From positions 1 through 64,000 of the forward strand of contig NZ_MTBG01000018.1 of assembly GCF_002119405.1 (NCBI RefSeq): a stretch of 64,000 bases of DNA, in the 5' to 3' direction. Numbering within the stretch: position 1 is the first letter of the stretch; each line of letters begins with the position of its first letter. A program made the position numbers and the translations under genes. The DNA comes from Pseudoruegeria sp. SK021. GTDB taxonomy: Bacteria > Pseudomonadota > Alphaproteobacteria > Rhodobacterales > Rhodobacteraceae. The notes beneath the pieces are model-generated. The model saw only the letters and a list, made by a program, of their open reading frames with translations. It was not told the DNA's origin and ran no database searches. Shown piece after piece: positions 1 through 64,000 of the stretch.

Positions 1-445
1 TCTCTTCAGATTACAAATTGTCAAACAACGTGGGGCAAAACCCCGAAAACCTCGTCAATGCAAGAGGCAAAAATTCACAGGTGGCGCTCAATAAAAGCGC
101 TGCCCGCTCACACTCGTCTCCAACATCGCACCAGAACCAACTCGCCGCCGGTCCCGATCCCCGTCCCCAGCGCCGCAGTCTCGTTGGCGCCGTGTCCGGT
201 GAGGGGCTGTCTAAGCAAACCCACCAACGCCCGCAACCCCTTTTTTGCAATTCAACACAATCAATCCAAATAAAATGGAAAAGTAAACAATATCAATCCG
301 ATAGAGAAATAGAAGGCATAGCAGCCAACGCAATGAAGCCCTAGGGAAACCCGCAAACACAAGAATCGCTGGTGCAAAACAAAGCCGAATCCGTCGTGGC
401 GAAGGCCCGGTGACCCCAATTGGCTTGATCAAAGCCCCTCCGGGC
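1..445. other. Leading non-coding stretch, no gene recognised
   Basis: No convincing gene is visible before the leftward gene that ends at 446. Short open frames exist on both strands, but their translations are Arg/Pro/Ser-rich, match no family I know, and overlap each other. Positions about 235-330 are clearly more AT-rich than the rest of the window, so the stretch may hold a promoter for a gene to the left of the window. Nothing more specific can be supported. Confidence 0.5.
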
Positions 446-447
446 TT
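432..447 (-). terminator. Small hairpin overlapping the stop codon of the unknown gene
   Basis: AAGCCC (432-437) and GGGCTT (442-447) form a six-base-pair stem with a 4-nt loop. It overlaps the TAA stop of the leftward gene ending at 446. On the minus strand it is followed by only a weak T run (TTTGAT), so it is at best a modest intrinsic terminator. Confidence 0.35.
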
Positions 448-1204
448 ATCCGGCTTGCACCGCCGGAACGGGCGGAAATGCTGATCGCTGGTACGCGGCC
501 AGCCACATCTGGTCCAGCCGCGCCAATTCCCGGGCGTCGAAACCGGCTGCGGCCTCCCAATAGCGCCCCGAGGCCACAAAATAGTTCAAGCCGCGCTCTT
601 GATCCTCGGCTGCTGTCATCGCGGCGCTGTCCGGCTCTAGGCCGCGGTCCCCTGCCCGGTTCAGCTCGGACACGCCGGCGCGGGGGAACAGCAAGCGGCT
701 GGCGCTGCGCGACAGGTTCACACAGTGGCATCCCCGCCGGGCTGCCAGCAGGGCCAAACGCGCAGACTTGGCTTCTAGGCTTTGCAGGGTCACATCTGGG
801 CGCAGCGGATCGGCGGCGCCGGTGCCATAAAAATGTGTCGGGCCAGTCGCCGCATATGTCATATCACAGCCGATGAAAGCCAAGACCCGTGGCCGCAAGG
901 TCGCAAGCGCCCAGTAGCCAGCGGTAAATGCCATGGTTCCCCCGGCATAGACAAAGCCGCCAAAGGCATTTTGTGCCGGTACAAAGTCACGATAGGTCAC
1001 GACCTGCTGCGCGGGGCCGAGCCGCTCTGGGCGCCGGTCAACCGGGAAGTCCTCGGGGTGGATGAGGTGCGTCCAGTCCGGGCGCACCTGCCATGCGTTG
1101 TTGATGACAACGATGGCGTCGAACTGGGCGGCATCCCAGTTCCGGCTCTCTGGCGCGTTCGGCCCACTGCCGATCACCAGTACAGACCCTGTCGCTCTGG
1201 CCAT
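446..1204 (-). CDS. Hypothetical protein, Rossmann-like (possible MptE/DUF115-type or glycosyltransferase-like fold)
   Basis: This is a 252-residue protein of unknown function. The ATG at 1204 is preferred over an upstream in-frame start because GAGAGGA lies about 8 nt before it. The N-terminus reads VLVIGSGPNAPE, a glycine-rich nucleotide-binding-like loop. It is followed by alternating hydrophobic strands (DAIVVINNAW, VLAFIGCDMTY) and a conserved-looking GPTHFYG stretch. This pattern resembles small Rossmann-like proteins of the MptE/DUF115 and sialyltransferase-like groups, but I cannot place it in one family. There is no signal peptide or membrane segment. It is divergent from the oxidase operon, with 289 nt between the two start codons. 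A role is not assigned. Confidence 0.7.
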   Translation of the reverse strand: MARATGSVLVIGSGPNAPESRNWDAAQFDAIVVINNAWQVRPDWTHLIHPEDFPVDRRPERLGPAQQVVTYRDFVPAQNAFGGFVYAGGTMAFTAGYWALATLRPRVLAFIGCDMTYAATGPTHFYGTGAADPLRPDVTLQSLEAKSARLALLAARRGCHCVNLSRSASRLLFPRAGVSELNRAGDRGLEPDSAAMTAAEDQERGLNYFVASGRYWEAAAGFDARELARLDQMWLAAYQRSAFPPVPAVQAG

Positions 1205-1493
1205 TCTGAGGTCCTCTCTTCCGGCCCAAGCTGCGCGCAAAGGTATCGCAGTCCCGGCCAAGATCAAGACGCCGGAGCATCAAACCGGTGCGCCATGCGA
1301 GCAACCATGCGACATATCGAACGAAAAACGGCGCTCACATCCCTGAAGCCAGAGAGGTTGTCATGCGTTTCCAGCATTTTAGTGCTTTCGAGTGCACCGA
1401 TGGACTACGGACTGCGCGCCGTGCCGCCTTGCCATCATCCGTCAGGCCCCTAAAACTTTTGTCCTGACACACCTCTTGAGAAAGGCCGAAACG

Positions 1494-2903
1494 ATGGACA
1501 GCCTGACCGCTGAACTTCTGGCACGGTTCCAATTCGCGTTTACCGTCTCCTTCCATATCATCTTTCCGGCGTTTTCGATTGGGCTGGCCAGTTTTCTGGC
1601 GGTGCTCAACGCGCTGTGGCTTTGGACGAAGGATGACGTCTATCTCACCCTATTCAATCACTGGAAAAAGATCTTCGCCGTGGCCTTCGGGATGGGCGTG
1701 GTGTCCGGGGTGGTCATGTCCTACCAGTTTGGCACCAACTGGGGGGTGTTCGCCGACAAGACCGGCCCGGTCCTTGGGCCGCTCATGGCTTATGAGGTAT
1801 TGTCGGCCTTCTTCTTAGAGGCGGGATTTCTGGGCATCATGCTGTTTGGCCGCGAGCGTGTCGGCAACGGCCTTCATATGTTCGCCACGGCCATGGTCGC
1901 CTTCGGCACCCTGATGTCGGCGACTTGGATCCTGTCGGTCAATTCATGGATGCAGACCCCGGCGGGTTATGGCGTGAACGATCTGGGTCAGTTCGTGCCA
2001 GTGGACTGGTGGGCGGTCATCTTCAACCCGTCCTTCCCGTACCGGTTGGTGCACATGGTTCTGGCCGCCTATCTGACCACCGCGCTGGTCGTCGGTGGCG
2101 TTGGCGGCTGGCAGCTTCTGAGGGATGCGGACAACCGGGCGACCCGGCGGATGTTCTCGATGGCGATGTGGATGCTGATCTGCGTCACCCCGATTCAGAT
2201 CTTTATGGGCGATGCGCACGGGCTGAACACGCTGGAGCATCAGCCCGTCAAGGTCATGGCCATGGAGGGTCATTTTGACAGCCACGATCATGGCGCGCCA
2301 CTGATCCTGTTCGGCATCCCCAATCAAGACGAGCAGCGGGTCGCGTATTCCATCGCAATCCCGAAACTGTCGAGCCTGATCCTGAAACATGACCTGAACG
2401 CGCCTCTGGCCGGGCTGGACACGGTGCCGCGCGAAGATCAGCCACCAGTGGCCATCGTCTTTTTTGCCTTCCGGGTCATGGTCGGGCTTGGCTTTGCGAT
2501 GCTGGGTCTGGGCCTATGGGGGTTATGGCGGCGGTATCGCGGCGCACTCTATTCAGACCGCTGGCTGCACCGTGCCGCCACCGTCATGGGTCCGGCCGGC
2601 TTCGTTGCCGTTCTGGCCGGCTGGATCACCACCGAGGTGGGCCGCCAGCCCTATACCGTCTACGGCCTGCTGCGGACCTCGGACTCGCTCGGGCCGGTGT
2701 CAGCCCCGGCCATCGCAACCTCGTTGATCGCCTTTATCGTGGTGTATTTCTTCGCCTTCGGGGCCGGGACTTATTACATCGTGAAATTGATGGGCATCCC
2801 CCCCGGACGCCGTGGTCACGGCTTGCACGAGGCGCCAATCCGGGCCGCAGGGATCACGCCCGCCCCGCAACTTGACCCCGATTTCCGCACAACGGACGAA
2901 TAG
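1494..2903 (+). CDS. cioA: Cyanide-insensitive (bd-type) ubiquinol oxidase subunit I
   Basis: Subunit I of a bd-family terminal oxidase. It oxidises ubiquinol in the inner membrane and reduces O2 to water without pumping protons. The 469-residue product starts at ATG 1494 behind GAGAAAGG. Visible landmarks are the axial haem ligands His21 (SFHIIFP), His187 (YRLVHM) and Met329 (FRVMVG), the acidic residues Glu101 and Glu109, the quinol loop around EHQPVKVMAMEGHF (248-261), and the C-terminal block GWITTEVGRQP (376-386). The short quinol loop and the DUF2474 peptide encoded downstream point to the CIO subclass rather than E. coli CydAB. It is co-transcribed with cioB, 9 nt downstream. No obvious FNR-type box was seen upstream. 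Confidence 0.95.
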   Translation: MDSLTAELLARFQFAFTVSFHIIFPAFSIGLASFLAVLNALWLWTKDDVYLTLFNHWKKIFAVAFGMGVVSGVVMSYQFGTNWGVFADKTGPVLGPLMAYEVLSAFFLEAGFLGIMLFGRERVGNGLHMFATAMVAFGTLMSATWILSVNSWMQTPAGYGVNDLGQFVPVDWWAVIFNPSFPYRLVHMVLAAYLTTALVVGGVGGWQLLRDADNRATRRMFSMAMWMLICVTPIQIFMGDAHGLNTLEHQPVKVMAMEGHFDSHDHGAPLILFGIPNQDEQRVAYSIAIPKLSSLILKHDLNAPLAGLDTVPREDQPPVAIVFFAFRVMVGLGFAMLGLGLWGLWRRYRGALYSDRWLHRAATVMGPAGFVAVLAGWITTEVGRQPYTVYGLLRTSDSLGPVSAPAIATSLIAFIVVYFFAFGAGTYYIVKLMGIPPGRRGHGLHEAPIRAAGITPAPQLDPDFRTTDE

Positions 2904-2912
2904 GAGCCCGCC

Positions 2913-3917
2913 ATGCCTTTTGATCTTGCGTTCATCTGGGCCGGAATCATCGCCTTCGCGGTTCTGACCTATATCATTCTTGACGGTTTCGACCTTGGCA
3001 TCGGCATCCTGTTTCCGTTCGGCAAATCCGAACGGGAACGGGATGTGATGATGAATTCCGTCGCGCCGGTCTGGGACGGCAATGAAACTTGGTTGGTGCT
3101 GGGCGGCGGCGGTCTGTTTGCCGTGTTTCCGCTGGCCTATTCGGTGGTGTTGTCCGCGCTCTATATTCCGATCATCGTCATGCTTCTGGCGCTGGTCTTT
3201 CGCGGGGTGGCCTTTGAATATCGCTGGCGCACCGAACGCTGGAAACCGGTCTGGGACATCGCCTTTTTCGGTGGCTCCACCCTTGCGGCCTTCACCCAAG
3301 GCATCGCCCTTGGCGCGCTGGTGCAAGGCATTGAGGTCGCCGACCGGGCCTATGCGGGCGGCTGGTGGGACTGGTTGACGCCGTTCTCACTGATCACCGG
3401 CGTTGCAGTGGTGATCGGCTATGCCTTGCTCGGGGCCACATGGCTGGTGATGAAGATGTCGGGCGAGCTTCAGGAACGCATGCGCGCGAACGCCCGCCGC
3501 CTTGGCGCTGTCACGCTGGCCTTCATCCTGTTGGTTAGCCTGCTGACGCCGTTTCAGGACCCGGTGTATTTTCAACGCTGGTTCACGTGGCCGAGCATGG
3601 GCTTCAGCCTGCTGGTCCCCGCCTTGCTGGCACTGGGGGCATGGCAGCTGTTCACCGGCCTGTCGTCCGACCGCGAGATCGCCCCATTTCTGGCGGCGCA
3701 ATCGCTGTTCGTGGTCAGCTTCATTGGCATCGGCATCAGCTTCTATCCGCAGATGGTGCCGCCGTCGCTGTCGATCTGGGACGTGGCCGCGCCGGATGAA
3801 AGTCTGGCCTTCACCCTTGTGGGAACGGTGGTTCTGGTGCCGCTGATTTTGGCCTATACCGCCTATGCCTATTGGGTCTTTCGCGGCAAGACCGATCCCG
3901 ACAAGGGCTATCACTGA
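2913..3917 (+). CDS. cioB: Cyanide-insensitive (bd-type) ubiquinol oxidase subunit II
   Basis: The 334-residue partner of CioA. It is a multi-span membrane subunit that carries no catalytic haem of its own in this family. It begins MPFDLAFIWAGIIAFAVLTY and contains the family blocks ILDGFDLGIG (residues about 22-31) and APVWDGNETWLV, both strongly conserved in CydB/CioB. About eight hydrophobic segments are readable. ATG 2913 lies 9 nt after the cioA stop behind AGGAG. The stop codon overlaps the start of the next small gene (TGATG), which suggests translational coupling of all three subunits. Confidence 0.95.
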   Translation: MPFDLAFIWAGIIAFAVLTYIILDGFDLGIGILFPFGKSERERDVMMNSVAPVWDGNETWLVLGGGGLFAVFPLAYSVVLSALYIPIIVMLLALVFRGVAFEYRWRTERWKPVWDIAFFGGSTLAAFTQGIALGALVQGIEVADRAYAGGWWDWLTPFSLITGVAVVIGYALLGATWLVMKMSGELQERMRANARRLGAVTLAFILLVSLLTPFQDPVYFQRWFTWPSMGFSLLVPALLALGAWQLFTGLSSDREIAPFLAAQSLFVVSFIGIGISFYPQMVPPSLSIWDVAAPDESLAFTLVGTVVLVPLILAYTAYAYWVFRGKTDPDKGYH

Positions 3918-4024
3918 TGCGGACCCGCAACCGGATGGCGCAGATCGCGTGGTTCGTCGGCATCTGGCTGGCCAGTGTCGCGATCCTTGCCGTTGTGGCC
4001 TATGGCATCAAGCTGATGCTGTAG
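3917..4024 (+). CDS. DUF2474-type small oxidase subunit
   Basis: This 35-residue single-span peptide starts at ATG 3917, sharing bases with the cioB stop (TGATG), and ends at TAG 4022-4024. It begins MRTRNRMAQIAW, continues with one hydrophobic helix (FVGIWLASVAILAVVAYGI), and ends KLML. Size, topology and position directly after cioB match the DUF2474 proteins that accompany cyanide-insensitive oxidases, analogous to CydX in E. coli cytochrome bd. Its likely job is assembly or stability of the oxidase (inference from CydX). Confidence 0.85.
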   Translation: MRTRNRMAQIAWFVGIWLASVAILAVVAYGIKLML

Positions 4025-4104
4025 GATCACGCGGCACGGCCCTTTCCACCGCCGCGCAATGGTCTAAAGTGGCCGCCTGACACGTCTCTTTGGCCAGAAT
4101 ACCC

Positions 4105-5523
4105 ATGTCCACGCTGCATCCCCATACCCGCCATGTTGCCTTGCTGGTGGCGATGGTCTTTTTCATGCAACTGCTCAACAGTTCCATGGTGCTGACCTCG
4201 TTGCCGCAGATCGCCGAGGCCTTCGGGGTCGCGCCGCTGGACGTCAGCCTTGGGGTCGCCATCTACACCATTGCCATGGCGACCTTCGTGCCGTTTGCGG
4301 GCTGGTTGGCGGATCAGATCGGCGCGCGCCGGGTGTTCGGCACCGCCATATTGATTTTCTGCGCCACATCGATTGCCTGTGGCCTATCCCAATCCCTGAC
4401 CGCCTTTGTGGTGGCCCGCGCGTTACAAGGCATTGCCAGCGCGATGATCACACCGGTGGGCCGGATCGTCGTTCTGAACAAGGCCAGCAAATCGGAATTG
4501 CTGGATGCAACCGCGCTGGTCACGTGGCCCGCCCTCTTCGCCCCGGTCATTGGCCCGGTGCTGGGCGGGGCCATCACCACCTATGCCTCATGGCGGTGGA
4601 ATTTCTTTATCAATGTCCCAATCGGCCTGCTCGCACTGGTCATCGTGCCCCGACTGCTGAGCAATGACCCACCTGCGACGCGGCGGCGGTTCGATATTCC
4701 CGGGTTTCTGCTGATCGGCGGCGGTCTCTGCGGCACCCTGATTGGCCTGCAATTGTTTGCGACCCTTGATGGCGACCCCCTGATTGCCACCGGGGTGACC
4801 CTGACCGGTGCCGCCCTATGCGCGCTGGCCATCCGACATTTCCACCGTACGCCCGCGCCCCTGCTGGGGATCGGCCCGTTTGCCACCGCAACCTTCCGCC
4901 ATGCCGCGATCCATGGCGGGCTGGCTTTTCGCACCATCACCGCCGCAATGCCCTTTTTGCTGCCACTGTATTTCCAAATCGCGTTTGGGCTAAGCCCGGT
5001 CGCGGCCGGGTCGCTTATTCTGGTCTATTTTCTCGGCAATCTCGGCATGAAGGCCGTCACCTCGCCGCTGCTGCGCCGGTTCGGCTTTCGGACGGTATTG
5101 GTGCTAAACGGCATCGTTGGATCGGCCTCAATCGCGGGCTGTGCCCTGCTGTCACCAGTCACGCCCAGCCCGCTGGTGATGGCGGTGCTGTTGCTGGCTG
5201 GTCTGACCCGGTCGATGCAGTTCACCGCCCTGAACACGCTGGCCTTCGCCGACATCGGGCCCGAACACCGCAGCGCTGGCGCAACTTGGATGGCGCTGCT
5301 GCAACAGGTCTCTATGTCCATGGGCATCGTCATTGGCACTGCTGTGATTGAGACAGCCCGTCTATTGCATGGCGGCAACCAGCTTAGCCTTGCCGATTTT
5401 CATCTGACCTTTGTGGTGCTGGCCGTCGTGGCGCTGGTGGCGTCACTGTCGTTCCAACGGCTGTCGCTGACCGCCGGATCGGACGTTTCCGGTCATGGCG
5501 TCAAGGCCGCGCCGAACGCTTAA
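4105..5523 (+). CDS. MFS drug exporter, DHA2 (EmrB/QacA) type
   Basis: This is a major facilitator superfamily membrane protein of 472 residues, long enough for 14 helices. ATG 4105 is chosen; an in-frame TTG at 4090 would add five residues. Near the N-terminus are the DHA2-like stretch LNSSMVLTSLPQIAEAFGV and the MFS motif A variant GWLADQIGARRVFG. Motif C-like glycine/proline spacing follows at ALFAPVIGPVLGGAI. It most probably exports hydrophobic compounds by proton antiport. The substrate cannot be told. It stands alone after the oxidase operon and converges with the next gene, with only 4 nt between the stop codons. Confidence 0.85.
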   Translation: MSTLHPHTRHVALLVAMVFFMQLLNSSMVLTSLPQIAEAFGVAPLDVSLGVAIYTIAMATFVPFAGWLADQIGARRVFGTAILIFCATSIACGLSQSLTAFVVARALQGIASAMITPVGRIVVLNKASKSELLDATALVTWPALFAPVIGPVLGGAITTYASWRWNFFINVPIGLLALVIVPRLLSNDPPATRRRFDIPGFLLIGGGLCGTLIGLQLFATLDGDPLIATGVTLTGAALCALAIRHFHRTPAPLLGIGPFATATFRHAAIHGGLAFRTITAAMPFLLPLYFQIAFGLSPVAAGSLILVYFLGNLGMKAVTSPLLRRFGFRTVLVLNGIVGSASIAGCALLSPVTPSPLVMAVLLLAGLTRSMQFTALNTLAFADIGPEHRSAGATWMALLQQVSMSMGIVIGTAVIETARLLHGGNQLSLADFHLTFVVLAVVALVASLSFQRLSLTAGSDVSGHGVKAAPNA

Positions 5524-5527
5524 GGCC

Positions 5528-6502
5528 TCAGCCCCGGAACAGTCGCGTTGCCCCGACCCCGGCATCAGCAAGATCCACCAACCGGGCCAAAAAATGCTCG
5601 CGCGCGGTAAAGCTTTTGCGGTCCGGACCGGTGAATTCAGCCTCAAGCACGTCGATCAGACGCAACAAGCGCCGCCGGTGGGTGCCGGTCCAGACCTGTA
5701 CCGGATCGGCCAGCACGCCAGCAAAGGCCGCCACCACCGACCCCAGCAGCACCAGAACCGCAATCGCCCCCCCGGTCATCCAGACCGGCGGATGCGCCGG
5801 AAAGGCATCGTACCATAGCGCCCCAAGCCCCGCGCCCAGTGGGAATCCGGCAATCGCCGCATTCTGCGCCAAAATGGCGGCAATGGCAGGCGCGAACGAC
5901 ACCACCCCGGGCGTCACTGTCTTCAGGACCACCGCACCAGTGCTGAGCGTGCCCAACGCCGTGGTCATCTCCGCCACCGCCGACCGTGTCCCAGTATATT
6001 CGGTCACCGACCGGGCCATGCGCTGCCCTGCTGCCTCTGAGAGCGGGTCGGTCTCTGATTGGTTCAACAGCGCTCGGATTTGCGGGGCCGCCAACACGGT
6101 CTCCGCCAAGGCGTTGCGCCGCGTCCGTTGTGGGCCATCCGGCCACGGCAATTCCAGCAGATCGACCACGATCAGGGCCTCGACCGCGCGCGCCACATCG
6201 GTTGGCAACAAGATTGTCCGCCCCGCCAGCCACGCCGCCACCCGCCGCAGCCCCAGCTTGCCCGCCAGAAGCCCTGCCAACCGGCTCAGCACCAGAACTG
6301 GCGACAGCAGCACATTCAGCGGTGCGCGCAGGATATCAAAGCCAAAGGCGGCACTATGCAGCCGAAGACTGCCACGCAGCCCGAAATGCGTCGCCACAAA
6401 GCCATCCACCCGCGCCCGCCTGCTGTCGAAATACGTGCGCGCCGCCACAATCATCGCGGCGTCGGCCTCGGCTACGGTTGGGTCTGTCGGCTCAAGGGTC
6501 AT
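5528..6502 (-). CDS. DUF6635-like membrane-associated protein of unknown function
   Basis: A 324-residue protein whose function I do not recognise. It looks like the DUF6635 family, a tentative assignment made by eye. It starts MTLEPTDPTVAEADAAM. An early FDSRRARVDGFVATHFG segment is followed by a hydrophobic patch at about residues 60-85. Two probable membrane hairpins lie around residues 185-225 and 240-265. The C-terminal soluble tail ends with an FLARLVDLADAG motif. It lies 35 nt downstream of the potassium channel gene on the same strand, so the two could form an operon. Confidence 0.6.
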   Translation of the reverse strand: MTLEPTDPTVAEADAAMIVAARTYFDSRRARVDGFVATHFGLRGSLRLHSAAFGFDILRAPLNVLLSPVLVLSRLAGLLAGKLGLRRVAAWLAGRTILLPTDVARAVEALIVVDLLELPWPDGPQRTRRNALAETVLAAPQIRALLNQSETDPLSEAAGQRMARSVTEYTGTRSAVAEMTTALGTLSTGAVVLKTVTPGVVSFAPAIAAILAQNAAIAGFPLGAGLGALWYDAFPAHPPVWMTGGAIAVLVLLGSVVAAFAGVLADPVQVWTGTHRRRLLRLIDVLEAEFTGPDRKSFTAREHFLARLVDLADAGVGATRLFRG

Positions 6503-6537
6503 GGGGTTCCCGTTTCAGGGCACCTGCCCTCACCTCG

Positions 6538-7311
6538 TCAAATGGTGCCTTCCGTTTCGATCGCCAAGGGTTCACCGCAATGCTTGCAATGAACCGCATC
6601 GGAATCGTGCAACAGCAGGCCACATTCGGGGCACCGATACCGCACCTTGGTCGGACGGAACAGCACCTGTGCCAAACGCAGAAACAAGGTCACCCCCACG
6701 ATCATTACTGCCACCGACAGCATCCGCCCGCCGGTCCCCGACAAAGTAATGTCGCCGAAGCCGGTGGTGGTCAGGGTCGTCACAGTAAAATACAGCGCAT
6801 CGGCATAGTTGCCGATATCCGGATTGTCCTTTTGCTGGGTGACATAGATCAGACCGGTCATCACGAACAGGAAGACCAGCAGATTGATCGCCGCCGTCAG
6901 CACCTCTTCGTTGCGCCGGAAAAAGCGGAAATCTGCCCGCAACCGGGTCAGCAACTGATAGGTGCGCAACAGGCGCAAGGTCCGCAGAATGCGCAAGAAG
7001 CCAAAGCCTTCTCCGGCCACCGGCAACAGGAATGATGCAATGGCGACGATATCGGCGATCGTCGTCGGATGGGCCAAAAAGCGCAGTCGGGACCGGCTAA
7101 TCGCCAACCGAGCGCTGAAATCCAACAGGATCACGGCGCCGACCACGGCATCAATGATTTCAGTAAACCGCGAGGGCGCCAAAAAGGACGTGACGATCAC
7201 GAAAATCACCGTCACCAGATCAAAGAACAACAAGCCATAACGAAATCGATGTGCCCGGTCGCCGTGGCCCTCATACAGGTCATGCAGGGTCGTCATCAGG
7301 GATTTAATCAT
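6538..7311 (-). CDS. Voltage-gated-type potassium channel with C-terminal zinc ribbon
   Basis: A 257-residue six-helix ion channel in the inner membrane. ATG 7311 is used because CGAGG lies 6-7 nt upstream; an in-frame ATG at 7335 lacks a ribosome site. An arginine ladder typical of S4 is seen at residues 107-116 (RILRTLRLLR). The pore loop carries the K+ selectivity filter TTTGFGD at 181-187. After the last helix the protein ends in a short CPEC...CKHC zinc-ribbon-like module (Cys227, Cys230, Cys242, Cys245). Bacterial channels of this size usually end in a helix, RCK or cyclic-nucleotide domain, so a metal ribbon tail is uncommon and could act as a redox or metal sensor (inference). Confidence 0.88.
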   Translation of the reverse strand: MIKSLMTTLHDLYEGHGDRAHRFRYGLLFFDLVTVIFVIVTSFLAPSRFTEIIDAVVGAVILLDFSARLAISRSRLRFLAHPTTIADIVAIASFLLPVAGEGFGFLRILRTLRLLRTYQLLTRLRADFRFFRRNEEVLTAAINLLVFLFVMTGLIYVTQQKDNPDIGNYADALYFTVTTLTTTGFGDITLSGTGGRMLSVAVMIVGVTLFLRLAQVLFRPTKVRYRCPECGLLLHDSDAVHCKHCGEPLAIETEGTI

Positions 7312-7406
7312 CACTTGCCTCGTTTCGCGCAGCATCGCAGATTACAAGACCTGCGCCATCCTCAGATCACACCGCAATAACAGAAGCGTGATCATGGAAA
7401 AGTCAT

Positions 7407-7435
7407 TTGGACCAAACGCCACAGTCTTCTAGACT
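7407..7435 (+). promoter_or_regulatory. Candidate sigma70-type promoter for the cytochrome pair
   Basis: TTGGAC (7407-7412) and TAGACT (7430-7435) are separated by exactly 17 nt and would start transcription near 7442, about 25 nt before the cytochrome ATG. Both hexamers deviate from consensus, so this is a pattern-based guess. Confidence 0.35.
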
Positions 7436-7466
7436 CAGGGGTACAACGTTTGAACCGGAGATTCTG

Positions 7467-7952
7467 ATGAAATTCGCATGTTTAACCTCGACGATCGCAT
7501 CCTTGGCCATCATTTGCATTGGCGCGTCCGCCAGCGCGCAAGAGGCCCTGACCGACAAGCAGCTTGCTTCCGCCGTCGCGGCCCGGCAGGCGCATATGGA
7601 CCTGAACGGGTTCAACCTTGGCATTCTCGGCGCTATGGCCAAGACCGAAGTGCCCTATGACGCCGCCGTGGCCTCGGCCGCCGCAGACAATCTGGTCGCG
7701 CTGGCCACTGGGATCAACCAGTCCGCCTATTGGGTCGAAGGCAGCGCCGCCGGAAGCGTCGAAGGCAGCCGCGCCCTGCCGGCGATCTGGGAAGATATGG
7801 CAGCCTTCGAAGCCGTCGAGGCCAAGTTTGCAGAGGCGACTCTGGCCATGCAACCGGCCGCCGGGGAAAGCCTAGAGGCCCTGCAAGCCCAGATGGGTGT
7901 CGTCGGACAGACCTGCAACGAATGCCACAAGACCTTCCGCCAGTCGCGGTAA
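7467..7952 (+). CDS. Class II c-type cytochrome (cytochrome c'/c556-like)
   Basis: A 161-residue periplasmic haem protein. ATG 7467 follows CCGGAG and opens a signal peptide (MKFACLTSTIASLAIICIGA..SAQ). The haem site CNECH sits at the extreme C-terminus (Cys150, Cys153, His154), which is diagnostic of class II cytochromes. The N-terminal helix RQAHMDLNG contains Met44, suitable as a sixth ligand in c556-type members. If Met44 is not a ligand the protein is c'-like and could bind NO. The next gene encodes a dihaem cytochrome on the same strand 46 nt away, so the two probably form one electron-transfer operon. Confidence 0.88.
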   Translation: MKFACLTSTIASLAIICIGASASAQEALTDKQLASAVAARQAHMDLNGFNLGILGAMAKTEVPYDAAVASAAADNLVALATGINQSAYWVEGSAAGSVEGSRALPAIWEDMAAFEAVEAKFAEATLAMQPAAGESLEALQAQMGVVGQTCNECHKTFRQSR

Positions 7953-7998
7953 TGTTCATGATCGCCAGCCCCATCCGCACCGTGGTCACGGAGACGAC

Positions 7999-8886
7999 AT
8001 GAAACGTGGCCTTTTGTTGTGCCTTGGCCTGACGGTCACAGGCCTCGCGGCGGGGTGGGCTTTGACCCGTCCCGCCCGCATCGACCCCGACGTGATCGGG
8101 CAGTTGCAGCCAGATCCCGACAATGGCGCCTTGGTTTTTGCGGCGATGGGCTGCGCCTCGTGCCACGCGGCCCCCGAGGATGGCGTGGACGGCGAATTGC
8201 CAGGTGGCAAGATTTTTGCCACGGAATTTGGCAGTTTCAGCGCCCCGAATATCTCGCCCGATCCAGAATTTGGCATCGGCAACTGGAGCGATCCCGACAT
8301 TGCCAATGCCGTATTGCATGGCACGTCGCCAGAGGGGCAGCATTATTACCCCGCGTTTCCCTATACCGCCTATCAAAACGCGGCACCGCAGGACATCGTC
8401 GACCTGATCGCGCATTTGCGCAGCCTGCCGCCGATGTCGACCCCAAGCCAGCCGCACGATCTGGCTTTCCCGTTCAACATCCGCGCCCTGATGGGGCCAT
8501 GGAAATTGCTGTTCGCGCAGCCGGGATGGGTGGTGGAGACTGACCTGACCGCCGAAGAGGCCCGGGGCCGCTATCTGGTCGAAGCGCTTGGCCATTGCGG
8601 TGAGTGTCATACCCCGCGCAACCTGCTGGGCGGGCTAGAGCGGGATCAATGGCTGACCGGCGCCGCCAACCCGTCAGGGACCGGCCATATTCCGGGCATC
8701 ACGTCGGACACCCTCGACTGGTCCGAAAGCGATCTGGCCTATTTTCTGACCAGCGGCTTCACGCCTGACTTTGATACTGCGGGCGGGTCCATGGTGGAGG
8801 TGATCGAAAATCTGGCAAAACTGCCCGAGGACGATGTGGCCGCCATCGCCGCGTATTTGAAATCTGTTCCCGGCAAATCTCAGTAA
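7999..8886 (+). CDS. Dihaem c-type cytochrome
   Basis: A 295-residue protein with an uncleaved or cleavable N-terminal hydrophobic segment (residues 4-22) and two haem c sites: CASCH (Cys52, Cys55, His56) and CGECH (Cys200, Cys203, His204). The duplicated class I fold, with blocks such as SAPNISPD and YYPAFPYTAY, is typical of the cytochrome subunits of periplasmic dehydrogenases (alcohol, gluconate or sulfite type). No dehydrogenase flavin or quinoprotein subunit is adjacent, so its electron donor is unknown. Start chosen at ATG 7999 because the mature sequence and signal begin there. It is likely co-transcribed with the preceding class II cytochrome. Confidence 0.87.
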   Translation: MKRGLLLCLGLTVTGLAAGWALTRPARIDPDVIGQLQPDPDNGALVFAAMGCASCHAAPEDGVDGELPGGKIFATEFGSFSAPNISPDPEFGIGNWSDPDIANAVLHGTSPEGQHYYPAFPYTAYQNAAPQDIVDLIAHLRSLPPMSTPSQPHDLAFPFNIRALMGPWKLLFAQPGWVVETDLTAEEARGRYLVEALGHCGECHTPRNLLGGLERDQWLTGAANPSGTGHIPGITSDTLDWSESDLAYFLTSGFTPDFDTAGGSMVEVIENLAKLPEDDVAAIAAYLKSVPGKSQ

Positions 8887-9205
8887 GTTAACGATGCGTC
8901 AGACGCCTTTTGTCTTGACGTGTCAGAAGAAATTGAAATGGTTGTCACCGGGCCTCACGGGCTTGGCAACGGCATACCTGCATCGGATTCCTCTGATGGC
9001 CCAAGGAAAGACCGAGCAGGTTTGTGCCGACCTGACTGACTACACAACGAATGGAGGACCGCCAAGACGCGCCCCCGCCTGATACCGGCGGGTCAGCCAA
9101 GCCGACAACCCGAGCCCAAAAAAACAGCATCCGGCCAGCGGCAACCCCGCGAACGAGAATGCGGTGCCGGTCACGAATTAAGACGTCCAAAAAGGGGAAC
9201 ATATA
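8887..9205. other. Intergenic region before the dipeptide operon
   Basis: There is no convincing gene here; a 62-codon open frame at 8894-9082 matches nothing I know and lacks a ribosome site. A short GCGT-cag-ACGC stem at about 8905-8915 followed by CTTTTGTCTT could be a weak terminator for the cytochrome operon. A second hairpin, CCCGCC (9074-9079) with GGCGGG (9087-9092), lies in the probable dppA leader. The dppA ribosome site is AAGGGG at about 9192-9197. Confidence 0.45.
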
Positions 9206-10801
9206 ATGAATTTGAGATCACGCTTTGCCATGGCAGCAGCCGCCTTGGCGCTAAGCGCCGGCGCGGCCAGCGCGGCAGGAACGTTTGTCTATTGCTCTGA
9301 AGGATCACCCGAGGGGTTCGATCCCGCGCTTTACACATCCGGCACCACCTTCGACGCATCGTCGAAATCGGTCTACAATCGCCTGATGCAGTTCGACACC
9401 GGCACCACCAATGTGGTGCCCGGACTTGCCGAAAGTTATGACGTGTCCGAGGACGGCAAGGAATACACCTTCCATCTACGTCAAGGCGTCAAGTTTCATT
9501 CCAACGACCAGTTCACGCCAACCCGCGACTTCAACGCCGATGACGTGATTTTCAGTTTCGAACGTCAGCGTCTGGACGATCACCCCTATAACGCAGTGTC
9601 CGGCGGCACGTGGGAATATTTCGAAGGCATGTCGATGCCTGACTTGATCGAGTCGATCGAGAAAGTGGACGATCATACCGTCAAATTCGTGCTGACCCGC
9701 CCCGAAGCGCCGTTCGTCGCCAATATGGCGATGGATTTCGCGTCGATCCTGAGTGCGGAATATGCCGAGGCGATGATGGACGCCGGCACGCCCGAGATGC
9801 TGAACCAAGCGCCGATTGGCACCGGGCCGTTCCAGTTTTTGGCCTATCAGAAAGATGCGGTGATCCGCTACACTACCAATCAGGACTATTGGGCCGAGCC
9901 GTCGTCGCTGGACAACCTGATTTTTGCGATCACGCCTGATGCCTCGGTTCGCTATCAAAAGCTGAAAGCTGGCGAATGTCATCTGATGCCCTACCCCAAC
10001 CCGGCTGACATCGAAGCGATGAAATCCGACCCCGACGTCAACATGATGCAGCAAGAGGGCCTGAACGTCGGCTATCTGGCTTACAACACCACCGTCGCGC
10101 CTTACGACAACCCGAAGGTGCGCAAAGCCCTGAACATGGCCATCGACAAGCAGGCGATCATCGATGTGGTGTTCCAAGGCTCTGGTGAGATCGCCAAGAA
10201 CCCGATGCCGCCGACGATGTGGGGGTATAACGACGCCATTGAGGATGATCCGTTTGATCCCGAAGCCGCCAAAGCGATGCTGGAGGCCGAAGGCGTCACC
10301 GATCTGGAGATGAAGATCTGGGCGATGCCGGTACAGCGCCCCTACAACCCCAATGCCCGACGCATGGCGGAACTGATGCAAGCCGACTTCGCCAATATCG
10401 GGGTCGATGTCGAAATCGTCTCGTATGAATGGGGCGAATATCTGGCCCGCTCGCGCGAGATGAACCGCGATGGGGCGATCCTGCTGGGATGGACCGGGGA
10501 CAATGGCGATCCCGACAACTTCCTTGCCGTGCTGCTGGGATGCGATGCGCGCGAAAACTCCAACCGCGCGCAGTGGTGCTATGAGCCGTTCGAAGACCTG
10601 ATCCAAGAAGCCAAAGTGGTGACCGATCCGGCTGAACGGACGGCACTTTATGAAGAGGCACAGGTTGTCTTCAAGGATCAGGCCCCGTGGGCAACCATCG
10701 CCCATTCGGTCGTGTTCGTCCCGATGAGCCCGAAGGTCCAGAACTTCAAGATCGATCCGCTGGGTGGCTTCATCTTCGACGGTGTCTCACTGGCTGATTA
10801 A
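9206..10801 (+). CDS. dppA: Dipeptide ABC transporter substrate-binding protein
   Basis: A 531-residue periplasmic family 5 binding protein that captures peptides for import. It has a cleavable signal peptide ending near SAGAASA-AGT. The mature sequence closely follows E. coli DppA as I remember it: YCSEGSPEGFDPALYTSG at the start, RPEAPFVANMAMDFAS in the middle, WAMPVQRPYNPNARRMAE and GWTGDNGDPDNFLAV near the end, with a Cys pair (CDA...QWCYEPF) in the last third. It is the first gene of an operon with an M24 peptidase, two permeases and two ATPases, so dipeptide uptake is the best reading. A strong hairpin follows its stop codon. Confidence 0.93.
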   Translation: MNLRSRFAMAAAALALSAGAASAAGTFVYCSEGSPEGFDPALYTSGTTFDASSKSVYNRLMQFDTGTTNVVPGLAESYDVSEDGKEYTFHLRQGVKFHSNDQFTPTRDFNADDVIFSFERQRLDDHPYNAVSGGTWEYFEGMSMPDLIESIEKVDDHTVKFVLTRPEAPFVANMAMDFASILSAEYAEAMMDAGTPEMLNQAPIGTGPFQFLAYQKDAVIRYTTNQDYWAEPSSLDNLIFAITPDASVRYQKLKAGECHLMPYPNPADIEAMKSDPDVNMMQQEGLNVGYLAYNTTVAPYDNPKVRKALNMAIDKQAIIDVVFQGSGEIAKNPMPPTMWGYNDAIEDDPFDPEAAKAMLEAEGVTDLEMKIWAMPVQRPYNPNARRMAELMQADFANIGVDVEIVSYEWGEYLARSREMNRDGAILLGWTGDNGDPDNFLAVLLGCDARENSNRAQWCYEPFEDLIQEAKVVTDPAERTALYEEAQVVFKDQAPWATIAHSVVFVPMSPKVQNFKIDPLGGFIFDGVSLAD

Positions 10802-10807
10802 TCGCTT

Positions 10808-10835
10808 GGTCCGGGGCCTTCCGGGGCCCCGGACC
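10808..10835 (+). terminator. Strong hairpin directly after dppA (partial terminator or mRNA stabiliser)
   Basis: GGTCCGGGGCC (10808-10818) pairs perfectly with GGCCCCGGACC (10825-10835) around a six-base loop. There is no T tract and the next ribosome site (AGGAGGG) follows at once. It is therefore more likely to protect the dppA mRNA or cause partial read-through termination than to end the operon. This is a common way to make binding protein in excess over permease. Confidence 0.65.
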
Positions 10836-10851
10836 TCTCAGGAGGGAAAAG

Positions 10852-11949
10852 ATGACAGACCGTTTTGCCGACCTGCGGCAGGTTGCCAGCACTCTTGGGG
10901 TCGACGCCGTCGCGCTGGTTCCCGGCCCAAACTTTACCCGCGCGATGGGGCAAAGCTTCATGAGCCACGAACGCCCCTTTCTGGTGGTGATCCCGGTCGA
11001 CGGCCCCCCCGCCGCAATCGTGCCCAATCTGGAACTTCAGTCGTGGTCGCAAATCGGGTTTGACGGCGAGGTGTTCGATTGGCGCGATCAGGATGGCTAT
11101 AGCGCCGCCTTTACCGCTTTGGCCCGACACTTTCCTCTGCAATCCTTGGCCGTAGAAGGTCAGGTGATGCGGGTTTTCGTGCATCACGCCTTAACTTCTG
11201 CCCTGCCCGGCCTGCGTGTCATTGATGGCGAAGCGGCGATTTCGGGGCTGCGCACGATCAAAACCGCCGACGACATTGCCCGGTTACAAACCGCAATCGA
11301 TTTGTCCGAGCGGGCCTTGGCCCGAACGCTGGATCAGGTCCGCATCGGCCAGACGGAAAAACATATTGAAACGCTGCTGGTCCAAGCGCTGTTCGCCGAA
11401 GGGGCCGAGGATCTGTCCTTTGGTCCCATCGTCGCGGCGGGCGATGGATCGGCACGGCCCCATGCTCATGCCCGCGCCGATTACGCCGTGGCGTCTGGCG
11501 ATGCGCTGCTCTTTGACTTTGGCGGTCGTGCGGGCGGGTTTGCCGCCGACATCACCCGGACAGTTTTTATCGGCCACGCCAGCGACCGTGGCCAAGCCGT
11601 CTATGAGACGGTGCTGCAAGCCAATCTGGCAGGCCAAGCCATTGCTGCCCCCGGCGTCACCGCGCATCAGATCGACGATGCCGTCACTGGCGTGCTGGAA
11701 CGATCCCCCTTTGCTGACCGCATTCGGCATAAAACCGGTCATGGGCTGGGCCGAGATGTGCATGAGGCGCCGCAGATCATGCGCGGCAATCACACCGCAA
11801 TGCAGCCCGGCATGGTGTTTACCGACGAGCCGGGCCTCTACAAAATCGGGGACTTCGGCGTGCGCATCGAAGATGACCTGCTCATCACTGAAACCGGGTG
11901 CCGGTCGCTGACAAGCTTTCCGCGCGACCTGACGATTGTGGGGCGCTGA
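10852..11949 (+). CDS. M24-family aminopeptidase (Xaa-Pro dipeptidase/aminopeptidase P-like)
   Basis: A 365-residue cytoplasmic metallopeptidase with an N-terminal creatinase-like domain (residues 1-130) and a C-terminal pita-bread catalytic domain. The expected metal ligands are all visible: Asp222 (FDFGG), Asp233 (AADITRT), His297 (HKTGHGLG), Glu326 (TDEPGLY) and Glu340 (VRIEDD). The start at 10852 has a near-perfect ribosome site (AGGAGGG). The gene sits between dppA and dppB, so it most likely trims dipeptides, perhaps proline-containing ones, straight after import. Its stop overlaps the dppB start (TGATG). Confidence 0.9.
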   Translation: MTDRFADLRQVASTLGVDAVALVPGPNFTRAMGQSFMSHERPFLVVIPVDGPPAAIVPNLELQSWSQIGFDGEVFDWRDQDGYSAAFTALARHFPLQSLAVEGQVMRVFVHHALTSALPGLRVIDGEAAISGLRTIKTADDIARLQTAIDLSERALARTLDQVRIGQTEKHIETLLVQALFAEGAEDLSFGPIVAAGDGSARPHAHARADYAVASGDALLFDFGGRAGGFAADITRTVFIGHASDRGQAVYETVLQANLAGQAIAAPGVTAHQIDDAVTGVLERSPFADRIRHKTGHGLGRDVHEAPQIMRGNHTAMQPGMVFTDEPGLYKIGDFGVRIEDDLLITETGCRSLTSFPRDLTIVGR

Positions 11950-12956
11950 TGCTGAAATATATGCTGGCACGGCTGGTGACGTTTCTGCCCACCTTTATCG
12001 GGGTCACCTTAATCTCGTTCGCCTTCATCCGGGTCCTGCCCGGCGATCCGATCATCGTCATGGCCGGCGAGCGCGGCATGACCACCGAACGCTATGAGGC
12101 CCTGACGAAGGAATACGGCTTCGATCAACCGCTGCTGGCGCAGTATTGGGATTATTTGACCGGCGTGGTGCAGGGCGATCTTGGGGTGTCCTATGTCACC
12201 AAACGCCCGGTCTGGGACGAATTTTTCACCTTATTCCCCGCCACGTTGGAACTGTCGATCTGCGCCATGGGCTTTGCCTTGCTTCTGGGTCTTCCAGCCG
12301 GAGTGATCGCGGCAGTCAACCGGGGCAAGGTCTTTGATCGCACCCTGATGTCCACCGCGCTGGTCGGCTATTCGATGCCGATCTTCTGGTGGGCGCTGCT
12401 GCTGATCATCGTATTTTCCGGCAATCTGGGCTGGACGCCGGTGTCGGGTCGCATCGACTTGTTGTATTACTTCCCCGATGTCACCGGCTTCATGCTGATC
12501 GACAGCGCGTTGTCGGGGCAAAAAGGGGCGTTCACTTCCGCAGTGCGGCACCTGATCCTTCCCACCATCGTGCTGGGCACCATCCCACTGGCGGTGATCG
12601 CCCGGCAGACCCGCTCTGCCATGCTGGAAGTGCTGAGCGAAGATTATATCCGCACCGCCCGCGCCAAAGGATTGTCGCCGTTCCGGGTCAACGGGCTGCA
12701 CGCGCTGCGCAACGCCCTGATCCCGGTCATCACCGTGATCGGCCTGTCGGTCGGCACCCTGCTGGCCGGGGCGATCCTGACGGAAACCATCTTCAGTTGG
12801 CCGGGGATCGGCAAGTGGATGATCGATAGCATTTTCCGCCGCGATTACCCGGTGGTGCAAGGCGGTCTGCTGCTGATTGCCGTGATGGTCATGATCGTCA
12901 ATCTGACCGTCGACATGCTTTACGGCTTCATCAACCCCAAGATCAGGAAGCGCTGA
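11949..12956 (+). CDS. dppB: Dipeptide ABC transporter permease (DppB type)
   Basis: A 335-residue inner-membrane permease of the BPD_transp_1 family. It starts MLKYMLARLVTFLPTFIGVTLISF, the usual DppB/OppB first helix. The EAA loop that contacts the ATPases appears late (EDYIRTARAKGLSPFRV, followed by HALRNALIPVITVIG). The ATG at 11949 overlaps the peptidase stop (TGATG); an earlier in-frame start at 11898 lies inside the peptidase and is rejected. It is coupled in the same way to dppC at 12956. Confidence 0.93.
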   Translation: MLKYMLARLVTFLPTFIGVTLISFAFIRVLPGDPIIVMAGERGMTTERYEALTKEYGFDQPLLAQYWDYLTGVVQGDLGVSYVTKRPVWDEFFTLFPATLELSICAMGFALLLGLPAGVIAAVNRGKVFDRTLMSTALVGYSMPIFWWALLLIIVFSGNLGWTPVSGRIDLLYYFPDVTGFMLIDSALSGQKGAFTSAVRHLILPTIVLGTIPLAVIARQTRSAMLEVLSEDYIRTARAKGLSPFRVNGLHALRNALIPVITVIGLSVGTLLAGAILTETIFSWPGIGKWMIDSIFRRDYPVVQGGLLLIAVMVMIVNLTVDMLYGFINPKIRKR

Positions 12957-13900
12957 TGACCGAGATTGCATCCAGATCGGGGGACGCGCCCCTGCCAGAC
13001 CCCTTGCCCGAGGGCGGCATCGACCCGGTTTTGGCCCGGCCCGGCGGGTTGCGGGAATTTTGGTATTACTTCCGCGAGAACCGGGGCGCGGTGTTCGGGT
13101 TCTATGCCTTTTTGGTGTTCGCTTTCGTCGCCGCTTTTGCCCCGCTGATCGCACCCTATGATCCGACCGAACAGTTTCGGGACCACATCCTGCAACCGCC
13201 ATTTTGGCAAGACGGCGGCAGTTGGTCCTTTCCATTGGGCACGGATCCTTTGGGCCGAGATATGCTGTCACGCCTATTAAACGGCGCCCGATATTCCTTT
13301 TTCGTCGGGATTGTCGTGGTCACCATCGCCGCGTCTGGCGGTATTCTGGTTGGGCTGATCGCCGGGTTCGCGCCGAAATGGGTCGACACGATCATCATGC
13401 GGATCATGGACATCATTCTGGCCTTCCCCTCCTTGCTGCTGGCACTGGTGCTGGTGGCGATCCTTGGCCCGTCTTTGACCAACGCAATGATCGCCATCGC
13501 CATCGTGCTGCAACCGCATTACGTGCGGCTGACCCGGGCGTCGGTGTTGGGCGAGCGGTCCAAGGACTATGTGACCTCGGCCCGGGTGGCCGGGGCTGGT
13601 CTGCGCCGCCTGATGTTTGTCACCGTGCTGCCAAACTGCCTTGCCCCGATTATCGTGCAGGCGGCCCTGTCGTTTTCGACGGCCATCCTTGATGCCGCAG
13701 CCCTTGGCTTTCTGGGCATGGGCGCACAGCCGCCCACCCCGGAATGGGGAACCATGCTGGCCGAGGCGCGCGAATTCATCCTGCGCGCGTGGTGGGTGGT
13801 GACGTTCCCCGGGCTGGCGATCCTGATCACGGTCTTGGCGATCAACCTGATGGGCGACGGGCTGCGCGACGCCCTCGACCCGAAACTGAAACGGAGCTGA
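12956..13900 (+). CDS. dppC: Dipeptide ABC transporter permease (DppC type)
   Basis: A 314-residue second permease subunit. It has an N-terminal hydrophilic leader, then the OppC-type first helix (GAVFGFYAFLVFAFVAAFAPLIAPYDP). The LGTDPLGRDMLSRLLNGARYS signature and the EAA loop RSKDYVTSARVAGAG follow. It forms the channel with DppB. Start at ATG 12956 shares bases with the dppB stop. A fatty-acid-transporter-like gene follows at once instead of the expected ATPase gene. Confidence 0.93.
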   Translation: MTEIASRSGDAPLPDPLPEGGIDPVLARPGGLREFWYYFRENRGAVFGFYAFLVFAFVAAFAPLIAPYDPTEQFRDHILQPPFWQDGGSWSFPLGTDPLGRDMLSRLLNGARYSFFVGIVVVTIAASGGILVGLIAGFAPKWVDTIIMRIMDIILAFPSLLLALVLVAILGPSLTNAMIAIAIVLQPHYVRLTRASVLGERSKDYVTSARVAGAGLRRLMFVTVLPNCLAPIIVQAALSFSTAILDAAALGFLGMGAQPPTPEWGTMLAEAREFILRAWWVVTFPGLAILITVLAINLMGDGLRDALDPKLKRS

Positions 13901-13904
13901 GCGC

Positions 13905-15212
13905 ATGCTGAACCTGTTGTCCCGCCCTCTTGTCCGGGTTGTCGACCGATATCTGCCTGACCCCTATGTGCTGGTGCTGATCCTGACCATCGTGGTGATG
14001 GCTGCCGCGATGCTGGTCGAAGGCCACGGCCCCGGCGCGGTGATCGAGATGTGGGGCGACGGGTTCTGGTCGCTGCTGCAATTTTCCATGCAGATGCTGC
14101 TGGTGCTGGTGGCAGGCTTCATGATGGCCTCGACCCCGGTGGTGCGCCGGGCGTTGGCGATGCTGGCCACCAAGGCCAAGTCGCCGTCCTCGGCCATCGT
14201 CATGGTGACGCTGATTTCCTTGGCGGCCAGTTGGATCAACTGGGGCTTCGGCTTGGTCGTTGGCGCGCTGTTCGCCAAGGAATTGGCCCGACTGGTCCGG
14301 GTCGATTATCGCCTGCTAGTTGCCTCGGCCTATTCCGGCTTTCTGGTCTGGCACGGCGGTCTGGCCGGGTCGATCCCGCTGTCGGTCGCCACACCGGGGC
14401 ATCCGTTTGAAAGTCTGATTGGCGTCATCAGCACCACCGACTCAACGTTTTCCTTCTACAACATGGCCATCGTGATCGCCTTGTTCATCGCCGTGCCACT
14501 GGTCAACCGCGCCATGCTGCCCTCTGAGGCCGACTCGGTCTATGTCGATCCGGCCAAACTGGGCGACGAGACGGTAAAAGACACCAAACCCGAACGCCCC
14601 GCCGAATGGCTGGAAACCACGCCCTATCTGTCTTGGGTGATCGGCGTTGCCGGGCTGTACTGGCTGGCCAGTTATTTCTTCGGCGGCGGATCACTGTCGC
14701 TGAACGTGGTGAACTTCCTGTTCCTGACGCTGGCAATCTTGCTGCACGGCACGCCCCGCCGGTTGCTGGACAGTTTGGCCGAAGGCATCGGCGGCGCGGC
14801 GGGCATCGTCATCCAGTTTCCGTTCTATGCCGGGATCATGGGGATCATGGTCGCCTCAGGCTTGGCCGCCACCATTTCGGACGCCATGGTGTCTCTGGCC
14901 ACCGAACGCACTTTTCCGTTCTGGACCTTTCTTTCGGCCGGGATCGTCAATTTCTTCGTGCCCTCGGGCGGCGGACAATGGGCGGTGCAGGCCCCCGTGG
15001 TGCTGCCAGCCGCGCTGGAACTGGGGGTTGATCCGGCCCGCGCCGCAATGGCCGTGGCATGGGGCGACGCTTGGACCAACATGATCCAGCCGTTCTGGGC
15101 CCTGCCCATTTTGGGGATCGCCGGATTGCGCGCCAAGGACATCATGGGGTTTTGCGTGATGCACCTGCTGATCGGCGGCGCGATCATCGCAATCGGACTG
15201 ACCTTTCTTTAG
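13905..15212 (+). CDS. AtoE-type short-chain carboxylate transporter
   Basis: A 435-residue membrane protein of the short-chain fatty acid transporter (AtoE/COG2031) family, with about ten to twelve hydrophobic segments. Recognised blocks include the N-terminal [57 protein letters not shown], and the C-terminal [14 protein letters not shown] and [16 protein letters not shown]. It is inserted in frame with the dipeptide operon, 4 nt after dppC and 11 nt before dppD, so it is co-expressed with a peptide importer. A role in exporting or importing an acid derived from the peptide is inference; the family assignment is strong. Confidence 0.88.
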
Positions 15213-15223
15213 GAGCACCCGCC

Positions 15224-16201
15224 ATGGCCCTGCTGACCATTCGTAATCTTTCGGTCGAATTCGTCACCTCGGGAGGGGCTTTTCGCGCCGTGGACGGGAT
15301 TGATCTGACCGTCGATGCCGGCGAGGTTCTGGCCGTGGTGGGCGAAAGCGGGTCGGGTAAGTCGGTCTCGATGCTCGCACTGATGGGGCTGTTGCCTTGG
15401 ACAGCCACCATCACCGCTGATGAGTTGTCCTTTGGCGGGCGCGACCTGCGCAAGATCACCGCCAAAGAACGCCGGGGCATCGTCGGCAAGGATATCGCGA
15501 TGATCTTTCAAGAACCGATGTCCTCGCTGAACCCCTGCTTCACCGTCGGCTTCCAGATCAAGGAAACCCTGCGCCTGCATCTTGGGATGGACCGGGCCGC
15601 GCGCAATGCCCGGGCGCTGGAACTGTTTGAACAGGTCGGCATTGCCGCCCCCGAAAAGCGCCTGAACGCCTTTCCGCACCAGTTGTCGGGGGGGATGAAC
15701 CAGCGGGTGATGATCGCCATGGCGATCGCCTGCAAGCCGAAGCTTTTGATCGCGGACGAACCGACCACCGCCCTTGATGTCACGATTCAGGCGCAAATTT
15801 TGGACCTTCTGGTCGGGCTGCGCGAGGAAACCGGCATGGGGCTGATCCTGATCACCCATGACATGGGCGTGGTGGCCGAAACCGCCGAGCGGGTCAGCGT
15901 CAACTACGCCGGGCAAAAGGTCGAAGAACAGCCGGTGCGCGCCCTGTTCCGCACGCCGCACCACCCCTATACCGCAGCCCTGCTGGACGCCTTGCCCGAA
16001 CGGGCCAGCAGCCGCCTGTTGCCGACCATTCCCGGGGTCGTTCCGGGGCAGTATGACCGCCCGAAAGGCTGCCTCTTTGCGCCGCGATGCAAATACGCCG
16101 ATGCCCTGTGCGTCAGCACGCCGCCGGTGCCGCAGCCCGACAGCTTGGGTCAGGCCCGCTGCCATTATCCTCTGAACAGCGATGAAAGGCTGGCCTCATG
16201 A
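15224..16201 (+). CDS. dppD: Dipeptide ABC transporter ATPase (DppD type)
   Basis: A 325-residue ATP-binding subunit. It has Walker [12 protein letters not shown]-loop [11 protein letters not shown], signature [14 protein letters not shown], Walker [13 protein letters not shown] and switch His in LITHD. The C-terminal oligopeptide-type extension has the cysteine-containing block [14 protein letters not shown], which in this family often binds an iron-sulfur cluster. ATG 15224 follows AGGAGC. Its stop overlaps the dppF ATG (ATGA), as usual for DppD/DppF pairs. Confidence 0.93.
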
Positions 16202-17172
16202 CCGCCCCCCTCGCCCCGGTTGCTCCGGTCGCATCTGCCGAAAAACTCAGCCGCTTCTATGAGGTCAAGGACGGCGTCTTTGGCAAACCCCAGACTGTGC
16301 GCGCCCTGTCTGAGGTAGATTTTAGCCTGAGCCCCGGCAAGACGCTGGCCGTGGTCGGCGAATCCGGCTGCGGCAAGTCCACCCTCGCCCGGGTAGTCAC
16401 CCTGATCGAACCCCCAACCTCGGGCCGGTTGACCCTGAACGGCACCGAGGCCGTCCCCGAAGCCTGGGCCGATCTACGCACCGATGTGCAAATTGTGTTT
16501 CAGGATCCCTATGGCTCGCTGAACCCGCGCCAGCGTGTGGGCGCCATCTTGGAAGAGCCGCTGATCATCAACCGGCCCGATCTGTCCGCCGCAGACCGGC
16601 AATCCCAAGCCCGCGAGATGTTGAAGCTGGTTGGCCTCAGGGTCGAGCATTTCGACCGCTATCCGCATATGTTCTCAGGCGGTCAACGGCAGCGCATTGC
16701 GGTGGCGCGCGCCTTGATGCTGAACCCAAAAGTTCTGGTTCTGGACGAGCCGGTTTCGGCGCTGGACCTGTCGATCCAGAGTCAGATCCTGAACCTGCTG
16801 GTGGATTTGCAGGATCGTCTTGGGCTGGCCTATCTGTTCATCAGTCACGATCTGTCGGTGGTGCGGCACATGGCCGATGACGTCATTGTCATGTATTTGG
16901 GCCGCGCCGTGGAAACCGCGCCAAAGGATGCGCTGTTTGCAGGGCCGAAGCACCCCTATACCAAAGCGTTGCTGTCTGCGACGCCCCGCGCCGATCCCGA
17001 AGCCGCCAAAACCCGGATCAAGCTGAAAGGCGAATTGCCGTCGCCTTTGGCCACGATCACCGGATGCCCGTTCGCGCCGCGGTGCTGGAAAGTGCAGGAC
17101 CGTTGCCGCAGCGAACTGCCCCTGCTCATGGGCGACACCCACCGCGCGGCCTGTTTCTTTCCTGAAGCCTGA
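16198..17172 (+). CDS. dppF: Dipeptide ABC transporter ATPase (DppF type)
   Basis: A 324-residue second ATPase. Walker [12 protein letters not shown]-loop [13 protein letters not shown], signature [15 protein letters not shown], Walker [13 protein letters not shown] and LFISHD are all intact. A C-terminal CPFAPRC...C cysteine cluster region matches the oligopeptide ATPase tail. It starts in an ATGA overlap with dppD and closes the operon. Its end converges on the secreted protease gene, with 14 nt between stop codons. Confidence 0.93.
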
Positions 17173-17186
17173 CCTGGGCGGCGCGA

Positions 17187-19238
17187 TCAGACAAAGATGA
17201 AGTCGGACGCCTCCAGCGCCGCGCTGTTGAAATCCGCCAGCGTGACGCTGTTGGCCCCGTCACCGGTCGCGCTGAGGATCGCGTGCGCGCCGGACTGCCG
17301 GATCGACAGATCGCTCAGACCTGACACGCCGCTCAGCCCGGAAAAGTCCAACTTGTCAGTGCCGTCCACGAAATCCTTCACCACATCGCGGCCGAATCCG
17401 TCACTCCATGCAAAGGTATCGGCGCCTGAGCCGCCAAGATAGAAATCATTGCCAGCACCCCCGTCAATCCGGTCATGTCCCGCGCCGCCGATCAGCGCAT
17501 CTGCGCCGCCGCCCCCCAAAAGGGTATCATTGCTCTCGCCGCTGAAAATCCGGTCATTGCCGTTGCCGCCGGTCAGGCGATCTCTGCCAAGCCCCCCGAC
17601 CAAGACGATGTTTTGGGTCATACCAGTGGCGTCGATGCGGTCGTCGCCCAGATAGCCCACCACCCGCTCAACTCCGACCCAACCGCCGACCTTAAGCGCG
17701 ACTCCGGCGGCGGCATTGATGATGGCTTTATCGGTCCCATCGCCACCATCGACCACTCGGTCGCCGGTGTTGTCGATGTAGAAAATGTCATTGCCAGAGC
17801 CACCGAAAAACGTATCCGCCCCCGTGCTGCCCAACAGAACATCATCGCCCGCACCGCCGCGCAGGGTGTCATTGCCCGTGCCGCCGATCAGCACATCATC
17901 CGCGCCCCCCCCGGTCAGCGCGTCCGCGCCGTCATTGCCAAAGAGCAGGAGTTTTGCCGTCTGGGTGGCGCCGTTGATCACGTCGTCGCCAATATTGCCG
18001 TTCACCCGCTCAATCCCGGACCAGCCCGCAAATGAGATGCGGTCGCCAGCGGCACTGCTGATCTGAGCCTTGTCATAGCCGACGGTGCCGGTATCGGTCA
18101 CCACATCCAAGCTATCCACAAAGTATTCGTCGGAATTGGCCCCGCCATCCATGCGATCTTTGCCAGCCCCGCCAAACAAGCTGTCGTTGCCGGCGCCCCC
18201 CGACAATGTGTCATTGCCCGACCCGCCCAATAGAACATTATTCCACGCGTTGCCGATGATGACATCCGCACCACTGCCGCCTTGGGCGTTCTCGAAATAG
18301 CCCCGGCGATCATTGTTCGATAGCAGGCTGAACCAGATATGTTGCGAGGCGTATTCCCCGGTTCCCAACCGGGCGCGATAGGCGTTGCCGGCAACATCCA
18401 GATCGACCCCGCCACCCGGCGTCAGATCAATACGGACGGCGCGGTCATATCCGGTTAAAGTGAACATGTCGGTGCCGCCGCCGTCCCAAAGCGTCAGAAA
18501 GGTCCGCGCCGCCCCGGGGGTGCCCATAGAGGTGCCGTCACGCAGAACGGCCCCGGTTTTGCTGTCGAATGAATAGATCGTATCCGACGCAGCGGTGGCG
18601 TAATCGGCGCCATATATCTTCTGCAAGGCCGCGATATCCAGCACCATCGGCGATTGCACATGGCCCCATGTTTCACTGGTCAGGGCCAGTCCCGTCTGCC
18701 CGGTGACCGACCGATAGGACATCACCGTATTTTCGATCCCGTCCACCGCCCGCGGCAGGGTTGTCGTGGCCGATCCGAGGGTCTCATGTGGGTGTTTCAG
18801 GCCAAGCGCGTGCCCCGTTTCATGCAGCAATAACTGCCACGCATACCGCCCGATCAATGATCCGCCCCCGGTCAGCACCGTATCAGGGATGGCGGCATCG
18901 GTATTGACCCACAGGTCGCCGGAATAAAATTTGTCGCCGGTTGGATAATACCCCAAGCCGACCACCGCCGGGTCAGACGACGCCGCCACCGCCAGATCCG
19001 GCCAGCGCGTTCCGGGATCGACCTCTCTCAGGCGAATATTCAAGAAACTGTCATACAACGCAAATACGGCGCGGGCGGCGTCCCGCACCACCTCTGGCAG
19101 GGGGCCAAGCGCGGCGATGGACCCACGATCATATCCGTTTGGGAACTCTGCTTTTGAGTCGGGAAAACCGAAGGTCAGCCGAGATGTGGACCAATCATAT
19201 TCAGAAATGATTCCCGATGTATTTGAAACGGCGATCAA
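17187..19238 (-). CDS. Serralysin-like secreted metalloprotease with RTX calcium repeats (M10 family)
   Basis: A 683-residue extracellular zinc protease. The start is TTG at 19238, six nt after GGGAGAG; no ATG fits the N-terminus. The zinc site HETGHALGLKH (His139, Glu140, His143, His149) and the Met-turn at TVMSYR (Met173) define the catalytic domain in residues 1-200. A long series of GGxGxDxxx calcium-binding nonapeptides runs from about residue 330 to 630, interrupted by non-repeat modules. There is no signal peptide, and the protein ends in hydrophobic DFIFV, as expected for type I secretion. No type I exporter genes are nearby. It could feed peptides to the adjacent dpp importer (inference). 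Confidence 0.9.
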   Translation of the reverse strand: MIAVSNTSGIISEYDWSTSRLTFGFPDSKAEFPNGYDRGSIAALGPLPEVVRDAARAVFALYDSFLNIRLREVDPGTRWPDLAVAASSDPAVVGLGYYPTGDKFYSGDLWVNTDAAIPDTVLTGGGSLIGRYAWQLLLHETGHALGLKHPHETLGSATTTLPRAVDGIENTVMSYRSVTGQTGLALTSETWGHVQSPMVLDIAALQKIYGADYATAASDTIYSFDSKTGAVLRDGTSMGTPGAARTFLTLWDGGGTDMFTLTGYDRAVRIDLTPGGGVDLDVAGNAYRARLGTGEYASQHIWFSLLSNNDRRGYFENAQGGSGADVIIGNAWNNVLLGGSGNDTLSGGAGNDSLFGGAGKDRMDGGANSDEYFVDSLDVVTDTGTVGYDKAQISSAAGDRISFAGWSGIERVNGNIGDDVINGATQTAKLLLFGNDGADALTGGGADDVLIGGTGNDTLRGGAGDDVLLGSTGADTFFGGSGNDIFYIDNTGDRVVDGGDGTDKAIINAAAGVALKVGGWVGVERVVGYLGDDRIDATGMTQNIVLVGGLGRDRLTGGNGNDRIFSGESNDTLLGGGGADALIGGAGHDRIDGGAGNDFYLGGSGADTFAWSDGFGRDVVKDFVDGTDKLDFSGLSGVSGLSDLSIRQSGAHAILSATGDGANSVTLADFNSAALEASDFIFV

Positions 19239-19376
19239 AATTCTCTCCCTGTGAACATCCCACTCAGTATCCGCTGCGGCGCTGATACAGCCTCTGTACT
19301 CATTTTTCCTTACCGACCGACCAATTTCTTGGCAATATTATTCAGCCCCAAGGTCGATGTCATTCGATCGCTTCTC

Positions 19377-19405
19377 TTGCCGGTCGCCGCTATGGTCCCA
19401 ATAAT
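19377..19405 (+). promoter_or_regulatory. Candidate promoter for the polyamine operon
   Basis: TTGCCG (19377-19382) and AATAAT (19400-19405) are 17 nt apart in the 265-nt space between the divergent protease and speA genes. Transcription would start near 19412, giving an untranslated leader of about 90 nt. The -35 element is poor. Confidence 0.3.
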
Positions 19406-19503
19406 TGACCCGGCGTTCAGGGACGCATGCCTTGTACCGCCCGACCGTTCGGGTAAACGTCACCCGGTGAATCATCCTGATCCTCAAGGGAAGGCGCAAA
19501 CAT

Positions 19504-21372
<1,869 letters not shown>

Positions 21373-21464
21373 ACGGAACCTTTGGCCGCCCCCCGATGCC
21401 ACAGCGCAAACCGGGACCGGCCAAGGTCTTGTGACAAGACCGAATGACAGGAAAGGATGACAGG

Positions 21465-22676
21465 ATGGGTAAGGTTCTGGTGGTTGGCGCAGGCGGCGTA
21501 AGCTCTGTTGCTGTACACAAGATGGCGATGAACCCCGAGATTTTCTCGGAGATCGCGCTGGCAAGCCGCACCAAGTCGAAATGCGATGACATCGCCGCCA
21601 GCGTCAAAGACCGTACCGGCGTGACGGTGGCGACCTATCAGCTGGATGCGATGGATGTCGCTGCCACCGTTGCGCTGTTGCGCGCAACCGGGGCCGAGTT
21701 GTTGGTGAATGTGGCCCTGCCCTATCAGGATCTGGTGCTGATGGATGCCTGCCTTGAGGCCGGTGTGAACTATCTCGACACCGCGAATTATGAGCCCGAA
21801 GATGAGGCCAAGTTCGAGTATCACTGGCAGTGGGCCTATCAGGACAAGTTTCAAGAGGCCGGTCTGACCGCAATCCTTGGGTCGGGCTTTGATCCCGGCG
21901 TCACAAGTGTCTTTGCCACATGGCTACGCAAGCACAAACTGTCAGGCATTCGGCAGTTGGATGTGCTGGACTGCAACGGCGGCGACAATGGCAAGGCCTT
22001 TGCGACCAACTTCAACCCCGAGATCAATATCCGCGAAGTCACCGCCCCGGCCCGGCACTGGGAAGCGGGCCAATGGGTCGAAAGCCCGGCGATGACCCAT
22101 AAGGTCGCCTATGACTTCCCCGGCGTCGGGACCAAGAACATGTACCTGATGTATCACGAGGAATTGGAGAGCCTGAGCACCCACTTCCCCGAGATCGAAC
22201 GGGCGCGGTTCTGGATGACCTTTGGCGACGCTTATATCAATCACGTCACGGTGTTGGAAAACATCGGCATGACCTCAATCCAGCCGGTGATGCATAATGG
22301 GGTCGAGATCATTCCGTTGCAGTTCCTGAAAACGGTTCTGCCCGATCCCGGCGATCTGGGCGCACTGACCAAGGGCAAGACCTGCATTGGCGATATTGCC
22401 ACCGGTCCGGCGATCGACGGCAGCGGCGAGAAGACGTTCTACATCTACAACATTTGCGACCATGAAGAATGTTACGCCGAGGTCGGCAGCCAAGCCGTGG
22501 CCTATACCACCGGCGTGCCGGCGATGATCGGCGCGGCGATGGTGCTGACCGGCGCGTGGAAAGAAGCCGGGGTCTGGAACATGGAACAGCTCGACCCTGA
22601 TCCGTTCATGGAGATGCTGAACACCCAAGGCCTGCCTTGGCAGGTTGTGGAACTGGACGCGCCGGTCGACTTCTGA
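21465..22676 (+). CDS. Carboxyspermidine/carboxynorspermidine dehydrogenase (saccharopine dehydrogenase family)
   Basis: A 403-residue NAD(P)-dependent enzyme. It starts at ATG 21465 after GAAAGGATGACAGG with the dinucleotide loop VLVVGAGGVSSVAVHKMA. Family blocks such as YLDTANYEPEDEAKFEY and GSGFDPGVTSVF follow. In the carboxyspermidine route this protein condenses putrescine with aspartate semialdehyde and reduces the imine to carboxyspermidine. The neighbouring decarboxylase gene supports that over lysine metabolism. It lies 92 nt after speA and is followed by a strong intergenic hairpin. Whether the amine is putrescine or diaminopropane cannot be read from sequence; the presence of speA and speB favours putrescine. 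Confidence 0.9.
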   Translation: MGKVLVVGAGGVSSVAVHKMAMNPEIFSEIALASRTKSKCDDIAASVKDRTGVTVATYQLDAMDVAATVALLRATGAELLVNVALPYQDLVLMDACLEAGVNYLDTANYEPEDEAKFEYHWQWAYQDKFQEAGLTAILGSGFDPGVTSVFATWLRKHKLSGIRQLDVLDCNGGDNGKAFATNFNPEINIREVTAPARHWEAGQWVESPAMTHKVAYDFPGVGTKNMYLMYHEELESLSTHFPEIERARFWMTFGDAYINHVTVLENIGMTSIQPVMHNGVEIIPLQFLKTVLPDPGDLGALTKGKTCIGDIATGPAIDGSGEKTFYIYNICDHEECYAEVGSQAVAYTTGVPAMIGAAMVLTGAWKEAGVWNMEQLDPDPFMEMLNTQGLPWQVVELDAPVDF

Positions 22677-22683
22677 CCGGACC

Positions 22684-22718
22684 CCGGGCGGGGCGGGCAT
22701 CGAGCCCACCCCGCCCGG
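22684..22718 (+). terminator. GC-rich hairpin inside the polyamine operon
   Basis: A 14-bp stem with a single C-A mismatch pairs 22684-22697 with 22705-22718 around a 7-nt loop, just after the dehydrogenase stop. It has no T tract and lies about 35 nt before the ribosome site of the next gene. Partial attenuation or mRNA stabilisation is therefore likelier than full termination. Confidence 0.5.
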
Positions 22719-22765
22719 ACGCCCCCCCGATGGGGGTCGTGGCGCCCCGAGGAGAGGATGAGGCT

Positions 22766-23956
22766 TTGGATCAAAATCTGGATATTTCGGCGGACAGCCG
22801 GGAGCGATTTGCGCGGCTCGACCTGAGCCGGGTGCCGTCACCCTGTTTCGTGGTCGACGCGGCCCAGATCGAGCGCAACTGCGCGATCCTGGCTGATGTG
22901 GCTGCACAATCCGGTGGGCATGTGTTTCTGGCCCTGAAGGCGTTCTCAATGCATGCCCTTGCGCCAGTGATCATGCGCTATCTGAGCGGCACCGCCGCCT
23001 CGGGCATCCATGAAGCCCGGCTGGGACGGGAGAAGTTCGGCGGTCATGTGGCCACGTTCAATGCCGGGTTCAAGCCGGATGAACTTGCGCAAGTCCTGCG
23101 GGTTTCGGACCATGTGATCTTCAACTCGGCCTCGCAAGCCCGACGCTTTCGGCCACAGTTGCTGGCGGCACAAGCCGAGGGACTGACGGTCGAGGCCGGC
23201 CTGCGGATCAACCCAGAGCATTCTGAAGGCTGGAACGAAAAATACGACCCCGCCGCCGCCTGTTCCCGCCTTGGCGCCCCGGTCTCGCGCGTGACCGAGG
23301 CCGATCTGGACGGGCTATCCGGTTTGCACATGCACACCCTCTGCGAGCAGGGGTTCGCGCCCCTCGCCCGCACGTGGGCTGCGGTGGAACCGACCATCGG
23401 ACCGTGGTTGCACAAGTTGAAATGGCTCAACCTTGGCGGCGGCCACCACATCACCAAGGGCGATTACGACCGCGACGGGTTGATTGGCCTGATCCGACAC
23501 ATCCGCACCACCTATGATGTCGAGGTGTATCTGGAACCGGGCGAGGCCGTTGCCCTGCAAGCCGGCATTCTGGTCGGGGAAATCCTTGATCTGACCGAGA
23601 ACAGCATGCCACTGGCAATCACCGATATTTCCGCCACGTGCCATATGCCCGACGTGATCGAAGCCCCCTATCGTCCGGATCTGTTGGGCGAATTGCCCGA
23701 AGGCGACGCCCCCGCGATCCGCTTGGGCGGCCCGTCGTGCTTGGCCGGGGATGTAATCGGCGATTTCCGCCCTGCCGTGCCGTGGGCGGTGGGTGACCGC
23801 TTTGCCTTTCTGGATCAGGCGCATTATTCCATGGTCAAGACCAACACCTTCAACGGCGTCCCCCTGCCCGCCCTCGCCATTTTGGATTCGCGCACCGATG
23901 ATCTGCGTGTGATCCGCGAATTTGGCTATGACGATTTCCTGAACCGGTTGTCCTGA
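22766..23956 (+). CDS. nspC: Carboxynorspermidine/carboxyspermidine decarboxylase
   Basis: A PLP enzyme of the alanine-racemase-fold decarboxylase group that removes CO2 from carboxyspermidine to give spermidine. I place the start at TTG 22766, 8 nt after GAGAGG. The only upstream in-frame ATG (22730) has no ribosome site, and the ATG at 22758 is out of frame. That gives 396 residues. The cofactor lysine is Lys58 in VFLALKAFSM. The LNLGGGHHITKGDYD glycine loop and a C-terminal GPSCLAGDVIGDF block carrying the expected active-site Cys are present. It lies between the dehydrogenase and agmatinase genes, 12 nt from the latter. Confidence 0.92.
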   Translation: MDQNLDISADSRERFARLDLSRVPSPCFVVDAAQIERNCAILADVAAQSGGHVFLALKAFSMHALAPVIMRYLSGTAASGIHEARLGREKFGGHVATFNAGFKPDELAQVLRVSDHVIFNSASQARRFRPQLLAAQAEGLTVEAGLRINPEHSEGWNEKYDPAAACSRLGAPVSRVTEADLDGLSGLHMHTLCEQGFAPLARTWAAVEPTIGPWLHKLKWLNLGGGHHITKGDYDRDGLIGLIRHIRTTYDVEVYLEPGEAVALQAGILVGEILDLTENSMPLAITDISATCHMPDVIEAPYRPDLLGELPEGDAPAIRLGGPSCLAGDVIGDFRPAVPWAVGDRFAFLDQAHYSMVKTNTFNGVPLPALAILDSRTDDLRVIREFGYDDFLNRLS

Positions 23957-23968
23957 AAGGTTCCGCCC

Positions 23969-24820
23969 ATGACGATCTTCCTTGATGGTGAGTTGAGCGC
24001 CGCCGAGACTGACCCCAGCACCGCCCGTTTCCGGGTGATCCCGGTCCCACTGGAGCGGACAGTGTCGTACGGGTCCGGTACCGGCCATGGCCCGGCTGCG
24101 ATCCTTGAAGCCAGTGTGGAACTGGAGCGGCTCTGGCGCGGCGATCAACCCTGTGCGGCGGGCATCGTCACGGAAGATGTGGTGGATTGCACCGGCCCGC
24201 TGCCGGAGGTGATGGACCGGATCGCAGACCGGACCCGCGCCGCAACCCAGCAGGGCCAGATTCCGGTGGTCTTGGGCGGCGAACATTCCCTCAGCTATGG
24301 CGCAGTGCGCGGCGTTGCTGCCGCCTGCGGTGCGCCGGTGGGGATTGTCCAGATCGACGCCCATGCCGACCTGCGACTGGCCTATCAGGGCGAGCGGCAT
24401 TCCCATGCCTCAGTGATGCGGCTGCTGGCCGAAGAGGACGGCATCGCGCTGGCCCAATTTGGCGTCCGCGCCTTGTGTCAGGACGAGGCAGACGCCCGCG
24501 CCCGGCTTGGAGTTCATTTCGTAGATGCCGAGGCGTTGGTGACGGGCAACACCCTGTCGGTGAGCTTGCCGGCGGATTTCCCCGAACTGGTCTATGTCAG
24601 CTTTGATCTGGATGGGCTGGACCCATCCTTCTTGCCCGCCACCGGCACGCCCGTGCCCGGCGGCCTTGGCTTTTGGCAAGCGCTGTCGTTGGTGGAAAGC
24701 GCCCTTGCTGGTCGCCGCATGGTCGGCTGCGACGTGGTCGAACTGGCCCCGGAACCGGGCAGCCGGGTGTCGGATTTTACGGCGGCTCAGGTCACCTATG
24801 CGCTGATGTCGCTGGCGTAA
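23969..24820 (+). CDS. speB: Agmatinase (ureohydrolase)
   Basis: A 283-residue dimanganese enzyme that hydrolyses agmatine to putrescine and urea. All metal ligands are visible: His106 (GGEHSLSYG), Asp130, His132 and Asp134 (IDAHADL), Asp213 and Asp215 (SFDLDGLDP). It follows nspC by 12 nt and completes the route from arginine made by speA. Formiminoglutamase or arginase activity cannot be excluded by sequence alone, but adjacency to speA makes agmatinase the natural call. A hairpin just past its stop separates it from the convergent regulator. Confidence 0.93.
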   Translation: MTIFLDGELSAAETDPSTARFRVIPVPLERTVSYGSGTGHGPAAILEASVELERLWRGDQPCAAGIVTEDVVDCTGPLPEVMDRIADRTRAATQQGQIPVVLGGEHSLSYGAVRGVAAACGAPVGIVQIDAHADLRLAYQGERHSHASVMRLLAEEDGIALAQFGVRALCQDEADARARLGVHFVDAEALVTGNTLSVSLPADFPELVYVSFDLDGLDPSFLPATGTPVPGGLGFWQALSLVESALAGRRMVGCDVVELAPEPGSRVSDFTAAQVTYALMSLA

Positions 24821-24830
24821 CTCCAGCGAC
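24808..24830. terminator. Bidirectional hairpin between speB and the Lrp gene
   Basis: GTCGCTGG (24808-24815) pairs with CCAGCGAC (24823-24830) around a 7-nt loop that includes the speB stop codon. It abuts the stop codon of the convergent regulator, so it can serve both transcripts. No long T run is present. Confidence 0.5.
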
Positions 24831-25295
24831 TTACGGCAAAACGATGGGCCGCTGTTCTTCAATCGCTTCCATGGCAAAGTACGACGTCACGGTCTCAAGC
24901 TCGACCTTTTCGATGATCCGTTTGTAGACCAGATCATAGGATTTCATATCCGCCGTGATGATCTTCAGAAGATAGTCGTACTCGCCGCCAATCCGGTAGA
25001 AATCGACCACCTCTGGAATGGAGGAAATATGGCTGCGGAACCGGTCGAGCCAGTCGGTGGAATGGCTGCGGGTTTTGACCATCGAAAACACCACCAAATC
25101 CGCGCCAACCTTGGTGCGGTCCAAGACCGCTGTGCGCGCCTTGATCATGCCCTTGGCTTGCAGCGCTTGCAGCCGTCGCCAGCACGCGTTTTGCGACAAC
25201 CCGATCCGGTCGCTTAGCGCCCGCTGCGACTGGGCGCAATCACGCTGAAGTTCGTCCAATATCCGGCGATCAAAGAAGTCGAGGCTTTCGGTCAT
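24831..25295 (-). CDS. Lrp/AsnC-family transcriptional regulator
   Basis: A 154-residue DNA-binding protein. The start at 25295 gives the standard Lrp N-terminus (MTESLDFFDRRILDELQRD). The helix-turn-helix spans about residues 10-55 (LSDRIGLSQNACWRRLQALQAKGMI). The C-terminal RAM ligand-binding domain follows (VDFYRIGGEYDYLLKIITADM). Longer in-frame starts would add a tail not seen in the family. It converges on the polyamine operon. It may act on that operon or on an amino-acid gene elsewhere; no site is identifiable by eye. Confidence 0.9.
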   Translation of the reverse strand: MTESLDFFDRRILDELQRDCAQSQRALSDRIGLSQNACWRRLQALQAKGMIKARTAVLDRTKVGADLVVFSMVKTRSHSTDWLDRFRSHISSIPEVVDFYRIGGEYDYLLKIITADMKSYDLVYKRIIEKVELETVTSYFAMEAIEEQRPIVLP

Positions 25296-25794
25296 CCGGC
25301 GATCATATGCCCCACCAACGGGCATGCAACCGGCATTTTCATCTGACTGCGCCGAAATCTGCCAAGAAATGTTTCTTTTCGTCGCCGGTCTGCTTGCGGC
25401 AATCGAGGCCGGCCTGCCGGATCGCAAGATATTGATGGCGGCTTTTAAGGCTTTGGTGATTGATCACGTCCCTCTCAGCCAGAAAGCCTACGGTGACCGG
25501 GTGATGCCCCGGAGACCCCGACTGACAAACCGCCGAAATCCAAATTCGGATTAGCGATCCCATCTATCTGAACCCGCTTATTGTTTTGATTTAGTACATT
25601 AATGATTCTATGTACCTGTCGGTCAATAATTATATTGCGCAAATCCAACAATTTACCCAAATTCCCCGCAGCGACGTCGATCAATCTCGATTGACAGCCC
25701 GCATAATTGTGTACAGAAATGGCGAGGAAGGCACCGGTCGCGCTAGGTCCGGGTCGTTCATGCCACACATCGGCTCTTTGGGAGGAGAAACGCA
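25296..25794. other. AT-rich intergenic region upstream of the permuted-binding-protein operon
   Basis: No gene is recognised in this 499-nt stretch. From about 25560 to 25720 it is markedly AT-rich compared with its surroundings. It contains an inverted repeat GTACAT (25594-25599) / ATGTAC (25610-25615), a 14-bp palindrome at 25681-25694, and TTGTGTACA at about 25707-25715, which resembles the half-sites bound by FCD-type GntR proteins. These are probably the control elements of the operon starting at 25795, which carries its own GntR gene. Confidence 0.5.
25681..25696 (+). promoter_or_regulatory. Palindrome overlapping a consensus -35 (operator/promoter)
   Basis: TCAATC-TC-GATTGA (25681-25694) is a perfect inverted repeat whose right end runs into TTGACA (25691-25696), an exact -35 hexamer. 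A matching -10 is not clear; TACAGA at 25712-25717 has a 15-nt spacer. An operator on the -35 would suit repression by the GntR protein encoded at 31523 in the same operon. The regulator assignment is inference. Confidence 0.4.
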
Positions 25795-27426
25795 ATGATT
25801 GGTAAAGGTTTGCGACTTGGCGGCCCGTTCACGGCAGCGGTCGCGGTCGTCGGAATATATGCAGGGACATCAGCCACTGCGCAGGAACTAGGAGAGAAGA
25901 TCCCAAAAATGACCGTGGAGTATTACGCCTCGGACATGGGCCCTGAATTTGAACAATCTGCCCGAGCGCTTGCTGATGACTGGGGCAAATTGGGGCTGGA
26001 GCTGCAATTGGTTCCGGTGCAATTTTCAACTTTCGTCACGCAGTATATCGTCGGCGGCCAACTTGAAGATCTGGCGGTATTTTCGGTCGGGGCCGACCCT
26101 GACCGTGTCGACCCCACGTATTGGGTCTATGACGTTGCCGCCTGCGGGCTGCGGCGCAATGGATCGAAATGGTGTGACGAGGCGTACAGCCAGCGCGCTT
26201 CGGATCAGCGCGCCATCATCGATCAGTCCGACCGCATCGAAGCGGTCCATGCGTTGCAGGAAGAATTCGTCGAGGCGATGCCGTTCTTCACGGTGGTCAA
26301 TCGGACATACGGAATTGTCTACAACAGTTCGAAATGGGAAAACGTGACCAGCCCCGAACCAGTGGCCGCGCACGAGGAGTTGGTGAACCCGTGGCTCGCC
26401 GCGCGTCCGCTGACCGACGATCGCTGGCTGGACTGGGCCTATTTCGAAGATGTGAGTACCTATAACCCGCTGGCCGAAGAAAGCGCTGTGGGCTGGGTGC
26501 GGTTTATTTTCGATACTTTTGCCAAGAACAATTCCGAAGGTAAAACCGTGCCTTGGGCTGCGGAAAGCTGGACCTGGATTGACGACACGACACTTGAAGT
26601 GACGCTGCGCGAGGGCATGTTGTTCCACGATGGTGAGGCGGTCACTGCCGATGATGCGGTATATACGATCAACACGGTCGTCGATCTGCAACCACCTGCA
26701 ATGTCGTCCCGCACGTCGAACATCACCGGCGCGGAAAAAATCGACGATTTGACCTTCCGCATCTCACTCAACAGTCCCGACGCCGCGTTTGAGATCACGG
26801 TGCTGACCTATATGTTCATCCTGCCCGAGCACATCTGGTCCAACGGGCCGGAAGATCTTTTGGCTTGGGACATCGTGGCAGATGATGCGGTTATCGGCAG
26901 CGGGCCATTCAAGTTCAAAACGTGGCTGCCCAACGAAGTTCACGAACTTGACGCCAACGCGGATCATTTTCAAGCGCCAGAATACGACGGTTTGCGCAGA
27001 CTTGCTCTGGGTCAGGCCGACGCGATCCGGGCGGCGCTTTTGGATGGGACAGGCGATATCGCCACATCCGTCTTGCCCGTCGCATCTATGGACGATCTGG
27101 CGCGCCAGAACGATTTCCTTGAGTTCATCGAAGTGCCGTCGCATGGGTCGGTCTTTGTTTGGATGAACAACGAAAAGGCACCGTTCAACGACCGGGCATT
27201 TCGGATGGCCATTCGCAAGGCAAGCAACAAGCAACGCGTGATGATCGAAGGCTGGCAGGGCTTTGCCGTTCCGGCGTCCGAAGGCCCGGTGCCCCGGGTT
27301 CTTGGCCAGTGGTACAATTCTGACCTTGAGCAGATTGCGTTCGATATCGACGCCGCCCGTCAGGAACTTGAGGACGCAGGGTACGGCTGGGGTTCAGACG
27401 GCGCGCTGCACTTCCCCGTCAAGTAA
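25795..27426 (+). CDS. ABC transporter substrate-binding protein, family 5, apparently circularly permuted
   Basis: A 543-residue secreted binding protein with a signal peptide (cleavage near SATA-QE, residue 30) and a strong ribosome site (GGAGGAG). Residues 38-185 resemble the part that normally ends family 5 proteins: ARALADDWGKLGLELQL, the IVGGQLEDLAVF strand, an R-to-Y-rich WCDEAY segment, then HALQEEFVEAMPFFTVVNR. Residues 205-543 resemble the normal beginning and middle: WAAESWTWIDDTTLEVTLR, EGMLFHDGEAVTADD, IGSGPFKFKTW, FNDRAFRMAIRKA and finally ARQELEDAGY, which usually precedes the first-named part. Comparison with the ordinary-order DppA encoded at 9206 makes the swap clear. It heads an operon with two permeases and two ATPases, so it is probably functional. 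Confidence 0.85.
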   Translation: MIGKGLRLGGPFTAAVAVVGIYAGTSATAQELGEKIPKMTVEYYASDMGPEFEQSARALADDWGKLGLELQLVPVQFSTFVTQYIVGGQLEDLAVFSVGADPDRVDPTYWVYDVAACGLRRNGSKWCDEAYSQRASDQRAIIDQSDRIEAVHALQEEFVEAMPFFTVVNRTYGIVYNSSKWENVTSPEPVAAHEELVNPWLAARPLTDDRWLDWAYFEDVSTYNPLAEESAVGWVRFIFDTFAKNNSEGKTVPWAAESWTWIDDTTLEVTLREGMLFHDGEAVTADDAVYTINTVVDLQPPAMSSRTSNITGAEKIDDLTFRISLNSPDAAFEITVLTYMFILPEHIWSNGPEDLLAWDIVADDAVIGSGPFKFKTWLPNEVHELDANADHFQAPEYDGLRRLALGQADAIRAALLDGTGDIATSVLPVASMDDLARQNDFLEFIEVPSHGSVFVWMNNEKAPFNDRAFRMAIRKASNKQRVMIEGWQGFAVPASEGPVPRVLGQWYNSDLEQIAFDIDAARQELEDAGYGWGSDGALHFPVK

Positions 27427-27502
27427 TCTGCCATTCGGGACGGCCTGCAAGAGACGGGCCGCCCCAACCCATCCCCGATTTTTGATTCAGAGGTAATCTC
27501 TT

Positions 27503-28468
27503 ATGCGCGCCTATATTCTGCGGCGGCTACTCCAGTCTATCGTAGTGGTGTTCGCTGTCACGACGATCATGTTTTTCATATTTCGCATCGTGCCGGCCGA
27601 TCCTACAGCCATGATGGTCGAACGTGGCATGTCCGAAGAGGCGCGGCAGGCCCTGCTCAAGGAATGGGGGCTGACCGGGTCCCTTGGCACACAATACGTG
27701 AGCTACATTAAAAATCTGATGGTGTTCGATTTCGGGGAGTCCTTCTTTTATAAAAAACCGGTTTGGGACGTTCTTTTGCCGCGGATCGTCAATACGTTGT
27801 GGATTGCGGTGCCAGGGTTGTTGATGGGCGCGGCCATCGGCGCAGGACTGGGCATGGTCGTCGGCTGGTCCAAACGCGGCAGCGCAACCGAACGCAGCGG
27901 CATCTTGGTGGCCACCATCATTCGCGGCACCCCAAGCTTCATCATCGGCATTGCCTTGCTGGCAATTTTCTCAAGTTGGTTGGGCTGGCTGCCGGGATTT
28001 GGCATGGGGGACGCGAATGGAAAAACCGGTATCGCGCGGTTTTTGCAGGGCGACTTCCTGATCCATCTGATCCTGCCAGTCCTCGCAATCACGATCTACT
28101 TCTTGCCCGAGAACCTTCTTCTAATGCGGTCAGGCGTGGCCGAGAACCGGACAGAAGATTACATCGAACTGGTGCGCGCCAAAGGCGTATCCAATTCGCG
28201 CGTGGCATGGCATGCGGGCCGCAATTCGCTGTTGCCGCTGATTACATGGCTTTTCCCTGCGCTTGCAGAGACCATCGCCGGAATTGTCGTGATCGAGATC
28301 GTCTTTAGCTGGCCGGGCATCGGGCGCGAACTGGTGATGGCCGTAACCCGCCAGGATTTCCCGCTTGCCCAAGCTGCGTTCTTTTTGCTGGCTGTGATGA
28401 TCGTCGTGGCGAATTTTGCCGCAGATCTGACCTATGGCAAGCTTGATCCACGCGTCGTGTATAGGTGA
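27503..28468 (+). CDS. Peptide-type ABC transporter permease (DppB type)
   Basis: A 321-residue inner-membrane permease. It starts MRAYILRRLLQSIVVVFAVTTIMFFIFRIVPADP, the typical first helix and periplasmic block of the DppB/OppB family. The EAA loop is in ENRTEDYIELVRAKGVSNSRV, and the last helices lie around ETIAGIVVIEIVFSWPGIG. It follows the binding-protein gene by 76 nt and is followed by the second permease after 7 nt. The substrate is unknown; ring-cleavage enzymes at the operon end hint that it may not be a plain peptide. Confidence 0.92.
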   Translation: MRAYILRRLLQSIVVVFAVTTIMFFIFRIVPADPTAMMVERGMSEEARQALLKEWGLTGSLGTQYVSYIKNLMVFDFGESFFYKKPVWDVLLPRIVNTLWIAVPGLLMGAAIGAGLGMVVGWSKRGSATERSGILVATIIRGTPSFIIGIALLAIFSSWLGWLPGFGMGDANGKTGIARFLQGDFLIHLILPVLAITIYFLPENLLLMRSGVAENRTEDYIELVRAKGVSNSRVAWHAGRNSLLPLITWLFPALAETIAGIVVIEIVFSWPGIGRELVMAVTRQDFPLAQAAFFLLAVMIVVANFAADLTYGKLDPRVVYR

Positions 28469-28475
28469 TAAGCGA

Positions 28476-29381
28476 ATGACAACGTTGGTAAAATATACAA
28501 AACAATCACCAAGCCGTCGCTGGTCGTGGCTGACAGACCCGCTGGCTGCACTCATTCGTGATCGCTTCGCACTGGGCGGACTAATTATCCTTGCGATCTT
28601 TTTCCTGATTGCGATCTTTGCGCCCCTGATCGCCACCCATCCGCCGTTTGAATCTGCGATTAGCGACACAGGTCGGCTGATGCGGTTGCAGCCACCATCC
28701 GCGGATCATTGGCTGGGGACGACAACGTTTGGACAGGATGTGTTTTCCCAGTTTGTTCTGGGTTTCCGTGTCACCCTGATGGTTGGCGTGCTCGGGGCGA
28801 TTGCTGTCGGCGTGATCTCAACGCTGTTTGGGGTGATCTCGGGCTATTTCGGCGGCTGGGTGGACGATGTGCTGATGCGCATCACCGACATTGCCTTGTC
28901 CATCCCGACGTTGCCGTTTGCCATTCTCGCCGTGGGCCTGTTGGGACCCAGCATCAACAACATCATTCTGGTCATTGTTCTGTTGTTCTGGCGGAACGGT
29001 GCACGAATCATCCGATCAGCGGTGCTGACCGAGCGTGAGCGCGTGTATGTCAAGTGGGCGCGAACCGCAGGCGCATCGCACGTTCACATTATCCGGTGCC
29101 ACATTTTGCCCAACGTGTTTCGCGTGATCTTTCTATGGGTGACGATGTCCGTGGCCTTTGCGGTGCTGACCGAGGCCAGCCTGAGTTTTATCGGCCTAGG
29201 CGATCCATCGACGACCTCGTGGGGTCAGATGCTGAACACCGCATTCACCAGCGGCAATCTGCGCAGCGCTTGGTGGTGGGTTGTGCCGCCGTCTCTGGCG
29301 CTCGTGATGTTGATTTCGTCGCTCTACCTTGTGGGGCGTGCGTTCGAGGAACATGCAAACCCGCGACTGAGGGCCAAGTGA
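28476..29381 (+). CDS. Peptide-type ABC transporter permease (DppC type)
   Basis: A 301-residue permease starting at ATG 28476, just after the preceding stop; the longer frame from 28434 lies inside the previous gene. It carries the OppC first helix (FALGGLIILAIFFLIAIFAPLIATHPP), the HWLGTTTFGQDVFSQ block equivalent to the usual GTDxxGRD, and the EAA loop RERVYVKWARTAGASHVH. Its stop lies one base before the next ATG, so the operon is tightly packed. Confidence 0.92.
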   Translation: MTTLVKYTKQSPSRRWSWLTDPLAALIRDRFALGGLIILAIFFLIAIFAPLIATHPPFESAISDTGRLMRLQPPSADHWLGTTTFGQDVFSQFVLGFRVTLMVGVLGAIAVGVISTLFGVISGYFGGWVDDVLMRITDIALSIPTLPFAILAVGLLGPSINNIILVIVLLFWRNGARIIRSAVLTERERVYVKWARTAGASHVHIIRCHILPNVFRVIFLWVTMSVAFAVLTEASLSFIGLGDPSTTSWGQMLNTAFTSGNLRSAWWWVVPPSLALVMLISSLYLVGRAFEEHANPRLRAK

Positions 29382-29382
29382 C

Positions 29383-30465
29383 ATGACATTAAACACACAT
29401 GAAACTGACTTCGACCGCAAGCTAAACGCAAAGCCACCGGTCGAGCTGTCAGTGCGCGATCTGCGGATTGCCTACGCGACGTCGCGGGGTCCCTTCCGGG
29501 CTGTGGATGGAATTAGTTTTGACGTCCAGCCCAGCAGTGTCCTTGGACTGGTCGGGGAATCGGGTTGCGGCAAAAGCACTGTGGTCAAATCTTTGATGCG
29601 GCTGCTGCCCGACGGAACGCAGGTTGATGGTGAGGTTTTGCTGAACGGTCAAAACGTTCTTGCGATGACCGATGGCGCATTGCGCAAAACCCGGTGGAAT
29701 AAGATCGCACTGATTACCCAAAGTGCCATGAACGCGCTCGACCCGGTGATCTGCATCGGCGACCAGATTATCGAGTCCATTCAGGCGCATGAAAACGTCA
29801 GCCGCAAGGTTGCTTGGGCGCGGGCGGAATCGCTGTTCACGCTGGTCGGCCTGCCCACCGCGCGATTGCGGGAATACCCGCACCAATTCAGCGGTGGAAT
29901 GCGTCAGCGCGCGGTGATTGCTATGGCGCTTAGCCTCAATGCCGGGTTGTTGCTTGCGGATGAGCCGACGACGGCGCTGGACCCGATCATGCAAGACCAG
30001 ATCATGTCGCGCATTCGGGCCATTCAAGACCGGCTGCATCGCTCGATGATCCTCGTGACCCATGACATTGGGCTGGTGGCCGAAAACTGCAACACCGTTG
30101 CGGTCATGTATGCGGGCAAAATCGTCGAAATGGGGCCAGTGGAGCAAGTTCTGGTGGCACCCGAACATCCCTATACGATCGGGCTGCACAACGCTTTTCC
30201 CCGGATGTTGGCCGAAGGAGAGGAACGCCCGCCGCTGATCTCGATTGCGGGCGGCCTGCCCAATCTGTTGAATCCGCCAAGTGGATGCCGGTTTCATACC
30301 CGTTGCCCATTTGCGACGGACCGATGTTCGGCTCAAGAGCCGCCGCTGCGCGAGGTGCAGCCGCGCCGCAGTGTGGCCTGCCACCACGCAGGACAGGCCG
30401 TCGACTTTCGGAGGCGAGCCACAAATCCTGAAACATGGGCGACCGCGGCGAGGGGCACATCATGA
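29383..30465 (+). CDS. Peptide-type ABC transporter ATPase (DppD type)
   Basis: A 360-residue ATPase with an N-terminal extension of about 20 residues. Walker A is [11 protein letters not shown], the Q-loop is LITQSAMNALDP, the signature FSGGMRQRAVIAMAL, and Walker [13 protein letters not shown]. The C-terminal oligopeptide tail carries CRFHTRCPFATDRC. It overlaps the following ATPase gene by four bases (ATGA). Confidence 0.92.
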   Translation: MTLNTHETDFDRKLNAKPPVELSVRDLRIAYATSRGPFRAVDGISFDVQPSSVLGLVGESGCGKSTVVKSLMRLLPDGTQVDGEVLLNGQNVLAMTDGALRKTRWNKIALITQSAMNALDPVICIGDQIIESIQAHENVSRKVAWARAESLFTLVGLPTARLREYPHQFSGGMRQRAVIAMALSLNAGLLLADEPTTALDPIMQDQIMSRIRAIQDRLHRSMILVTHDIGLVAENCNTVAVMYAGKIVEMGPVEQVLVAPEHPYTIGLHNAFPRMLAEGEERPPLISIAGGLPNLLNPPSGCRFHTRCPFATDRCSAQEPPLREVQPRRSVACHHAGQAVDFRRRATNPETWATAARGTS

Positions 30466-31526
30466 CACAGCGCAGCTATGGCGATACAGTGCTGGAAGCG
30501 CGGCAGCTTAAGACCCATTTCAAGCTCGGCGGCGGCATCATCGCCGCGCTGACCGGCCAGCCTGCCCGCGTGGCGAAGGCCTTGGATGGCATCGATCTGA
30601 CAATTCGCGCGGGCGAGGTCCTTGGCCTCGTGGGCGAAAGTGGCTGCGGAAAGTCCACCCTTGGAATGACGCTGGTGCGGATGCACGAGCCGACAAGCGG
30701 CGATATTGTGTTTCAGGGCCAGTCGGTCACCGAAATAACCGGCCCTGACCTGAAGGACTTTCGCGCCAAGTCGCAGATCATCTTTCAGGATCCTTACAGT
30801 TCGCTCAACCCGCGCCTGACCATCGGCGAGATCGTGGCCGAACCGCTGCGGATCCATCGTCGCGGCGACGAGGCAACCCGCAGGGCAAAGGTGCATCAGG
30901 CACTTGGCCACGTTCGCCTGCCACCCGAAGAGTTCGCGCACCGCTACCCCGCGGATCTGTCCGGCGGACAGCGCCAACGGGTCGCCATCGCCCGTGCCTT
31001 AGTGCTGGATCCGGTGTTCATCGTTGCCGATGAACCGGTGTCGATGCTGGACGTGTCGGTGCAGGCGGGCGTGCTGCAACTGCTGGATGAATTGTCCCGC
31101 GAACTGGGGTTGGGCGTTCTCTATATTTCGCACGATATCGCAACGGTCGGTTATATTTGCGACCGGATCGCGGTGATGTATCTGGGGCGGGTGGTGGAAC
31201 AGGGCCCCGTGCATGAAATTCTGCGCCGCCCGAAACATCCATATACCCAGCACTTGATGCGCGCGATCCCCAATACCAACCCATTGGTGCGCCGCGAACG
31301 GGTCGTGCTGGAAGGCGATGTGCCGTCCCCCATCAACGCACCGCCCGGGTGCCGGTTTGCATCCCGCTGCCCCTATGTCGCCGATACCTGCCGCAAGACC
31401 GAACCAGAGTTGCTGGACGCCGCGGCCGGAGTTCTGTCGCGATGCCATCTCTACGGCGTCCTTGCAGGCACGGAGTCTGCGGCAGTGGTCGCGGCCAGAT
31501 CCAACGTCAGCGCGGAGGCACCATGA
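30462..31526 (+). CDS. Peptide-type ABC transporter ATPase (DppF type)
   Basis: A 354-residue second ATPase with start ATG 30462 in an ATGA overlap, preceded by GAGGGG. Walker A is [11 protein letters not shown], the Q-loop IFQDPYSSLNPRL, the signature LSGGQRQRVAIARAL, and Walker B FIVADEPVSMLD. The tail has CRFASRCPYVADTC. A stretch after residue 20 (GGGIIAALTGQPARVAKALDG) is an insertion typical of DppF relatives. The stop overlaps the start of the GntR gene. Confidence 0.92.
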   Translation: MTQRSYGDTVLEARQLKTHFKLGGGIIAALTGQPARVAKALDGIDLTIRAGEVLGLVGESGCGKSTLGMTLVRMHEPTSGDIVFQGQSVTEITGPDLKDFRAKSQIIFQDPYSSLNPRLTIGEIVAEPLRIHRRGDEATRRAKVHQALGHVRLPPEEFAHRYPADLSGGQRQRVAIARALVLDPVFIVADEPVSMLDVSVQAGVLQLLDELSRELGLGVLYISHDIATVGYICDRIAVMYLGRVVEQGPVHEILRRPKHPYTQHLMRAIPNTNPLVRRERVVLEGDVPSPINAPPGCRFASRCPYVADTCRKTEPELLDAAAGVLSRCHLYGVLAGTESAAVVAARSNVSAEAP

Positions 31527-32179
31527 GTTTGGCCAAGGAAGACGCCTATGATGGCATTCGCAAGCTAATCTTGTCCGGTGATTTCGTCGCCGGTGACCCG
31601 ATGCCCGAGGAAATGCTGGCCGAGCGGCTTAAGATCAGTCGCACGCCGGTGCGCGATGCGTTGCATCAGCTTGAAGTCGAAGGCATCGTCGAACGCCGTC
31701 AGAACCGCCGCGTTTATCTGGCTGCCGTCAATCCAATGACGGTGGTAGATATTTTTGTGGTTCGCGCACGGCTAGAGCCGCTCGCCGCACGTTTGGCGGC
31801 CGGAAAGGTCGATAAGGCATTCCTTGCCGATCTCGGGGGATTTGTCGAAACCATGGATCGGGTGGCGGGAAGCAAAGACCCCGACCGGCGGCTGTACCGC
31901 GCCCAAAACGAGCATTTTCACTGGCGCATTCTAACCCAATCTGAAAACAGCGCCATGAGTACGGCCGTGCGGGGCGTGGCGCGTCATGGTTTGACCAGCC
32001 CAACATTTGATCGCTGGACCTGTGCCGAACTTGAACGCAGTCAGAACCACCACAAGGAACTGATCCAAGCGTTCCGCGAGGGCGACCCAGACTGGGCAGA
32101 TGCCATCATGACCGCGCATCTTTACGCTGCGCGATCCGTCTATAATCGGGCGGCCAACGGGTCAGTTGCCTCGGTATGA
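31523..32179 (+). CDS. GntR-family regulator, FCD subfamily
   Basis: A 218-residue repressor-type protein. Its N-terminal winged helix reads DGIRKLILSGDFVAGDPMPEEMLAERLKISRTPVRDALHQLE in outline (residues 10-52). An all-helical FCD ligand domain follows, with likely metal-binding histidines (HFHW, HHKEL, HLYAA). It begins inside the ATPase stop (ATGA), so it is the sixth gene of its operon. It probably senses the imported compound or its breakdown product and acts at the palindromes in front of 25795. Confidence 0.9.
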   Translation: MSLAKEDAYDGIRKLILSGDFVAGDPMPEEMLAERLKISRTPVRDALHQLEVEGIVERRQNRRVYLAAVNPMTVVDIFVVRARLEPLAARLAAGKVDKAFLADLGGFVETMDRVAGSKDPDRRLYRAQNEHFHWRILTQSENSAMSTAVRGVARHGLTSPTFDRWTCAELERSQNHHKELIQAFREGDPDWADAIMTAHLYAARSVYNRAANGSVASV

Positions 32180-32192
32180 CAGGTTCAGAACA

Positions 32193-32837
32193 ATGATGGT
32201 TCTCTATGGATACTGGCGGTCTTCCGCGGCGTATCGCGTCAGAATAGCGCTTAATTTTAAGGGATTAGAATATGAATCTCGTTCTGTAAATCTGGTGACG
32301 GGCGAACAGACAACACCCGATTTTTTACGCCTGAACCCCGGTGCTGCGGTTCCGGCATTGGTCTTGAACAATGACACAGTGTTGACGCAATCACTGGCGA
32401 TCATCGACTGGCTGGACACCACCTATCCTCAACCGTGTCTGGTACCTGAATGTCCCACCGACGCGGCCCGCGTGCGGGCGGCTGCGATGGTCATCGCCTG
32501 CGATATTCACCCCCTGAACAATCTGACGGTTCTGGGGCGTCTGCGAGACATGGGCCAAGACGAAGAAGCACGGCGCCTTTGGATGTGTCACTGGATGACC
32601 AAAGGCCTGCACGCCTTTCAAGCCCTCCTGCCAACAGACGAAACATTCTGTTTCAGCAATGCCCCGAACTTGGCCGACACGTGTTTGATCCCGCAACTGT
32701 TCAACGCCCACCGTTGGGGGTGCGATCTATCTGCCTTCAAGCGCCTGACCGAGATTGAGGCCCGTTGTCTCGATCGTCAAGACTTCGCCAACGCGCGCCC
32801 GGAACACCAAACCGATGCCTTAAGAGAGACAGTATAA
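32193..32837 (+). CDS. maiA: Maleylacetoacetate isomerase (zeta-class glutathione S-transferase)
   Basis: A cytoplasmic glutathione-dependent isomerase that turns maleylacetoacetate into fumarylacetoacetate in tyrosine and homogentisate breakdown. The zeta-class signature YGYWRSSAAYRVRIALNFKGL lies right at the N-terminus and contains the catalytic Ser-Ser pair. QSLAIIDWLDTTYP and the helical C-terminal domain follow. Start at ATG 32193 gives 214 residues; ATG 32196 is equally possible. It is followed one base later by fumarylacetoacetase, which makes the pathway assignment firm. Confidence 0.9.
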   Translation: MMVLYGYWRSSAAYRVRIALNFKGLEYESRSVNLVTGEQTTPDFLRLNPGAAVPALVLNNDTVLTQSLAIIDWLDTTYPQPCLVPECPTDAARVRAAAMVIACDIHPLNNLTVLGRLRDMGQDEEARRLWMCHWMTKGLHAFQALLPTDETFCFSNAPNLADTCLIPQLFNAHRWGCDLSAFKRLTEIEARCLDRQDFANARPEHQTDALRETV

Positions 32838-32838
32838 C

Positions 32839-34080
32839 ATGACGGACCTTCTGATTTCCTGGATCGACAGCGCCAATTCCGACGCCACCGATTTTCCGCT
32901 GAACAATTTGCCATACGGCGTATTCCTTGCCGAGGATGGCTCAGGCCATTGCGGCGTCGCGATCGGGGCGCACATTCTTGATCTGCACGCGGTCGAAGCC
33001 GCGGGGCAGATCGACTTTTCTGGCACCTTATGTCAGGGGGACTGGTCGCCCTTTATGGCGCGCGGCACATCGGAATGGGCGCGCTTGCGCAGTTGGCTGC
33101 AATCCACACTGGCCAAAGGCGCGTCCGAACAACCCCTGCTTGAGCCGCATCTTGTCTCCCTCGGGCAGGCTCAGATGTTAATGCCGTTCCGGGTGTCGGA
33201 ATATACAGATTTTTATGCCTCACGTCACCATGCGACCAATGTGGGAATGATCCTGCGCGGCGCGGACGGATCATTGCCCGCGAACTGGCTACATATTCCC
33301 ATCGGGTATAACGGGCGTGCCTCATCGGTTGTGGTGTCGGGAACGGATGTGCGCCGTCCGTCAGGTCAACTGAAGGCGATGGACGAAACCGCCCCCCGCT
33401 TAGGCGCGTCGCAGCGTTTCGATTTCGAGTTGGAATTGGGTGCGGTCGTGGGGCAAGCATCTCAGGGACCGATCAATGTCGGTCAGGCCTTTGAGAACAT
33501 TTTTGGCTATGTGCTGCTGAACGATTGGTCGGCCCGGGACATTCAAGCATGGGAATACCTGCCGTTGGGTCCCTTCCAATCCAAGGCGACGGCGACCACG
33601 ATCAGTCCGTGGATCGTCACGACTGCCGCGCTAGAGCCATTCCGCACCAATACGCCCGAACGCGATGTCCCGCTGCTGGACTATCTCACCGAACTAGGGC
33701 CCATGCTGTTCGATATCGACCTCAACGTGGCGATCAAGCCCGAGAATGGACCTGAGACGACAATTTCCCGCACCAATTATGCGTCAATGTATTATTCGGC
33801 GGCGCAACAACTTGCCCATCACACCTCGTCGGGTTGCCCAATGCGGGTGGGCGATTTGCTGGGGTCCGGCACCATTTCAGGCCCCGAGAAAACGGCACGC
33901 GGCTGCATGCTTGAAATCACTTGGGGCGGACAACAGCCGGTCGAATTGTCGTCGGGCGCGATGCGTACATTCCTTGAGGATGGGGACACCGTGATCCTCC
34001 GCGGCGGATCGGTTGCCAAGGACTACCGTGTCGGATTCGGCGCTTGCGTCGGTAAAGTGGTCCCGAACGGGACAATGTGA
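32839..34080 (+). CDS. fahA: Fumarylacetoacetase
   Basis: A 413-residue hydrolase that splits fumarylacetoacetate into fumarate and acetoacetate. It has the N-terminal SH3-like FAH domain (DFPLNNLPYGVFLAEDG, residues about 17-33). The catalytic domain carries FRVSEYTDFYASRHHATNVG with the expected acid and His residues, ELELGAVVG metal ligands, and the NDWSARDIQAWEYLPLGPF block. Full length and two domains distinguish it from short fumarylpyruvate hydrolases. It ends the operon. Homogentisate dioxygenase and 4-hydroxyphenylpyruvate dioxygenase are not in the window. Confidence 0.94.
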   Translation: MTDLLISWIDSANSDATDFPLNNLPYGVFLAEDGSGHCGVAIGAHILDLHAVEAAGQIDFSGTLCQGDWSPFMARGTSEWARLRSWLQSTLAKGASEQPLLEPHLVSLGQAQMLMPFRVSEYTDFYASRHHATNVGMILRGADGSLPANWLHIPIGYNGRASSVVVSGTDVRRPSGQLKAMDETAPRLGASQRFDFELELGAVVGQASQGPINVGQAFENIFGYVLLNDWSARDIQAWEYLPLGPFQSKATATTISPWIVTTAALEPFRTNTPERDVPLLDYLTELGPMLFDIDLNVAIKPENGPETTISRTNYASMYYSAAQQLAHHTSSGCPMRVGDLLGSGTISGPEKTARGCMLEITWGGQQPVELSSGAMRTFLEDGDTVILRGGSVAKDYRVGFGACVGKVVPNGTM

Positions 34081-34333
34081 ATGTCGATTGTGACCCGGTC
34101 CTAAGTCTATAAACCCGAGGCGATTGAGAACGGCGCAAAGCAAAAGTCGGCCTCGGTCGCTGCGGGATAAGCCTGCTGCGGGCGGTGTGAAAGTCGATGT
34201 CTTGCTCATGATCCTCCATCCTACTCAAGAGTTGGAGCCTCTGGCAAACCAGGCGCGGTTCATAATTGGCACTCTGCCACCGCCGCTTGCAACACCCGAA
34301 ACTGGCGGCATCACCACGGCCGGGACGCGAACA

Positions 34334-35284
34334 TCAGTCGTGAGGGCGCCTGCCCTCGGCCTTGACTTTGATCGCCCGAAGCAGGTCCTCGACCTGTTCC
34401 TTCAAGCTTGCTGCAATGATCGTCGCGATGCGGGGCAATGTGCGGCGGGGATTGAGGGCGATGCCGATCGTCTGATGAACAACGTCGGACCCCGTTACCG
34501 GAATGGCAACGACCTGCCCCGACAATAATTCCGGCGCCGCATCCAACTCTGACGTGAGCGCGACATACTGCCCAGAAATAACGAGTTTCTTCAGCAGTTG
34601 CAGGGAATTGGTCACAATGGGCGGCACCCCTTCGGCAAACATCCACGAATGCCGGGCCTCAAGAATGCGGCGGATGGACAGCGCGCGACTTTGGACCACG
34701 ATGGCGTGGTCACGAACCTGATTGAGGGTGACCCGAGCCTCGGACGCCAGCGGATGACCGGGTGCTACGATACAATAAAGGGGTAAATCGGCGCTCCATA
34801 ATACATGCATATCCCGCTGCCCGCTCAGGTTGAACGCCAGCGCGATATCCGCACGCCCATCCTCCAGATAGCCGACGGCCTCATCCGGCGTTGAGACATC
34901 AACGTCAATGCGCACCTTGGGAAAGGACGCGGCCACGTGGGACAGGAACATTGGCACAATCCCATTGACCAGACTGTCCATCGTCACAAGCCGCAGATGG
35001 CCAAGGTCAATCCCCTGCATCTGTTTGACATCCGACAGGATCCGCGTTTCGTCCGACCGCCAGCGCCGGGCAAGGGTGACAAACACTTCACCGGCCGGTG
35101 ACAACATCATTCCCGTCGGCATTCGGTCGAACAACAAAGCGCCCAACCGATCTTCCAATAGCTTGATTTGCCGATCAATGGCCGATGCGGAAATACCGAT
35201 GGCCCGAGACGCGGCCTGAATAGAACCATGCTCGGCGACCGCTTCAAGATAGATCAGAACACGGGGGAGCAGATGAATTGCCAT
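34334..35284 (-). CDS. LysR-family transcriptional regulator
   Basis: A 316-residue regulator with an N-terminal winged helix (RVLIYLEAVAEHGSIQAASRAIGISASAIDRQIKLLEDRLG in outline, residues 8-48) and a periplasmic-binding-like effector domain. It is divergent from uraD and the TRAP genes, with 112 nt between start codons, the usual arrangement for control of the neighbour. A 15-bp inverted repeat of T-N11-A type lies 18 nt upstream of its start. The 253 nt downstream of its stop, up to fahA, hold no gene. Confidence 0.92.
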   Translation of the reverse strand: MAIHLLPRVLIYLEAVAEHGSIQAASRAIGISASAIDRQIKLLEDRLGALLFDRMPTGMMLSPAGEVFVTLARRWRSDETRILSDVKQMQGIDLGHLRLVTMDSLVNGIVPMFLSHVAASFPKVRIDVDVSTPDEAVGYLEDGRADIALAFNLSGQRDMHVLWSADLPLYCIVAPGHPLASEARVTLNQVRDHAIVVQSRALSIRRILEARHSWMFAEGVPPIVTNSLQLLKKLVISGQYVALTSELDAAPELLSGQVVAIPVTGSDVVHQTIGIALNPRRTLPRIATIIAASLKEQVEDLLRAIKVKAEGRRPHD

Positions 35285-35301
35285 GGATGTACCAATCTAA
35301 T

Positions 35302-35327
35302 TTCTCGAATGGAGAATTGATTATAAT
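35302..35327 (+). promoter_or_regulatory. LysR-type site overlapping an activatable promoter (uraD/TRAP operon)
   Basis: TTCTC-gaatg-GAGAA (35302-35316) contains the T-N11-A pattern of LysR sites. It sits where the -35 should be for an exact TATAAT at 35322-35327; the -35 position itself is poor (AATTTC). A good -10, a bad -35 and an overlapping palindrome fit an activator-dependent promoter reading right into uraD. Transcription would start near 35334. Confidence 0.5.
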
Positions 35328-35396
35328 GTCATGGATTGCAATGATGCGTATGCCCTAACCTCTCCTTAACGACACCGTTTCGGAAGATGCCTCGAC

Positions 35397-35954
35397 ATGA
35401 CGCCCAGCCTTCAATCCCTAAACGCGGCCACCCGGCCCCAAGCGGTCGAGATGATCGCGCCTTTGGTTGAACGCTCGCCTTGGGTTGCAGAATTGGCGAT
35501 AGATGCGCGTCCTTTTGGCAGCGATGAGGCGTTGGCGCAGGCCTTGGTTGAGGTCATCCTGACGGCAGATGCGCAACGCCGCACCGCCATGTTCAACGTG
35601 CACCCCGAACTGGCCGGGGCCGCAGCGGCCGAAGGACGGATGACCCAAGAATCGACCTTTGAACAAGGCCGCCTTGGGCTCATGTCTCTGACCGCCGCAC
35701 AAGCCAAGCATCTGCGCGATCTGAACGCCAGATATCTAACCCGCTTTCATCACCCCTTCATCATCGCTCTGCACCGAATTCCAGACCTGGACACGTTGTT
35801 CGCCACATTTGAGCGACGGTTGGCCGCCAGCCCCATCGAAGAGCACACGGCAACGCTGGCCGAGATTACGTCTGTCATCCGGGCGCGCGCCGCGATGAGT
35901 TTTGGGGCACCGGCGCACAACAATTCTACCTCCCCTTCTGCCTCCCCCCTCTAA
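35397..35954 (+). CDS. uraD: OHCU decarboxylase (purine catabolism)
   Basis: A 185-residue enzyme that decarboxylates 2-oxo-4-hydroxy-4-carboxy-5-ureidoimidazoline to (S)-allantoin, the last step of urate oxidation. The catalytic histidine is His69 in NVHPELAG. The family block TQESTFEQ (residues 84-90) and the terminal RF..PFIIAL region are present. No uricase or hydroxyisourate hydrolase is nearby, which is unusual. It is first in an operon with a TRAP transporter, 13 nt upstream of the binding protein, under the divergent LysR gene. Confidence 0.9.
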   Translation: MTPSLQSLNAATRPQAVEMIAPLVERSPWVAELAIDARPFGSDEALAQALVEVILTADAQRRTAMFNVHPELAGAAAAEGRMTQESTFEQGRLGLMSLTAAQAKHLRDLNARYLTRFHHPFIIALHRIPDLDTLFATFERRLAASPIEEHTATLAEITSVIRARAAMSFGAPAHNNSTSPSASPL

Positions 35955-35967
35955 AAGGATCGCTGCA

Positions 35968-36957
35968 ATGATCATCAAAACCGCTCTCTCTGTGTCCTTC
36001 CTTGCTTTGGCCGCGGCCTCGGCACAGGCCAAAGAGGTCATCCGCGTCGCGGGCAATTTTGCGACCGAGCATTCATCGTCCCTTGCGATGTTGAAATTCG
36101 AAGAAGAACTTGAACGCCTGTCCAACGGCGAGATTGACGTCAACATTTTCCCGGCGCAACAGCTTGGCGGGGCGGCCGAGAACGTGCAGGCGGTCAAGAT
36201 TGGCGCGATTGAACTGATGTGGGTCGGCACGGCCTATCTGACCCGCACGGTGCCCGAGCTTGAGGTCATTGGCCTTCCGTTCCAGTTTCCAGATCGTGAA
36301 ACGGCCTTTGCGATTGTCGATGGCCCCGTCGGTGCCGCATTGGACGACAAGATGGCCAACGAAGGCCTGACATCCTTGGGGTATATGGAACTGGGTTTTC
36401 GTCAACTGACCAACAACGCCCGTCCAATCGTCAATGTTGAAGATATTGAAGGCCTGAAAATCCGCCTTCAGCCAAATGAAACCCACCTTGCAACCTTCCG
36501 CGCCTTGGGGGCGAACCCGGTCGCAATGGACGTGAAAGAACTTTATTCGGCCTTGGAACAAGGCGTCATTGACGGACAAGAAAATCCATTCGCGATCATC
36601 AATGTTGCCGGCTATGCCGAGGTGCAGGAACACGTCTCTAACACCGGCCACTTCTTTGACTTCATCTCAGTCGTCGCCAATGAGAAATGGTTCGACGGAC
36701 TTGATGCCGACACCAAAGCCATGGTCGAAGAAGCGATGGGCACTGCGATTGCATTTCAGCGCGACCTGGCCGCCGAGCAAGACGCCGAGGGTCTGGCCCT
36801 TCTGGAAGCAGATGGCATGATCTACACAGAAGTCTCGCCCGAACTGGCCAGCGCTTTGCGGGAAAAAACAGCCGGTGTTGCTGCCGACACCAAGGCCCGG
36901 CTCGACCCGGAACTGGTCACCATTCTCGATGCTGAAACCGGCAAGCTGGGTATGTGA
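35968..36957 (+). CDS. TRAP transporter solute-binding protein (DctP family)
   Basis: A 329-residue periplasmic receptor of a tripartite ATP-independent transporter. ATG 35968 follows AAAAGGA and opens a signal peptide ending near AAASAQA-KEV. The DctP landmarks are seen: FEEELERLSNGEIDVNIFPAQQLGG in outline, GLPFQF, the carboxylate-clamp arginine region GLKIRLQPNETHLATF, and VDGQENPFAII (read as IDGQENPF). It probably binds a carboxylate, perhaps a ureide acid given uraD, but the ligand cannot be told. Confidence 0.92.
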   Translation: MIIKTALSVSFLALAAASAQAKEVIRVAGNFATEHSSSLAMLKFEEELERLSNGEIDVNIFPAQQLGGAAENVQAVKIGAIELMWVGTAYLTRTVPELEVIGLPFQFPDRETAFAIVDGPVGAALDDKMANEGLTSLGYMELGFRQLTNNARPIVNVEDIEGLKIRLQPNETHLATFRALGANPVAMDVKELYSALEQGVIDGQENPFAIINVAGYAEVQEHVSNTGHFFDFISVVANEKWFDGLDADTKAMVEEAMGTAIAFQRDLAAEQDAEGLALLEADGMIYTEVSPELASALREKTAGVAADTKARLDPELVTILDAETGKLGM

Positions 36958-36958
36958 T

Positions 36959-37462
36959 TTGATACAGGTTGATCGCGTCCTTGACCTGATCTTGACGCGC
37001 GCTGACAAAGGCGCGCGTCTACTGGTCATGACCGGTGCCGCAGCAATGGTGGTCATCGTGTCGGCGCAAGTGGTCATGCGCTATGTCTTTAATGGGTCGT
37101 TTGATTGGGCCGATGAAGCCTCTCGGATTGCCTTTGTCTGGACGATCTTTCTGGCCATTCCGCTTGGGATCAAGGACGGCACCCATGTCGGGATCGAACT
37201 TTTGGTGACACGGTTTCCCGATGGGCTGCGGCGGTTCATTGCACGGGTCATGAGCGCACTGGCCGCCGCGATGATGGCGATTGTGTTCTGGACATCCATT
37301 ATCGTTGCGCTCGCCACATGGTCAGAACGCTTGGGCGCGATCAACGTGACATCTTCAGTCTTCTTCTTTCCGCTCATTCTGGGCGCGTTCCACGCAATGC
37401 TGCATCTGATTCAGCTTGCCCTCATCCCCCTGAGTTTCCCGTCCGGAGAGGCCAAGCCATGA
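36959..37462 (+). CDS. TRAP transporter small permease (DctQ family)
   Basis: A small four-helix membrane subunit. I choose TTG 36959, one base after the DctP stop, giving 167 residues that begin with IQVDRVLDLILT and then a first helix. The upstream in-frame ATG at 36875 lies inside dctP and encodes nothing family-like. The conserved block VVMRYVFNGSFDWADEASRIAFVW and the second-half helices match DctQ. It overlaps the large permease gene by four bases. Confidence 0.87.
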   Translation: MIQVDRVLDLILTRADKGARLLVMTGAAAMVVIVSAQVVMRYVFNGSFDWADEASRIAFVWTIFLAIPLGIKDGTHVGIELLVTRFPDGLRRFIARVMSALAAAMMAIVFWTSIIVALATWSERLGAINVTSSVFFFPLILGAFHAMLHLIQLALIPLSFPSGEAKP

Positions 37463-38739
37463 GTCTATTTGTCATTGTCTCATTCCTTGTTCTGGCGTTC
37501 CTCGGGATGCCGCTGGCCTTTTCGTTGGGCGTCTCGGCCATTGCCGGTCTGTGGATGGCGGGGTTCGACCTTTTGGTTTTGCCGCCTCGCCTGATGAATT
37601 CGGTGAATTCCTTTCCGTTGATGTCCATTCCTTTGTTCATGATCGCGGGCGAGTTGATGCTCAAAGGCGGAATCATGGATCGACTGGTGGATCTGGCCAA
37701 TGCGTTTATCGGACGTGTCCGGGGCGGATTGGCTCAGGTCACCATCATCGCAGGCGCGGGGTTGGCCTCTGTTTCGGGTGCGGCGGTGGCGGATGCGTCC
37801 GCCTTGTCGTCGACCCTCGTGCCGTCGTTGCGAAAACAATATAGCTTGGGGTTTTCGACCGGGGTTGTAGCAGCCGCAGCAAATCTGGGGCCGATCATCC
37901 CGCCTTCGGGTGCGATGATTGTCTATGCTTTCATGGCCGGCTCATCCGTGTCGGTGGGCGGCCTGTTCATGTCTGGTGTCGTGCCGGGATTGATCGTGTT
38001 CTTCAGCTTTATGGGCCTATGTTGGTTCATCTCTTGGAAGCGCGACTATCCGCTTGTGGGCGAACCGGTGACCATCGCCCGAATTGTGCGGGAAGTCCGG
38101 CGCAGTTTTTTGGTTTTCCTGATGCCCGTTCTTGTCATCGGCGGCATCGTCATCGGGGCGTTCACACCGACAGAAGGGGCGGCAATCGGCGTCTGTTACG
38201 CGCTGTTCCTCGGTTTTTTCGTCACCAAAAACCTGTCGCTGTCCGACCTGCCCGACGTCCTGTTGACCGCTGCCAAAACGTCAGCGCTGGTTGGCGCGAT
38301 GATTGCCTTTGCATCCACCGTCACCTTTTTGTTCACGATCGACATGCTTCCCCTCAAGCTGGCCAGCCTGTTGCAAGGCGTAACAGAAAGTCCGTTTGTG
38401 TTTCTTTGCCTTGTGGCCGCCATGTTGCTGGTCGTGGGCATGTTTCTGGAATCCAACGCCGCCTACATCATGCTGGTGCCGTTGTTCCATCCCATCGCCT
38501 TGCAATACGGGATTGACCCGCTGCATTTTGGATTTCTGTTCGTTCTGAACCTCGTCATCGGAATGCTAACCCCACCGGTCGGGGTCGTCCTGTTCGTGGT
38601 CACGGGCATCACTGGCGTTAAGATGGGGGAACTGGTCCGCGAAAGCTGGCCCTTCATTGCCGCCATGTATGCGGTCTTACTCTTGTGCATGTTGGTGCCA
38701 GGTGTGGTGACTTGGCTTCCTGAAAGGCTGGGCTATTGA
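37459..38739 (+). CDS. TRAP transporter large permease (DctM family)
   Basis: A 426-residue membrane protein with about twelve helices that imports solute with sodium. ATG 37459 is in an ATGA overlap with the small permease. Recognised blocks are GMPLAFSLGVSAIAGLW, SIPLFMIAGELM, GAAVADASALSSTLVPS, ANLGPIIPPSGAMIVYA and the C-terminal MLTPPVGVVLFVVTGI. It ends the uraD-TRAP operon. Its stop codon overlaps a racemase-like remnant in another frame. Confidence 0.93.
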   Translation: MSLFVIVSFLVLAFLGMPLAFSLGVSAIAGLWMAGFDLLVLPPRLMNSVNSFPLMSIPLFMIAGELMLKGGIMDRLVDLANAFIGRVRGGLAQVTIIAGAGLASVSGAAVADASALSSTLVPSLRKQYSLGFSTGVVAAAANLGPIIPPSGAMIVYAFMAGSSVSVGGLFMSGVVPGLIVFFSFMGLCWFISWKRDYPLVGEPVTIARIVREVRRSFLVFLMPVLVIGGIVIGAFTPTEGAAIGVCYALFLGFFVTKNLSLSDLPDVLLTAAKTSALVGAMIAFASTVTFLFTIDMLPLKLASLLQGVTESPFVFLCLVAAMLLVVGMFLESNAAYIMLVPLFHPIALQYGIDPLHFGFLFVLNLVIGMLTPPVGVVLFVVTGITGVKMGELVRESWPFIAAMYAVLLLCMLVPGVVTWLPERLGY

Positions 38740-38797
38740 TGCGGCCGTCATTGCTGCATTTGGTGATCCTGGATTGTTCCCCGCGCGGGAGGTGTCA
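38738..38797 (+). pseudogene. Remnant of a hydantoin-racemase-like gene
   Basis: Read from 38738, the frame gives DAAVIAAFGDPGLFPARE, then loses similarity. This matches the conserved core of the intact racemase encoded at 47197 (DAVIIAAFGDPSLAGARE at its residues 69-86). There is no start codon, no upstream half (the DctM gene occupies it in another frame) and no downstream half. It therefore looks like a leftover of a deletion or rearrangement. The call rests on about 18 residues. Confidence 0.5.
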
Positions 38798-38803
38798 TCG
38801 AGG

Positions 38804-38841
38804 CCTCTATCCGCATGCCAATCCTCTATCCGCATGCCAAT
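38804..38841 (+). repeat. Two perfect 19-bp tandem repeats
   Basis: CCTCTATCCGCATGCCAAT occurs twice head to tail (38804-38822 and 38823-38841) in the space between the TRAP operon and the second GntR gene, right after the racemase remnant. It may be a replication-slippage scar or a doubled binding site. Confidence 0.85.
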
Positions 38842-38883
38842 AGAGTACGGGGCTGGAAGAATAGCAAAACCCCTCGCATCCAC

Positions 38884-38899
38884 AAATGGAATGCCATAT
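38884..38899. promoter_or_regulatory. GntR-type operator copy A (in front of its own gene)
   Basis: AAATGGAATGCCATAT has an ATGG-N4-CCAT core (38886-38897). The same 16-bp motif recurs at 40954 and 41099. This copy ends 21 nt before the GntR start codon, the right place for autoregulation. Confidence 0.65.
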
Positions 38900-38920
38900 T
38901 AGCAAAGAACCGGTTTGACG

Positions 38921-39643
38921 ATGAAACGGAGCTTTGTTGTGCCTGACGACATCAGTGATTTTGCGGGTTCGACCGCCCCAAATGGCATGCCGGTTTCTGC
39001 CACCGCCGTGGCGGAATCGGTGGCCGATGTCATCCGCGAACGCATCATAAAGGGCGATCTGGCGGCCGGGGCGCGGATCGTCGAGCGAAAACTCTCCGCA
39101 GAATTGAACGTGTCGCGCACCCCTGTCCGCGAAGCATTAAAGTTGTTGCGCGCCGACGGTCTGGTCGAAATCTCGCGCAATTGCGGGGCGCAAGTGACCG
39201 GCTATACCCCCGCTGAGGCGCGCCAGTTGTTCGACGTGATTGCCGTGATGGAAAGTCTGGCCGCCGAACGTCTGGCGCAGCGGATCACGCCTGACGAATT
39301 GGACCAGATCGAAGATCTGCACGCGGCGATGCTGGCTTATTACAAGGTCGGTAATGTCGAGGACTATTTTGATGCGAACTCTGCAATCCACGACGCAATC
39401 ATTGATCTCTGCGGCAATGCAGCTTTGAAAGATGCCCATAAGCGGGTGATGCTGCGGACCCGGCGGGGTCGGTATTTGGCGATCATGTCGCCGGTCCGGT
39501 GGAAGCAGGCCGTCGCTGAACACGAAACGCTGATGGACGCATTGCGCCTGCGTGACGCATCCGCTGCTGCCGCCATTTGGCGGCAGCATCTGAGCCATAC
39601 GGGCGACACTGTGGCCGCGGTTCTGAGTAGCGATGAGACCTGA
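38921..39643 (+). CDS. GntR-family regulator, FCD subfamily (second)
   Basis: A 240-residue DNA-binding protein. The winged helix lies at about residues 25-85 (ESVADVIRERIIKGDLAAGARI, then LNVSRTPVREALKLLRADGLVEI in outline). The FCD domain follows, with possible metal ligands Asp/His in FDANSAIHDAII and EHETLMDAL. ATG 38921 is used; a TTG two codons earlier is possible. A 16-bp palindrome upstream also lies between the divergent amidohydrolase and importer genes, so this protein probably controls that whole cluster. Confidence 0.9.
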   Translation: MKRSFVVPDDISDFAGSTAPNGMPVSATAVAESVADVIRERIIKGDLAAGARIVERKLSAELNVSRTPVREALKLLRADGLVEISRNCGAQVTGYTPAEARQLFDVIAVMESLAAERLAQRITPDELDQIEDLHAAMLAYYKVGNVEDYFDANSAIHDAIIDLCGNAALKDAHKRVMLRTRRGRYLAIMSPVRWKQAVAEHETLMDALRLRDASAAAAIWRQHLSHTGDTVAAVLSSDET

Positions 39644-39647
39644 CGGA

Positions 39648-40979
39648 TCAGGCCCCGGCGCGCGCCCAAAGTCTTTCTGATACCGATTGGGCACTTGCGA
39701 TCACCTCGGCGGCATCGGCTTTTACTGGCAGGCGATCCCGCACCAACCAGTCGCCACCCACCATGACATCGGTGACATTTGCTGCCGATCCTGAATGGGC
39801 GACAATGCCGAAACCGCCGATCACAGGCCGGAGGTTCGCGGCTTTTGGGTCAAGCAACAGCAAATCCGCAGGTGCCCCCTTTTCAAGGGTTCCAGTGGCA
39901 TCATGACCTTTCAGTGCGCGCGCCGGTGCGGTTGTGGCCCAACTGAAGACCTCTGTCGCGTCCAGCACAAATTCCATGTCCGCCCGCCAACGGGCGGACG
40001 CAATGGCCATACGCATGGCCTCAAACATGTCTGCGGATTTGGTATCTGTGCAGAGCGTGATCTGCGCGCCGGCATCCCTTAGTGCAAGAATGGGTGCGGC
40101 CGCACCGAAAGACGCATTGCCAATAGGCGCATGTGCCACAACCGCTCGAGCGGCACCCAGCCGTGCAATATCCGCCTCGTCCAGAAAAATGCAATGTGCC
40201 GCCACCAAATCTGAATTCAGCAATCCGACATCTTGCAACAATTGCGTTGGCGTCATGCCCTCACGCGCTATGACCTGTGCCACCTCCATGCGCGATTGCG
40301 CCAGATGAGTGTGGACCTGTTTGCCCGTCTTTGCGGCGATATCCGCAAATTCAGTCAAAAGCGCGCGCGAACAGGTGTCGGGGGCATGGGGGGCAAGAAT
40401 TGTGGTGATGCGGCCATTCGCCTTGCCCTCCCACTGCTCGATCAGATCCATCGCTGCGCCAAGGGTTGCGTCACCCAATGCCGGGTCTTGCACAAAGTGT
40501 CCCTTGGCCAAGGCCGCGGTGTCAGCATCCATGACGCGGCCGCCAACCATGGCCCGCAGGCCAAACTCTTCTGCCGCGCGGGCCAGCGCCTCGGGCATAC
40601 GGTAATAATCCACAATCGTGGTCGCGCCGGCGCACAGCATTTCCATAACCCCAAGACGGGCCAATGCTAGCGTCTCTTCCTCGGACAGCCAGTGCCCCTG
40701 CGGAACACCGGGCGTATAGGCTGGCGCGAAGCCCAGATCTTCGACCATGCCGCGCACGATCATCAACGGGGAATGGTTGTGACTGTTAATGAGGCCGGGC
40801 AAACATAGCGCACCGCCGCCGTCGACAACCGCCTCGCCTGAGCCCGGACGACAGGCGTGATCTGCGCAAATGGCATAAATGCGGCCGTCTCGAATCTCCA
40901 AAGCCATGTCGGATTGCAACCCTCCTTCAGGACAGAGCAGCTTTACATTCCGCAAATGGGATGCCATTTTATTTTTCAT
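39648..40979 (-). CDS. Amidohydrolase (TRZ/ATZ, cytosine-deaminase-like)
   Basis: A 443-residue metal-dependent deaminase or hydrolase of the amidohydrolase superfamily. Metal ligands are seen at His67 and His69 (INSHNHS), a later His in QVHTHLAQS, His in VAAHCIFLD, and the acidic residue in TLCTDTKSADM. It most resembles chlorohydrolase/guanine- or cytosine-deaminase-like enzymes, acting on N-heterocycles in the cytoplasm. The start at 40979 is shown; ATG 40967 (residue 5) overlaps an operator copy and is also possible. It is divergent from the importer operon. Confidence 0.88.
   Translation of the reverse strand: MKNKMASHLRNVKLLCPEGGLQSDMALEIRDGRIYAICADHACRPGSGEAVVDGGGALCLPGLINSHNHSPLMIVRGMVEDLGFAPAYTPGVPQGHWLSEEETLALARLGVMEMLCAGATTIVDYYRMPEALARAAEEFGLRAMVGGRVMDADTAALAKGHFVQDPALGDATLGAAMDLIEQWEGKANGRITTILAPHAPDTCSRALLTEFADIAAKTGKQVHTHLAQSRMEVAQVIAREGMTPTQLLQDVGLLNSDLVAAHCIFLDEADIARLGAARAVVAHAPIGNASFGAAAPILALRDAGAQITLCTDTKSADMFEAMRMAIASARWRADMEFVLDATEVFSWATTAPARALKGHDATGTLEKGAPADLLLLDPKAANLRPVIGGFGIVAHSGSAANVTDVMVGGDWLVRDRLPVKADAAEVIASAQSVSERLWARAGA
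40954..40969. promoter_or_regulatory. GntR-type operator copy B (start of the amidohydrolase gene)
   Basis: AAATGGGATGCCATTT differs from copy C by one base. It covers the first codons of the amidohydrolase gene, so bound regulator would block initiation or early elongation. Confidence 0.65.
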
Positions 40980-41005
40980 CGTGTTTCGTCTTTCGTCAAT
41001 GCAGA

Positions 41006-41024
41006 GAAATTAGCGCCTAATTTC
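41006..41024. promoter_or_regulatory. Perfect 8-bp-arm palindrome in the divergent control region
   Basis: GAAATTAG (41006-41013) and CTAATTTC (41017-41024) are perfect inverted repeats around CGC. A further repeat, GAAAAC (41048-41053) / GTTTTC (41059-41064), lies to the right. Neither matches the GntR palindrome, so a second regulator may act between the divergent genes. Confidence 0.45.
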
Positions 41025-41098
41025 TGATCATTTTGAGAACTTTACCTGAAAACAAGCCGTTTTCATGGTCAACACTGCCTATGGCTGCGATGGGTGTC

Positions 41099-41114
41099 AA
41101 ATGGAATGCCATTT
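41099..41114. promoter_or_regulatory. GntR-type operator copy C (in front of the importer operon)
   Basis: AAATGGAATGCCATTT is the most symmetrical of the three copies. It lies 48 nt upstream of the binding-protein ATG at 41163, where it would overlap or follow the promoter of the rightward operon. Confidence 0.65.
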
Positions 41115-41162
41115 ATCCAAGTGCTGCCGCGCACTGCAGACCAACAACAGACGAGGACAGAC

Positions 41163-42215
41163 ATGACCGTTTTTTCAAGACATGGTGTGACCCGCCGTAC
41201 GCTTCTGAAAAGCTCCGCCGCTGCCGCACTCGGCACCCTTGCCGCACCGTCGCTTCTGCGCGCCGCCAATGCTGAGATCGTGATCGGCTGCGCCGGATCG
41301 CATACCGCTTGGATGGAGCAGATTGTTGCACCGCACATGAAATCTGCGATCGGTGCCGACATCCTGTTCGAGGGCACCAAATCATCCGTTAATCTTGAAA
41401 AAATGTCATCGAACAAGGACCGTCCGTATTTGTCGGTTGTCCAGATGGATGACCCAGTGATGATTCAAGCGGTTGAGGCCGGCTTGCTGACGCCGATCAC
41501 CCCTGATGCTGTTCCCAACATGACCGAGCTCCGCCCAGACGCCGTCCATCTGGACGGAATGTGGTGCAACTATGTCCAGCCGTGGGCGGGTATTGCCTAT
41601 AATACCGATATGAAATCCGGCGTCGCGTCATGGGGCGAGCTGTGGGAACCTGCGAACAAAGGTCAGGTGATCATCCCCTCGCTGCAAAATACCGAAGGGG
41701 TGTGGACACTTTTTGCAGCGGCGATGCTGGCGACTGGCAAACCATTCTCGGAAGCCCAGTATGAGGTCGATGCAGCCTTTGCCAAACTCGAAGAGCTTAA
41801 TCCCAACCTTCTGACCGTCTATTCGACAATGTCCCAAGCCTTCAACCTGATGGAACAGGGTGAGGTTTCGATGCTGGCCGGTAATTTCAGCTCTTATACG
41901 CTGCCTCGCAAGGCGGAAGGTGTGCCGGTTGACCTCGCTGCGCCAAAAGAAGGCATATTTGCCATGCCCTCAGGTATCTGTTTGGTCAAAGACGGTCCGA
42001 ACCCTGAACTGGCGCAGGCCTATGTCAACGAAATGCTTGGCGCCGAAATGCAGACCCAGATTGCCGATTTTGCCACCTCGGTTCCGGCCAACACCACGGT
42101 CAAAGCGGGCGCGATTGTTCCCGACGGCGTTCAAATCCACGCACCCGACTGGGCATTCGTTGCGGAAAACCGCGCGGCATGGATCGATCGCTTCGACAAA
42201 CTGATGGCGGTGTAA
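41163..42215 (+). CDS. ABC transporter substrate-binding protein (PotD-like)
   Basis: A 350-residue periplasmic receptor. ATG 41163 follows ACGAGGACAG and opens a twin-arginine signal (TRRTLLKSSAAAALG, residues about 8-22, cleavage near AANA), suggesting export by the Tat system. The mature part is an extracellular family 1/PotD-like fold, with YVQPWAGIAYN and FAMPSGICLVKDGPNPE recognisable. It is the first gene of a seven-gene rightward run. The ligand is unknown; the context suggests a nitrogen-rich small molecule. Confidence 0.88.
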   Translation: MTVFSRHGVTRRTLLKSSAAAALGTLAAPSLLRAANAEIVIGCAGSHTAWMEQIVAPHMKSAIGADILFEGTKSSVNLEKMSSNKDRPYLSVVQMDDPVMIQAVEAGLLTPITPDAVPNMTELRPDAVHLDGMWCNYVQPWAGIAYNTDMKSGVASWGELWEPANKGQVIIPSLQNTEGVWTLFAAAMLATGKPFSEAQYEVDAAFAKLEELNPNLLTVYSTMSQAFNLMEQGEVSMLAGNFSSYTLPRKAEGVPVDLAAPKEGIFAMPSGICLVKDGPNPELAQAYVNEMLGAEMQTQIADFATSVPANTTVKAGAIVPDGVQIHAPDWAFVAENRAAWIDRFDKLMAV

Positions 42216-42219
42216 AATC

Positions 42220-43332
42220 ATGACAAACGTCCTGACCGCGACCAAGCCACCCGCCATGCAAACCCCGATCGAGCGCAACTATCTGGACGTTTCGGGCGTC
42301 GGCAAGGCGTTTCGGGGCGTGCGCGTGATGGACGCCATGAACTTTCGGATGGCCAAGGGCGAACTCGTTTCGCTACTTGGCCCTTCGGGTTGCGGAAAAA
42401 CCACTTTGTTACGCATTATTGCTGGTCTGATGGCCGCGGATGAAGGCGCAGTTGTCTTGGGTGGCCGCAACATCACCACCCTACCGGCGCACAAGCGTAA
42501 TATCTCGGTCGTATTCCAAAACTACGCCCTGTTTCCCCATTTGACTGTCGCCGAGAACGTGGCATTCGGCTTGCGCGCACGCGGCACGGCTAAGGGCGAC
42601 ACCGCCAAACCGGTTGCCGAGGCCCTCGCCTTGGTTCGTATGACAGAATTTGCCGACCGGCCCATTGCCGCCTTGTCGGGCGGGCAACAACAGCGCGTCG
42701 CCGTGGCCCGCGCATTGGTGGTTGATCCTGATTTGCTGCTGCTCGACGAACCGTTCTCGGCCTTAGACCGGAAATTGCGCGAAACCATGCAGGTCGAGCT
42801 GAAGGCCATGCTGCGCGACCGCGGCATCACCGCGATCTTCGTCACGCACGATCAGGAAGAGGCTTTAGGCGTATCCGACCGCATTGCCGTCATGAATGCA
42901 GGCCGTATCGAACAATTTGCTGACCCCTCAACGCTTTATGCACGGCCCAACTCACCTTTCGTGATGGATTTTGTTGGGCTTTCAACCCGGTTGCACGGCA
43001 CCGTCACGTCACATGACGCAGGCATGATCACGGTTAAAACCGCCATTGGCGATTTGCACGCAAGGGCCAATTTTCCAGTAGGAACCGCTGTGCTTCTGGG
43101 CGTGCGCCCTGAACTAGTTGCGCCGGATCCCGACCCGCAGATGAACAGCGTGACGGTGCCATTGCGCGATGTGATGGTGCTGGGTTCAAAAACCGTATTG
43201 CACGGGGTCGCCAATGACGCCGACCGGGTGCTGTGTGAATTGCCCGGCATCCGGTCCGGTTTCAGCCACGGCCAGACCGCAACACTTGGCTGGAGCATTG
43301 AAGACACTCTGGTTTACGAGGTGGCGGGATGA
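42220..43332 (+). CDS. ABC transporter ATPase (PotA-like)
   Basis: A 370-residue ATPase. Walker A GPSGCGKTTLLR, Q-loop VFQNYALFPHL, signature LSGGQQQRVAVARAL, Walker B LLLLDEPFSALD and switch FVTHDQEEAL are all intact. The C-terminal TOBE/OB region (GVRPELVAPDP) is that of spermidine, iron and similar importers. It follows the binding protein by 4 nt and overlaps the first permease gene by four bases. Confidence 0.93.
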   Translation: MTNVLTATKPPAMQTPIERNYLDVSGVGKAFRGVRVMDAMNFRMAKGELVSLLGPSGCGKTTLLRIIAGLMAADEGAVVLGGRNITTLPAHKRNISVVFQNYALFPHLTVAENVAFGLRARGTAKGDTAKPVAEALALVRMTEFADRPIAALSGGQQQRVAVARALVVDPDLLLLDEPFSALDRKLRETMQVELKAMLRDRGITAIFVTHDQEEALGVSDRIAVMNAGRIEQFADPSTLYARPNSPFVMDFVGLSTRLHGTVTSHDAGMITVKTAIGDLHARANFPVGTAVLLGVRPELVAPDPDPQMNSVTVPLRDVMVLGSKTVLHGVANDADRVLCELPGIRSGFSHGQTATLGWSIEDTLVYEVAG

Positions 43333-44159
43333 TCGCACGGCTTGACCGTATCTCGCTGCTGGCGGTGCCCGCGCTGGTGTTTCTGGCCGCGATCTATGCT
43401 CTGCCCCTGATGATGTTGCTGGCCAAAAGCTTTCAGGGCCCCGAGGGCACCGGCATCTCGGCTTATATCGAGTTCTTTTCCGACCCGTATAATCTTAACG
43501 TGTTATGGCGCACGATCCGCGTCGCATTGCTGACAACGCTTTTGGCTCTGCTCATCGCCTACCCCACCGCATTCGCGATGGCGCGGGCGAACGGGATCTG
43601 GCTGACGGTGTTTCTGGTGGCGCTGGTCCTGCCGATGTCTCTGGGCGTTGTGGTCAAGGCATTTGCCTGGTCAATCCTGTTTCGGGCAAACGGGGCCTTG
43701 AACGAATTCATGCAATGGATCGGCCTTACCAGCGGACCAATTCGAATGATGTTCACGGAAACCGCGTTGGTGGTGGGTGCCGCCAATGTATTTTTACCGT
43801 TCATGGTTCTTCCGATCTACGCCGTGGTGCGTCAACTCAACGCCAGTTTGCCTGATGCCGCCGCATCTTTGGGCGCGACCCCGCTATTCCGGTTTACGCA
43901 TGTCACATTGCCGCTGACCCTTCCCGGCGTGGTTGCGGGGGCCGCCTTTGTCTTTTCTCTGTCAATCTCAATGTATGTCATCCCGTCGCTGATTGTCGGC
44001 GAGCGCCAACAGACAATGTCGATGCTGATCGCACGCTCATTCCTGTATCTGCGCGATGAAACGCTGGGCTCGACCATTTCGGCGATCCTGCTCGCCATTG
44101 CCGTAGCGGTCGTGCTGTTCTCAAGCTGGCTGGCCGGACGATTAGGAGCACGCCAATGA
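43329..44159 (+). CDS. ABC transporter permease (PotB-like)
   Basis: A 276-residue six-helix permease. The N-terminal helix LLAVPALVFLAAIYALPLMMLLAKSF and the EAA loop LNASLPDAAASLGATPLFRFTHVTLPLTLPGV in outline match PotB-type subunits. It starts in an ATGA overlap with the ATPase and ends in one with the second permease, so the four transport genes are translationally coupled. Confidence 0.92.
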   Translation: MIARLDRISLLAVPALVFLAAIYALPLMMLLAKSFQGPEGTGISAYIEFFSDPYNLNVLWRTIRVALLTTLLALLIAYPTAFAMARANGIWLTVFLVALVLPMSLGVVVKAFAWSILFRANGALNEFMQWIGLTSGPIRMMFTETALVVGAANVFLPFMVLPIYAVVRQLNASLPDAAASLGATPLFRFTHVTLPLTLPGVVAGAAFVFSLSISMYVIPSLIVGERQQTMSMLIARSFLYLRDETLGSTISAILLAIAVAVVLFSSWLAGRLGARQ

Positions 44160-44953
44160 CCCGTACCGACGAGATATTTCGTGCCATTAGTTGGGTTATC
44201 GGCATCGGCTGTGTGATCTTCCTGATGCTGCCCATCGTAATCACAGTTGCAGCGTCATTCACGTCCTCGCCAGTTTATACCTTGCCACCACCGGATTGGT
44301 CGTTGCGCTGGTATAAAAGCCTCGCCCATAAATCGGGGCTGTTGGATGCGGTCATGATTTCGGTCAATCTGGCGCTGGTGTCGACTGTGATCAGTCTGGT
44401 TCTTGGCACAATGGCGGCAATTGCCGTGGCGCGCGGCCGGTTCCACGGCAAGCAAGCTGTCGCAACGTTTGTCGTTTCGCCCCTAATGATGCCCGGTCTG
44501 GTCGTCGGCGTGGCGCTGTTACAGTTTTTCCGCGAAATCGGCCTACGCGATGCCTATTGGTCGCTGCTGCTGGGCCACATTGTCATTACCTTGCCCTTCG
44601 TGATGCGGACCTTGCTGGCGGCAATGGGCAGCTTCGATTTCTCAATGGTGGATGCGGCACGCACGCTGGGACTGAGTTATCCCAAAGCCATTGCCAAAGT
44701 GCTGATCCCGAACCTTGCGCCAGCCTATCTGACCGGCGGTCTGTTCGCCTTTCTGGCTTCCATGGACAACTATCCGATCTCAATTTTCCTGACCGACGCT
44801 CGCAACAAGACCCTGCCAATCAAAATGCTGCAATATCTAGAAGAACAGCCCGATCCGTCCCTCGCCGCGATGTCGTCCGGGCTGATCTTGCTAGCCGTCA
44901 TCGTGCTGCTGATCGGCGCGCGGACCGTCGGCCTGAACAAGATGATCCAATGA
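44156..44953 (+). CDS. ABC transporter permease (PotC-like)
   Basis: A 265-residue permease. The first helix is GIGCVIFLMLPIVITVAASFT, followed by the PotC-like PPDWSLRWYKSL. The EAA loop reads DFSMVDAARTLGLSYPKAIAKVLIPNL in outline. It completes the importer. The start overlaps the preceding stop (ATGA), and the stop overlaps the next enzyme gene, so transport and catabolism are physically linked. Confidence 0.92.
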   Translation: MTRTDEIFRAISWVIGIGCVIFLMLPIVITVAASFTSSPVYTLPPPDWSLRWYKSLAHKSGLLDAVMISVNLALVSTVISLVLGTMAAIAVARGRFHGKQAVATFVVSPLMMPGLVVGVALLQFFREIGLRDAYWSLLLGHIVITLPFVMRTLLAAMGSFDFSMVDAARTLGLSYPKAIAKVLIPNLAPAYLTGGLFAFLASMDNYPISIFLTDARNKTLPIKMLQYLEEQPDPSLAAMSSGLILLAVIVLLIGARTVGLNKMIQ

Positions 44954-45837
44954 CCGACCGCCGCGATTTGAAAGGCCTTTTCGGGGCTGAGCCTGCACCG
45001 GTCTGGCCCAATGGCGCCAAGCTGGCCGTGTCCTTCGTCGTGAATGTCGAAGAGGGCGCAGAGTTGTCCATCGGCGACGGCGATCCACGCAATGAACCGG
45101 TTTACGAGGTTCGAGAAGAGATCGAAGGCGGACCCGATCTGTGCATGGAAAGTCATTTTTCCTATGGCCCGCGCCGGGGCTATCAACGCATCGCCGACGC
45201 CTTCGCGCGGCACAACGTGCGGGCCACGTATTCGACCTGCGGCCGGGCGGCAGAACGTTTGCCATGGCTGATGCGCGATGCGGTGGACCGGGGCCACGAA
45301 ATTTCGTGCCACGGCTGGCGTTGGGAACGCCATGCCGGAATGGACCGCAGCCAAGAAGCCGCCATCATCAGCCGCACCTATGACGCCATCACCAAGGCAT
45401 CCGGCGTCCCGCCTGTGGGGTGGCACACAAGGTCGGCAAGCTCGGTCAACACCCGCGCTTTGCTGATCGAGCATGGCGGGTTTTGGTATGACAGCGATGC
45501 CTATGACGATGACATGCCCCGCCGGATGGGCACGCACGTGATCCTGCCCTATGCGTTCGACACCAATGATATGCGCTTTTCACCCGGGGGCGGATTTGTA
45601 CAGGCCCGAGACTTTTCTGACTATGTCACCGGCGCGTTCGACCAACTTCTGACGGAGGGTCAGACCGCGACCCGGATGATGTCGATCGGTCTGCATTTGC
45701 GCATCATCGGCAAGGCCGGGCGGATCGCGGGCCTCGACACTGTGCTCAACCATATTGCAGCGGCACCCGGCGTCTGGATTGCGCCGCGCCGCGAGATCGC
45801 GGCCTGCTGGCGCGCGCAAACCGGAGGATCAACATGA
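44950..45837 (+). CDS. Polysaccharide-deacetylase-fold hydrolase (PuuE allantoinase-like)
   Basis: A 295-residue NodB-fold hydrolase. The blocks WPNGAKLAVSFVVNVEEGAE, YGPRRGYQRIADAFARHNVRATY and GHEISCHGWRWE (in outline) are those of the PuuE-type allantoinase and related cytoplasmic deacetylases rather than chitin deacetylases. No signal peptide is present. PuuE-type enzymes open the hydantoin ring of allantoin. With uraD and racemase-like genes nearby, a ureide or hydantoin substrate is a fair inference. ATG 44950 is in an ATGA overlap with the permease. Confidence 0.8.
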   Translation: MTDRRDLKGLFGAEPAPVWPNGAKLAVSFVVNVEEGAELSIGDGDPRNEPVYEVREEIEGGPDLCMESHFSYGPRRGYQRIADAFARHNVRATYSTCGRAAERLPWLMRDAVDRGHEISCHGWRWERHAGMDRSQEAAIISRTYDAITKASGVPPVGWHTRSASSVNTRALLIEHGGFWYDSDAYDDDMPRRMGTHVILPYAFDTNDMRFSPGGGFVQARDFSDYVTGAFDQLLTEGQTATRMMSIGLHLRIIGKAGRIAGLDTVLNHIAAAPGVWIAPRREIAACWRAQTGGST

Positions 45838-47195
45838 ACCCGATGGACCTGTCCGCCCGCGCTCTTGCCGAGGCGGTCCAACGCGGCCAGACAACGCCCC
45901 GCGCCGTGGCCGAAGCCGCCCTCGCCCGTGTGGCCGAGCGCAATCCGCTGTTGAACGCGCTCTGCCTTGTCAATCCGGCGCTTATTGAAGACGCCGACAC
46001 TATCACCGCCCGATTGGCAGCGGGTGAAGAGTTACCGCTGGCAGGCGTCCCGGTCGTCATCAAGGATAATATCTGGGTGAAGGGCCTGCGCATCACCCAA
46101 GGCTCTCGGTTGTTTGCCGATTTCATTGCGCCAGAAGATGCCCGCGCCGTCGCCTCACTACGCCGGGCCGGAGCAATGATCCTCGGCATCGGGACCTGTT
46201 CGGAATTCGCCTGCAAGGGGCTGACCAACACGCCACTGCACGGGATCACCCGCAATCCCACAGATCCGTCGCTGACACCGGGGGGATCCTCTGGCGGTCC
46301 TGCTGCCGCCGTAGCGGGCGGTCTTGCCCCGCTCGCGCTTGGTACCGATGCGGGCGGGTCCAGCCGGCGGCCTCCGGCCCATGTCGGTGTCGTCGGCTTT
46401 AAGCCGGGGCAAGACGTCGTGCCATATGGTCCGGGCTTTGCCGAACCGTTCGACGGGATCTCGGCCCTCTGTCCCATCACCCGTGATGTGGACGATGCCG
46501 GTTTGATGTTCCGTGTTCTCGGCGGTGCCGCGCCACGCGACCACGGCCCGCTTCGGATCGCGTGCGCACCCAGTTTTGGCATGGATGCGGCGCTCGACAA
46601 CAGCGTCGCCGATAATTTCGCGCAGATTGTTCGCCTCTTACGCGACTCTGGCCACCTGATCAGCGAAACCGCTCCGCTTTGGCCCCACGGCATCACGCCC
46701 GCCGCGACGATGCCAGCACAATGGGCAGGGCTGGCCGATCTCTATGGTGCGCGATGGCAGCGAGAGCCGGACCTGTTCGATCCGGACCTCGGCACTCAGA
46801 TCGAACAGGGGCTGGCGCAGACCGACGCTCAGGTGCAGCAGGCGCGTGATGCAGGGCGGCTTATGGGCCAAACACTGCGTACATTTCTGACGACCTGCGA
46901 TATCCTGATCACGCCCACGACCCCCTGCCCCGCATGGCCTGTCGGACTTCTGGGCCCGACGATGATTGGTGGCCATCCGGCGTCCCCTCGGGATCACGCC
47001 GCGTTTACGCCGCAGGTCAACCACGCGGGCGTGCCGGCGATTTCGATACTCTGTGGCACGACGGACGACGGCTTGCCGTTGGGCCTGCAACTTATTGCAT
47101 CCAAAGGACACGACAACGCCCTGCTGGGCGCGGCCCTCTCCCTTGAAAAATTGTTCCTTGCGGCCGGATTGACGGCCCGAATGCGGAAAGACTGA
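45834..47195 (+). CDS. Amidase (amidase-signature family)
   Basis: A 453-residue serine hydrolase of the amidase-signature family. The Ser-Ser-Lys triad is visible: Lys77 (VVIKDNIWVKG), the GGSSGG loop with Ser152/Ser153, and the nucleophile Ser176 in GTDAGGSSRRPPAH. The residue after the nucleophile is Ser where Ile or Val is usual, and the following Pro-Ala is Pro-Pro, small departures from the signature. It may cleave a carbamoyl or carboxamide intermediate of the imported compound. It is coupled to the genes on both sides. Confidence 0.9.
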   Translation: MNPMDLSARALAEAVQRGQTTPRAVAEAALARVAERNPLLNALCLVNPALIEDADTITARLAAGEELPLAGVPVVIKDNIWVKGLRITQGSRLFADFIAPEDARAVASLRRAGAMILGIGTCSEFACKGLTNTPLHGITRNPTDPSLTPGGSSGGPAAAVAGGLAPLALGTDAGGSSRRPPAHVGVVGFKPGQDVVPYGPGFAEPFDGISALCPITRDVDDAGLMFRVLGGAAPRDHGPLRIACAPSFGMDAALDNSVADNFAQIVRLLRDSGHLISETAPLWPHGITPAATMPAQWAGLADLYGARWQREPDLFDPDLGTQIEQGLAQTDAQVQQARDAGRLMGQTLRTFLTTCDILITPTTPCPAWPVGLLGPTMIGGHPASPRDHAAFTPQVNHAGVPAISILCGTTDDGLPLGLQLIASKGHDNALLGAALSLEKLFLAAGLTARMRKD

Positions 47196-47196
47196 C

Positions 47197-47946
47197 ATGC
47201 GCATCCTACTCGTAAACCCCAACATGACCACGGCCATGACCGACACCATGGCCGGTATCGCCCGCACGGTTGCAGGCGCACGTGCAGAGATCATCCCCAT
47301 TACCGCCACGCGCGGATTTCCGTATATTGCCAGTCGCGCCGAGGCCCAGATTGCCGGAGCAATCGCGTTAGAGATGATCGCCGAGTATCGCGACACCGTC
47401 GATGCCGTGATCATCGCCGCATTCGGAGACCCCAGCCTTGCAGGTGCGCGCGAGTTGTTCGACATGCCGGTGGTCGGAATGGCCGAAGCCGCCATGCACT
47501 CGGCCGCAATGCTGGGCGAGCGGTTCTCGATTGTGACGTTCTCACCGTTGATGACCGCTTGGTATATGAACTGCATCGCTGAAAGCGGGCTTGGCGCGAA
47601 GTGCACCGGCGTTCGCACGCCCCCCCCGCGCCCGGTGTTGGTCGACAGCGTGCTGAAGGACACCCGCGCTGAGTTGATTGCGCTGGCTCGCTCAGCCGCG
47701 ACTGAGGATCGCGCTGACGTGATCATTCTTGGGGGAGCGCCGCTTGCAGGACTGGCCGCTGAAATTGCAAATGAGGTGCCGGCAATTGTGATCGATCCGA
47801 TCGCGGCAGCAACCGCGCAGGCGATTGCGCTGGCCTCCATCACAATGCCATCGTCTTTCGCGGCGCGGGCGGCCAAACCAGCCAGCAAATCGTCGGTCGG
47901 GCTTAGCCGACATCTGGAAGCCACAATCGCGGCGGACAGGGCATGA
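47197..47946 (+). CDS. Asp/Glu/hydantoin racemase-family protein
   Basis: A 249-residue protein of the Asp/Glu/hydantoin racemase family, starting MRILLVNPNMTTAMTD one base after the amidase stop. The family core DAVIIAAFGDPSL (residues 69-81) and VIILGGAPLAGL (175-185) is intact. In characterised hydantoin and allantoin racemases two cysteines near residues 76 and 181 do the catalysis (from memory). Here these places hold Ala/Phe and Ala. It may use other residues or may not be a racemase at all. Confidence 0.82.
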   Translation: MRILLVNPNMTTAMTDTMAGIARTVAGARAEIIPITATRGFPYIASRAEAQIAGAIALEMIAEYRDTVDAVIIAAFGDPSLAGARELFDMPVVGMAEAAMHSAAMLGERFSIVTFSPLMTAWYMNCIAESGLGAKCTGVRTPPPRPVLVDSVLKDTRAELIALARSAATEDRADVIILGGAPLAGLAAEIANEVPAIVIDPIAAATAQAIALASITMPSSFAARAAKPASKSSVGLSRHLEATIAADRA

Positions 47947-48023
47947 GACGTTTTCATCGACGAGGCACACTCACAGAAAAATCTACTGACCCGGTACAGA
48001 CCGAATTTCTGTAAGGACAAAAC

Positions 48024-48785
48024 ATGCGCATCCTGATCGCCAATCCCAATACCAGCACACATATGACCGACCTGATGCTGACCGAAGCGTGCGGCATCTG
48101 CCGCGCCGATAGCCAACTGCTGGGGGCTACTGCCTCGTTCGGTTTGCCTCAACTTGCCACCCGCGCCGAAATCGCCGTCGGCACGCATGCACTGCTTGAT
48201 CTGCTCGCACATCATCGCGGCACTGTGGATGCGGTCGTGGTCGGGGCGTTCTGCGCAACTCTGACGGAGGCCGCGAAAGAGGTCATGCCCGTGCCGGTCG
48301 TTGGCTTGGCCGAAGCCGGATTGCGAAGTGCCGCGATTTTCGGCCAGCGGATCGGCATCATCGGCATCGGCGAGGCGGATCGCGGCATGACCGACGATCT
48401 GCTCAGAGAGTACGACATGCAGGGCCGCGTCATTTCAACCCGCTATGTCCGGATGACAGGTATCTCTGTCGCAGCGGATGCGGCGGGCGCAGAACTGGAA
48501 ATCATGCATCAGGCGAAGCTTCTGATCGAACAGGACAACGCCGATGTGTTGTTGCTGGGCGGATCTGCCTTTTCCGGTCTGGCCGCCAAGATCGCGCCGA
48601 AATTGCCGGTTCCGTTGCTCTCATGCCTCCCCTTTGCCATCGCTCTAGCTGAAACGGCCGCCCGGTCGGGATGGACGGCACCGCAACGGGGCTCTTTCCG
48701 GCACCCTGCACCCAAATCGTCATCGGGCCTGAGCCCTGCCTTGACCGATGTGTTTGCCGGGTCAACCCCGATTGCAGGCGATTGA
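48024..48785 (+). CDS. Asp/Glu/hydantoin racemase-family protein (second copy)
   Basis: A 253-residue paralogue of the preceding gene (MRILIANPNTSTHMTD), behind GTAAGGAC and 77 nt downstream. The first catalytic region reads VVVGAFCATL, with Cys77 close to the usual cysteine position. The second reads LLLGGSAFSGL, with Ser181 in place of cysteine. The two proteins are only moderately alike, so they are not a fresh duplication. They could act as a heteromer or on two substrates. This gene ends the cluster. Confidence 0.82.
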   Translation: MRILIANPNTSTHMTDLMLTEACGICRADSQLLGATASFGLPQLATRAEIAVGTHALLDLLAHHRGTVDAVVVGAFCATLTEAAKEVMPVPVVGLAEAGLRSAAIFGQRIGIIGIGEADRGMTDDLLREYDMQGRVISTRYVRMTGISVAADAAGAELEIMHQAKLLIEQDNADVLLLGGSAFSGLAAKIAPKLPVPLLSCLPFAIALAETAARSGWTAPQRGSFRHPAPKSSSGLSPALTDVFAGSTPIAGD

Positions 48786-48869
48786 TCATTGCGATCGGCA
48801 GATCCGTGCGCTGAATAATAAGACGCATTGTGATGGTTCGACTTTCCAAGCGCGGAATTCTGCGTACCA

Positions 48870-48897
48870 TGCCCGGCATCATGACCAACGCCGGGCA
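48870..48897. terminator. Hairpin between the racemase cluster and the sugar importer
   Basis: TGCCCGGC (48870-48877) pairs with GCCGGGCA (48890-48897) over a 12-nt loop in the 141-nt gap. It lacks a T run. It could end the upstream operon or be an operator in the leader of the next one. Confidence 0.4.
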
Positions 48898-48926
48898 ACC
48901 GGCGCGGTGAGCTTTGGGAGGAGACC

Positions 48927-49940
48927 ATGATGAACAAGACAATCACCCTGACCGGTGTGGCGCTGGCCTGTTTGATGGGCACAACGGCCATTGCCGACAC
49001 GGCGGACAAACGCATCGCGCTGTCGAACAACTATGCGGGCAATTCTTGGCGGCAAGCCATGTTGACCAGCTGGGAAACCGTGACCGGCCAAGCCGTAGCC
49101 GACGGCACCGTCGCTGCAGCAGATGCCTTTACCACCGCTGAAAATCAGGTGACCGAGCAGGCCGCCCAGATCCAGAACCTGATCCTGCAAGGCTATGACG
49201 CCATCGTGATCAACGCCGCCTCGCCTGAGGGCCTGAATGGCGCGGTCAAGGAAGCCTGCGACGCGGGCGTGGTGGTGGTGTCCTTCGACGGCATCGTGAC
49301 CGAGCCTTGCGCATGGCGGATCGCGGTCGATTTCCACGAAATGGGCAAAGTGCAGGTCGAGTATTTGGCCACACGCCTGCCCGATGGCGGCGACCTTCTG
49401 GAGATTCGCGGCTTGGCCGGGGTCTTTGTCGATGACGCGATTTCCGGCGGCATCCATGAAGGGGTCAGCGAGAATTCGCAATTTGCCATCAAAGGATCGG
49501 TTCACGGCAATTGGGCGCAGGATGTCTCGCAGAAGGCCGTCGCCGGCATCTTGCCCAGCCTGCCGGAAATCAAAGGCGTGGTCACCCAAGGCGGCGATGG
49601 CTACGGCGCGGCGCAAGCGTTCAAGGCCGCAGGGCGCGACATGCCAATTATCGTCATGGGCAATCGGCAGGATGAACTGGCCTGGTGGAAAGAACAGAAG
49701 GACGCGACCGATTATCAGACCATGTCGGTCTCGATTGCGCCCGGGGTTTCGACCCTTGCCTTCTGGGTCGCCCAGCAAGTTCTCGACGGCAAGGATGTGC
49801 CCAAGGATCTGACGGTGCCGTTCCTGACGATCACCCAAGACACGCTGGAAGACAATCTTGCCACCACGCAAGAAGGCGGGGTCGCCAACGTCGAATACTC
49901 GCTTGAGGATGCGCAGTCGGTCATCAACGAGGCGATGTAA
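48927..49940 (+). CDS. Ribose-type ABC transporter substrate-binding protein
   Basis: A 337-residue periplasmic family 2 (RbsB-like) receptor with signal peptide (MMNKTITLTGVALACLMGTTAIA). Typical blocks are ALSNNYAGNSWRQAM, QAAQIQNLILQGYDAIVINAASP in outline, and GVVVVSFDG. The start is 48927 or 48930, behind GGGAGGAG. It heads an operon with an ATPase and two permeases. The sugar is unknown; the leftward sugar-type enzymes across the terminator may use it. Confidence 0.92.
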   Translation: MMNKTITLTGVALACLMGTTAIADTADKRIALSNNYAGNSWRQAMLTSWETVTGQAVADGTVAAADAFTTAENQVTEQAAQIQNLILQGYDAIVINAASPEGLNGAVKEACDAGVVVVSFDGIVTEPCAWRIAVDFHEMGKVQVEYLATRLPDGGDLLEIRGLAGVFVDDAISGGIHEGVSENSQFAIKGSVHGNWAQDVSQKAVAGILPSLPEIKGVVTQGGDGYGAAQAFKAAGRDMPIIVMGNRQDELAWWKEQKDATDYQTMSVSIAPGVSTLAFWVAQQVLDGKDVPKDLTVPFLTITQDTLEDNLATTQEGGVANVEYSLEDAQSVINEAM

Positions 49941-49946
49941 GCGCTG

Positions 49947-51407
49947 ATGACGGATCGCTCTGCCATTGTCCGCCTGAACGGCATCGGAAAGTCTTTCGGT
50001 GCCGTTCAGGCCCTGCGCGATGTGACGTTTCATGTCGCCCCCGGCGAATGCGTTGGGCTGGTCGGCCATAACGGCGCGGGCAAATCCACCTTAATGAATA
50101 TCTTGTCGGGCGTTCTGTCGCCCGACACCGGCGAGCTGCTGTTCGGGGATCAGGATTTGGCCGCCCGTTATAGTGTGGCGGCGGCGAAGCAAAATGGGTT
50201 GCGCTGCGTCTATCAGGAACTGTCGCTTTGCCCCAATCTCAGCGTCGCGGAAAACGCCCGGATCACCCATCCAACCATCCGCGGGATCGGTTGGCGGCGC
50301 AAGGCGGCCACGCTGATCACGACTTGGCTAGACCGGATCTTTCCCGGGCACGGTATTGGCCCGGGCGATATTGTTGGCGAGCTTAGCATCGCCCGCCGGC
50401 AGATGGTGGAAATCGCCCGCGCCTTCTCGGCCACACAGACACCCGTCAGGTTGGTCATTCTGGACGAGCCGACATCGTCGCTCGACAAGGCCTCGGCCGA
50501 TCAACTGCTCAGCTTTGTCGGACGGTTCACCGAAACCGGCGGCTCTGTCATCCTGATCTCGCACATGCTGGGCGAAATTTTGGACAGTGCCGACCGGATC
50601 GTCGTGATGCGCGATGGCGGGGTCGTGGCCGAGGACGCCACCGCTGCGTTTGACCGCGCCCGGCTGGTCCGCGAGATGGGCTCGGTTCTGGCAGAGGATG
50701 CCGCCACGCCCACCGCTCAGGCCCGGCGCCAGACCGACCGGGTGATCGTGTTGCCCGGCGAAAACGGCATTCCGCTGGAAGTCTTCAAGGGCGAGATCGT
50801 CGGCTTGGCGGGGATCGGAGGCCAAGGCCAGACCGACGCGCTATTGACGCTGTTCGCAGCCGCCAATGGCACCCGAAATCACGCCGAGATCACCACCGAG
50901 GCCGCTTTTGTCGCCGGTGACCGCCAAACCGACGGGGTCTTTCCCGGCTGGTCGATCCGGCGCAACATCTCAATCGCCTCAATCCGGCAGATGGTGCAGC
51001 ATTGGCTGATTGATGCCCGCAAGGAACTGGGTCTTGCCCAAGACTGGCAGACCCGCATCGGCATCCGCACCGAGGATCTGTCGAACCCGATCTTGTCCCT
51101 GTCGGGGGGCAACCAGCAAAAGGTTCTGTTCGCCCGGGCGCTGGGATCGCCCGCGCCGGTGGTCCTGATGGACGATCCCATGCGCGGCGTCGATATCGGC
51201 ACCAAACAGGACGTTTACGCCATTCTTAAGGACGAGGCCGCGCAGGGGCGCAGCTTTGTCTGGTACACCACGGAAATGGATGAATTGAAGCATTGTGATT
51301 TTGTCTACGTCTTTCGCGGCGGTCAGGTCGTCTCAGGCCTGCCCCGCCATCAAGTCACCGAGGCCAACATTCTACGGGCGTCCTTTGACGCGGCTGCTGC
51401 CGCATGA
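49947..51407 (+). CDS. Ribose-type ABC transporter ATPase (double nucleotide-binding domain)
   Basis: A 486-residue RbsA/MglA-type ATPase. Domain 1 has Walker [13 protein letters not shown], signature [16 protein letters not shown] and Walker [13 protein letters not shown]. Domain 2 has the usual degenerate loop ([14 protein letters not shown]), a good signature [15 protein letters not shown] and Walker [13 protein letters not shown]. Domain 2 has Asp where the catalytic Glu would be (DDP). This makes it likely that only site 1 hydrolyses ATP, as known for the family. Confidence 0.92.
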
Positions 51408-52345
51408 TCGCACGTTTGTTGACCCCGCATTCGCTGCGCACGCTGTTGCCTGCCGTGTCGCTGGCCGCGCTTCTGGCGGCGATCTTTTATTTGCAACCCC
51501 GGACGATGAGCTATTTCGGCCTGAACCTGCTGCTGAACCTTGCGGTGCCGATCGCGCTGGCCACCGTGGCGCAGATGTTCATACTCTGCGTCAACGATCT
51601 GGACCTCAGTCTTGGCGCGTTCATCAGCCTGACCGCCTGTATCACCGCCACTTGGCTGCATGACACGCCGCTATTGGGGGCGCTGGCGCTGGCCGGTTGT
51701 GTTTTGGCCTATGCCGGGCTCGGGGCGCTGATCCATCTGCGCAACCTGCCCTCTATCGTGGTGACGCTGGGCATGTCCTTTGTCTGGATGGGGATCGCGG
51801 TGCTGATCCTGCCAACCCCCGGCGGCAAGGCTCCTGACTGGATCCGCAGTCTGATGACCCTGAAACCGGCGCTGATCCCATTTCCGATCATCGCCCTTGT
51901 CGTGCTCGGCGGGATTGTTCAGATCGCGCTGATGCGCTCGGCCCCCGGGGTGGTGCTGCGCGGCGCGGGCGGCAATCCGCAATCGGTGGCCCGGGCCGGA
52001 TGGTCGATCCTGCGCGTCAAGATGATCATGTTCGGGCTGGCGGGACTGTTCGGCGTGCTGGCAGGCATGGCGCTGGTTGGCCTGACCACCTCAGCCGATG
52101 CTAATATCGCCCTACGCTATACCCTGTTGTCCATCGCGGGTGTGATCCTTGGCGGCGGTGAATTTACCGGCGGGCGTATCTCGCCCATCGGCGCAGTGAT
52201 CGGGGCGGTGACCCTTGCGCTGGCCGGGTCGTTCCTATCGTTCCTCCGGCTTAATCCCGATTGGCAGATCGGCGCACAGGGCGCGATCTTGATATTGGTT
52301 TTGGCCTTGCGGGTGATCATCAACCGAACGGCGGCGAAATCATGA
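51404..52345 (+). CDS. Ribose-type ABC transporter permease
   Basis: A 313-residue RbsC-like membrane protein with eight to ten hydrophobic helices. The conserved [13 protein letters not shown] and [14 protein letters not shown] blocks are present, as is a C-terminal [19 protein letters not shown] region. It overlaps the ATPase stop (ATGA) and the second permease start in the same way. Confidence 0.92.
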
Positions 52346-53274
52346 GCCTGCTTCAAAAGCCTTGGATCTGGTCGTGGATCGGCACCCTCGCCGTCTGTTT
52401 GGTCATCATCGGCATTTCCGGCCTTGGCGCGGGCACGCAGGTGCTGTCAGCGGCGCTCTCGTTCGGCACCTTCTTCGTGATCGTCGCCATCGGCCAAATG
52501 TTCGTGGTCACGCTGGGGCCCGGCAATGTCGACCTGTCGATCCCCGCCTGTATGACCCTTGCCAGCACGGTTGCGATGAAGGTCATGGGCGGGTCCAGCA
52601 CCATGTTGCTGCCCGGCCTGTTGATTGCCATCGCCATCGGCACCATCATCGGATTGCTGAATTTCGGGCTGATCCGGCTGCTGCGCATTCCGCCCATCAT
52701 CGCCACCCTGTCATCCAGCTTTTTGTTCCAATCCACTGCGATCTGGTACAATCGCGGCTTGCGGGTAAAGCCGCCCGAGCCGCTTGCTGACTTCGCCACC
52801 GCCAAACTGGCCGGAGTTCCGTTACTGGCGATTCTCGTCCTAGTCCTGACGGTGATCATGCACGTGATCTTGCATCACAGTCTGTTTGGCCGCGCGGTGC
52901 TGGCGGTGGGTCAAAATTCACGCGCCGCCAGCTTGGCCGGGATCAAGGTCGAACGCACCCGGCTGCTGACCTATCTGACCAGCGCGGTGCTGGCGGCGAT
53001 CTGCGGCTTCTTTCTGGCCGGGTTTTCCGGCGGTGCCGCGTTGAACATGGGCGAGGAATACTTGCTGATGTCCATCGCCGTGGTGGTGATCGGCGGCACC
53101 TCGGTCGCGGGTGGCTTTGCCAATCTGCCCGGGCTCTGGGGGGCGTCCTTGTTCATGTTCCTGCTGGTGACGATGCTGAACACCCTTGGCCTCAGCGCCG
53201 GCATCCGCCTGATCCTGACCGGCGCGATCATCGTCGGCGTCATCGCCATTTCGGGGCGTCGCGGCAGAACTTGA
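52342..53274 (+). CDS. Ribose-type ABC transporter permease (second)
   Basis: A 310-residue RbsC-like partner permease. ATG 52342 is in an ATGA overlap; the longer frame from 52261 lies inside the first permease. Blocks VTLGPGNVDLSIPACMTLAS, AVGQNSRAASLAGIKV and VVVIGGTSVAGGFANLPGLWGA identify the family. It is the last gene before a strong bidirectional hairpin. Confidence 0.92.
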   Translation: MSLLQKPWIWSWIGTLAVCLVIIGISGLGAGTQVLSAALSFGTFFVIVAIGQMFVVTLGPGNVDLSIPACMTLASTVAMKVMGGSSTMLLPGLLIAIAIGTIIGLLNFGLIRLLRIPPIIATLSSSFLFQSTAIWYNRGLRVKPPEPLADFATAKLAGVPLLAILVLVLTVIMHVILHHSLFGRAVLAVGQNSRAASLAGIKVERTRLLTYLTSAVLAAICGFFLAGFSGGAALNMGEEYLLMSIAVVVIGGTSVAGGFANLPGLWGASLFMFLLVTMLNTLGLSAGIRLILTGAIIVGVIAISGRRGRT

Positions 53275-53328
53275 CCGCGACGGTGACCTGACCGGGTTGA
53301 AACGCGCCGGGTCAGGTCCCTGTCGCGG
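53275..53328. terminator. Long bidirectional terminator hairpin
   Basis: A 22-base arm (53275-53296) pairs with 53307-53328 with only three mismatches around a 10-nt loop. It begins right after the permease stop and covers the last codons of the convergent BNR gene. It is the longest stem found in the window. Confidence 0.7.
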
Positions 53329-54484
53329 CACGTTCCAACACCTCAACCCCAAGGATGGTCGGCAAGTGTCGGGCGATTTCGTGCCAGCAATCGCCCTCAT
53401 CAAAACTGGCGAAGATCGAGCCGCTATTGGTGCCAAAATACACCCCGGCAGGATCACGGGTATCTCCGGCCATCGCTTGGCGCAGCACGGTGAAAAAGCA
53501 ACTCTCTTGCGGCAGGCCCGCTCGCAGCGCCTGCCACGTTTGCCCGCCATCGCGTGACCGCCAGACCGCCGCCGCCGCATCGGGGGGAAACCGCCCGGCG
53601 CTATCGCCGTTCAGCGGCAGGGTCCAGATCGTGTCGGGGTCGCGCGGATGCACCCGAATGGGAAAGCCGAAGGTCGAGGGCAGGCCTGCGGTGATGTCAT
53701 CCCAGCTGCGGCCGCCGTCAGATGACCGCCAGACCCCGTGATGGTTTTGCTGATAGAGCAGATCAGCCGTCCCCGGTGCCCGCACCAGATTGTGCACGCA
53801 ATGGCCGGTTTCGCCGTCGCGCGGGGCGGCTGGGTGATCATGCGGTGCCTGCGCCTCGGCGTTGGACATCCGGTTTCGCCGGTCCCACGTGGCCCCGCCG
53901 TCTTCGGTGGCAAAGACCCCCGCTGCCGATATTGCGACCCACAGCTTGGTGGGGTCGGACGGGTCGGCGACAATGCTATGCAGCACCAGTCCAGCCGCGC
54001 CGGGGTTCCAATCATCCGCTGACGGATGGTCGGTCAACCCGGTTACCCGATCCCAATGGGTGCCGCCATCGGTGCTGGCCAGCAAAAAGGCCGGCTTGGT
54101 GCCCGCATACAGGGTTCCGGCCGATTGGCCCAGCGACCACACCTGAGAGAACGTATCGGTAAAGGGCAGCTCGGCTGCGGTCCAGCCGATCAATTTGGCG
54201 AAATCGACGTCATTGGCGGCCCAGTCATCCATGGTGCCTTTGGTCAGACGCGTCAGGTGCCACGTGTCGCCGTGATCCGCGGATCGCCAGACACCAGCGC
54301 CATGCCAGTCACTGCCGCCGCCCGCCCAAATCGTACCGGTGGCGGGATCGCCAATCAGGTGATTGATCGGCCAGCCGTCGCAAAACGGGCCGCGGACGGC
54401 CCAGCCACTGCGGTCACCGTCGCCGGCCACCAGAAAGGCACCTTTGGTGGTCCCGACAAGAAGGGTGAGTGCAGAAATCGTCAT
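53312..54484 (-). CDS. BNR/sialidase-like beta-propeller protein
   Basis: A 390-residue cytoplasmic or leaderless protein built of Asp-box/BNR repeats (SADHGDTW, STDGGTHWD, TEDGGATWD, SSDGGRSWDD, SRDGGQTW), as in sialidases and photosynthesis-assembly YCF48 proteins. No catalytic sialidase residues can be assigned by eye, so exo-alpha-sialidase would be over-annotation. ATG 54484 has GAGGAG 11 nt upstream. A hairpin separates it from the sugar-catabolic operon upstream, so it may be expressed independently. Confidence 0.85.
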   Translation of the reverse strand: MTISALTLLVGTTKGAFLVAGDGDRSGWAVRGPFCDGWPINHLIGDPATGTIWAGGGSDWHGAGVWRSADHGDTWHLTRLTKGTMDDWAANDVDFAKLIGWTAAELPFTDTFSQVWSLGQSAGTLYAGTKPAFLLASTDGGTHWDRVTGLTDHPSADDWNPGAAGLVLHSIVADPSDPTKLWVAISAAGVFATEDGGATWDRRNRMSNAEAQAPHDHPAAPRDGETGHCVHNLVRAPGTADLLYQQNHHGVWRSSDGGRSWDDITAGLPSTFGFPIRVHPRDPDTIWTLPLNGDSAGRFPPDAAAAVWRSRDGGQTWQALRAGLPQESCFFTVLRQAMAGDTRDPAGVYFGTNSGSIFASFDEGDCWHEIARHLPTILGVEVLERAATGT

Positions 54485-54540
54485 GATGCGCCGCGCTCCT
54501 CTGACCGATCATTCCTGTCCGGTCAGCGTAGCACGGCGCG

Positions 54541-54575
54541 CTGGCACCGCCAAAATGTGTTTTCAGCGGTGCCAG
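54541..54575 (-). terminator. Hairpin after the isomerase gene
   Basis: CTGGCACCGC (54541-54550) pairs perfectly with GCGGTGCCAG (54566-54575), extended inside by AAAA/TTTT. It lies 6 nt past the isomerase stop on the minus strand. A further nested repeat (CTGACCG 54501-54507 / CGGTCAG 54520-54526) lies in the BNR leader. There is no clear T run. Confidence 0.55.
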
Positions 54576-54580
54576 AAACG

Positions 54581-55402
54581 TTAACAGGCGGTGCGGCCCC
54601 GTTCGACGATGGTGGCGAGAACCTCATCAGCGTCGCGCTTCCACCAATCGAGTTCCGAGAAAATCTCGACCTCGTTCAAACCGGCAAACCCCGATGCTTC
54701 GACAGCTGCACGCAGGCCTTTCAGGTCAATCACCCCGTCGCCCATCATGCCGCGGTCGGTCAGCAGATCCCGCGTCGGCACCAGCCAGTCGCACAGGTGG
54801 AACGCCATCAACCGCTCTGGCCCGGCCCGCACAATCTGCGGCAGGATCTCAGGATCCCACCAGACGTGATAGACATCAACCGCAGCACCGACGCCGTCAC
54901 CCAACTGGTCGCAGATATCCAGCGTCTGACCCAGCGTGTTCACGCAGGCCCGGTCGGCGGCATACATCGGATGCAACGGCTCAATCGCGATCTTCATGCC
55001 GACGCTGCGGGCATAGTCCAGCGTCCGGCCCAAGCCTTCGGTGACGATGGCCCGCGCCCCGGCAATATCGCGCGATCCCGGCGCAAGGCCGCCCACAACC
55101 ATGACAAGGCACGCGGCCCCGATGGCCACAGCTTCGTCCACCGCGCGCTTGTTGTCGTCCAGCACCGCATCGGTCAACGCGCCCTCGGCGGTGTACCACC
55201 CGCCCCGGCACAGACCCGAGACGCCCAGCCCGCTGTCGCGGATCATCTTCGCGCCCTCGTCCACGCCAGCCGCGTGCAACACATCGCGCCAAGGGGCAAT
55301 GCCCCCCAGCCCGTGACGCACGCAGCCATCAACACACTCGCGCAGACCCCACTGCTTTTTGACGGTCGCGGTATTCAGGGACAGTCGTTCAGGTGTCAGC
55401 AT
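54581..55402 (-). CDS. Sugar-phosphate isomerase/epimerase-family TIM-barrel protein
   Basis: A 273-residue TIM-barrel protein of the AP-endonuclease-2/xylose-isomerase-like superfamily. Likely metal ligands are Glu in MKIAIEPLHPMY, Asp/His in AAVDVYHVWWD, His in LMAFHLCDW and the C-terminal Glu in LNEVEIFSE. It probably isomerises or epimerises an imported sugar or its oxidised form. It is 3 nt from the DUF993 gene, which is 3 nt from the oxidoreductase, so the three form one operon under a TetR-type site. Confidence 0.88.
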   Translation of the reverse strand: MLTPERLSLNTATVKKQWGLRECVDGCVRHGLGGIAPWRDVLHAAGVDEGAKMIRDSGLGVSGLCRGGWYTAEGALTDAVLDDNKRAVDEAVAIGAACLVMVVGGLAPGSRDIAGARAIVTEGLGRTLDYARSVGMKIAIEPLHPMYAADRACVNTLGQTLDICDQLGDGVGAAVDVYHVWWDPEILPQIVRAGPERLMAFHLCDWLVPTRDLLTDRGMMGDGVIDLKGLRAAVEASGFAGLNEVEIFSELDWWKRDADEVLATIVERGRTAC

Positions 55403-55405
55403 GGC

Positions 55406-56563
55406 TTAGTTCCCCACGCCGCGCGCGGCAAACACCGCCCGGGCCCGCGCGGCGGCAAGCTCGGCATCTGGGAACAGACCAGCATCACTGGCCAACCGGA
55501 CGATTTCGGCCAGATGCACGGTCGAGCGGGTGCTTTCCTGCCCACCGATCATGGTGAAATGGTCCTGATGCCCGGTGAGATAGGCCATGAACACCACGCC
55601 GGTTTTGTAGAACCGCGTCGGCGCCTTGAAGATATGGCGCGACAACGGCACCGTTGGATTAAAAGCGGCGCGATAAGCGGCATCATCGCCCTGCCCCAGT
55701 GCCGACAGCGCCCGGGATGCAGCCCCGGCGATCGGATCGAAGATGCCAAGCAGCGCGTGGGAATAGCCCTCGGCGTCGCCCGCAATCAGATCGGGATAGT
55801 TAAAGTCATCGCCGGTATACATCAGCACGCCTTCGGGAAGGCGGCGGCGCATGGCGATCTCTTTCTCGGCCGACAGCAACGACACTTTGATGCCATCGAT
55901 CTTCGCCGCATTCGCCGTGATCACCTCAAGGCAGGTGTCCATCGCGGTCAGATGGTCCGCATTGCCCCAGTACCCTGCCAGCGCCGGATCGAACATCTCG
56001 CCCAGCCAGTGCAGGATCGCCGGTTGCGACAACCCGGACAGCACCCGGTCATAGACCAGTGCATAATCCTCGGGGCCTTTCGCCACGGCGCACAGCGCCC
56101 GCGAGGCCATCAGGATCACCCGGCTGCCGGTGGCTTCCACCGCTTCGCACTGCATTTCATAGGCCGCGATCACGTCGTCCAGCGTCGTCTCCGGCGTCGC
56201 GACCAGATGATCGGTCCCGGCCCCGCTGGCGATCAGATGTCCGCCGGCCTTGGCCAGTGCGGTCGAGCGTTGGATCAGCTCCAGCGCCAGTGCCCAGTCC
56301 ATGCCCATGCCGCGCTGCGCGGTGTCCATGGCCTCGGCGACGCCGAAGCCCAAGCTCCATAGATATTCCCGGAACGCGAGGGTCCGGTCCCAATCCACGG
56401 CGGTGCCGATCCACGGATCGATATCGGCCAGCGGGTCGGCGACCACATGGGCCGCCGCATAGGCCGTCCGGTTCCAGCCCGAGCCTTTAACCGGGGCCGG
56501 GCCAGAGGCCAGCGTGAACGTGCCGATGCTGCCATCAGCGTTTGGAAGAAGCAGGTTCGCCAT
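55406..56563 (-). CDS. DUF993 (dihydrodipicolinate-synthase-like) protein
   Basis: A 385-residue protein of the DUF993 group, related to the class I aldolase/dihydrodipicolinate synthase superfamily. Blocks such as MDTAQRGMGMDWALALELI, HLIASGAGTDHL and YTGDDFNYPDLIAGDA are recognised. The last implies an aldolase-type loop. No activity is established for the family as far as I know. Its place between an oxidoreductase and an isomerase suggests retro-aldol cleavage of a keto sugar or sugar acid (inference). Confidence 0.85.
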   Translation of the reverse strand: MANLLLPNADGSIGTFTLASGPAPVKGSGWNRTAYAAAHVVADPLADIDPWIGTAVDWDRTLAFREYLWSLGFGVAEAMDTAQRGMGMDWALALELIQRSTALAKAGGHLIASGAGTDHLVATPETTLDDVIAAYEMQCEAVEATGSRVILMASRALCAVAKGPEDYALVYDRVLSGLSQPAILHWLGEMFDPALAGYWGNADHLTAMDTCLEVITANAAKIDGIKVSLLSAEKEIAMRRRLPEGVLMYTGDDFNYPDLIAGDAEGYSHALLGIFDPIAGAASRALSALGQGDDAAYRAAFNPTVPLSRHIFKAPTRFYKTGVVFMAYLTGHQDHFTMIGGQESTRSTVHLAEIVRLASDAGLFPDAELAAARARAVFAARGVGN

Positions 56564-56566
56564 CGA

Positions 56567-57718
56567 TCAGACCTCCAGATCGGGCAGGTCGACCCAGCGA
56601 CGTTCCCGGGCCGACTGGTATCCGGCCTGTGCCAGCTGAACGCCTTTGGCGCCTTCCAGCAGCGTATAGGCCCACGGACCGTCCTCTACGACGTGACGCA
56701 GGAATTGCTCCCACTGTACCTTAAAGCCGTTGTCCAGAACCGCGTTGTCCGGCACTTCGTCCCAGCCCGCGTAGAAATCCAGCTTCTGCGGCTCATCCGG
56801 GTTCCAGACCGGCTTGGGGGTGTTAACCCGGTGCTGGCTATAGCACTTGTGCAGACCGGCCACAGCCGAGCCATGAGTGCCGTCGATCTGGAATGTTACC
56901 AGATCATCGCGCCGAACCCGGGTGCACCAGCTAGAGTTGATATGCGCGGTGATGTCGCCTTCCAACTCAAACGTCGCATAGGCGGCGTCATCGGCAGTGG
57001 CGGTATAGGCCTTGCCCTGCTCGTCCCAACGCTCGGGGATGTGGGTGGCAATCTTGCAGCTGACGGCCTTGACCGGTGCCACAACATTGTCGAGGACATA
57101 ACGCCAGTGGCACAGCATATCCGACACCATGCCGCCGCCATCTTCGGCGCGGTAGTTCCACGATGGGCGCTGTGCGGGCATCCAGTCGCCTTCGAACACC
57201 CAATAGCCAAATTCGCCCTTTACCGACAAGATCTTGCCGAAAAAGCCAGAGTCGCGCAGCCGCTTCAGCTTGATCAGGCCGGGCAGGTCCAGCTTGTCAT
57301 GAACGATGCCGTTCTTGACGCCTTTTTCCTTGGCATAGCGGGCGATATCGACCGCTTCATCCAAGCCTTCCGAGACCGGCTTTTCCGAATAGACGTGCTT
57401 GCCAGCGTCAATCGCCTTGCGCAGCAACCCGGGACGCAGCTGGGTCGAGGCCGCATCAAAGAAGATCGTGTCGTCGGGATTGGCCAGCGCGGCGTCCATA
57501 TCCGTGGTCCAGCGGTCCACCCCATGCGCCTTGGCCAAGGCTTCGATCTTGTCGGCATTGCGCCCGACGATGATCGGATCCGGGATCAGCATGGTGCCGT
57601 CCTTCAGCGCGATGCCGCCCTGGTTGCGGATGGCCAAGACCGAGCGGATCAAGTGCTGGTTCATCCCCATGCGTCCGGTGACGCCATGCATGATGATGCC
57701 GATACGTTGCGTTTTCAT
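56567..57718 (-). CDS. Gfo/Idh/MocA-family oxidoreductase
   Basis: A 383-residue NAD(P)-dependent sugar or polyol dehydrogenase. ATG 57718 is preferred to GTG 57730 because the latter lacks a spaced ribosome site. The N-terminal Rossmann loop IIMHGVTGRMGMNQ is slightly unusual, with HGVTGRMG rather than GxGxxG. The Gfo/Idh hallmark YSEKPVSEGLDEAVDIA supplies the catalytic-site Lys-Pro. It is the first gene of the isomerase operon, and a TetR-type palindrome lies 39 nt upstream. Confidence 0.92.
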   Translation of the reverse strand: MKTQRIGIIMHGVTGRMGMNQHLIRSVLAIRNQGGIALKDGTMLIPDPIIVGRNADKIEALAKAHGVDRWTTDMDAALANPDDTIFFDAASTQLRPGLLRKAIDAGKHVYSEKPVSEGLDEAVDIARYAKEKGVKNGIVHDKLDLPGLIKLKRLRDSGFFGKILSVKGEFGYWVFEGDWMPAQRPSWNYRAEDGGGMVSDMLCHWRYVLDNVVAPVKAVSCKIATHIPERWDEQGKAYTATADDAAYATFELEGDITAHINSSWCTRVRRDDLVTFQIDGTHGSAVAGLHKCYSQHRVNTPKPVWNPDEPQKLDFYAGWDEVPDNAVLDNGFKVQWEQFLRHVVEDGPWAYTLLEGAKGVQLAQAGYQSARERRWVDLPDLEV

Positions 57719-57756
57719 TTCAGACGTCACTCCCTAAAGACCTAGATCGATTTAAC

Positions 57757-57774
57757 TTACTTACTGGTAGGTAA
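57757..57774. promoter_or_regulatory. TetR-type operator upstream of the oxidoreductase operon
   Basis: TTACTTAC-TG-GTAGGTAA (57757-57774) is an inverted repeat with one mismatch. It closely matches the palindrome in front of tctC at 61617, and the TetR gene lies just upstream at 57833-58474. A shared regulator is the simplest reading. Confidence 0.65.
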
Positions 57775-57832
57775 CTTGCGGGGGCCGGTCAACAGATTTC
57801 TAAAAACCGGACCAAAAAAACAGCCGGGACGT

Positions 57833-58474
57833 TCAGGCCCCGGGACGCAGATAGGCGAGCAGCATTCGGGCGGCTTCTTCGCCGCGTTGGTCCAGCCACT
57901 CATCATCAATCGCGCATTTGAACACCGCCCGCAGCGTGTGGATATTGGACACCGGGAAATAACACAGCGAGGCGATAAAGACGTACAGATCCACCGGGTC
58001 GATCCCGTCCCGGAAGCTTCCATCTTGAGCCCCTTTGCGCAGGATCACCCGCAGCTTGCCCACTAGGTTCGATTGGATGTCGCTGGCATCTTCGATCTCG
58101 CGAATGGTGGCCCCGCCGCGCAAGTTCTCGGTGTTCAGCATGGAGATGAACCACGGATTGTCACGAAAGTGCTTCAGGGTGAAAATCACCAGCAGCCGGA
58201 TCGCCTGATCGGGGGATTTGCCGTCCAGATCCAAGGATTTCTCATTCTCTCGGATCTGAACATAAGCCTCGCGCAAGGCGGCGGCATAAAGCGCATCCTT
58301 GTCGCCGAAATAGCCATAGATTAACGGCTTGCTGACCCCGGCGGCCCGGGCCACCTCATCGACCCGCGCCCCGGCATAGCCCTGCTCCGAAAACTCGATC
58401 AGGGCCGCATCAAGGATGGCTTTGCGCGATGCCGTGGCATCGCGCTTGCGGCCGGGTTTCTTGGCATCGGCCAT
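57833..58474 (-). CDS. TetR-family transcriptional regulator
   Basis: A 213-residue repressor. ATG 58474 overlaps the tctA stop (ATGA). The helix-turn-helix lies at residues about 16-62 (SRKAILDAALIEFSEQGYAGA, VARAAGVSKPLIYGYFGDK). A helical ligand domain follows. It is the last gene of the tctC-tctB-tctA transcript and probably controls both that promoter and the oxidoreductase operon through the two matching palindromes. Confidence 0.92.
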   Translation of the reverse strand: MADAKKPGRKRDATASRKAILDAALIEFSEQGYAGARVDEVARAAGVSKPLIYGYFGDKDALYAAALREAYVQIRENEKSLDLDGKSPDQAIRLLVIFTLKHFRDNPWFISMLNTENLRGGATIREIEDASDIQSNLVGKLRVILRKGAQDGSFRDGIDPVDLYVFIASLCYFPVSNIHTLRAVFKCAIDDEWLDQRGEEAARMLLAYLRPGA

Positions 58475-59994
58475 CAGCTGTTGCCTTCCTGCTTGCGGTG
58501 CCACAGGCGCGACACAAGCCGCCGCACAGCCGGGCTGCTGGACAGGATCGACACGACGATGATCAGCACGAAGGCCGCACAGATTGGCCGCGTAAAGAAC
58601 GGCGCCACATCGCCATTGCTCAGGATCAGGCCACGGCGCAGGCTCTTGTCCATCAGATCGCCCAAAATGATCCCCAGCACGAGCGGCGCCATCGGGTAAT
58701 CCATCTTGCGCATCACGAAGCCAATCACCCCGAAGACCACCATCACCCAGACATCGAACAGGCGCTGCGAAATGGCGTAAGGCCCGATCACGCATAGGGT
58801 GAAGACCACCGGCATCAGATAGGCATGCGGCACTTTCAGCACCCGCACAAACACCGGCGTCAGAAACAGGCCCAGCACCAAAATCGCCAGCGTCGCGAAC
58901 AACAGCATCACCGCCACCAGATAGATGAACTCGGGCGCTTCGATCATGATCATCGGCCCGGGGCGGATGCCGTGGATAAACAGCGCCGCGATCAGCACAG
59001 CCGACGCAGCCGACCCCGGCACCGCCAATGTAAGCGCCGGGATCAACGATCCGGGCACCACGGCGCTGTTGCCGGTCTCGGCCGCGATCAGCCCCTCATG
59101 CGATCCTTTGCCAAACTGGTCAGCCTCTTTGCTGCTGCGCCGCGCGGCAGCGTAGGAGGCCCAAGCCCCGATATCTTCGCCCACCCCGGGCAGGATGCCG
59201 ACCACGGTGCCGATCACCCCGGACCGCAGAATTGTCAGGCGGTATTTCCACAGGTCGATCAGGCGCGGCAAAGCCCCCTTTTCGCCCTTTTTGGTTGCGA
59301 CAACTTTGCCCGGCGGGCTGGACATCGCCGTCAGCACCTCGGCAAAGCCGAACGCCCCAACCATGGCCGGGATCAGACCGATGCCGCCGTTCAATTCCGC
59401 AATGCCAAAGTTGAACCGGACATGGGCATGAATGCCGTCCGATCCGATCATCGCAACCATTAAACCGAGGATCCCGGCGATATAGCCCTTTTGCACATTG
59501 CCGTCGGCGGTCAACTGGCCGGAAATGACCACGCCGAACACCGCCAGCCAGAAAAATTCGAACGACCCGAACCGGATCGCGGCTTCCGCGAGCGGCGGCG
59601 CCAGCAATACCAACAGGACGATCCCCACCAGCGTGCCCAGAACCGATCCGACCGTGGCCAGCCCCATGGCATAAGCGGCCTTGCCTTGCCGCGCCAACGG
59701 ATAGCCATCAAGCGAGGTCGCCGCACTGGCCGGGGTTCCGGGGATATTCAGCAAGATCGCGCTGCGCGAGCCGCCATAGATCGCGCCGACATACATACAG
59801 ATCAGCACCAGAATGGCGGCGTCCCGATCCAAGGAATAGGTCAGGCTGGTCAGCAGAGCGACCCCCATGGTCGCGGTCAGACCGGGCAACGACCCGACGA
59901 TAATGCCGAGCAAGGTCGCCCAGACCACATGAAACATCATCATTGGCGTGGTCAGTTCGACGAAGGCCGAGCCAAGATTGTACAGGCCTTGCAT
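58474..59994 (-). CDS. Tripartite tricarboxylate transporter large permease (TctA family)
   Basis: A 506-residue membrane subunit with about twelve helices. ATG 59994 overlaps the tctB stop; the longer frame to 60210 is rejected. Blocks GLTATMGVALLTSLTYSLD, YGGSRSAILLNIPGTPASAATSLDGYPLA in outline and PGVGEDIGAWASYAAARR are characteristic. It couples carboxylate uptake to the proton or sodium gradient. Confidence 0.94.
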   Translation of the reverse strand: MQGLYNLGSAFVELTTPMMMFHVVWATLLGIIVGSLPGLTATMGVALLTSLTYSLDRDAAILVLICMYVGAIYGGSRSAILLNIPGTPASAATSLDGYPLARQGKAAYAMGLATVGSVLGTLVGIVLLVLLAPPLAEAAIRFGSFEFFWLAVFGVVISGQLTADGNVQKGYIAGILGLMVAMIGSDGIHAHVRFNFGIAELNGGIGLIPAMVGAFGFAEVLTAMSSPPGKVVATKKGEKGALPRLIDLWKYRLTILRSGVIGTVVGILPGVGEDIGAWASYAAARRSSKEADQFGKGSHEGLIAAETGNSAVVPGSLIPALTLAVPGSAASAVLIAALFIHGIRPGPMIMIEAPEFIYLVAVMLLFATLAILVLGLFLTPVFVRVLKVPHAYLMPVVFTLCVIGPYAISQRLFDVWVMVVFGVIGFVMRKMDYPMAPLVLGIILGDLMDKSLRRGLILSNGDVAPFFTRPICAAFVLIIVVSILSSSPAVRRLVSRLWHRKQEGNS

Positions 59995-60491
59995 CAGGGC
60001 AACCTCACCAGAAAACCATCGCGGAACAGAATTGAGATCCCCGCGGACATCACTGCGCCAAACAGCACCGCAAAGACCAGCGCCAAGGCGCGGCGGCGCG
60101 GCGGGGCCCCTGCCGGCCAACTGAATAGGGCGACGAACCCGGCCATGAACAGGAAGGTGGCGAAGAAGAACGGGATCCAGCCGACCAGCACCAGCGCATA
60201 GGTCAGGCACAGGGCCAAGGTCCAGATCAGGGTGGCAAGGTTGCCGAGGTCGATCTCATCGCCAGCAGTGGCCGCCGTTCCGGCTTTGCGGACAGAGCGG
60301 TACAACAACACGGCGCAAATCGTCAGCAGAATGCCAAGTCCCATCGGCACCAGCCCCGGAATACTGGCCGGATGGATCCGCCGGAATTCCAGCCGCTCCA
60401 TCTGAAATCCCCCGATGAACATCGCAAGACCCAGCACCGCCAGCACCGCGGACGTCACCCGATCCGCTGCTTTCATCGAGAGTGTCGCCAC
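59994..60491 (-). CDS. Tripartite tricarboxylate transporter small permease (TctB family)
   Basis: A 165-residue four-helix protein. The start is probably GTG 60491, behind AGGGGCGGG; an in-frame ATG five codons later (60476) has no ribosome site. Four hydrophobic segments with a charged linker match TctB. It overlaps tctA by one base set (ATGA) and lies about 100 nt from tctC. Confidence 0.85.
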   Translation of the reverse strand: MATLSMKAADRVTSAVLAVLGLAMFIGGFQMERLEFRRIHPASIPGLVPMGLGILLTICAVLLYRSVRKAGTAATAGDEIDLGNLATLIWTLALCLTYALVLVGWIPFFFATFLFMAGFVALFSWPAGAPPRRRALALVFAVLFGAVMSAGISILFRDGFLVRLP

Positions 60492-60592
60492 AACCCGCCC
60501 CTTTGCTTTGAATATATCTGTCGCGATCTTGTCGCGTGATGTCCGGGCGCTGGCTCACCGCCGCGCCCGGACATTGTGGTCGTCTGTCCCGA

Positions 60593-61600
60593 TTACGGGC
60601 AGGTAATGCCGATCTCAGACGGATCGATCACCGCCTCGCCGCGCTCCACGCGGGAGCAGGCCTCGGCAATCACCACCGGCATCGCGTTGGCAATCGCGTC
60701 TTCGCCATAGCTGGGGGCAAACACTGCCCCGCGCGAGGTGGCGTATTCCTTCAGTTCCGGCGAGGTCATGATCCGGCGTTCCCAGATCTCGTTGACAGTG
60801 TCATAGACCTCTTGCGGGGCGCCGAGCGGGATGAACACACCGAAGTAATCCGGGGCAATGTGCATGTCTGGCAACCAATCGGTGATCGGCGGAACCGGGT
60901 CCATGCCGTCCACTTCCAGCGGGCTGGAGGCCAGAACGGCCAGCGGCCGCAAACGTCCGGCTTTGGCCATCTCGGTCTGTTCCACCGCCAATTGCGTCGT
61001 GGCCACAACTTCGCCCGAGGTCGCCGCGATCACAGCCGGGTTGCCGCCATCATAGGTGACCATGCGTGCGCCCAGATTGCCGCCCGCCGCCTCATTGATC
61101 GCAGCCATCGCCATGCCGCCAGAGGAATTGATCCCGGCGGTGCCCACGGTCACGGTGTCGCCCTTCATGGCTTCCAGCAGCGCGCCGAAATCCATGTATT
61201 CCGAGTTCGGGTTGACGCTGACCAGTGGCGCGTTCGCCACGTGCAGATAGACCGCGTAATCCTCGATCGACGACTCGTCCAGTAGCCCGGTCACAATATA
61301 AGTGGCGTTGTTGGCAATCGCGTTCGCGGTCCAAGTATAGCCGTCGCGCGGGGCGTCCAGCGTCGCCTTGGTGCCGATCGATCCCGAAGCGCCCGGCTGA
61401 TTGACCACCACCACAGAAACGCCAAGTTCCTCCTCAAGAATCGGGGCGACGACGCGCGTGACCTGATCCGTCGACCCGCCCGCGGCCCATGGTACGATGA
61501 TGTTGATCGGACGATCCGGCTTCCACTCCGCATAGGCGGCAGACGACCCTAGCAGAAATGCGGCGGCACCCAGCACGCCCAGTCTCGAAAGACCTGTCAT
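60593..61600 (-). CDS. Tripartite tricarboxylate transporter binding protein (TctC family)
   Basis: A 335-residue periplasmic receptor. The signal peptide (RLGVLGAAAFLLGSSAAYA) is followed by the TctC opening WKPDRPINIIVPWAAGGSTDQ. ATG 61600 has a strong GGGAGGAG site. It binds a carboxylate, possibly a sugar acid, judging by the co-regulated oxidoreductase operon. The gap to tctB gives room for receptor over-production. Confidence 0.94.
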   Translation of the reverse strand: MTGLSRLGVLGAAAFLLGSSAAYAEWKPDRPINIIVPWAAGGSTDQVTRVVAPILEEELGVSVVVVNQPGASGSIGTKATLDAPRDGYTWTANAIANNATYIVTGLLDESSIEDYAVYLHVANAPLVSVNPNSEYMDFGALLEAMKGDTVTVGTAGINSSGGMAMAAINEAAGGNLGARMVTYDGGNPAVIAATSGEVVATTQLAVEQTEMAKAGRLRPLAVLASSPLEVDGMDPVPPITDWLPDMHIAPDYFGVFIPLGAPQEVYDTVNEIWERRIMTSPELKEYATSRGAVFAPSYGEDAIANAMPVVIAEACSRVERGEAVIDPSEIGITCP

Positions 61601-61616
61601 TGTGTTCTCCTCCCTA

Positions 61617-61638
61617 CATTACTTACCAGTAAGTAATG
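61617..61638. promoter_or_regulatory. TetR-type operator upstream of tctC
   Basis: Ten-base arms CATTACTTAC (61617-61626) and GTAAGTAATG (61629-61638) are perfect inverted repeats around CA. The site lies 17 nt upstream of the tctC ATG. Its core TTACTTAC-N2-GTAAGTAA recurs at 57757 with one change. Confidence 0.7.
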
Positions 61639-61844
61639 ATGAAGAAACGCACAGCAGCCGCCAAGCGTCAAGGGTCTAGGGGCGTTGTGGTGAAGATTGC
61701 CGACTGCCCCGGCGGGGTCAAAACCGTCCGAGGGAACCCAGACCCGGTTCAAAGCATTTTGATTTCACGCCAGTTTCGCTAGAGTCGGTCTTGCAGGGCG
61801 GTTCCGGCACAGCCACTTCGGACCGAGGGATCAGAGAAAGACCC

Positions 61845-62951
61845 ATGAACAGATATTTCCAACGGATCTGGACACAGATCGCCAACCCGGACCCATCTGA
61901 CGATGTTGAGATCGCCCTCGAAGCGGTCGAGGCAACCCTGCCTGTAGTGTGGCTGCTCGGTAAAACCGGGGCGGGGAAATCGTCCTTGGTGCAAAATCTG
62001 ACCGGCCTCAGCACCGCCGAAGTCGGCAATGGCTTTGAACCCTGTACCCGCACAGCAGCGTTCTTCGACTTCCCTGCGGCGACCCCGGTGATGCGGTTTC
62101 TCGATACGCGCGGCCTTGGCGAAGCCGGCTATGACCCCACGACAGATTTGGCGGAATGCGAGTCGCACAGCCATGCCATTCTGGCCGTCGCCCGTCTGGA
62201 CGACCCGGTGCAGGGGGCGTTGTCCGCCGCGCTGCGCACGGTGGTTCGGCGCGCGCCGGACATCCGGGTCATCGTCGTGCATACCGGCGCGGATCTGCTG
62301 CCCGATGAACAGGAACGCGCCCGCGCCCGGGCCGCGACCCAAAACCTGCTGCAAACGGCGACCGGACGCTCGCTGCCTGCGGTCGAGCTGTCCCAGACCC
62401 CAAGCGCCAAGGGCGGCGGCAGTGATGGTGTCGCGGAACTGATCACCCTTCTGGGGCAGACCATGCCCGAGGTCGCCCTGCTATTGGCCCGGGCCGATCT
62501 GCGCGATGCCGAACGCGCCGCCTTCGCCAAGAACAAGCCCGACGTGCTGTGGTACGCCAGTGCGGCGGGCAGTAGCGATATCGCCCCGGTGGTGGGCGCG
62601 GTTGCGGTGCCTGCGGTGCAAGCCGCCATGCTGCGGATGCTGGGCAATCGCTATGGCGTCGAATGGACCCGGACCCGGATGGCCGAATTCGCCGCCGCCC
62701 TCGGGCTCGGCACCGCGCTGCGCTTTGGGGCCAGCTATGTCACCCGTCAGGTCGCCAAGCTAATCCCGGTGGTGGGCCAAACCGCGGGGGCCGCCGCGGC
62801 GGGCACAATCAGCTTTGCCGCGACCTATGCGCTGGGACGCGCCGCCGCCTATTATCTGCACCGCACCCAAATCCAGCAGGCCGTGACCCCCGCAGACCTG
62901 CGCGCGGTCTTTCAAGATGCGCTGAAAGGCGCGCGCAATGCGCCCCGGTAG
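61845..62951 (+). CDS. GTPase with C-terminal DUF697-like membrane domain
   Basis: A 368-residue protein. ATG 61845 follows GAGAAAG. The GTPase domain has P-loop GKTGAGKS (39-46) and switch II DTRG (87-90). The place of the guanine-specificity motif NKxD holds HTGAD (146-150), which may weaken guanine recognition. A C-terminal glycine- and alanine-rich hydrophobic region (about residues 245-345, ending IPVVGQTAGAAAAGTISFAATYALG) resembles DUF697, seen in YcjF-like proteins. It overlaps the next gene, also a GTPase, by 14 nt. Confidence 0.8.
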   Translation: MNRYFQRIWTQIANPDPSDDVEIALEAVEATLPVVWLLGKTGAGKSSLVQNLTGLSTAEVGNGFEPCTRTAAFFDFPAATPVMRFLDTRGLGEAGYDPTTDLAECESHSHAILAVARLDDPVQGALSAALRTVVRRAPDIRVIVVHTGADLLPDEQERARARAATQNLLQTATGRSLPAVELSQTPSAKGGGSDGVAELITLLGQTMPEVALLLARADLRDAERAAFAKNKPDVLWYASAAGSSDIAPVVGAVAVPAVQAAMLRMLGNRYGVEWTRTRMAEFAAALGLGTALRFGASYVTRQVAKLIPVVGQTAGAAAAGTISFAATYALGRAAAYYLHRTQIQQAVTPADLRAVFQDALKGARNAPR

Positions 62952-64000
62952 GCGCCTGCGCCAAGCTCTGCTGCGTTGGGATCGCCTGATCTCGGCCCTT
63001 GTGGTGACCCTGCCGCTGGTGGCCACCTGCCTGTTTGGATTTCTTTGGCTCAGTGAACACGGCTGGCTGTTGCCGTTCATCACCCTTTGCGCCGTGGTCG
63101 GCGGCGCGGTCTACCTTGCCCGCCGCTGGCTGCGCCCTCCGCGGCAACAGACGCAAGACGCCGCCGACATGCGCGAGGCCCTGTCGGTTGAGGCCGATCC
63201 CGACTGGTCCGCCGCCGAAACCACCGCCTTCTCGGTCGCCCGCAAGCGGATCGAAGCGCTGACCGACGCCGACCTGCCATGGGAGGACTTGCCGAAGGCC
63301 GCGCTGGACGTGGTCAACGACATCGCCACCGGCTTGGGCGGCCCGCAGAAAACTGCGCTGGATTTCACCCTGCCCGAAGCGCTGTTGCTGATCGAACGCG
63401 CCGCCACCCGCTATCGCAGTCATCTGCGCCGCCATGTGCCGTTTTCCGATCAGGTGTCGTTAAAAACGCTGATCTGGATTTGGGGTCAACGGGACCGCGC
63501 CCAGATGGCCCTCAGCGTCGCGCGCATCGGCCACCGTCTGGCCCGCCTCGCCATCAGCCCCACCACCGCCGTCCTGCGGGAGATCGAACAGGCCGTCGCG
63601 GGGGGCAATGCCACCTATCTGAACGATCAGGTCATCGCAGTGCTGCAAGCCGTCCTGCTGGAAGAGGTCGCCTACGCCGCCGTCGAGCTATATTCAGGCC
63701 GATTGAAATTCTCGGATGCCGAATTGTTGGCGATCCAAATGGCCAGCACCGACGCCGACCGGGGCCGCGCCGCCCTGCCCGATGCGCCCCTGCGGGTGGT
63801 GGTGGTCGGTCAGATCAGCGCGGGCAAGTCCAGTTTGATCAACGCTCTGTTGCCGCATGATCTGGCCGAGATCGACATGCAACCCACCACCGACCGCCTG
63901 ACCACCTATGAGACCGAGATCGACGGCATCGCCTGCCACCTGATCGACACCCAAGGGCTGGACGGCGGGCCCGACGCCCACGCGGCGACCCTGACCCAGA
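62938..64000 (+). CDS. Second membrane GTPase, cut by the window end
   Basis: This frame is open from ATG 62938 through the end of the window, giving at least 354 residues. The N-terminus has two hydrophobic helices (residues about 17-37 and 42-60). A helical stretch follows, and the GTPase domain begins near residue 285 with P-loop GQISAGKS (291-298) and then LIDTQGLDG. The start lies inside the preceding GTPase gene, so the two are translationally coupled and may work as a heteromeric, dynamin- or YcjX/YcjF-like pair (inference). The C-terminus is not visible. Confidence 0.82.
   Translation, partial: MRPGRRLRQALLRWDRLISALVVTLPLVATCLFGFLWLSEHGWLLPFITLCAVVGGAVYLARRWLRPPRQQTQDAADMREALSVEADPDWSAAETTAFSVARKRIEALTDADLPWEDLPKAALDVVNDIATGLGGPQKTALDFTLPEALLLIERAATRYRSHLRRHVPFSDQVSLKTLIWIWGQRDRAQMALSVARIGHRLARLAISPTTAVLREIEQAVAGGNATYLNDQVIAVLQAVLLEEVAYAAVELYSGRLKFSDAELLAIQMASTDADRGRAALPDAPLRVVVVGQISAGKSSLINALLPHDLAEIDMQPTTDRLTTYETEIDGIACHLIDTQGLDGGPDAHAATLTQ

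Follow-up and report, generated by a model that had tools for sequence, protein, structure and literature searches.

The described substrate-binding proteins closest to the one reported here are those of the DppA/OppA/AppA/NikA type (family 5, PF00496). In the accessible part of the work on EppA of Chelativorans, Domain I is N-terminal, Domain III is contiguous, Domain IIb is C-terminal, and the hinge consists of two strands (PMC7312458), while the accessible part of a study on DppA reports that Asp408 binds the amino group of the ligand (PMC8566422). A permuted chain has been described for Tp0684 (MglB-2) of Treponema pallidum, a glucose-binding protein of cluster B which the consulted part of the source groups with its homologues as 'Cluster Bc', and for which the authors raised adaptation to membrane anchoring (PMC4990184). 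Our search of the literature for a natural permuted protein of family 5 or cluster C, with most subscription journals outside its scope, gave none among the titles listed, where the only natural permuted substrate-binding protein was Tp0684 (PMC4990184); PMC2588589 mentions the two subjects in a table and a reference only. An earlier sequence-only reading of this DNA had stated that it knew of no described example; within the scope of our search this is true of family 5, and it fails for substrate-binding proteins in general, since the cluster B protein Tp0684 is in print.

The window, that is, the whole stretch of 64,000 nucleotides analysed here, contains a gene whose product very probably has the two parts of such a protein in exchanged order, and a linear DppA-type protein that served as internal control. 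Their features are as follows.

25795..27426, + strand: very probably circularly permuted family 5 substrate-binding protein, 543 aa (ORF, PF00496, BLAST, linear profile)
25795..25881, + strand: signal peptide, residues 1-29, A-T-A before Q (cleavage by eye; similar mature start in most of 12 aligned members)
25909..26349, + strand: former C-terminal part, residues 39-185, linear profile 348-487 (BLAST, linear profile, shuffles)
26350..26397, + strand: junction, residues 186-201, former C-terminus to former mature N-terminus, no net insertion (linear profile, spacing)
26398..27399, + strand: former N-terminal part, residues 202-535, linear profile 21-347 (Pfam, BLAST, linear profile)
27400..27423, + strand: new C-terminal tail, residues 536-543, with G-x-L-H-x-P invariant in 12 close members (alignment)
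9206..10801, + strand: linear DppA-type protein, internal control (Pfam, BLAST)

The 543-residue ORF, identified in the ORF list with its translation, matched Pfam SBP_bac_5 (PF00496) with 186.3 bits, above the curated cut-off of 32.4, and this match consisted of two stretches, the best of which placed residues 251-536 on profile positions 2-284. Residues 30-201 alone gave a weak match to profile positions 290-360 (E 0.025, 14.1 bits, below the cut-off of 32.4). The control, proposed as such by the sequence-only reading, behaved as expected of a normal-order protein, with a single collinear match of residues 69-448 on positions 1-365. Comparison with this DppA by BLAST placed residues 239-529 of the permuted protein on DppA 63-363 (7e-14) and residues 26-169 on DppA 354-500 (4.5e-8), in reversed order, and notional rotation of the chain produced a single collinear match (E 1.8e-22). 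Likewise, a linear profile built from 15 linear substrate-binding proteins of the same genome aligned residues 39-185 with positions 348-487 and residues 202-535 with positions 21-347. The usual one-piece collinear family 5 match was therefore absent from the native chain by both methods. The reversed order of the halves and their boundaries (38-185 and 205-543), as claimed in the sequence-only reading, were thus borne out, the latter within a few residues; one collinear full-length match, which that reading had named as contrary evidence, was looked for, and two significant matches in reversed order were found instead. When the mature chain was rotated in 10-residue steps and the 52 rotations were scored against the linear profile, the best was that at residue 200, with 199.2 bits in a single match of positions 22-486, compared with 156.3 bits for the best match of the native order. 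The N-terminal part scored 36.0 bits against the same profile, and the best of 500 shuffles reached 5.8. The reversed two-part matches, the rotation scan and the shuffles together indicate that the permuted order is real and not due to chance.

No assignment to the cluster B (type I) proteins of the Tp0684 kind was obtained, the sole Pfam match being family 5; the NCBIfam and PDB matches listed bear names of the Dpp/Opp/Nik kind, with no NCBIfam match reaching its cut-off. Both parts of the protein are homologous to one linear family, they are swapped, the old ends are joined, and the arrangement is conserved in relatives, as is characteristic of natural circular permutation. We conclude with high confidence that 25795-27426 encodes a family 5 (cluster C) substrate-binding protein in natural circular permutation, which presumably serves a complete ABC importer as its binding component.

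Structure prediction with AlphaFold gave a poor model when 12 permuted sequences were the sole input (pLDDT 44.0, pTM 0.33). The addition of 27 linear proteins, each as two unmodified stretches, gave a confident model (pLDDT 86.1, pTM 0.87), although this rests on a 66-row alignment in which the unpaired linear halves bias the model towards the linear fold. The predicted model shows that the permuted chain would be compatible with the cluster C fold, which is not independent proof. Its closest PDB structures by Foldseek were AppA, NikZ, a sialic-acid-binding protein, YliB, DppA and similar proteins, which we take to be cluster C. The best 50 rows aligned 230-396 columns with TM scores by query of 0.36-0.54, as is to be expected when the aligner keeps sequence order. 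A profile of 16 permuted proteins matched 107 distinct PDB sequences; in the best 60 of these the top-scoring stretch always lay within the large part, and no permuted chain was found among them.

The spacing across the junction is informative about how the old ends were joined. From profile position 470 to position 60, the permuted proteins have a median of 73 residues (71-77, rows with both positions mappable). In linear proteins, the tail after position 470 has a median of 33 residues and the mature head up to position 60 a median of 39 (measured in 80 proteins that show a simple A-x-A motif for cleavage), with a median sum of 73 and a 10-90% range of 66-82. This equal spacing indicates that the old ends were joined unaltered, that the old signal peptide is gone, and that a new one has been placed before what was mid-chain. 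In terms of linear profile positions, the last part of the permuted proteins ends at about 342-359 and the first part starts at about 332-364; only L152 starts earlier, at position 304, with an N-terminal extension. L134, L150 and L152 are divergent permuted members with such extensions, and the early start of L152, which overlaps the other segment, possibly reflects a loose alignment or possibly a remnant of a duplicated stretch. Transferred to the domain plan of EppA by relative position rather than by alignment, the old ends would lie in Domains I and IIb, whereas those newly created would fall within Domain III (lobe 2). On the same analogy, the hinge should stay two-stranded, and a signal-peptide or lipid tether should now leave from lobe 2. 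A placement of the cut in Domain III fits poorly with the assignment of DppA Arg355, a residue close to the cut, to Domain I in the accessible part of PMC8566422. The leaders of the permuted proteins are plain, Tat-like or lipobox-like, the three haloarchaeal ones being lipobox-like. This comes from a simple search for motifs, which is prone to false matches and takes in sequence upstream of the start as well. With such mixed leader types, it seems that anchoring is not something these proteins have in common.

The permuted form was found well beyond the window. In total, 46 distinct permuted proteins, all cut at roughly one point, were recognised across Alphaproteobacteria, Actinomycetota and haloarchaea. 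Beside them, 97 linear ORFs were classified, which differ from one another in their last 250 residues and include a few fragments such as L151. Proteins with profile starts more than 100 positions apart in reversed order were counted as permuted, a rule that includes L134 and L152 with their small overlaps; L151, a contig-end fragment, is only nominally linear by this rule and was left out of the trees and later counts. Two-piece matches in normal order were observed in L057 and L059. A scan of named genomes detected 42 relatives, which the linear profile divided into 11 permuted and 31 linear proteins. The 11 permuted relatives are 63-80% identical to the window protein and conserve the new C-terminus (12-member alignment). 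They come from records of Paracoccus, Pseudotabrizicola, Pseudorhodobacter, Nitratireductor, Devosia, Aureimonas and a Methylobacterium MAG, among others; two are titled Enemella and Verrucomicrobia MAG (a 5.9-kb contig), which is no evidence for those phyla. The record of Enemella evansiae TN21-6 (G1012), with its actinobacterial title, holds the closest relative (L001, 80%), flanked as in the window by maiA and fumarylacetoacetase genes, and its linear substrate-binding protein L139 groups in the tree with L088 from the window's own family; this record is probably mislabelled or contaminated. The window genome itself has 18 PF00496 loci, of which only 25795-27426 is permuted.

In the genome samples, where counts are lower bounds because 3 to 9 candidates were scored per genome, permuted proteins were present in 13/292 genomes of the order, so that the order of parts that the sequence-only reading had proposed to seek in other Rhodobacterales does occur there, and far beyond. 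The 51 matches in this sample were divided into 13 permuted, 19 linear and 19 unclassified, the last matching only from query position 205 on. The sample of the class contained permuted proteins in 10/385 genomes; a second sample of 190 genomes of the class, searched with another query alignment, gave nine matches in eight genomes (eight permuted, one contig-end fragment), including members in G001 and G011, which were matchless in the first. In the phylum sample, the permuted form was found in 1/398 genomes, this being the window's own, and 29 of the 32 other matches could be classified, all as linear; in Actinomycetota, it was found in 2/198 genomes, with two further matches being linear. 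Plasmid records searched by tblastn (E 1e-40) returned 16, 22 and 37 records for three queries, with matches in Nitratireductor, Microvirga, Ketogulonicigenium, Roseomonas, Neorhizobium, Maritalea and several haloarchaea; all eight plasmid-record loci examined, three of them haloarchaeal, were permuted with about the same cut. A scan of viral contigs yielded 12 pattern-matched stretches, none of them a relative, and matches were found in 0/151 genomes of Chloroflexota, a search that is uninformative on absence. Eight annotated permuted examples carry simply the name 'ABC transporter substrate-binding protein'. As judged from sequence comparison, this permuted subclass of a very common protein family is real, widespread and apparently unremarked.

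As noted in the sequence-only reading, the gene heads an ABC operon. Two permeases and two ATP-binding proteins lie downstream, followed by further genes.

27503..28468, + strand: permease 1, DppB/OppB/NikB-like (ORF list, NCBIfam)
28434..29381, + strand: permease 2, DppC/OppC/NikC-like (NCBIfam; the listed start overlaps permease 1, and the true start is probably later)
29383..30465, + strand: ATP-binding protein 1, DppD/OppD-like (ORF list, NCBIfam)
30435..31526, + strand: ATP-binding protein 2, DppF/OppF-like (NCBIfam; the listed start overlaps ATP-binding protein 1)
31523..32179, + strand: GntR-type regulator (name and start by reading the sequence; homologue near the permuted gene in 9/11 loci)
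32166..32837, + strand: maleylacetoacetate isomerase, maiA (TIGR01262, 250.8 bits, cut-off 171.05; homologue in 7/11 loci)
32839..34080, + strand: fumarylacetoacetase (TIGR01266, 461.8 bits, cut-off 375.3; homologue in 8/11 loci)

The best NCBIfam names of the permeases and ATP-binding proteins of this operon are of the Dpp/Opp/Nik kind, with scores below the curated cut-offs. Dpp/Opp-type permeases and ATPases are encoded with the permuted gene in the window and in its relatives: among the close relatives, both permeases were found in 11/11 loci, ATP-binding protein 1 in 11/11 (partial in L004, at a contig end) and ATP-binding protein 2 in 10/11, and permeases with one or more ATP-binding proteins adjoin the permuted gene in 8/8 annotated distant loci. 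An additional conserved ORF of about 390-460 aa lies downstream of the ATPases and before the GntR gene (at about 11450-12990) in 9/11 loci (L002, L003, L005-L011). These ORFs are 65-80% identical to that of L006, and they share a serine-hydrolase-like GWSGGG motif; with this motif, the product is presumably an alpha/beta hydrolase. They gave no Pfam match (four scanned, E 1e-10) and no NCBIfam match (three scanned, E 1e-15), and the spacing between ATPase and GntR genes is too short for such an ORF in the window and in L001. Upstream of the permuted gene, positions 19504-24820 hold in a row an arginine decarboxylase and an agmatinase (above cut-off) and a carboxynorspermidine synthase and decarboxylase (best names, below cut-off), an alternative polyamine route that had no match at E 1e-15 in the loci of the 11 close relatives (about 6 kb each, less in L004). 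An ORF at 17187-19238 on the - strand reads like a secreted RTX-repeat metalloprotease, with HExxH and GGxGxD repeats seen by eye.

Regarding the ligand, the neighbouring genes point weakly to an organic acid, aromatic or otherwise, or to an amino-acid derivative that is blocked. Homogentisate was considered as substrate in view of the fumarylacetoacetase and maiA genes. This candidate was weakened by two observations, namely that hmgA had no match in the window genome at E 0.001 (the control matched in 1/14 genomes), and that the annotations around the eight distant loci show no fumarylacetoacetase and maiA pair, L132 having a fumarylacetoacetate hydrolase family gene. Two further FAA_hydrolase genes are present in L006 and at least one in L010. 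The neighbours of the distant loci vary by locus and include hydantoinase/oxoprolinase, M20, M28 or M81 peptidase, creatininase, D-aminoacylase and dipeptide epimerase. A loss of the acidic residue corresponding to DppA Asp408 in the permuted proteins was also considered and rejected, as an acidic residue occupies this column in 35/46 rows, and consequently no conclusion on the ligand follows from it. Our guess, of low confidence, is a carboxylated small molecule that would differ between subgroups.

Trees of rotated permuted rows and linear rows addressed the origin of the clade. The permuted proteins fell on one side of a branch with an SH-aLRT value of 99 in a tree of 33 permuted and 78 linear rows, which left out 12 near-copies, L057, L059, fragments and repeats. 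In a larger tree of 46 permuted and 79 linear rows, which left out near-copies, fragments, repeats and the odd rows L021, L057, L058 and L059, the value for such a branch was 86, and the nearest linear rows were L142 and L143 (Actinomycetota). Separate trees of the two segments needed two changes each, and in that of the large segment the linear L142 stood in a starred set with the 46 permuted rows. A reversal in the line of L142, or a misplaced long branch, may be responsible. A single origin of the permuted clade is the best reading of these sequence trees, although it is not secure. Permuted proteins in general are modelled as products of tandem duplication, fusion and outer loss, and this model fits the clean junction. 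A linear gene would have been duplicated in tandem, the copies would have been fused in frame end to end, the outer halves would have been lost, and a new signal peptide would have been gained, a series that would most likely have taken place once. The resulting chain would fold as an ordinary two-lobed Venus-flytrap and would hand its ligand to the two permeases.

Several other explanations of the exchanged order can be weighed against this one. A misjoining of two adjacent gene pieces during assembly or annotation is extremely improbable, as the same order appears in independent named genomes and complete plasmids, in matches without internal stops and with conserved new ends. That the first 185 residues belong to another fold or domain, leaving family 5 to the large part only, would agree with the Pfam match of the N-terminal part alone remaining below cut-off (E 0.025). 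However, a profile of this part built from the 46 permuted proteins matches 92/96 linear proteins and is placed after the large part in 92/92, and four linear PDB structures viewed contain both swapped stretches (in 1dpp, 255-537 on 44-340 and 49-183 on 357-487), so a foreign fold in this region, which the sequence-only reading had listed as contrary evidence, has next to no likelihood. Fusion of the halves of two different family 5 paralogues by domain shuffling, with the permuted order arising by chance, has in its favour that the two segments rank their linear relatives differently: L142 and L143 are first and second for the large segment and 17th and 69th of 92 for the small one, while L012 is 15th for the large and first for the small. 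Nevertheless, it was with the large segment that L142 and L143 had been retrieved, and this biases the ranking; the small segment offers only 133 usable columns; and linear proteins that score well with one segment tend to do so with the other (Spearman 0.63). In length, the junction corresponds to mature ends joined end to end, which the ends of two paralogues could fit too. On balance, such a fusion seems unlikely.

With circular permutation as the preferred reading of the chain order, its consequence for the protein can be seen in two ways. The permutation may be a neutral topological accident frozen in the clade, with tethering, hinge and docking unaltered, and we give this an even chance. 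The ordinary layout of the ABC operon agrees with it, as do the plain, Tat-like or lipobox-like leaders recognised by the simple motif search, which reveal no single tethering mode; on the other hand, the long retention in two domains of life with a nearly fixed cut could fit selection. We also propose, tentatively and with considerable doubt, that a single ancient permutation founded a 'Cluster Cc' and was kept across Bacteria and Archaea because it shifted the chain ends, and with them the membrane tether, out of lobe 1 and into lobe 2 close to the ligand cleft, so that the protein would be held, or would dock on its permease, in a different way.

Family 5 binding proteins are common, as the number of loci in the window genome alone illustrates, and the same swap in dozens of bacterial and haloarchaeal relatives suggests an overlooked and lasting natural redesign of such a protein. 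A subclass with swapped topology is an experiment made by nature on the importance of chain order, tether position and hinge in Venus-flytrap proteins. It opens a way to study how, and how long ago, natural permutation took place, and it could supply natural scaffolds from which to design biosensors. A further lesson is that permuted genes are mishandled by annotation based on coverage and by collinear alignments.

Among the known systems, EppA of Chelativorans is a linear cluster C protein and the source of the domain plan used here, compared by relative position with no alignment (accessible part of PMC7312458). Tp0684, according to the consulted part of its description, is a cluster B protein with a reordered N lobe, whose chain has to cross the hinge a fourth time, and it is known from a crystal structure and binding data, whereas the permuted family 5 protein is known from sequence and a model. 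The proteins of the DppA/OppA/AppA/NikA type (PF00496) are homologous to the permuted protein over both parts and have the same operon layout of permeases and ATP-binding proteins. However, their order is linear, whereas that of the permuted proteins is reversed, with ends where linear chains are continuous. An R-x-D-P signature, rare in these linear proteins (3/96 rows), is a feature of the permuted ones (39/46 rows, with L140 also having one outside the search window).
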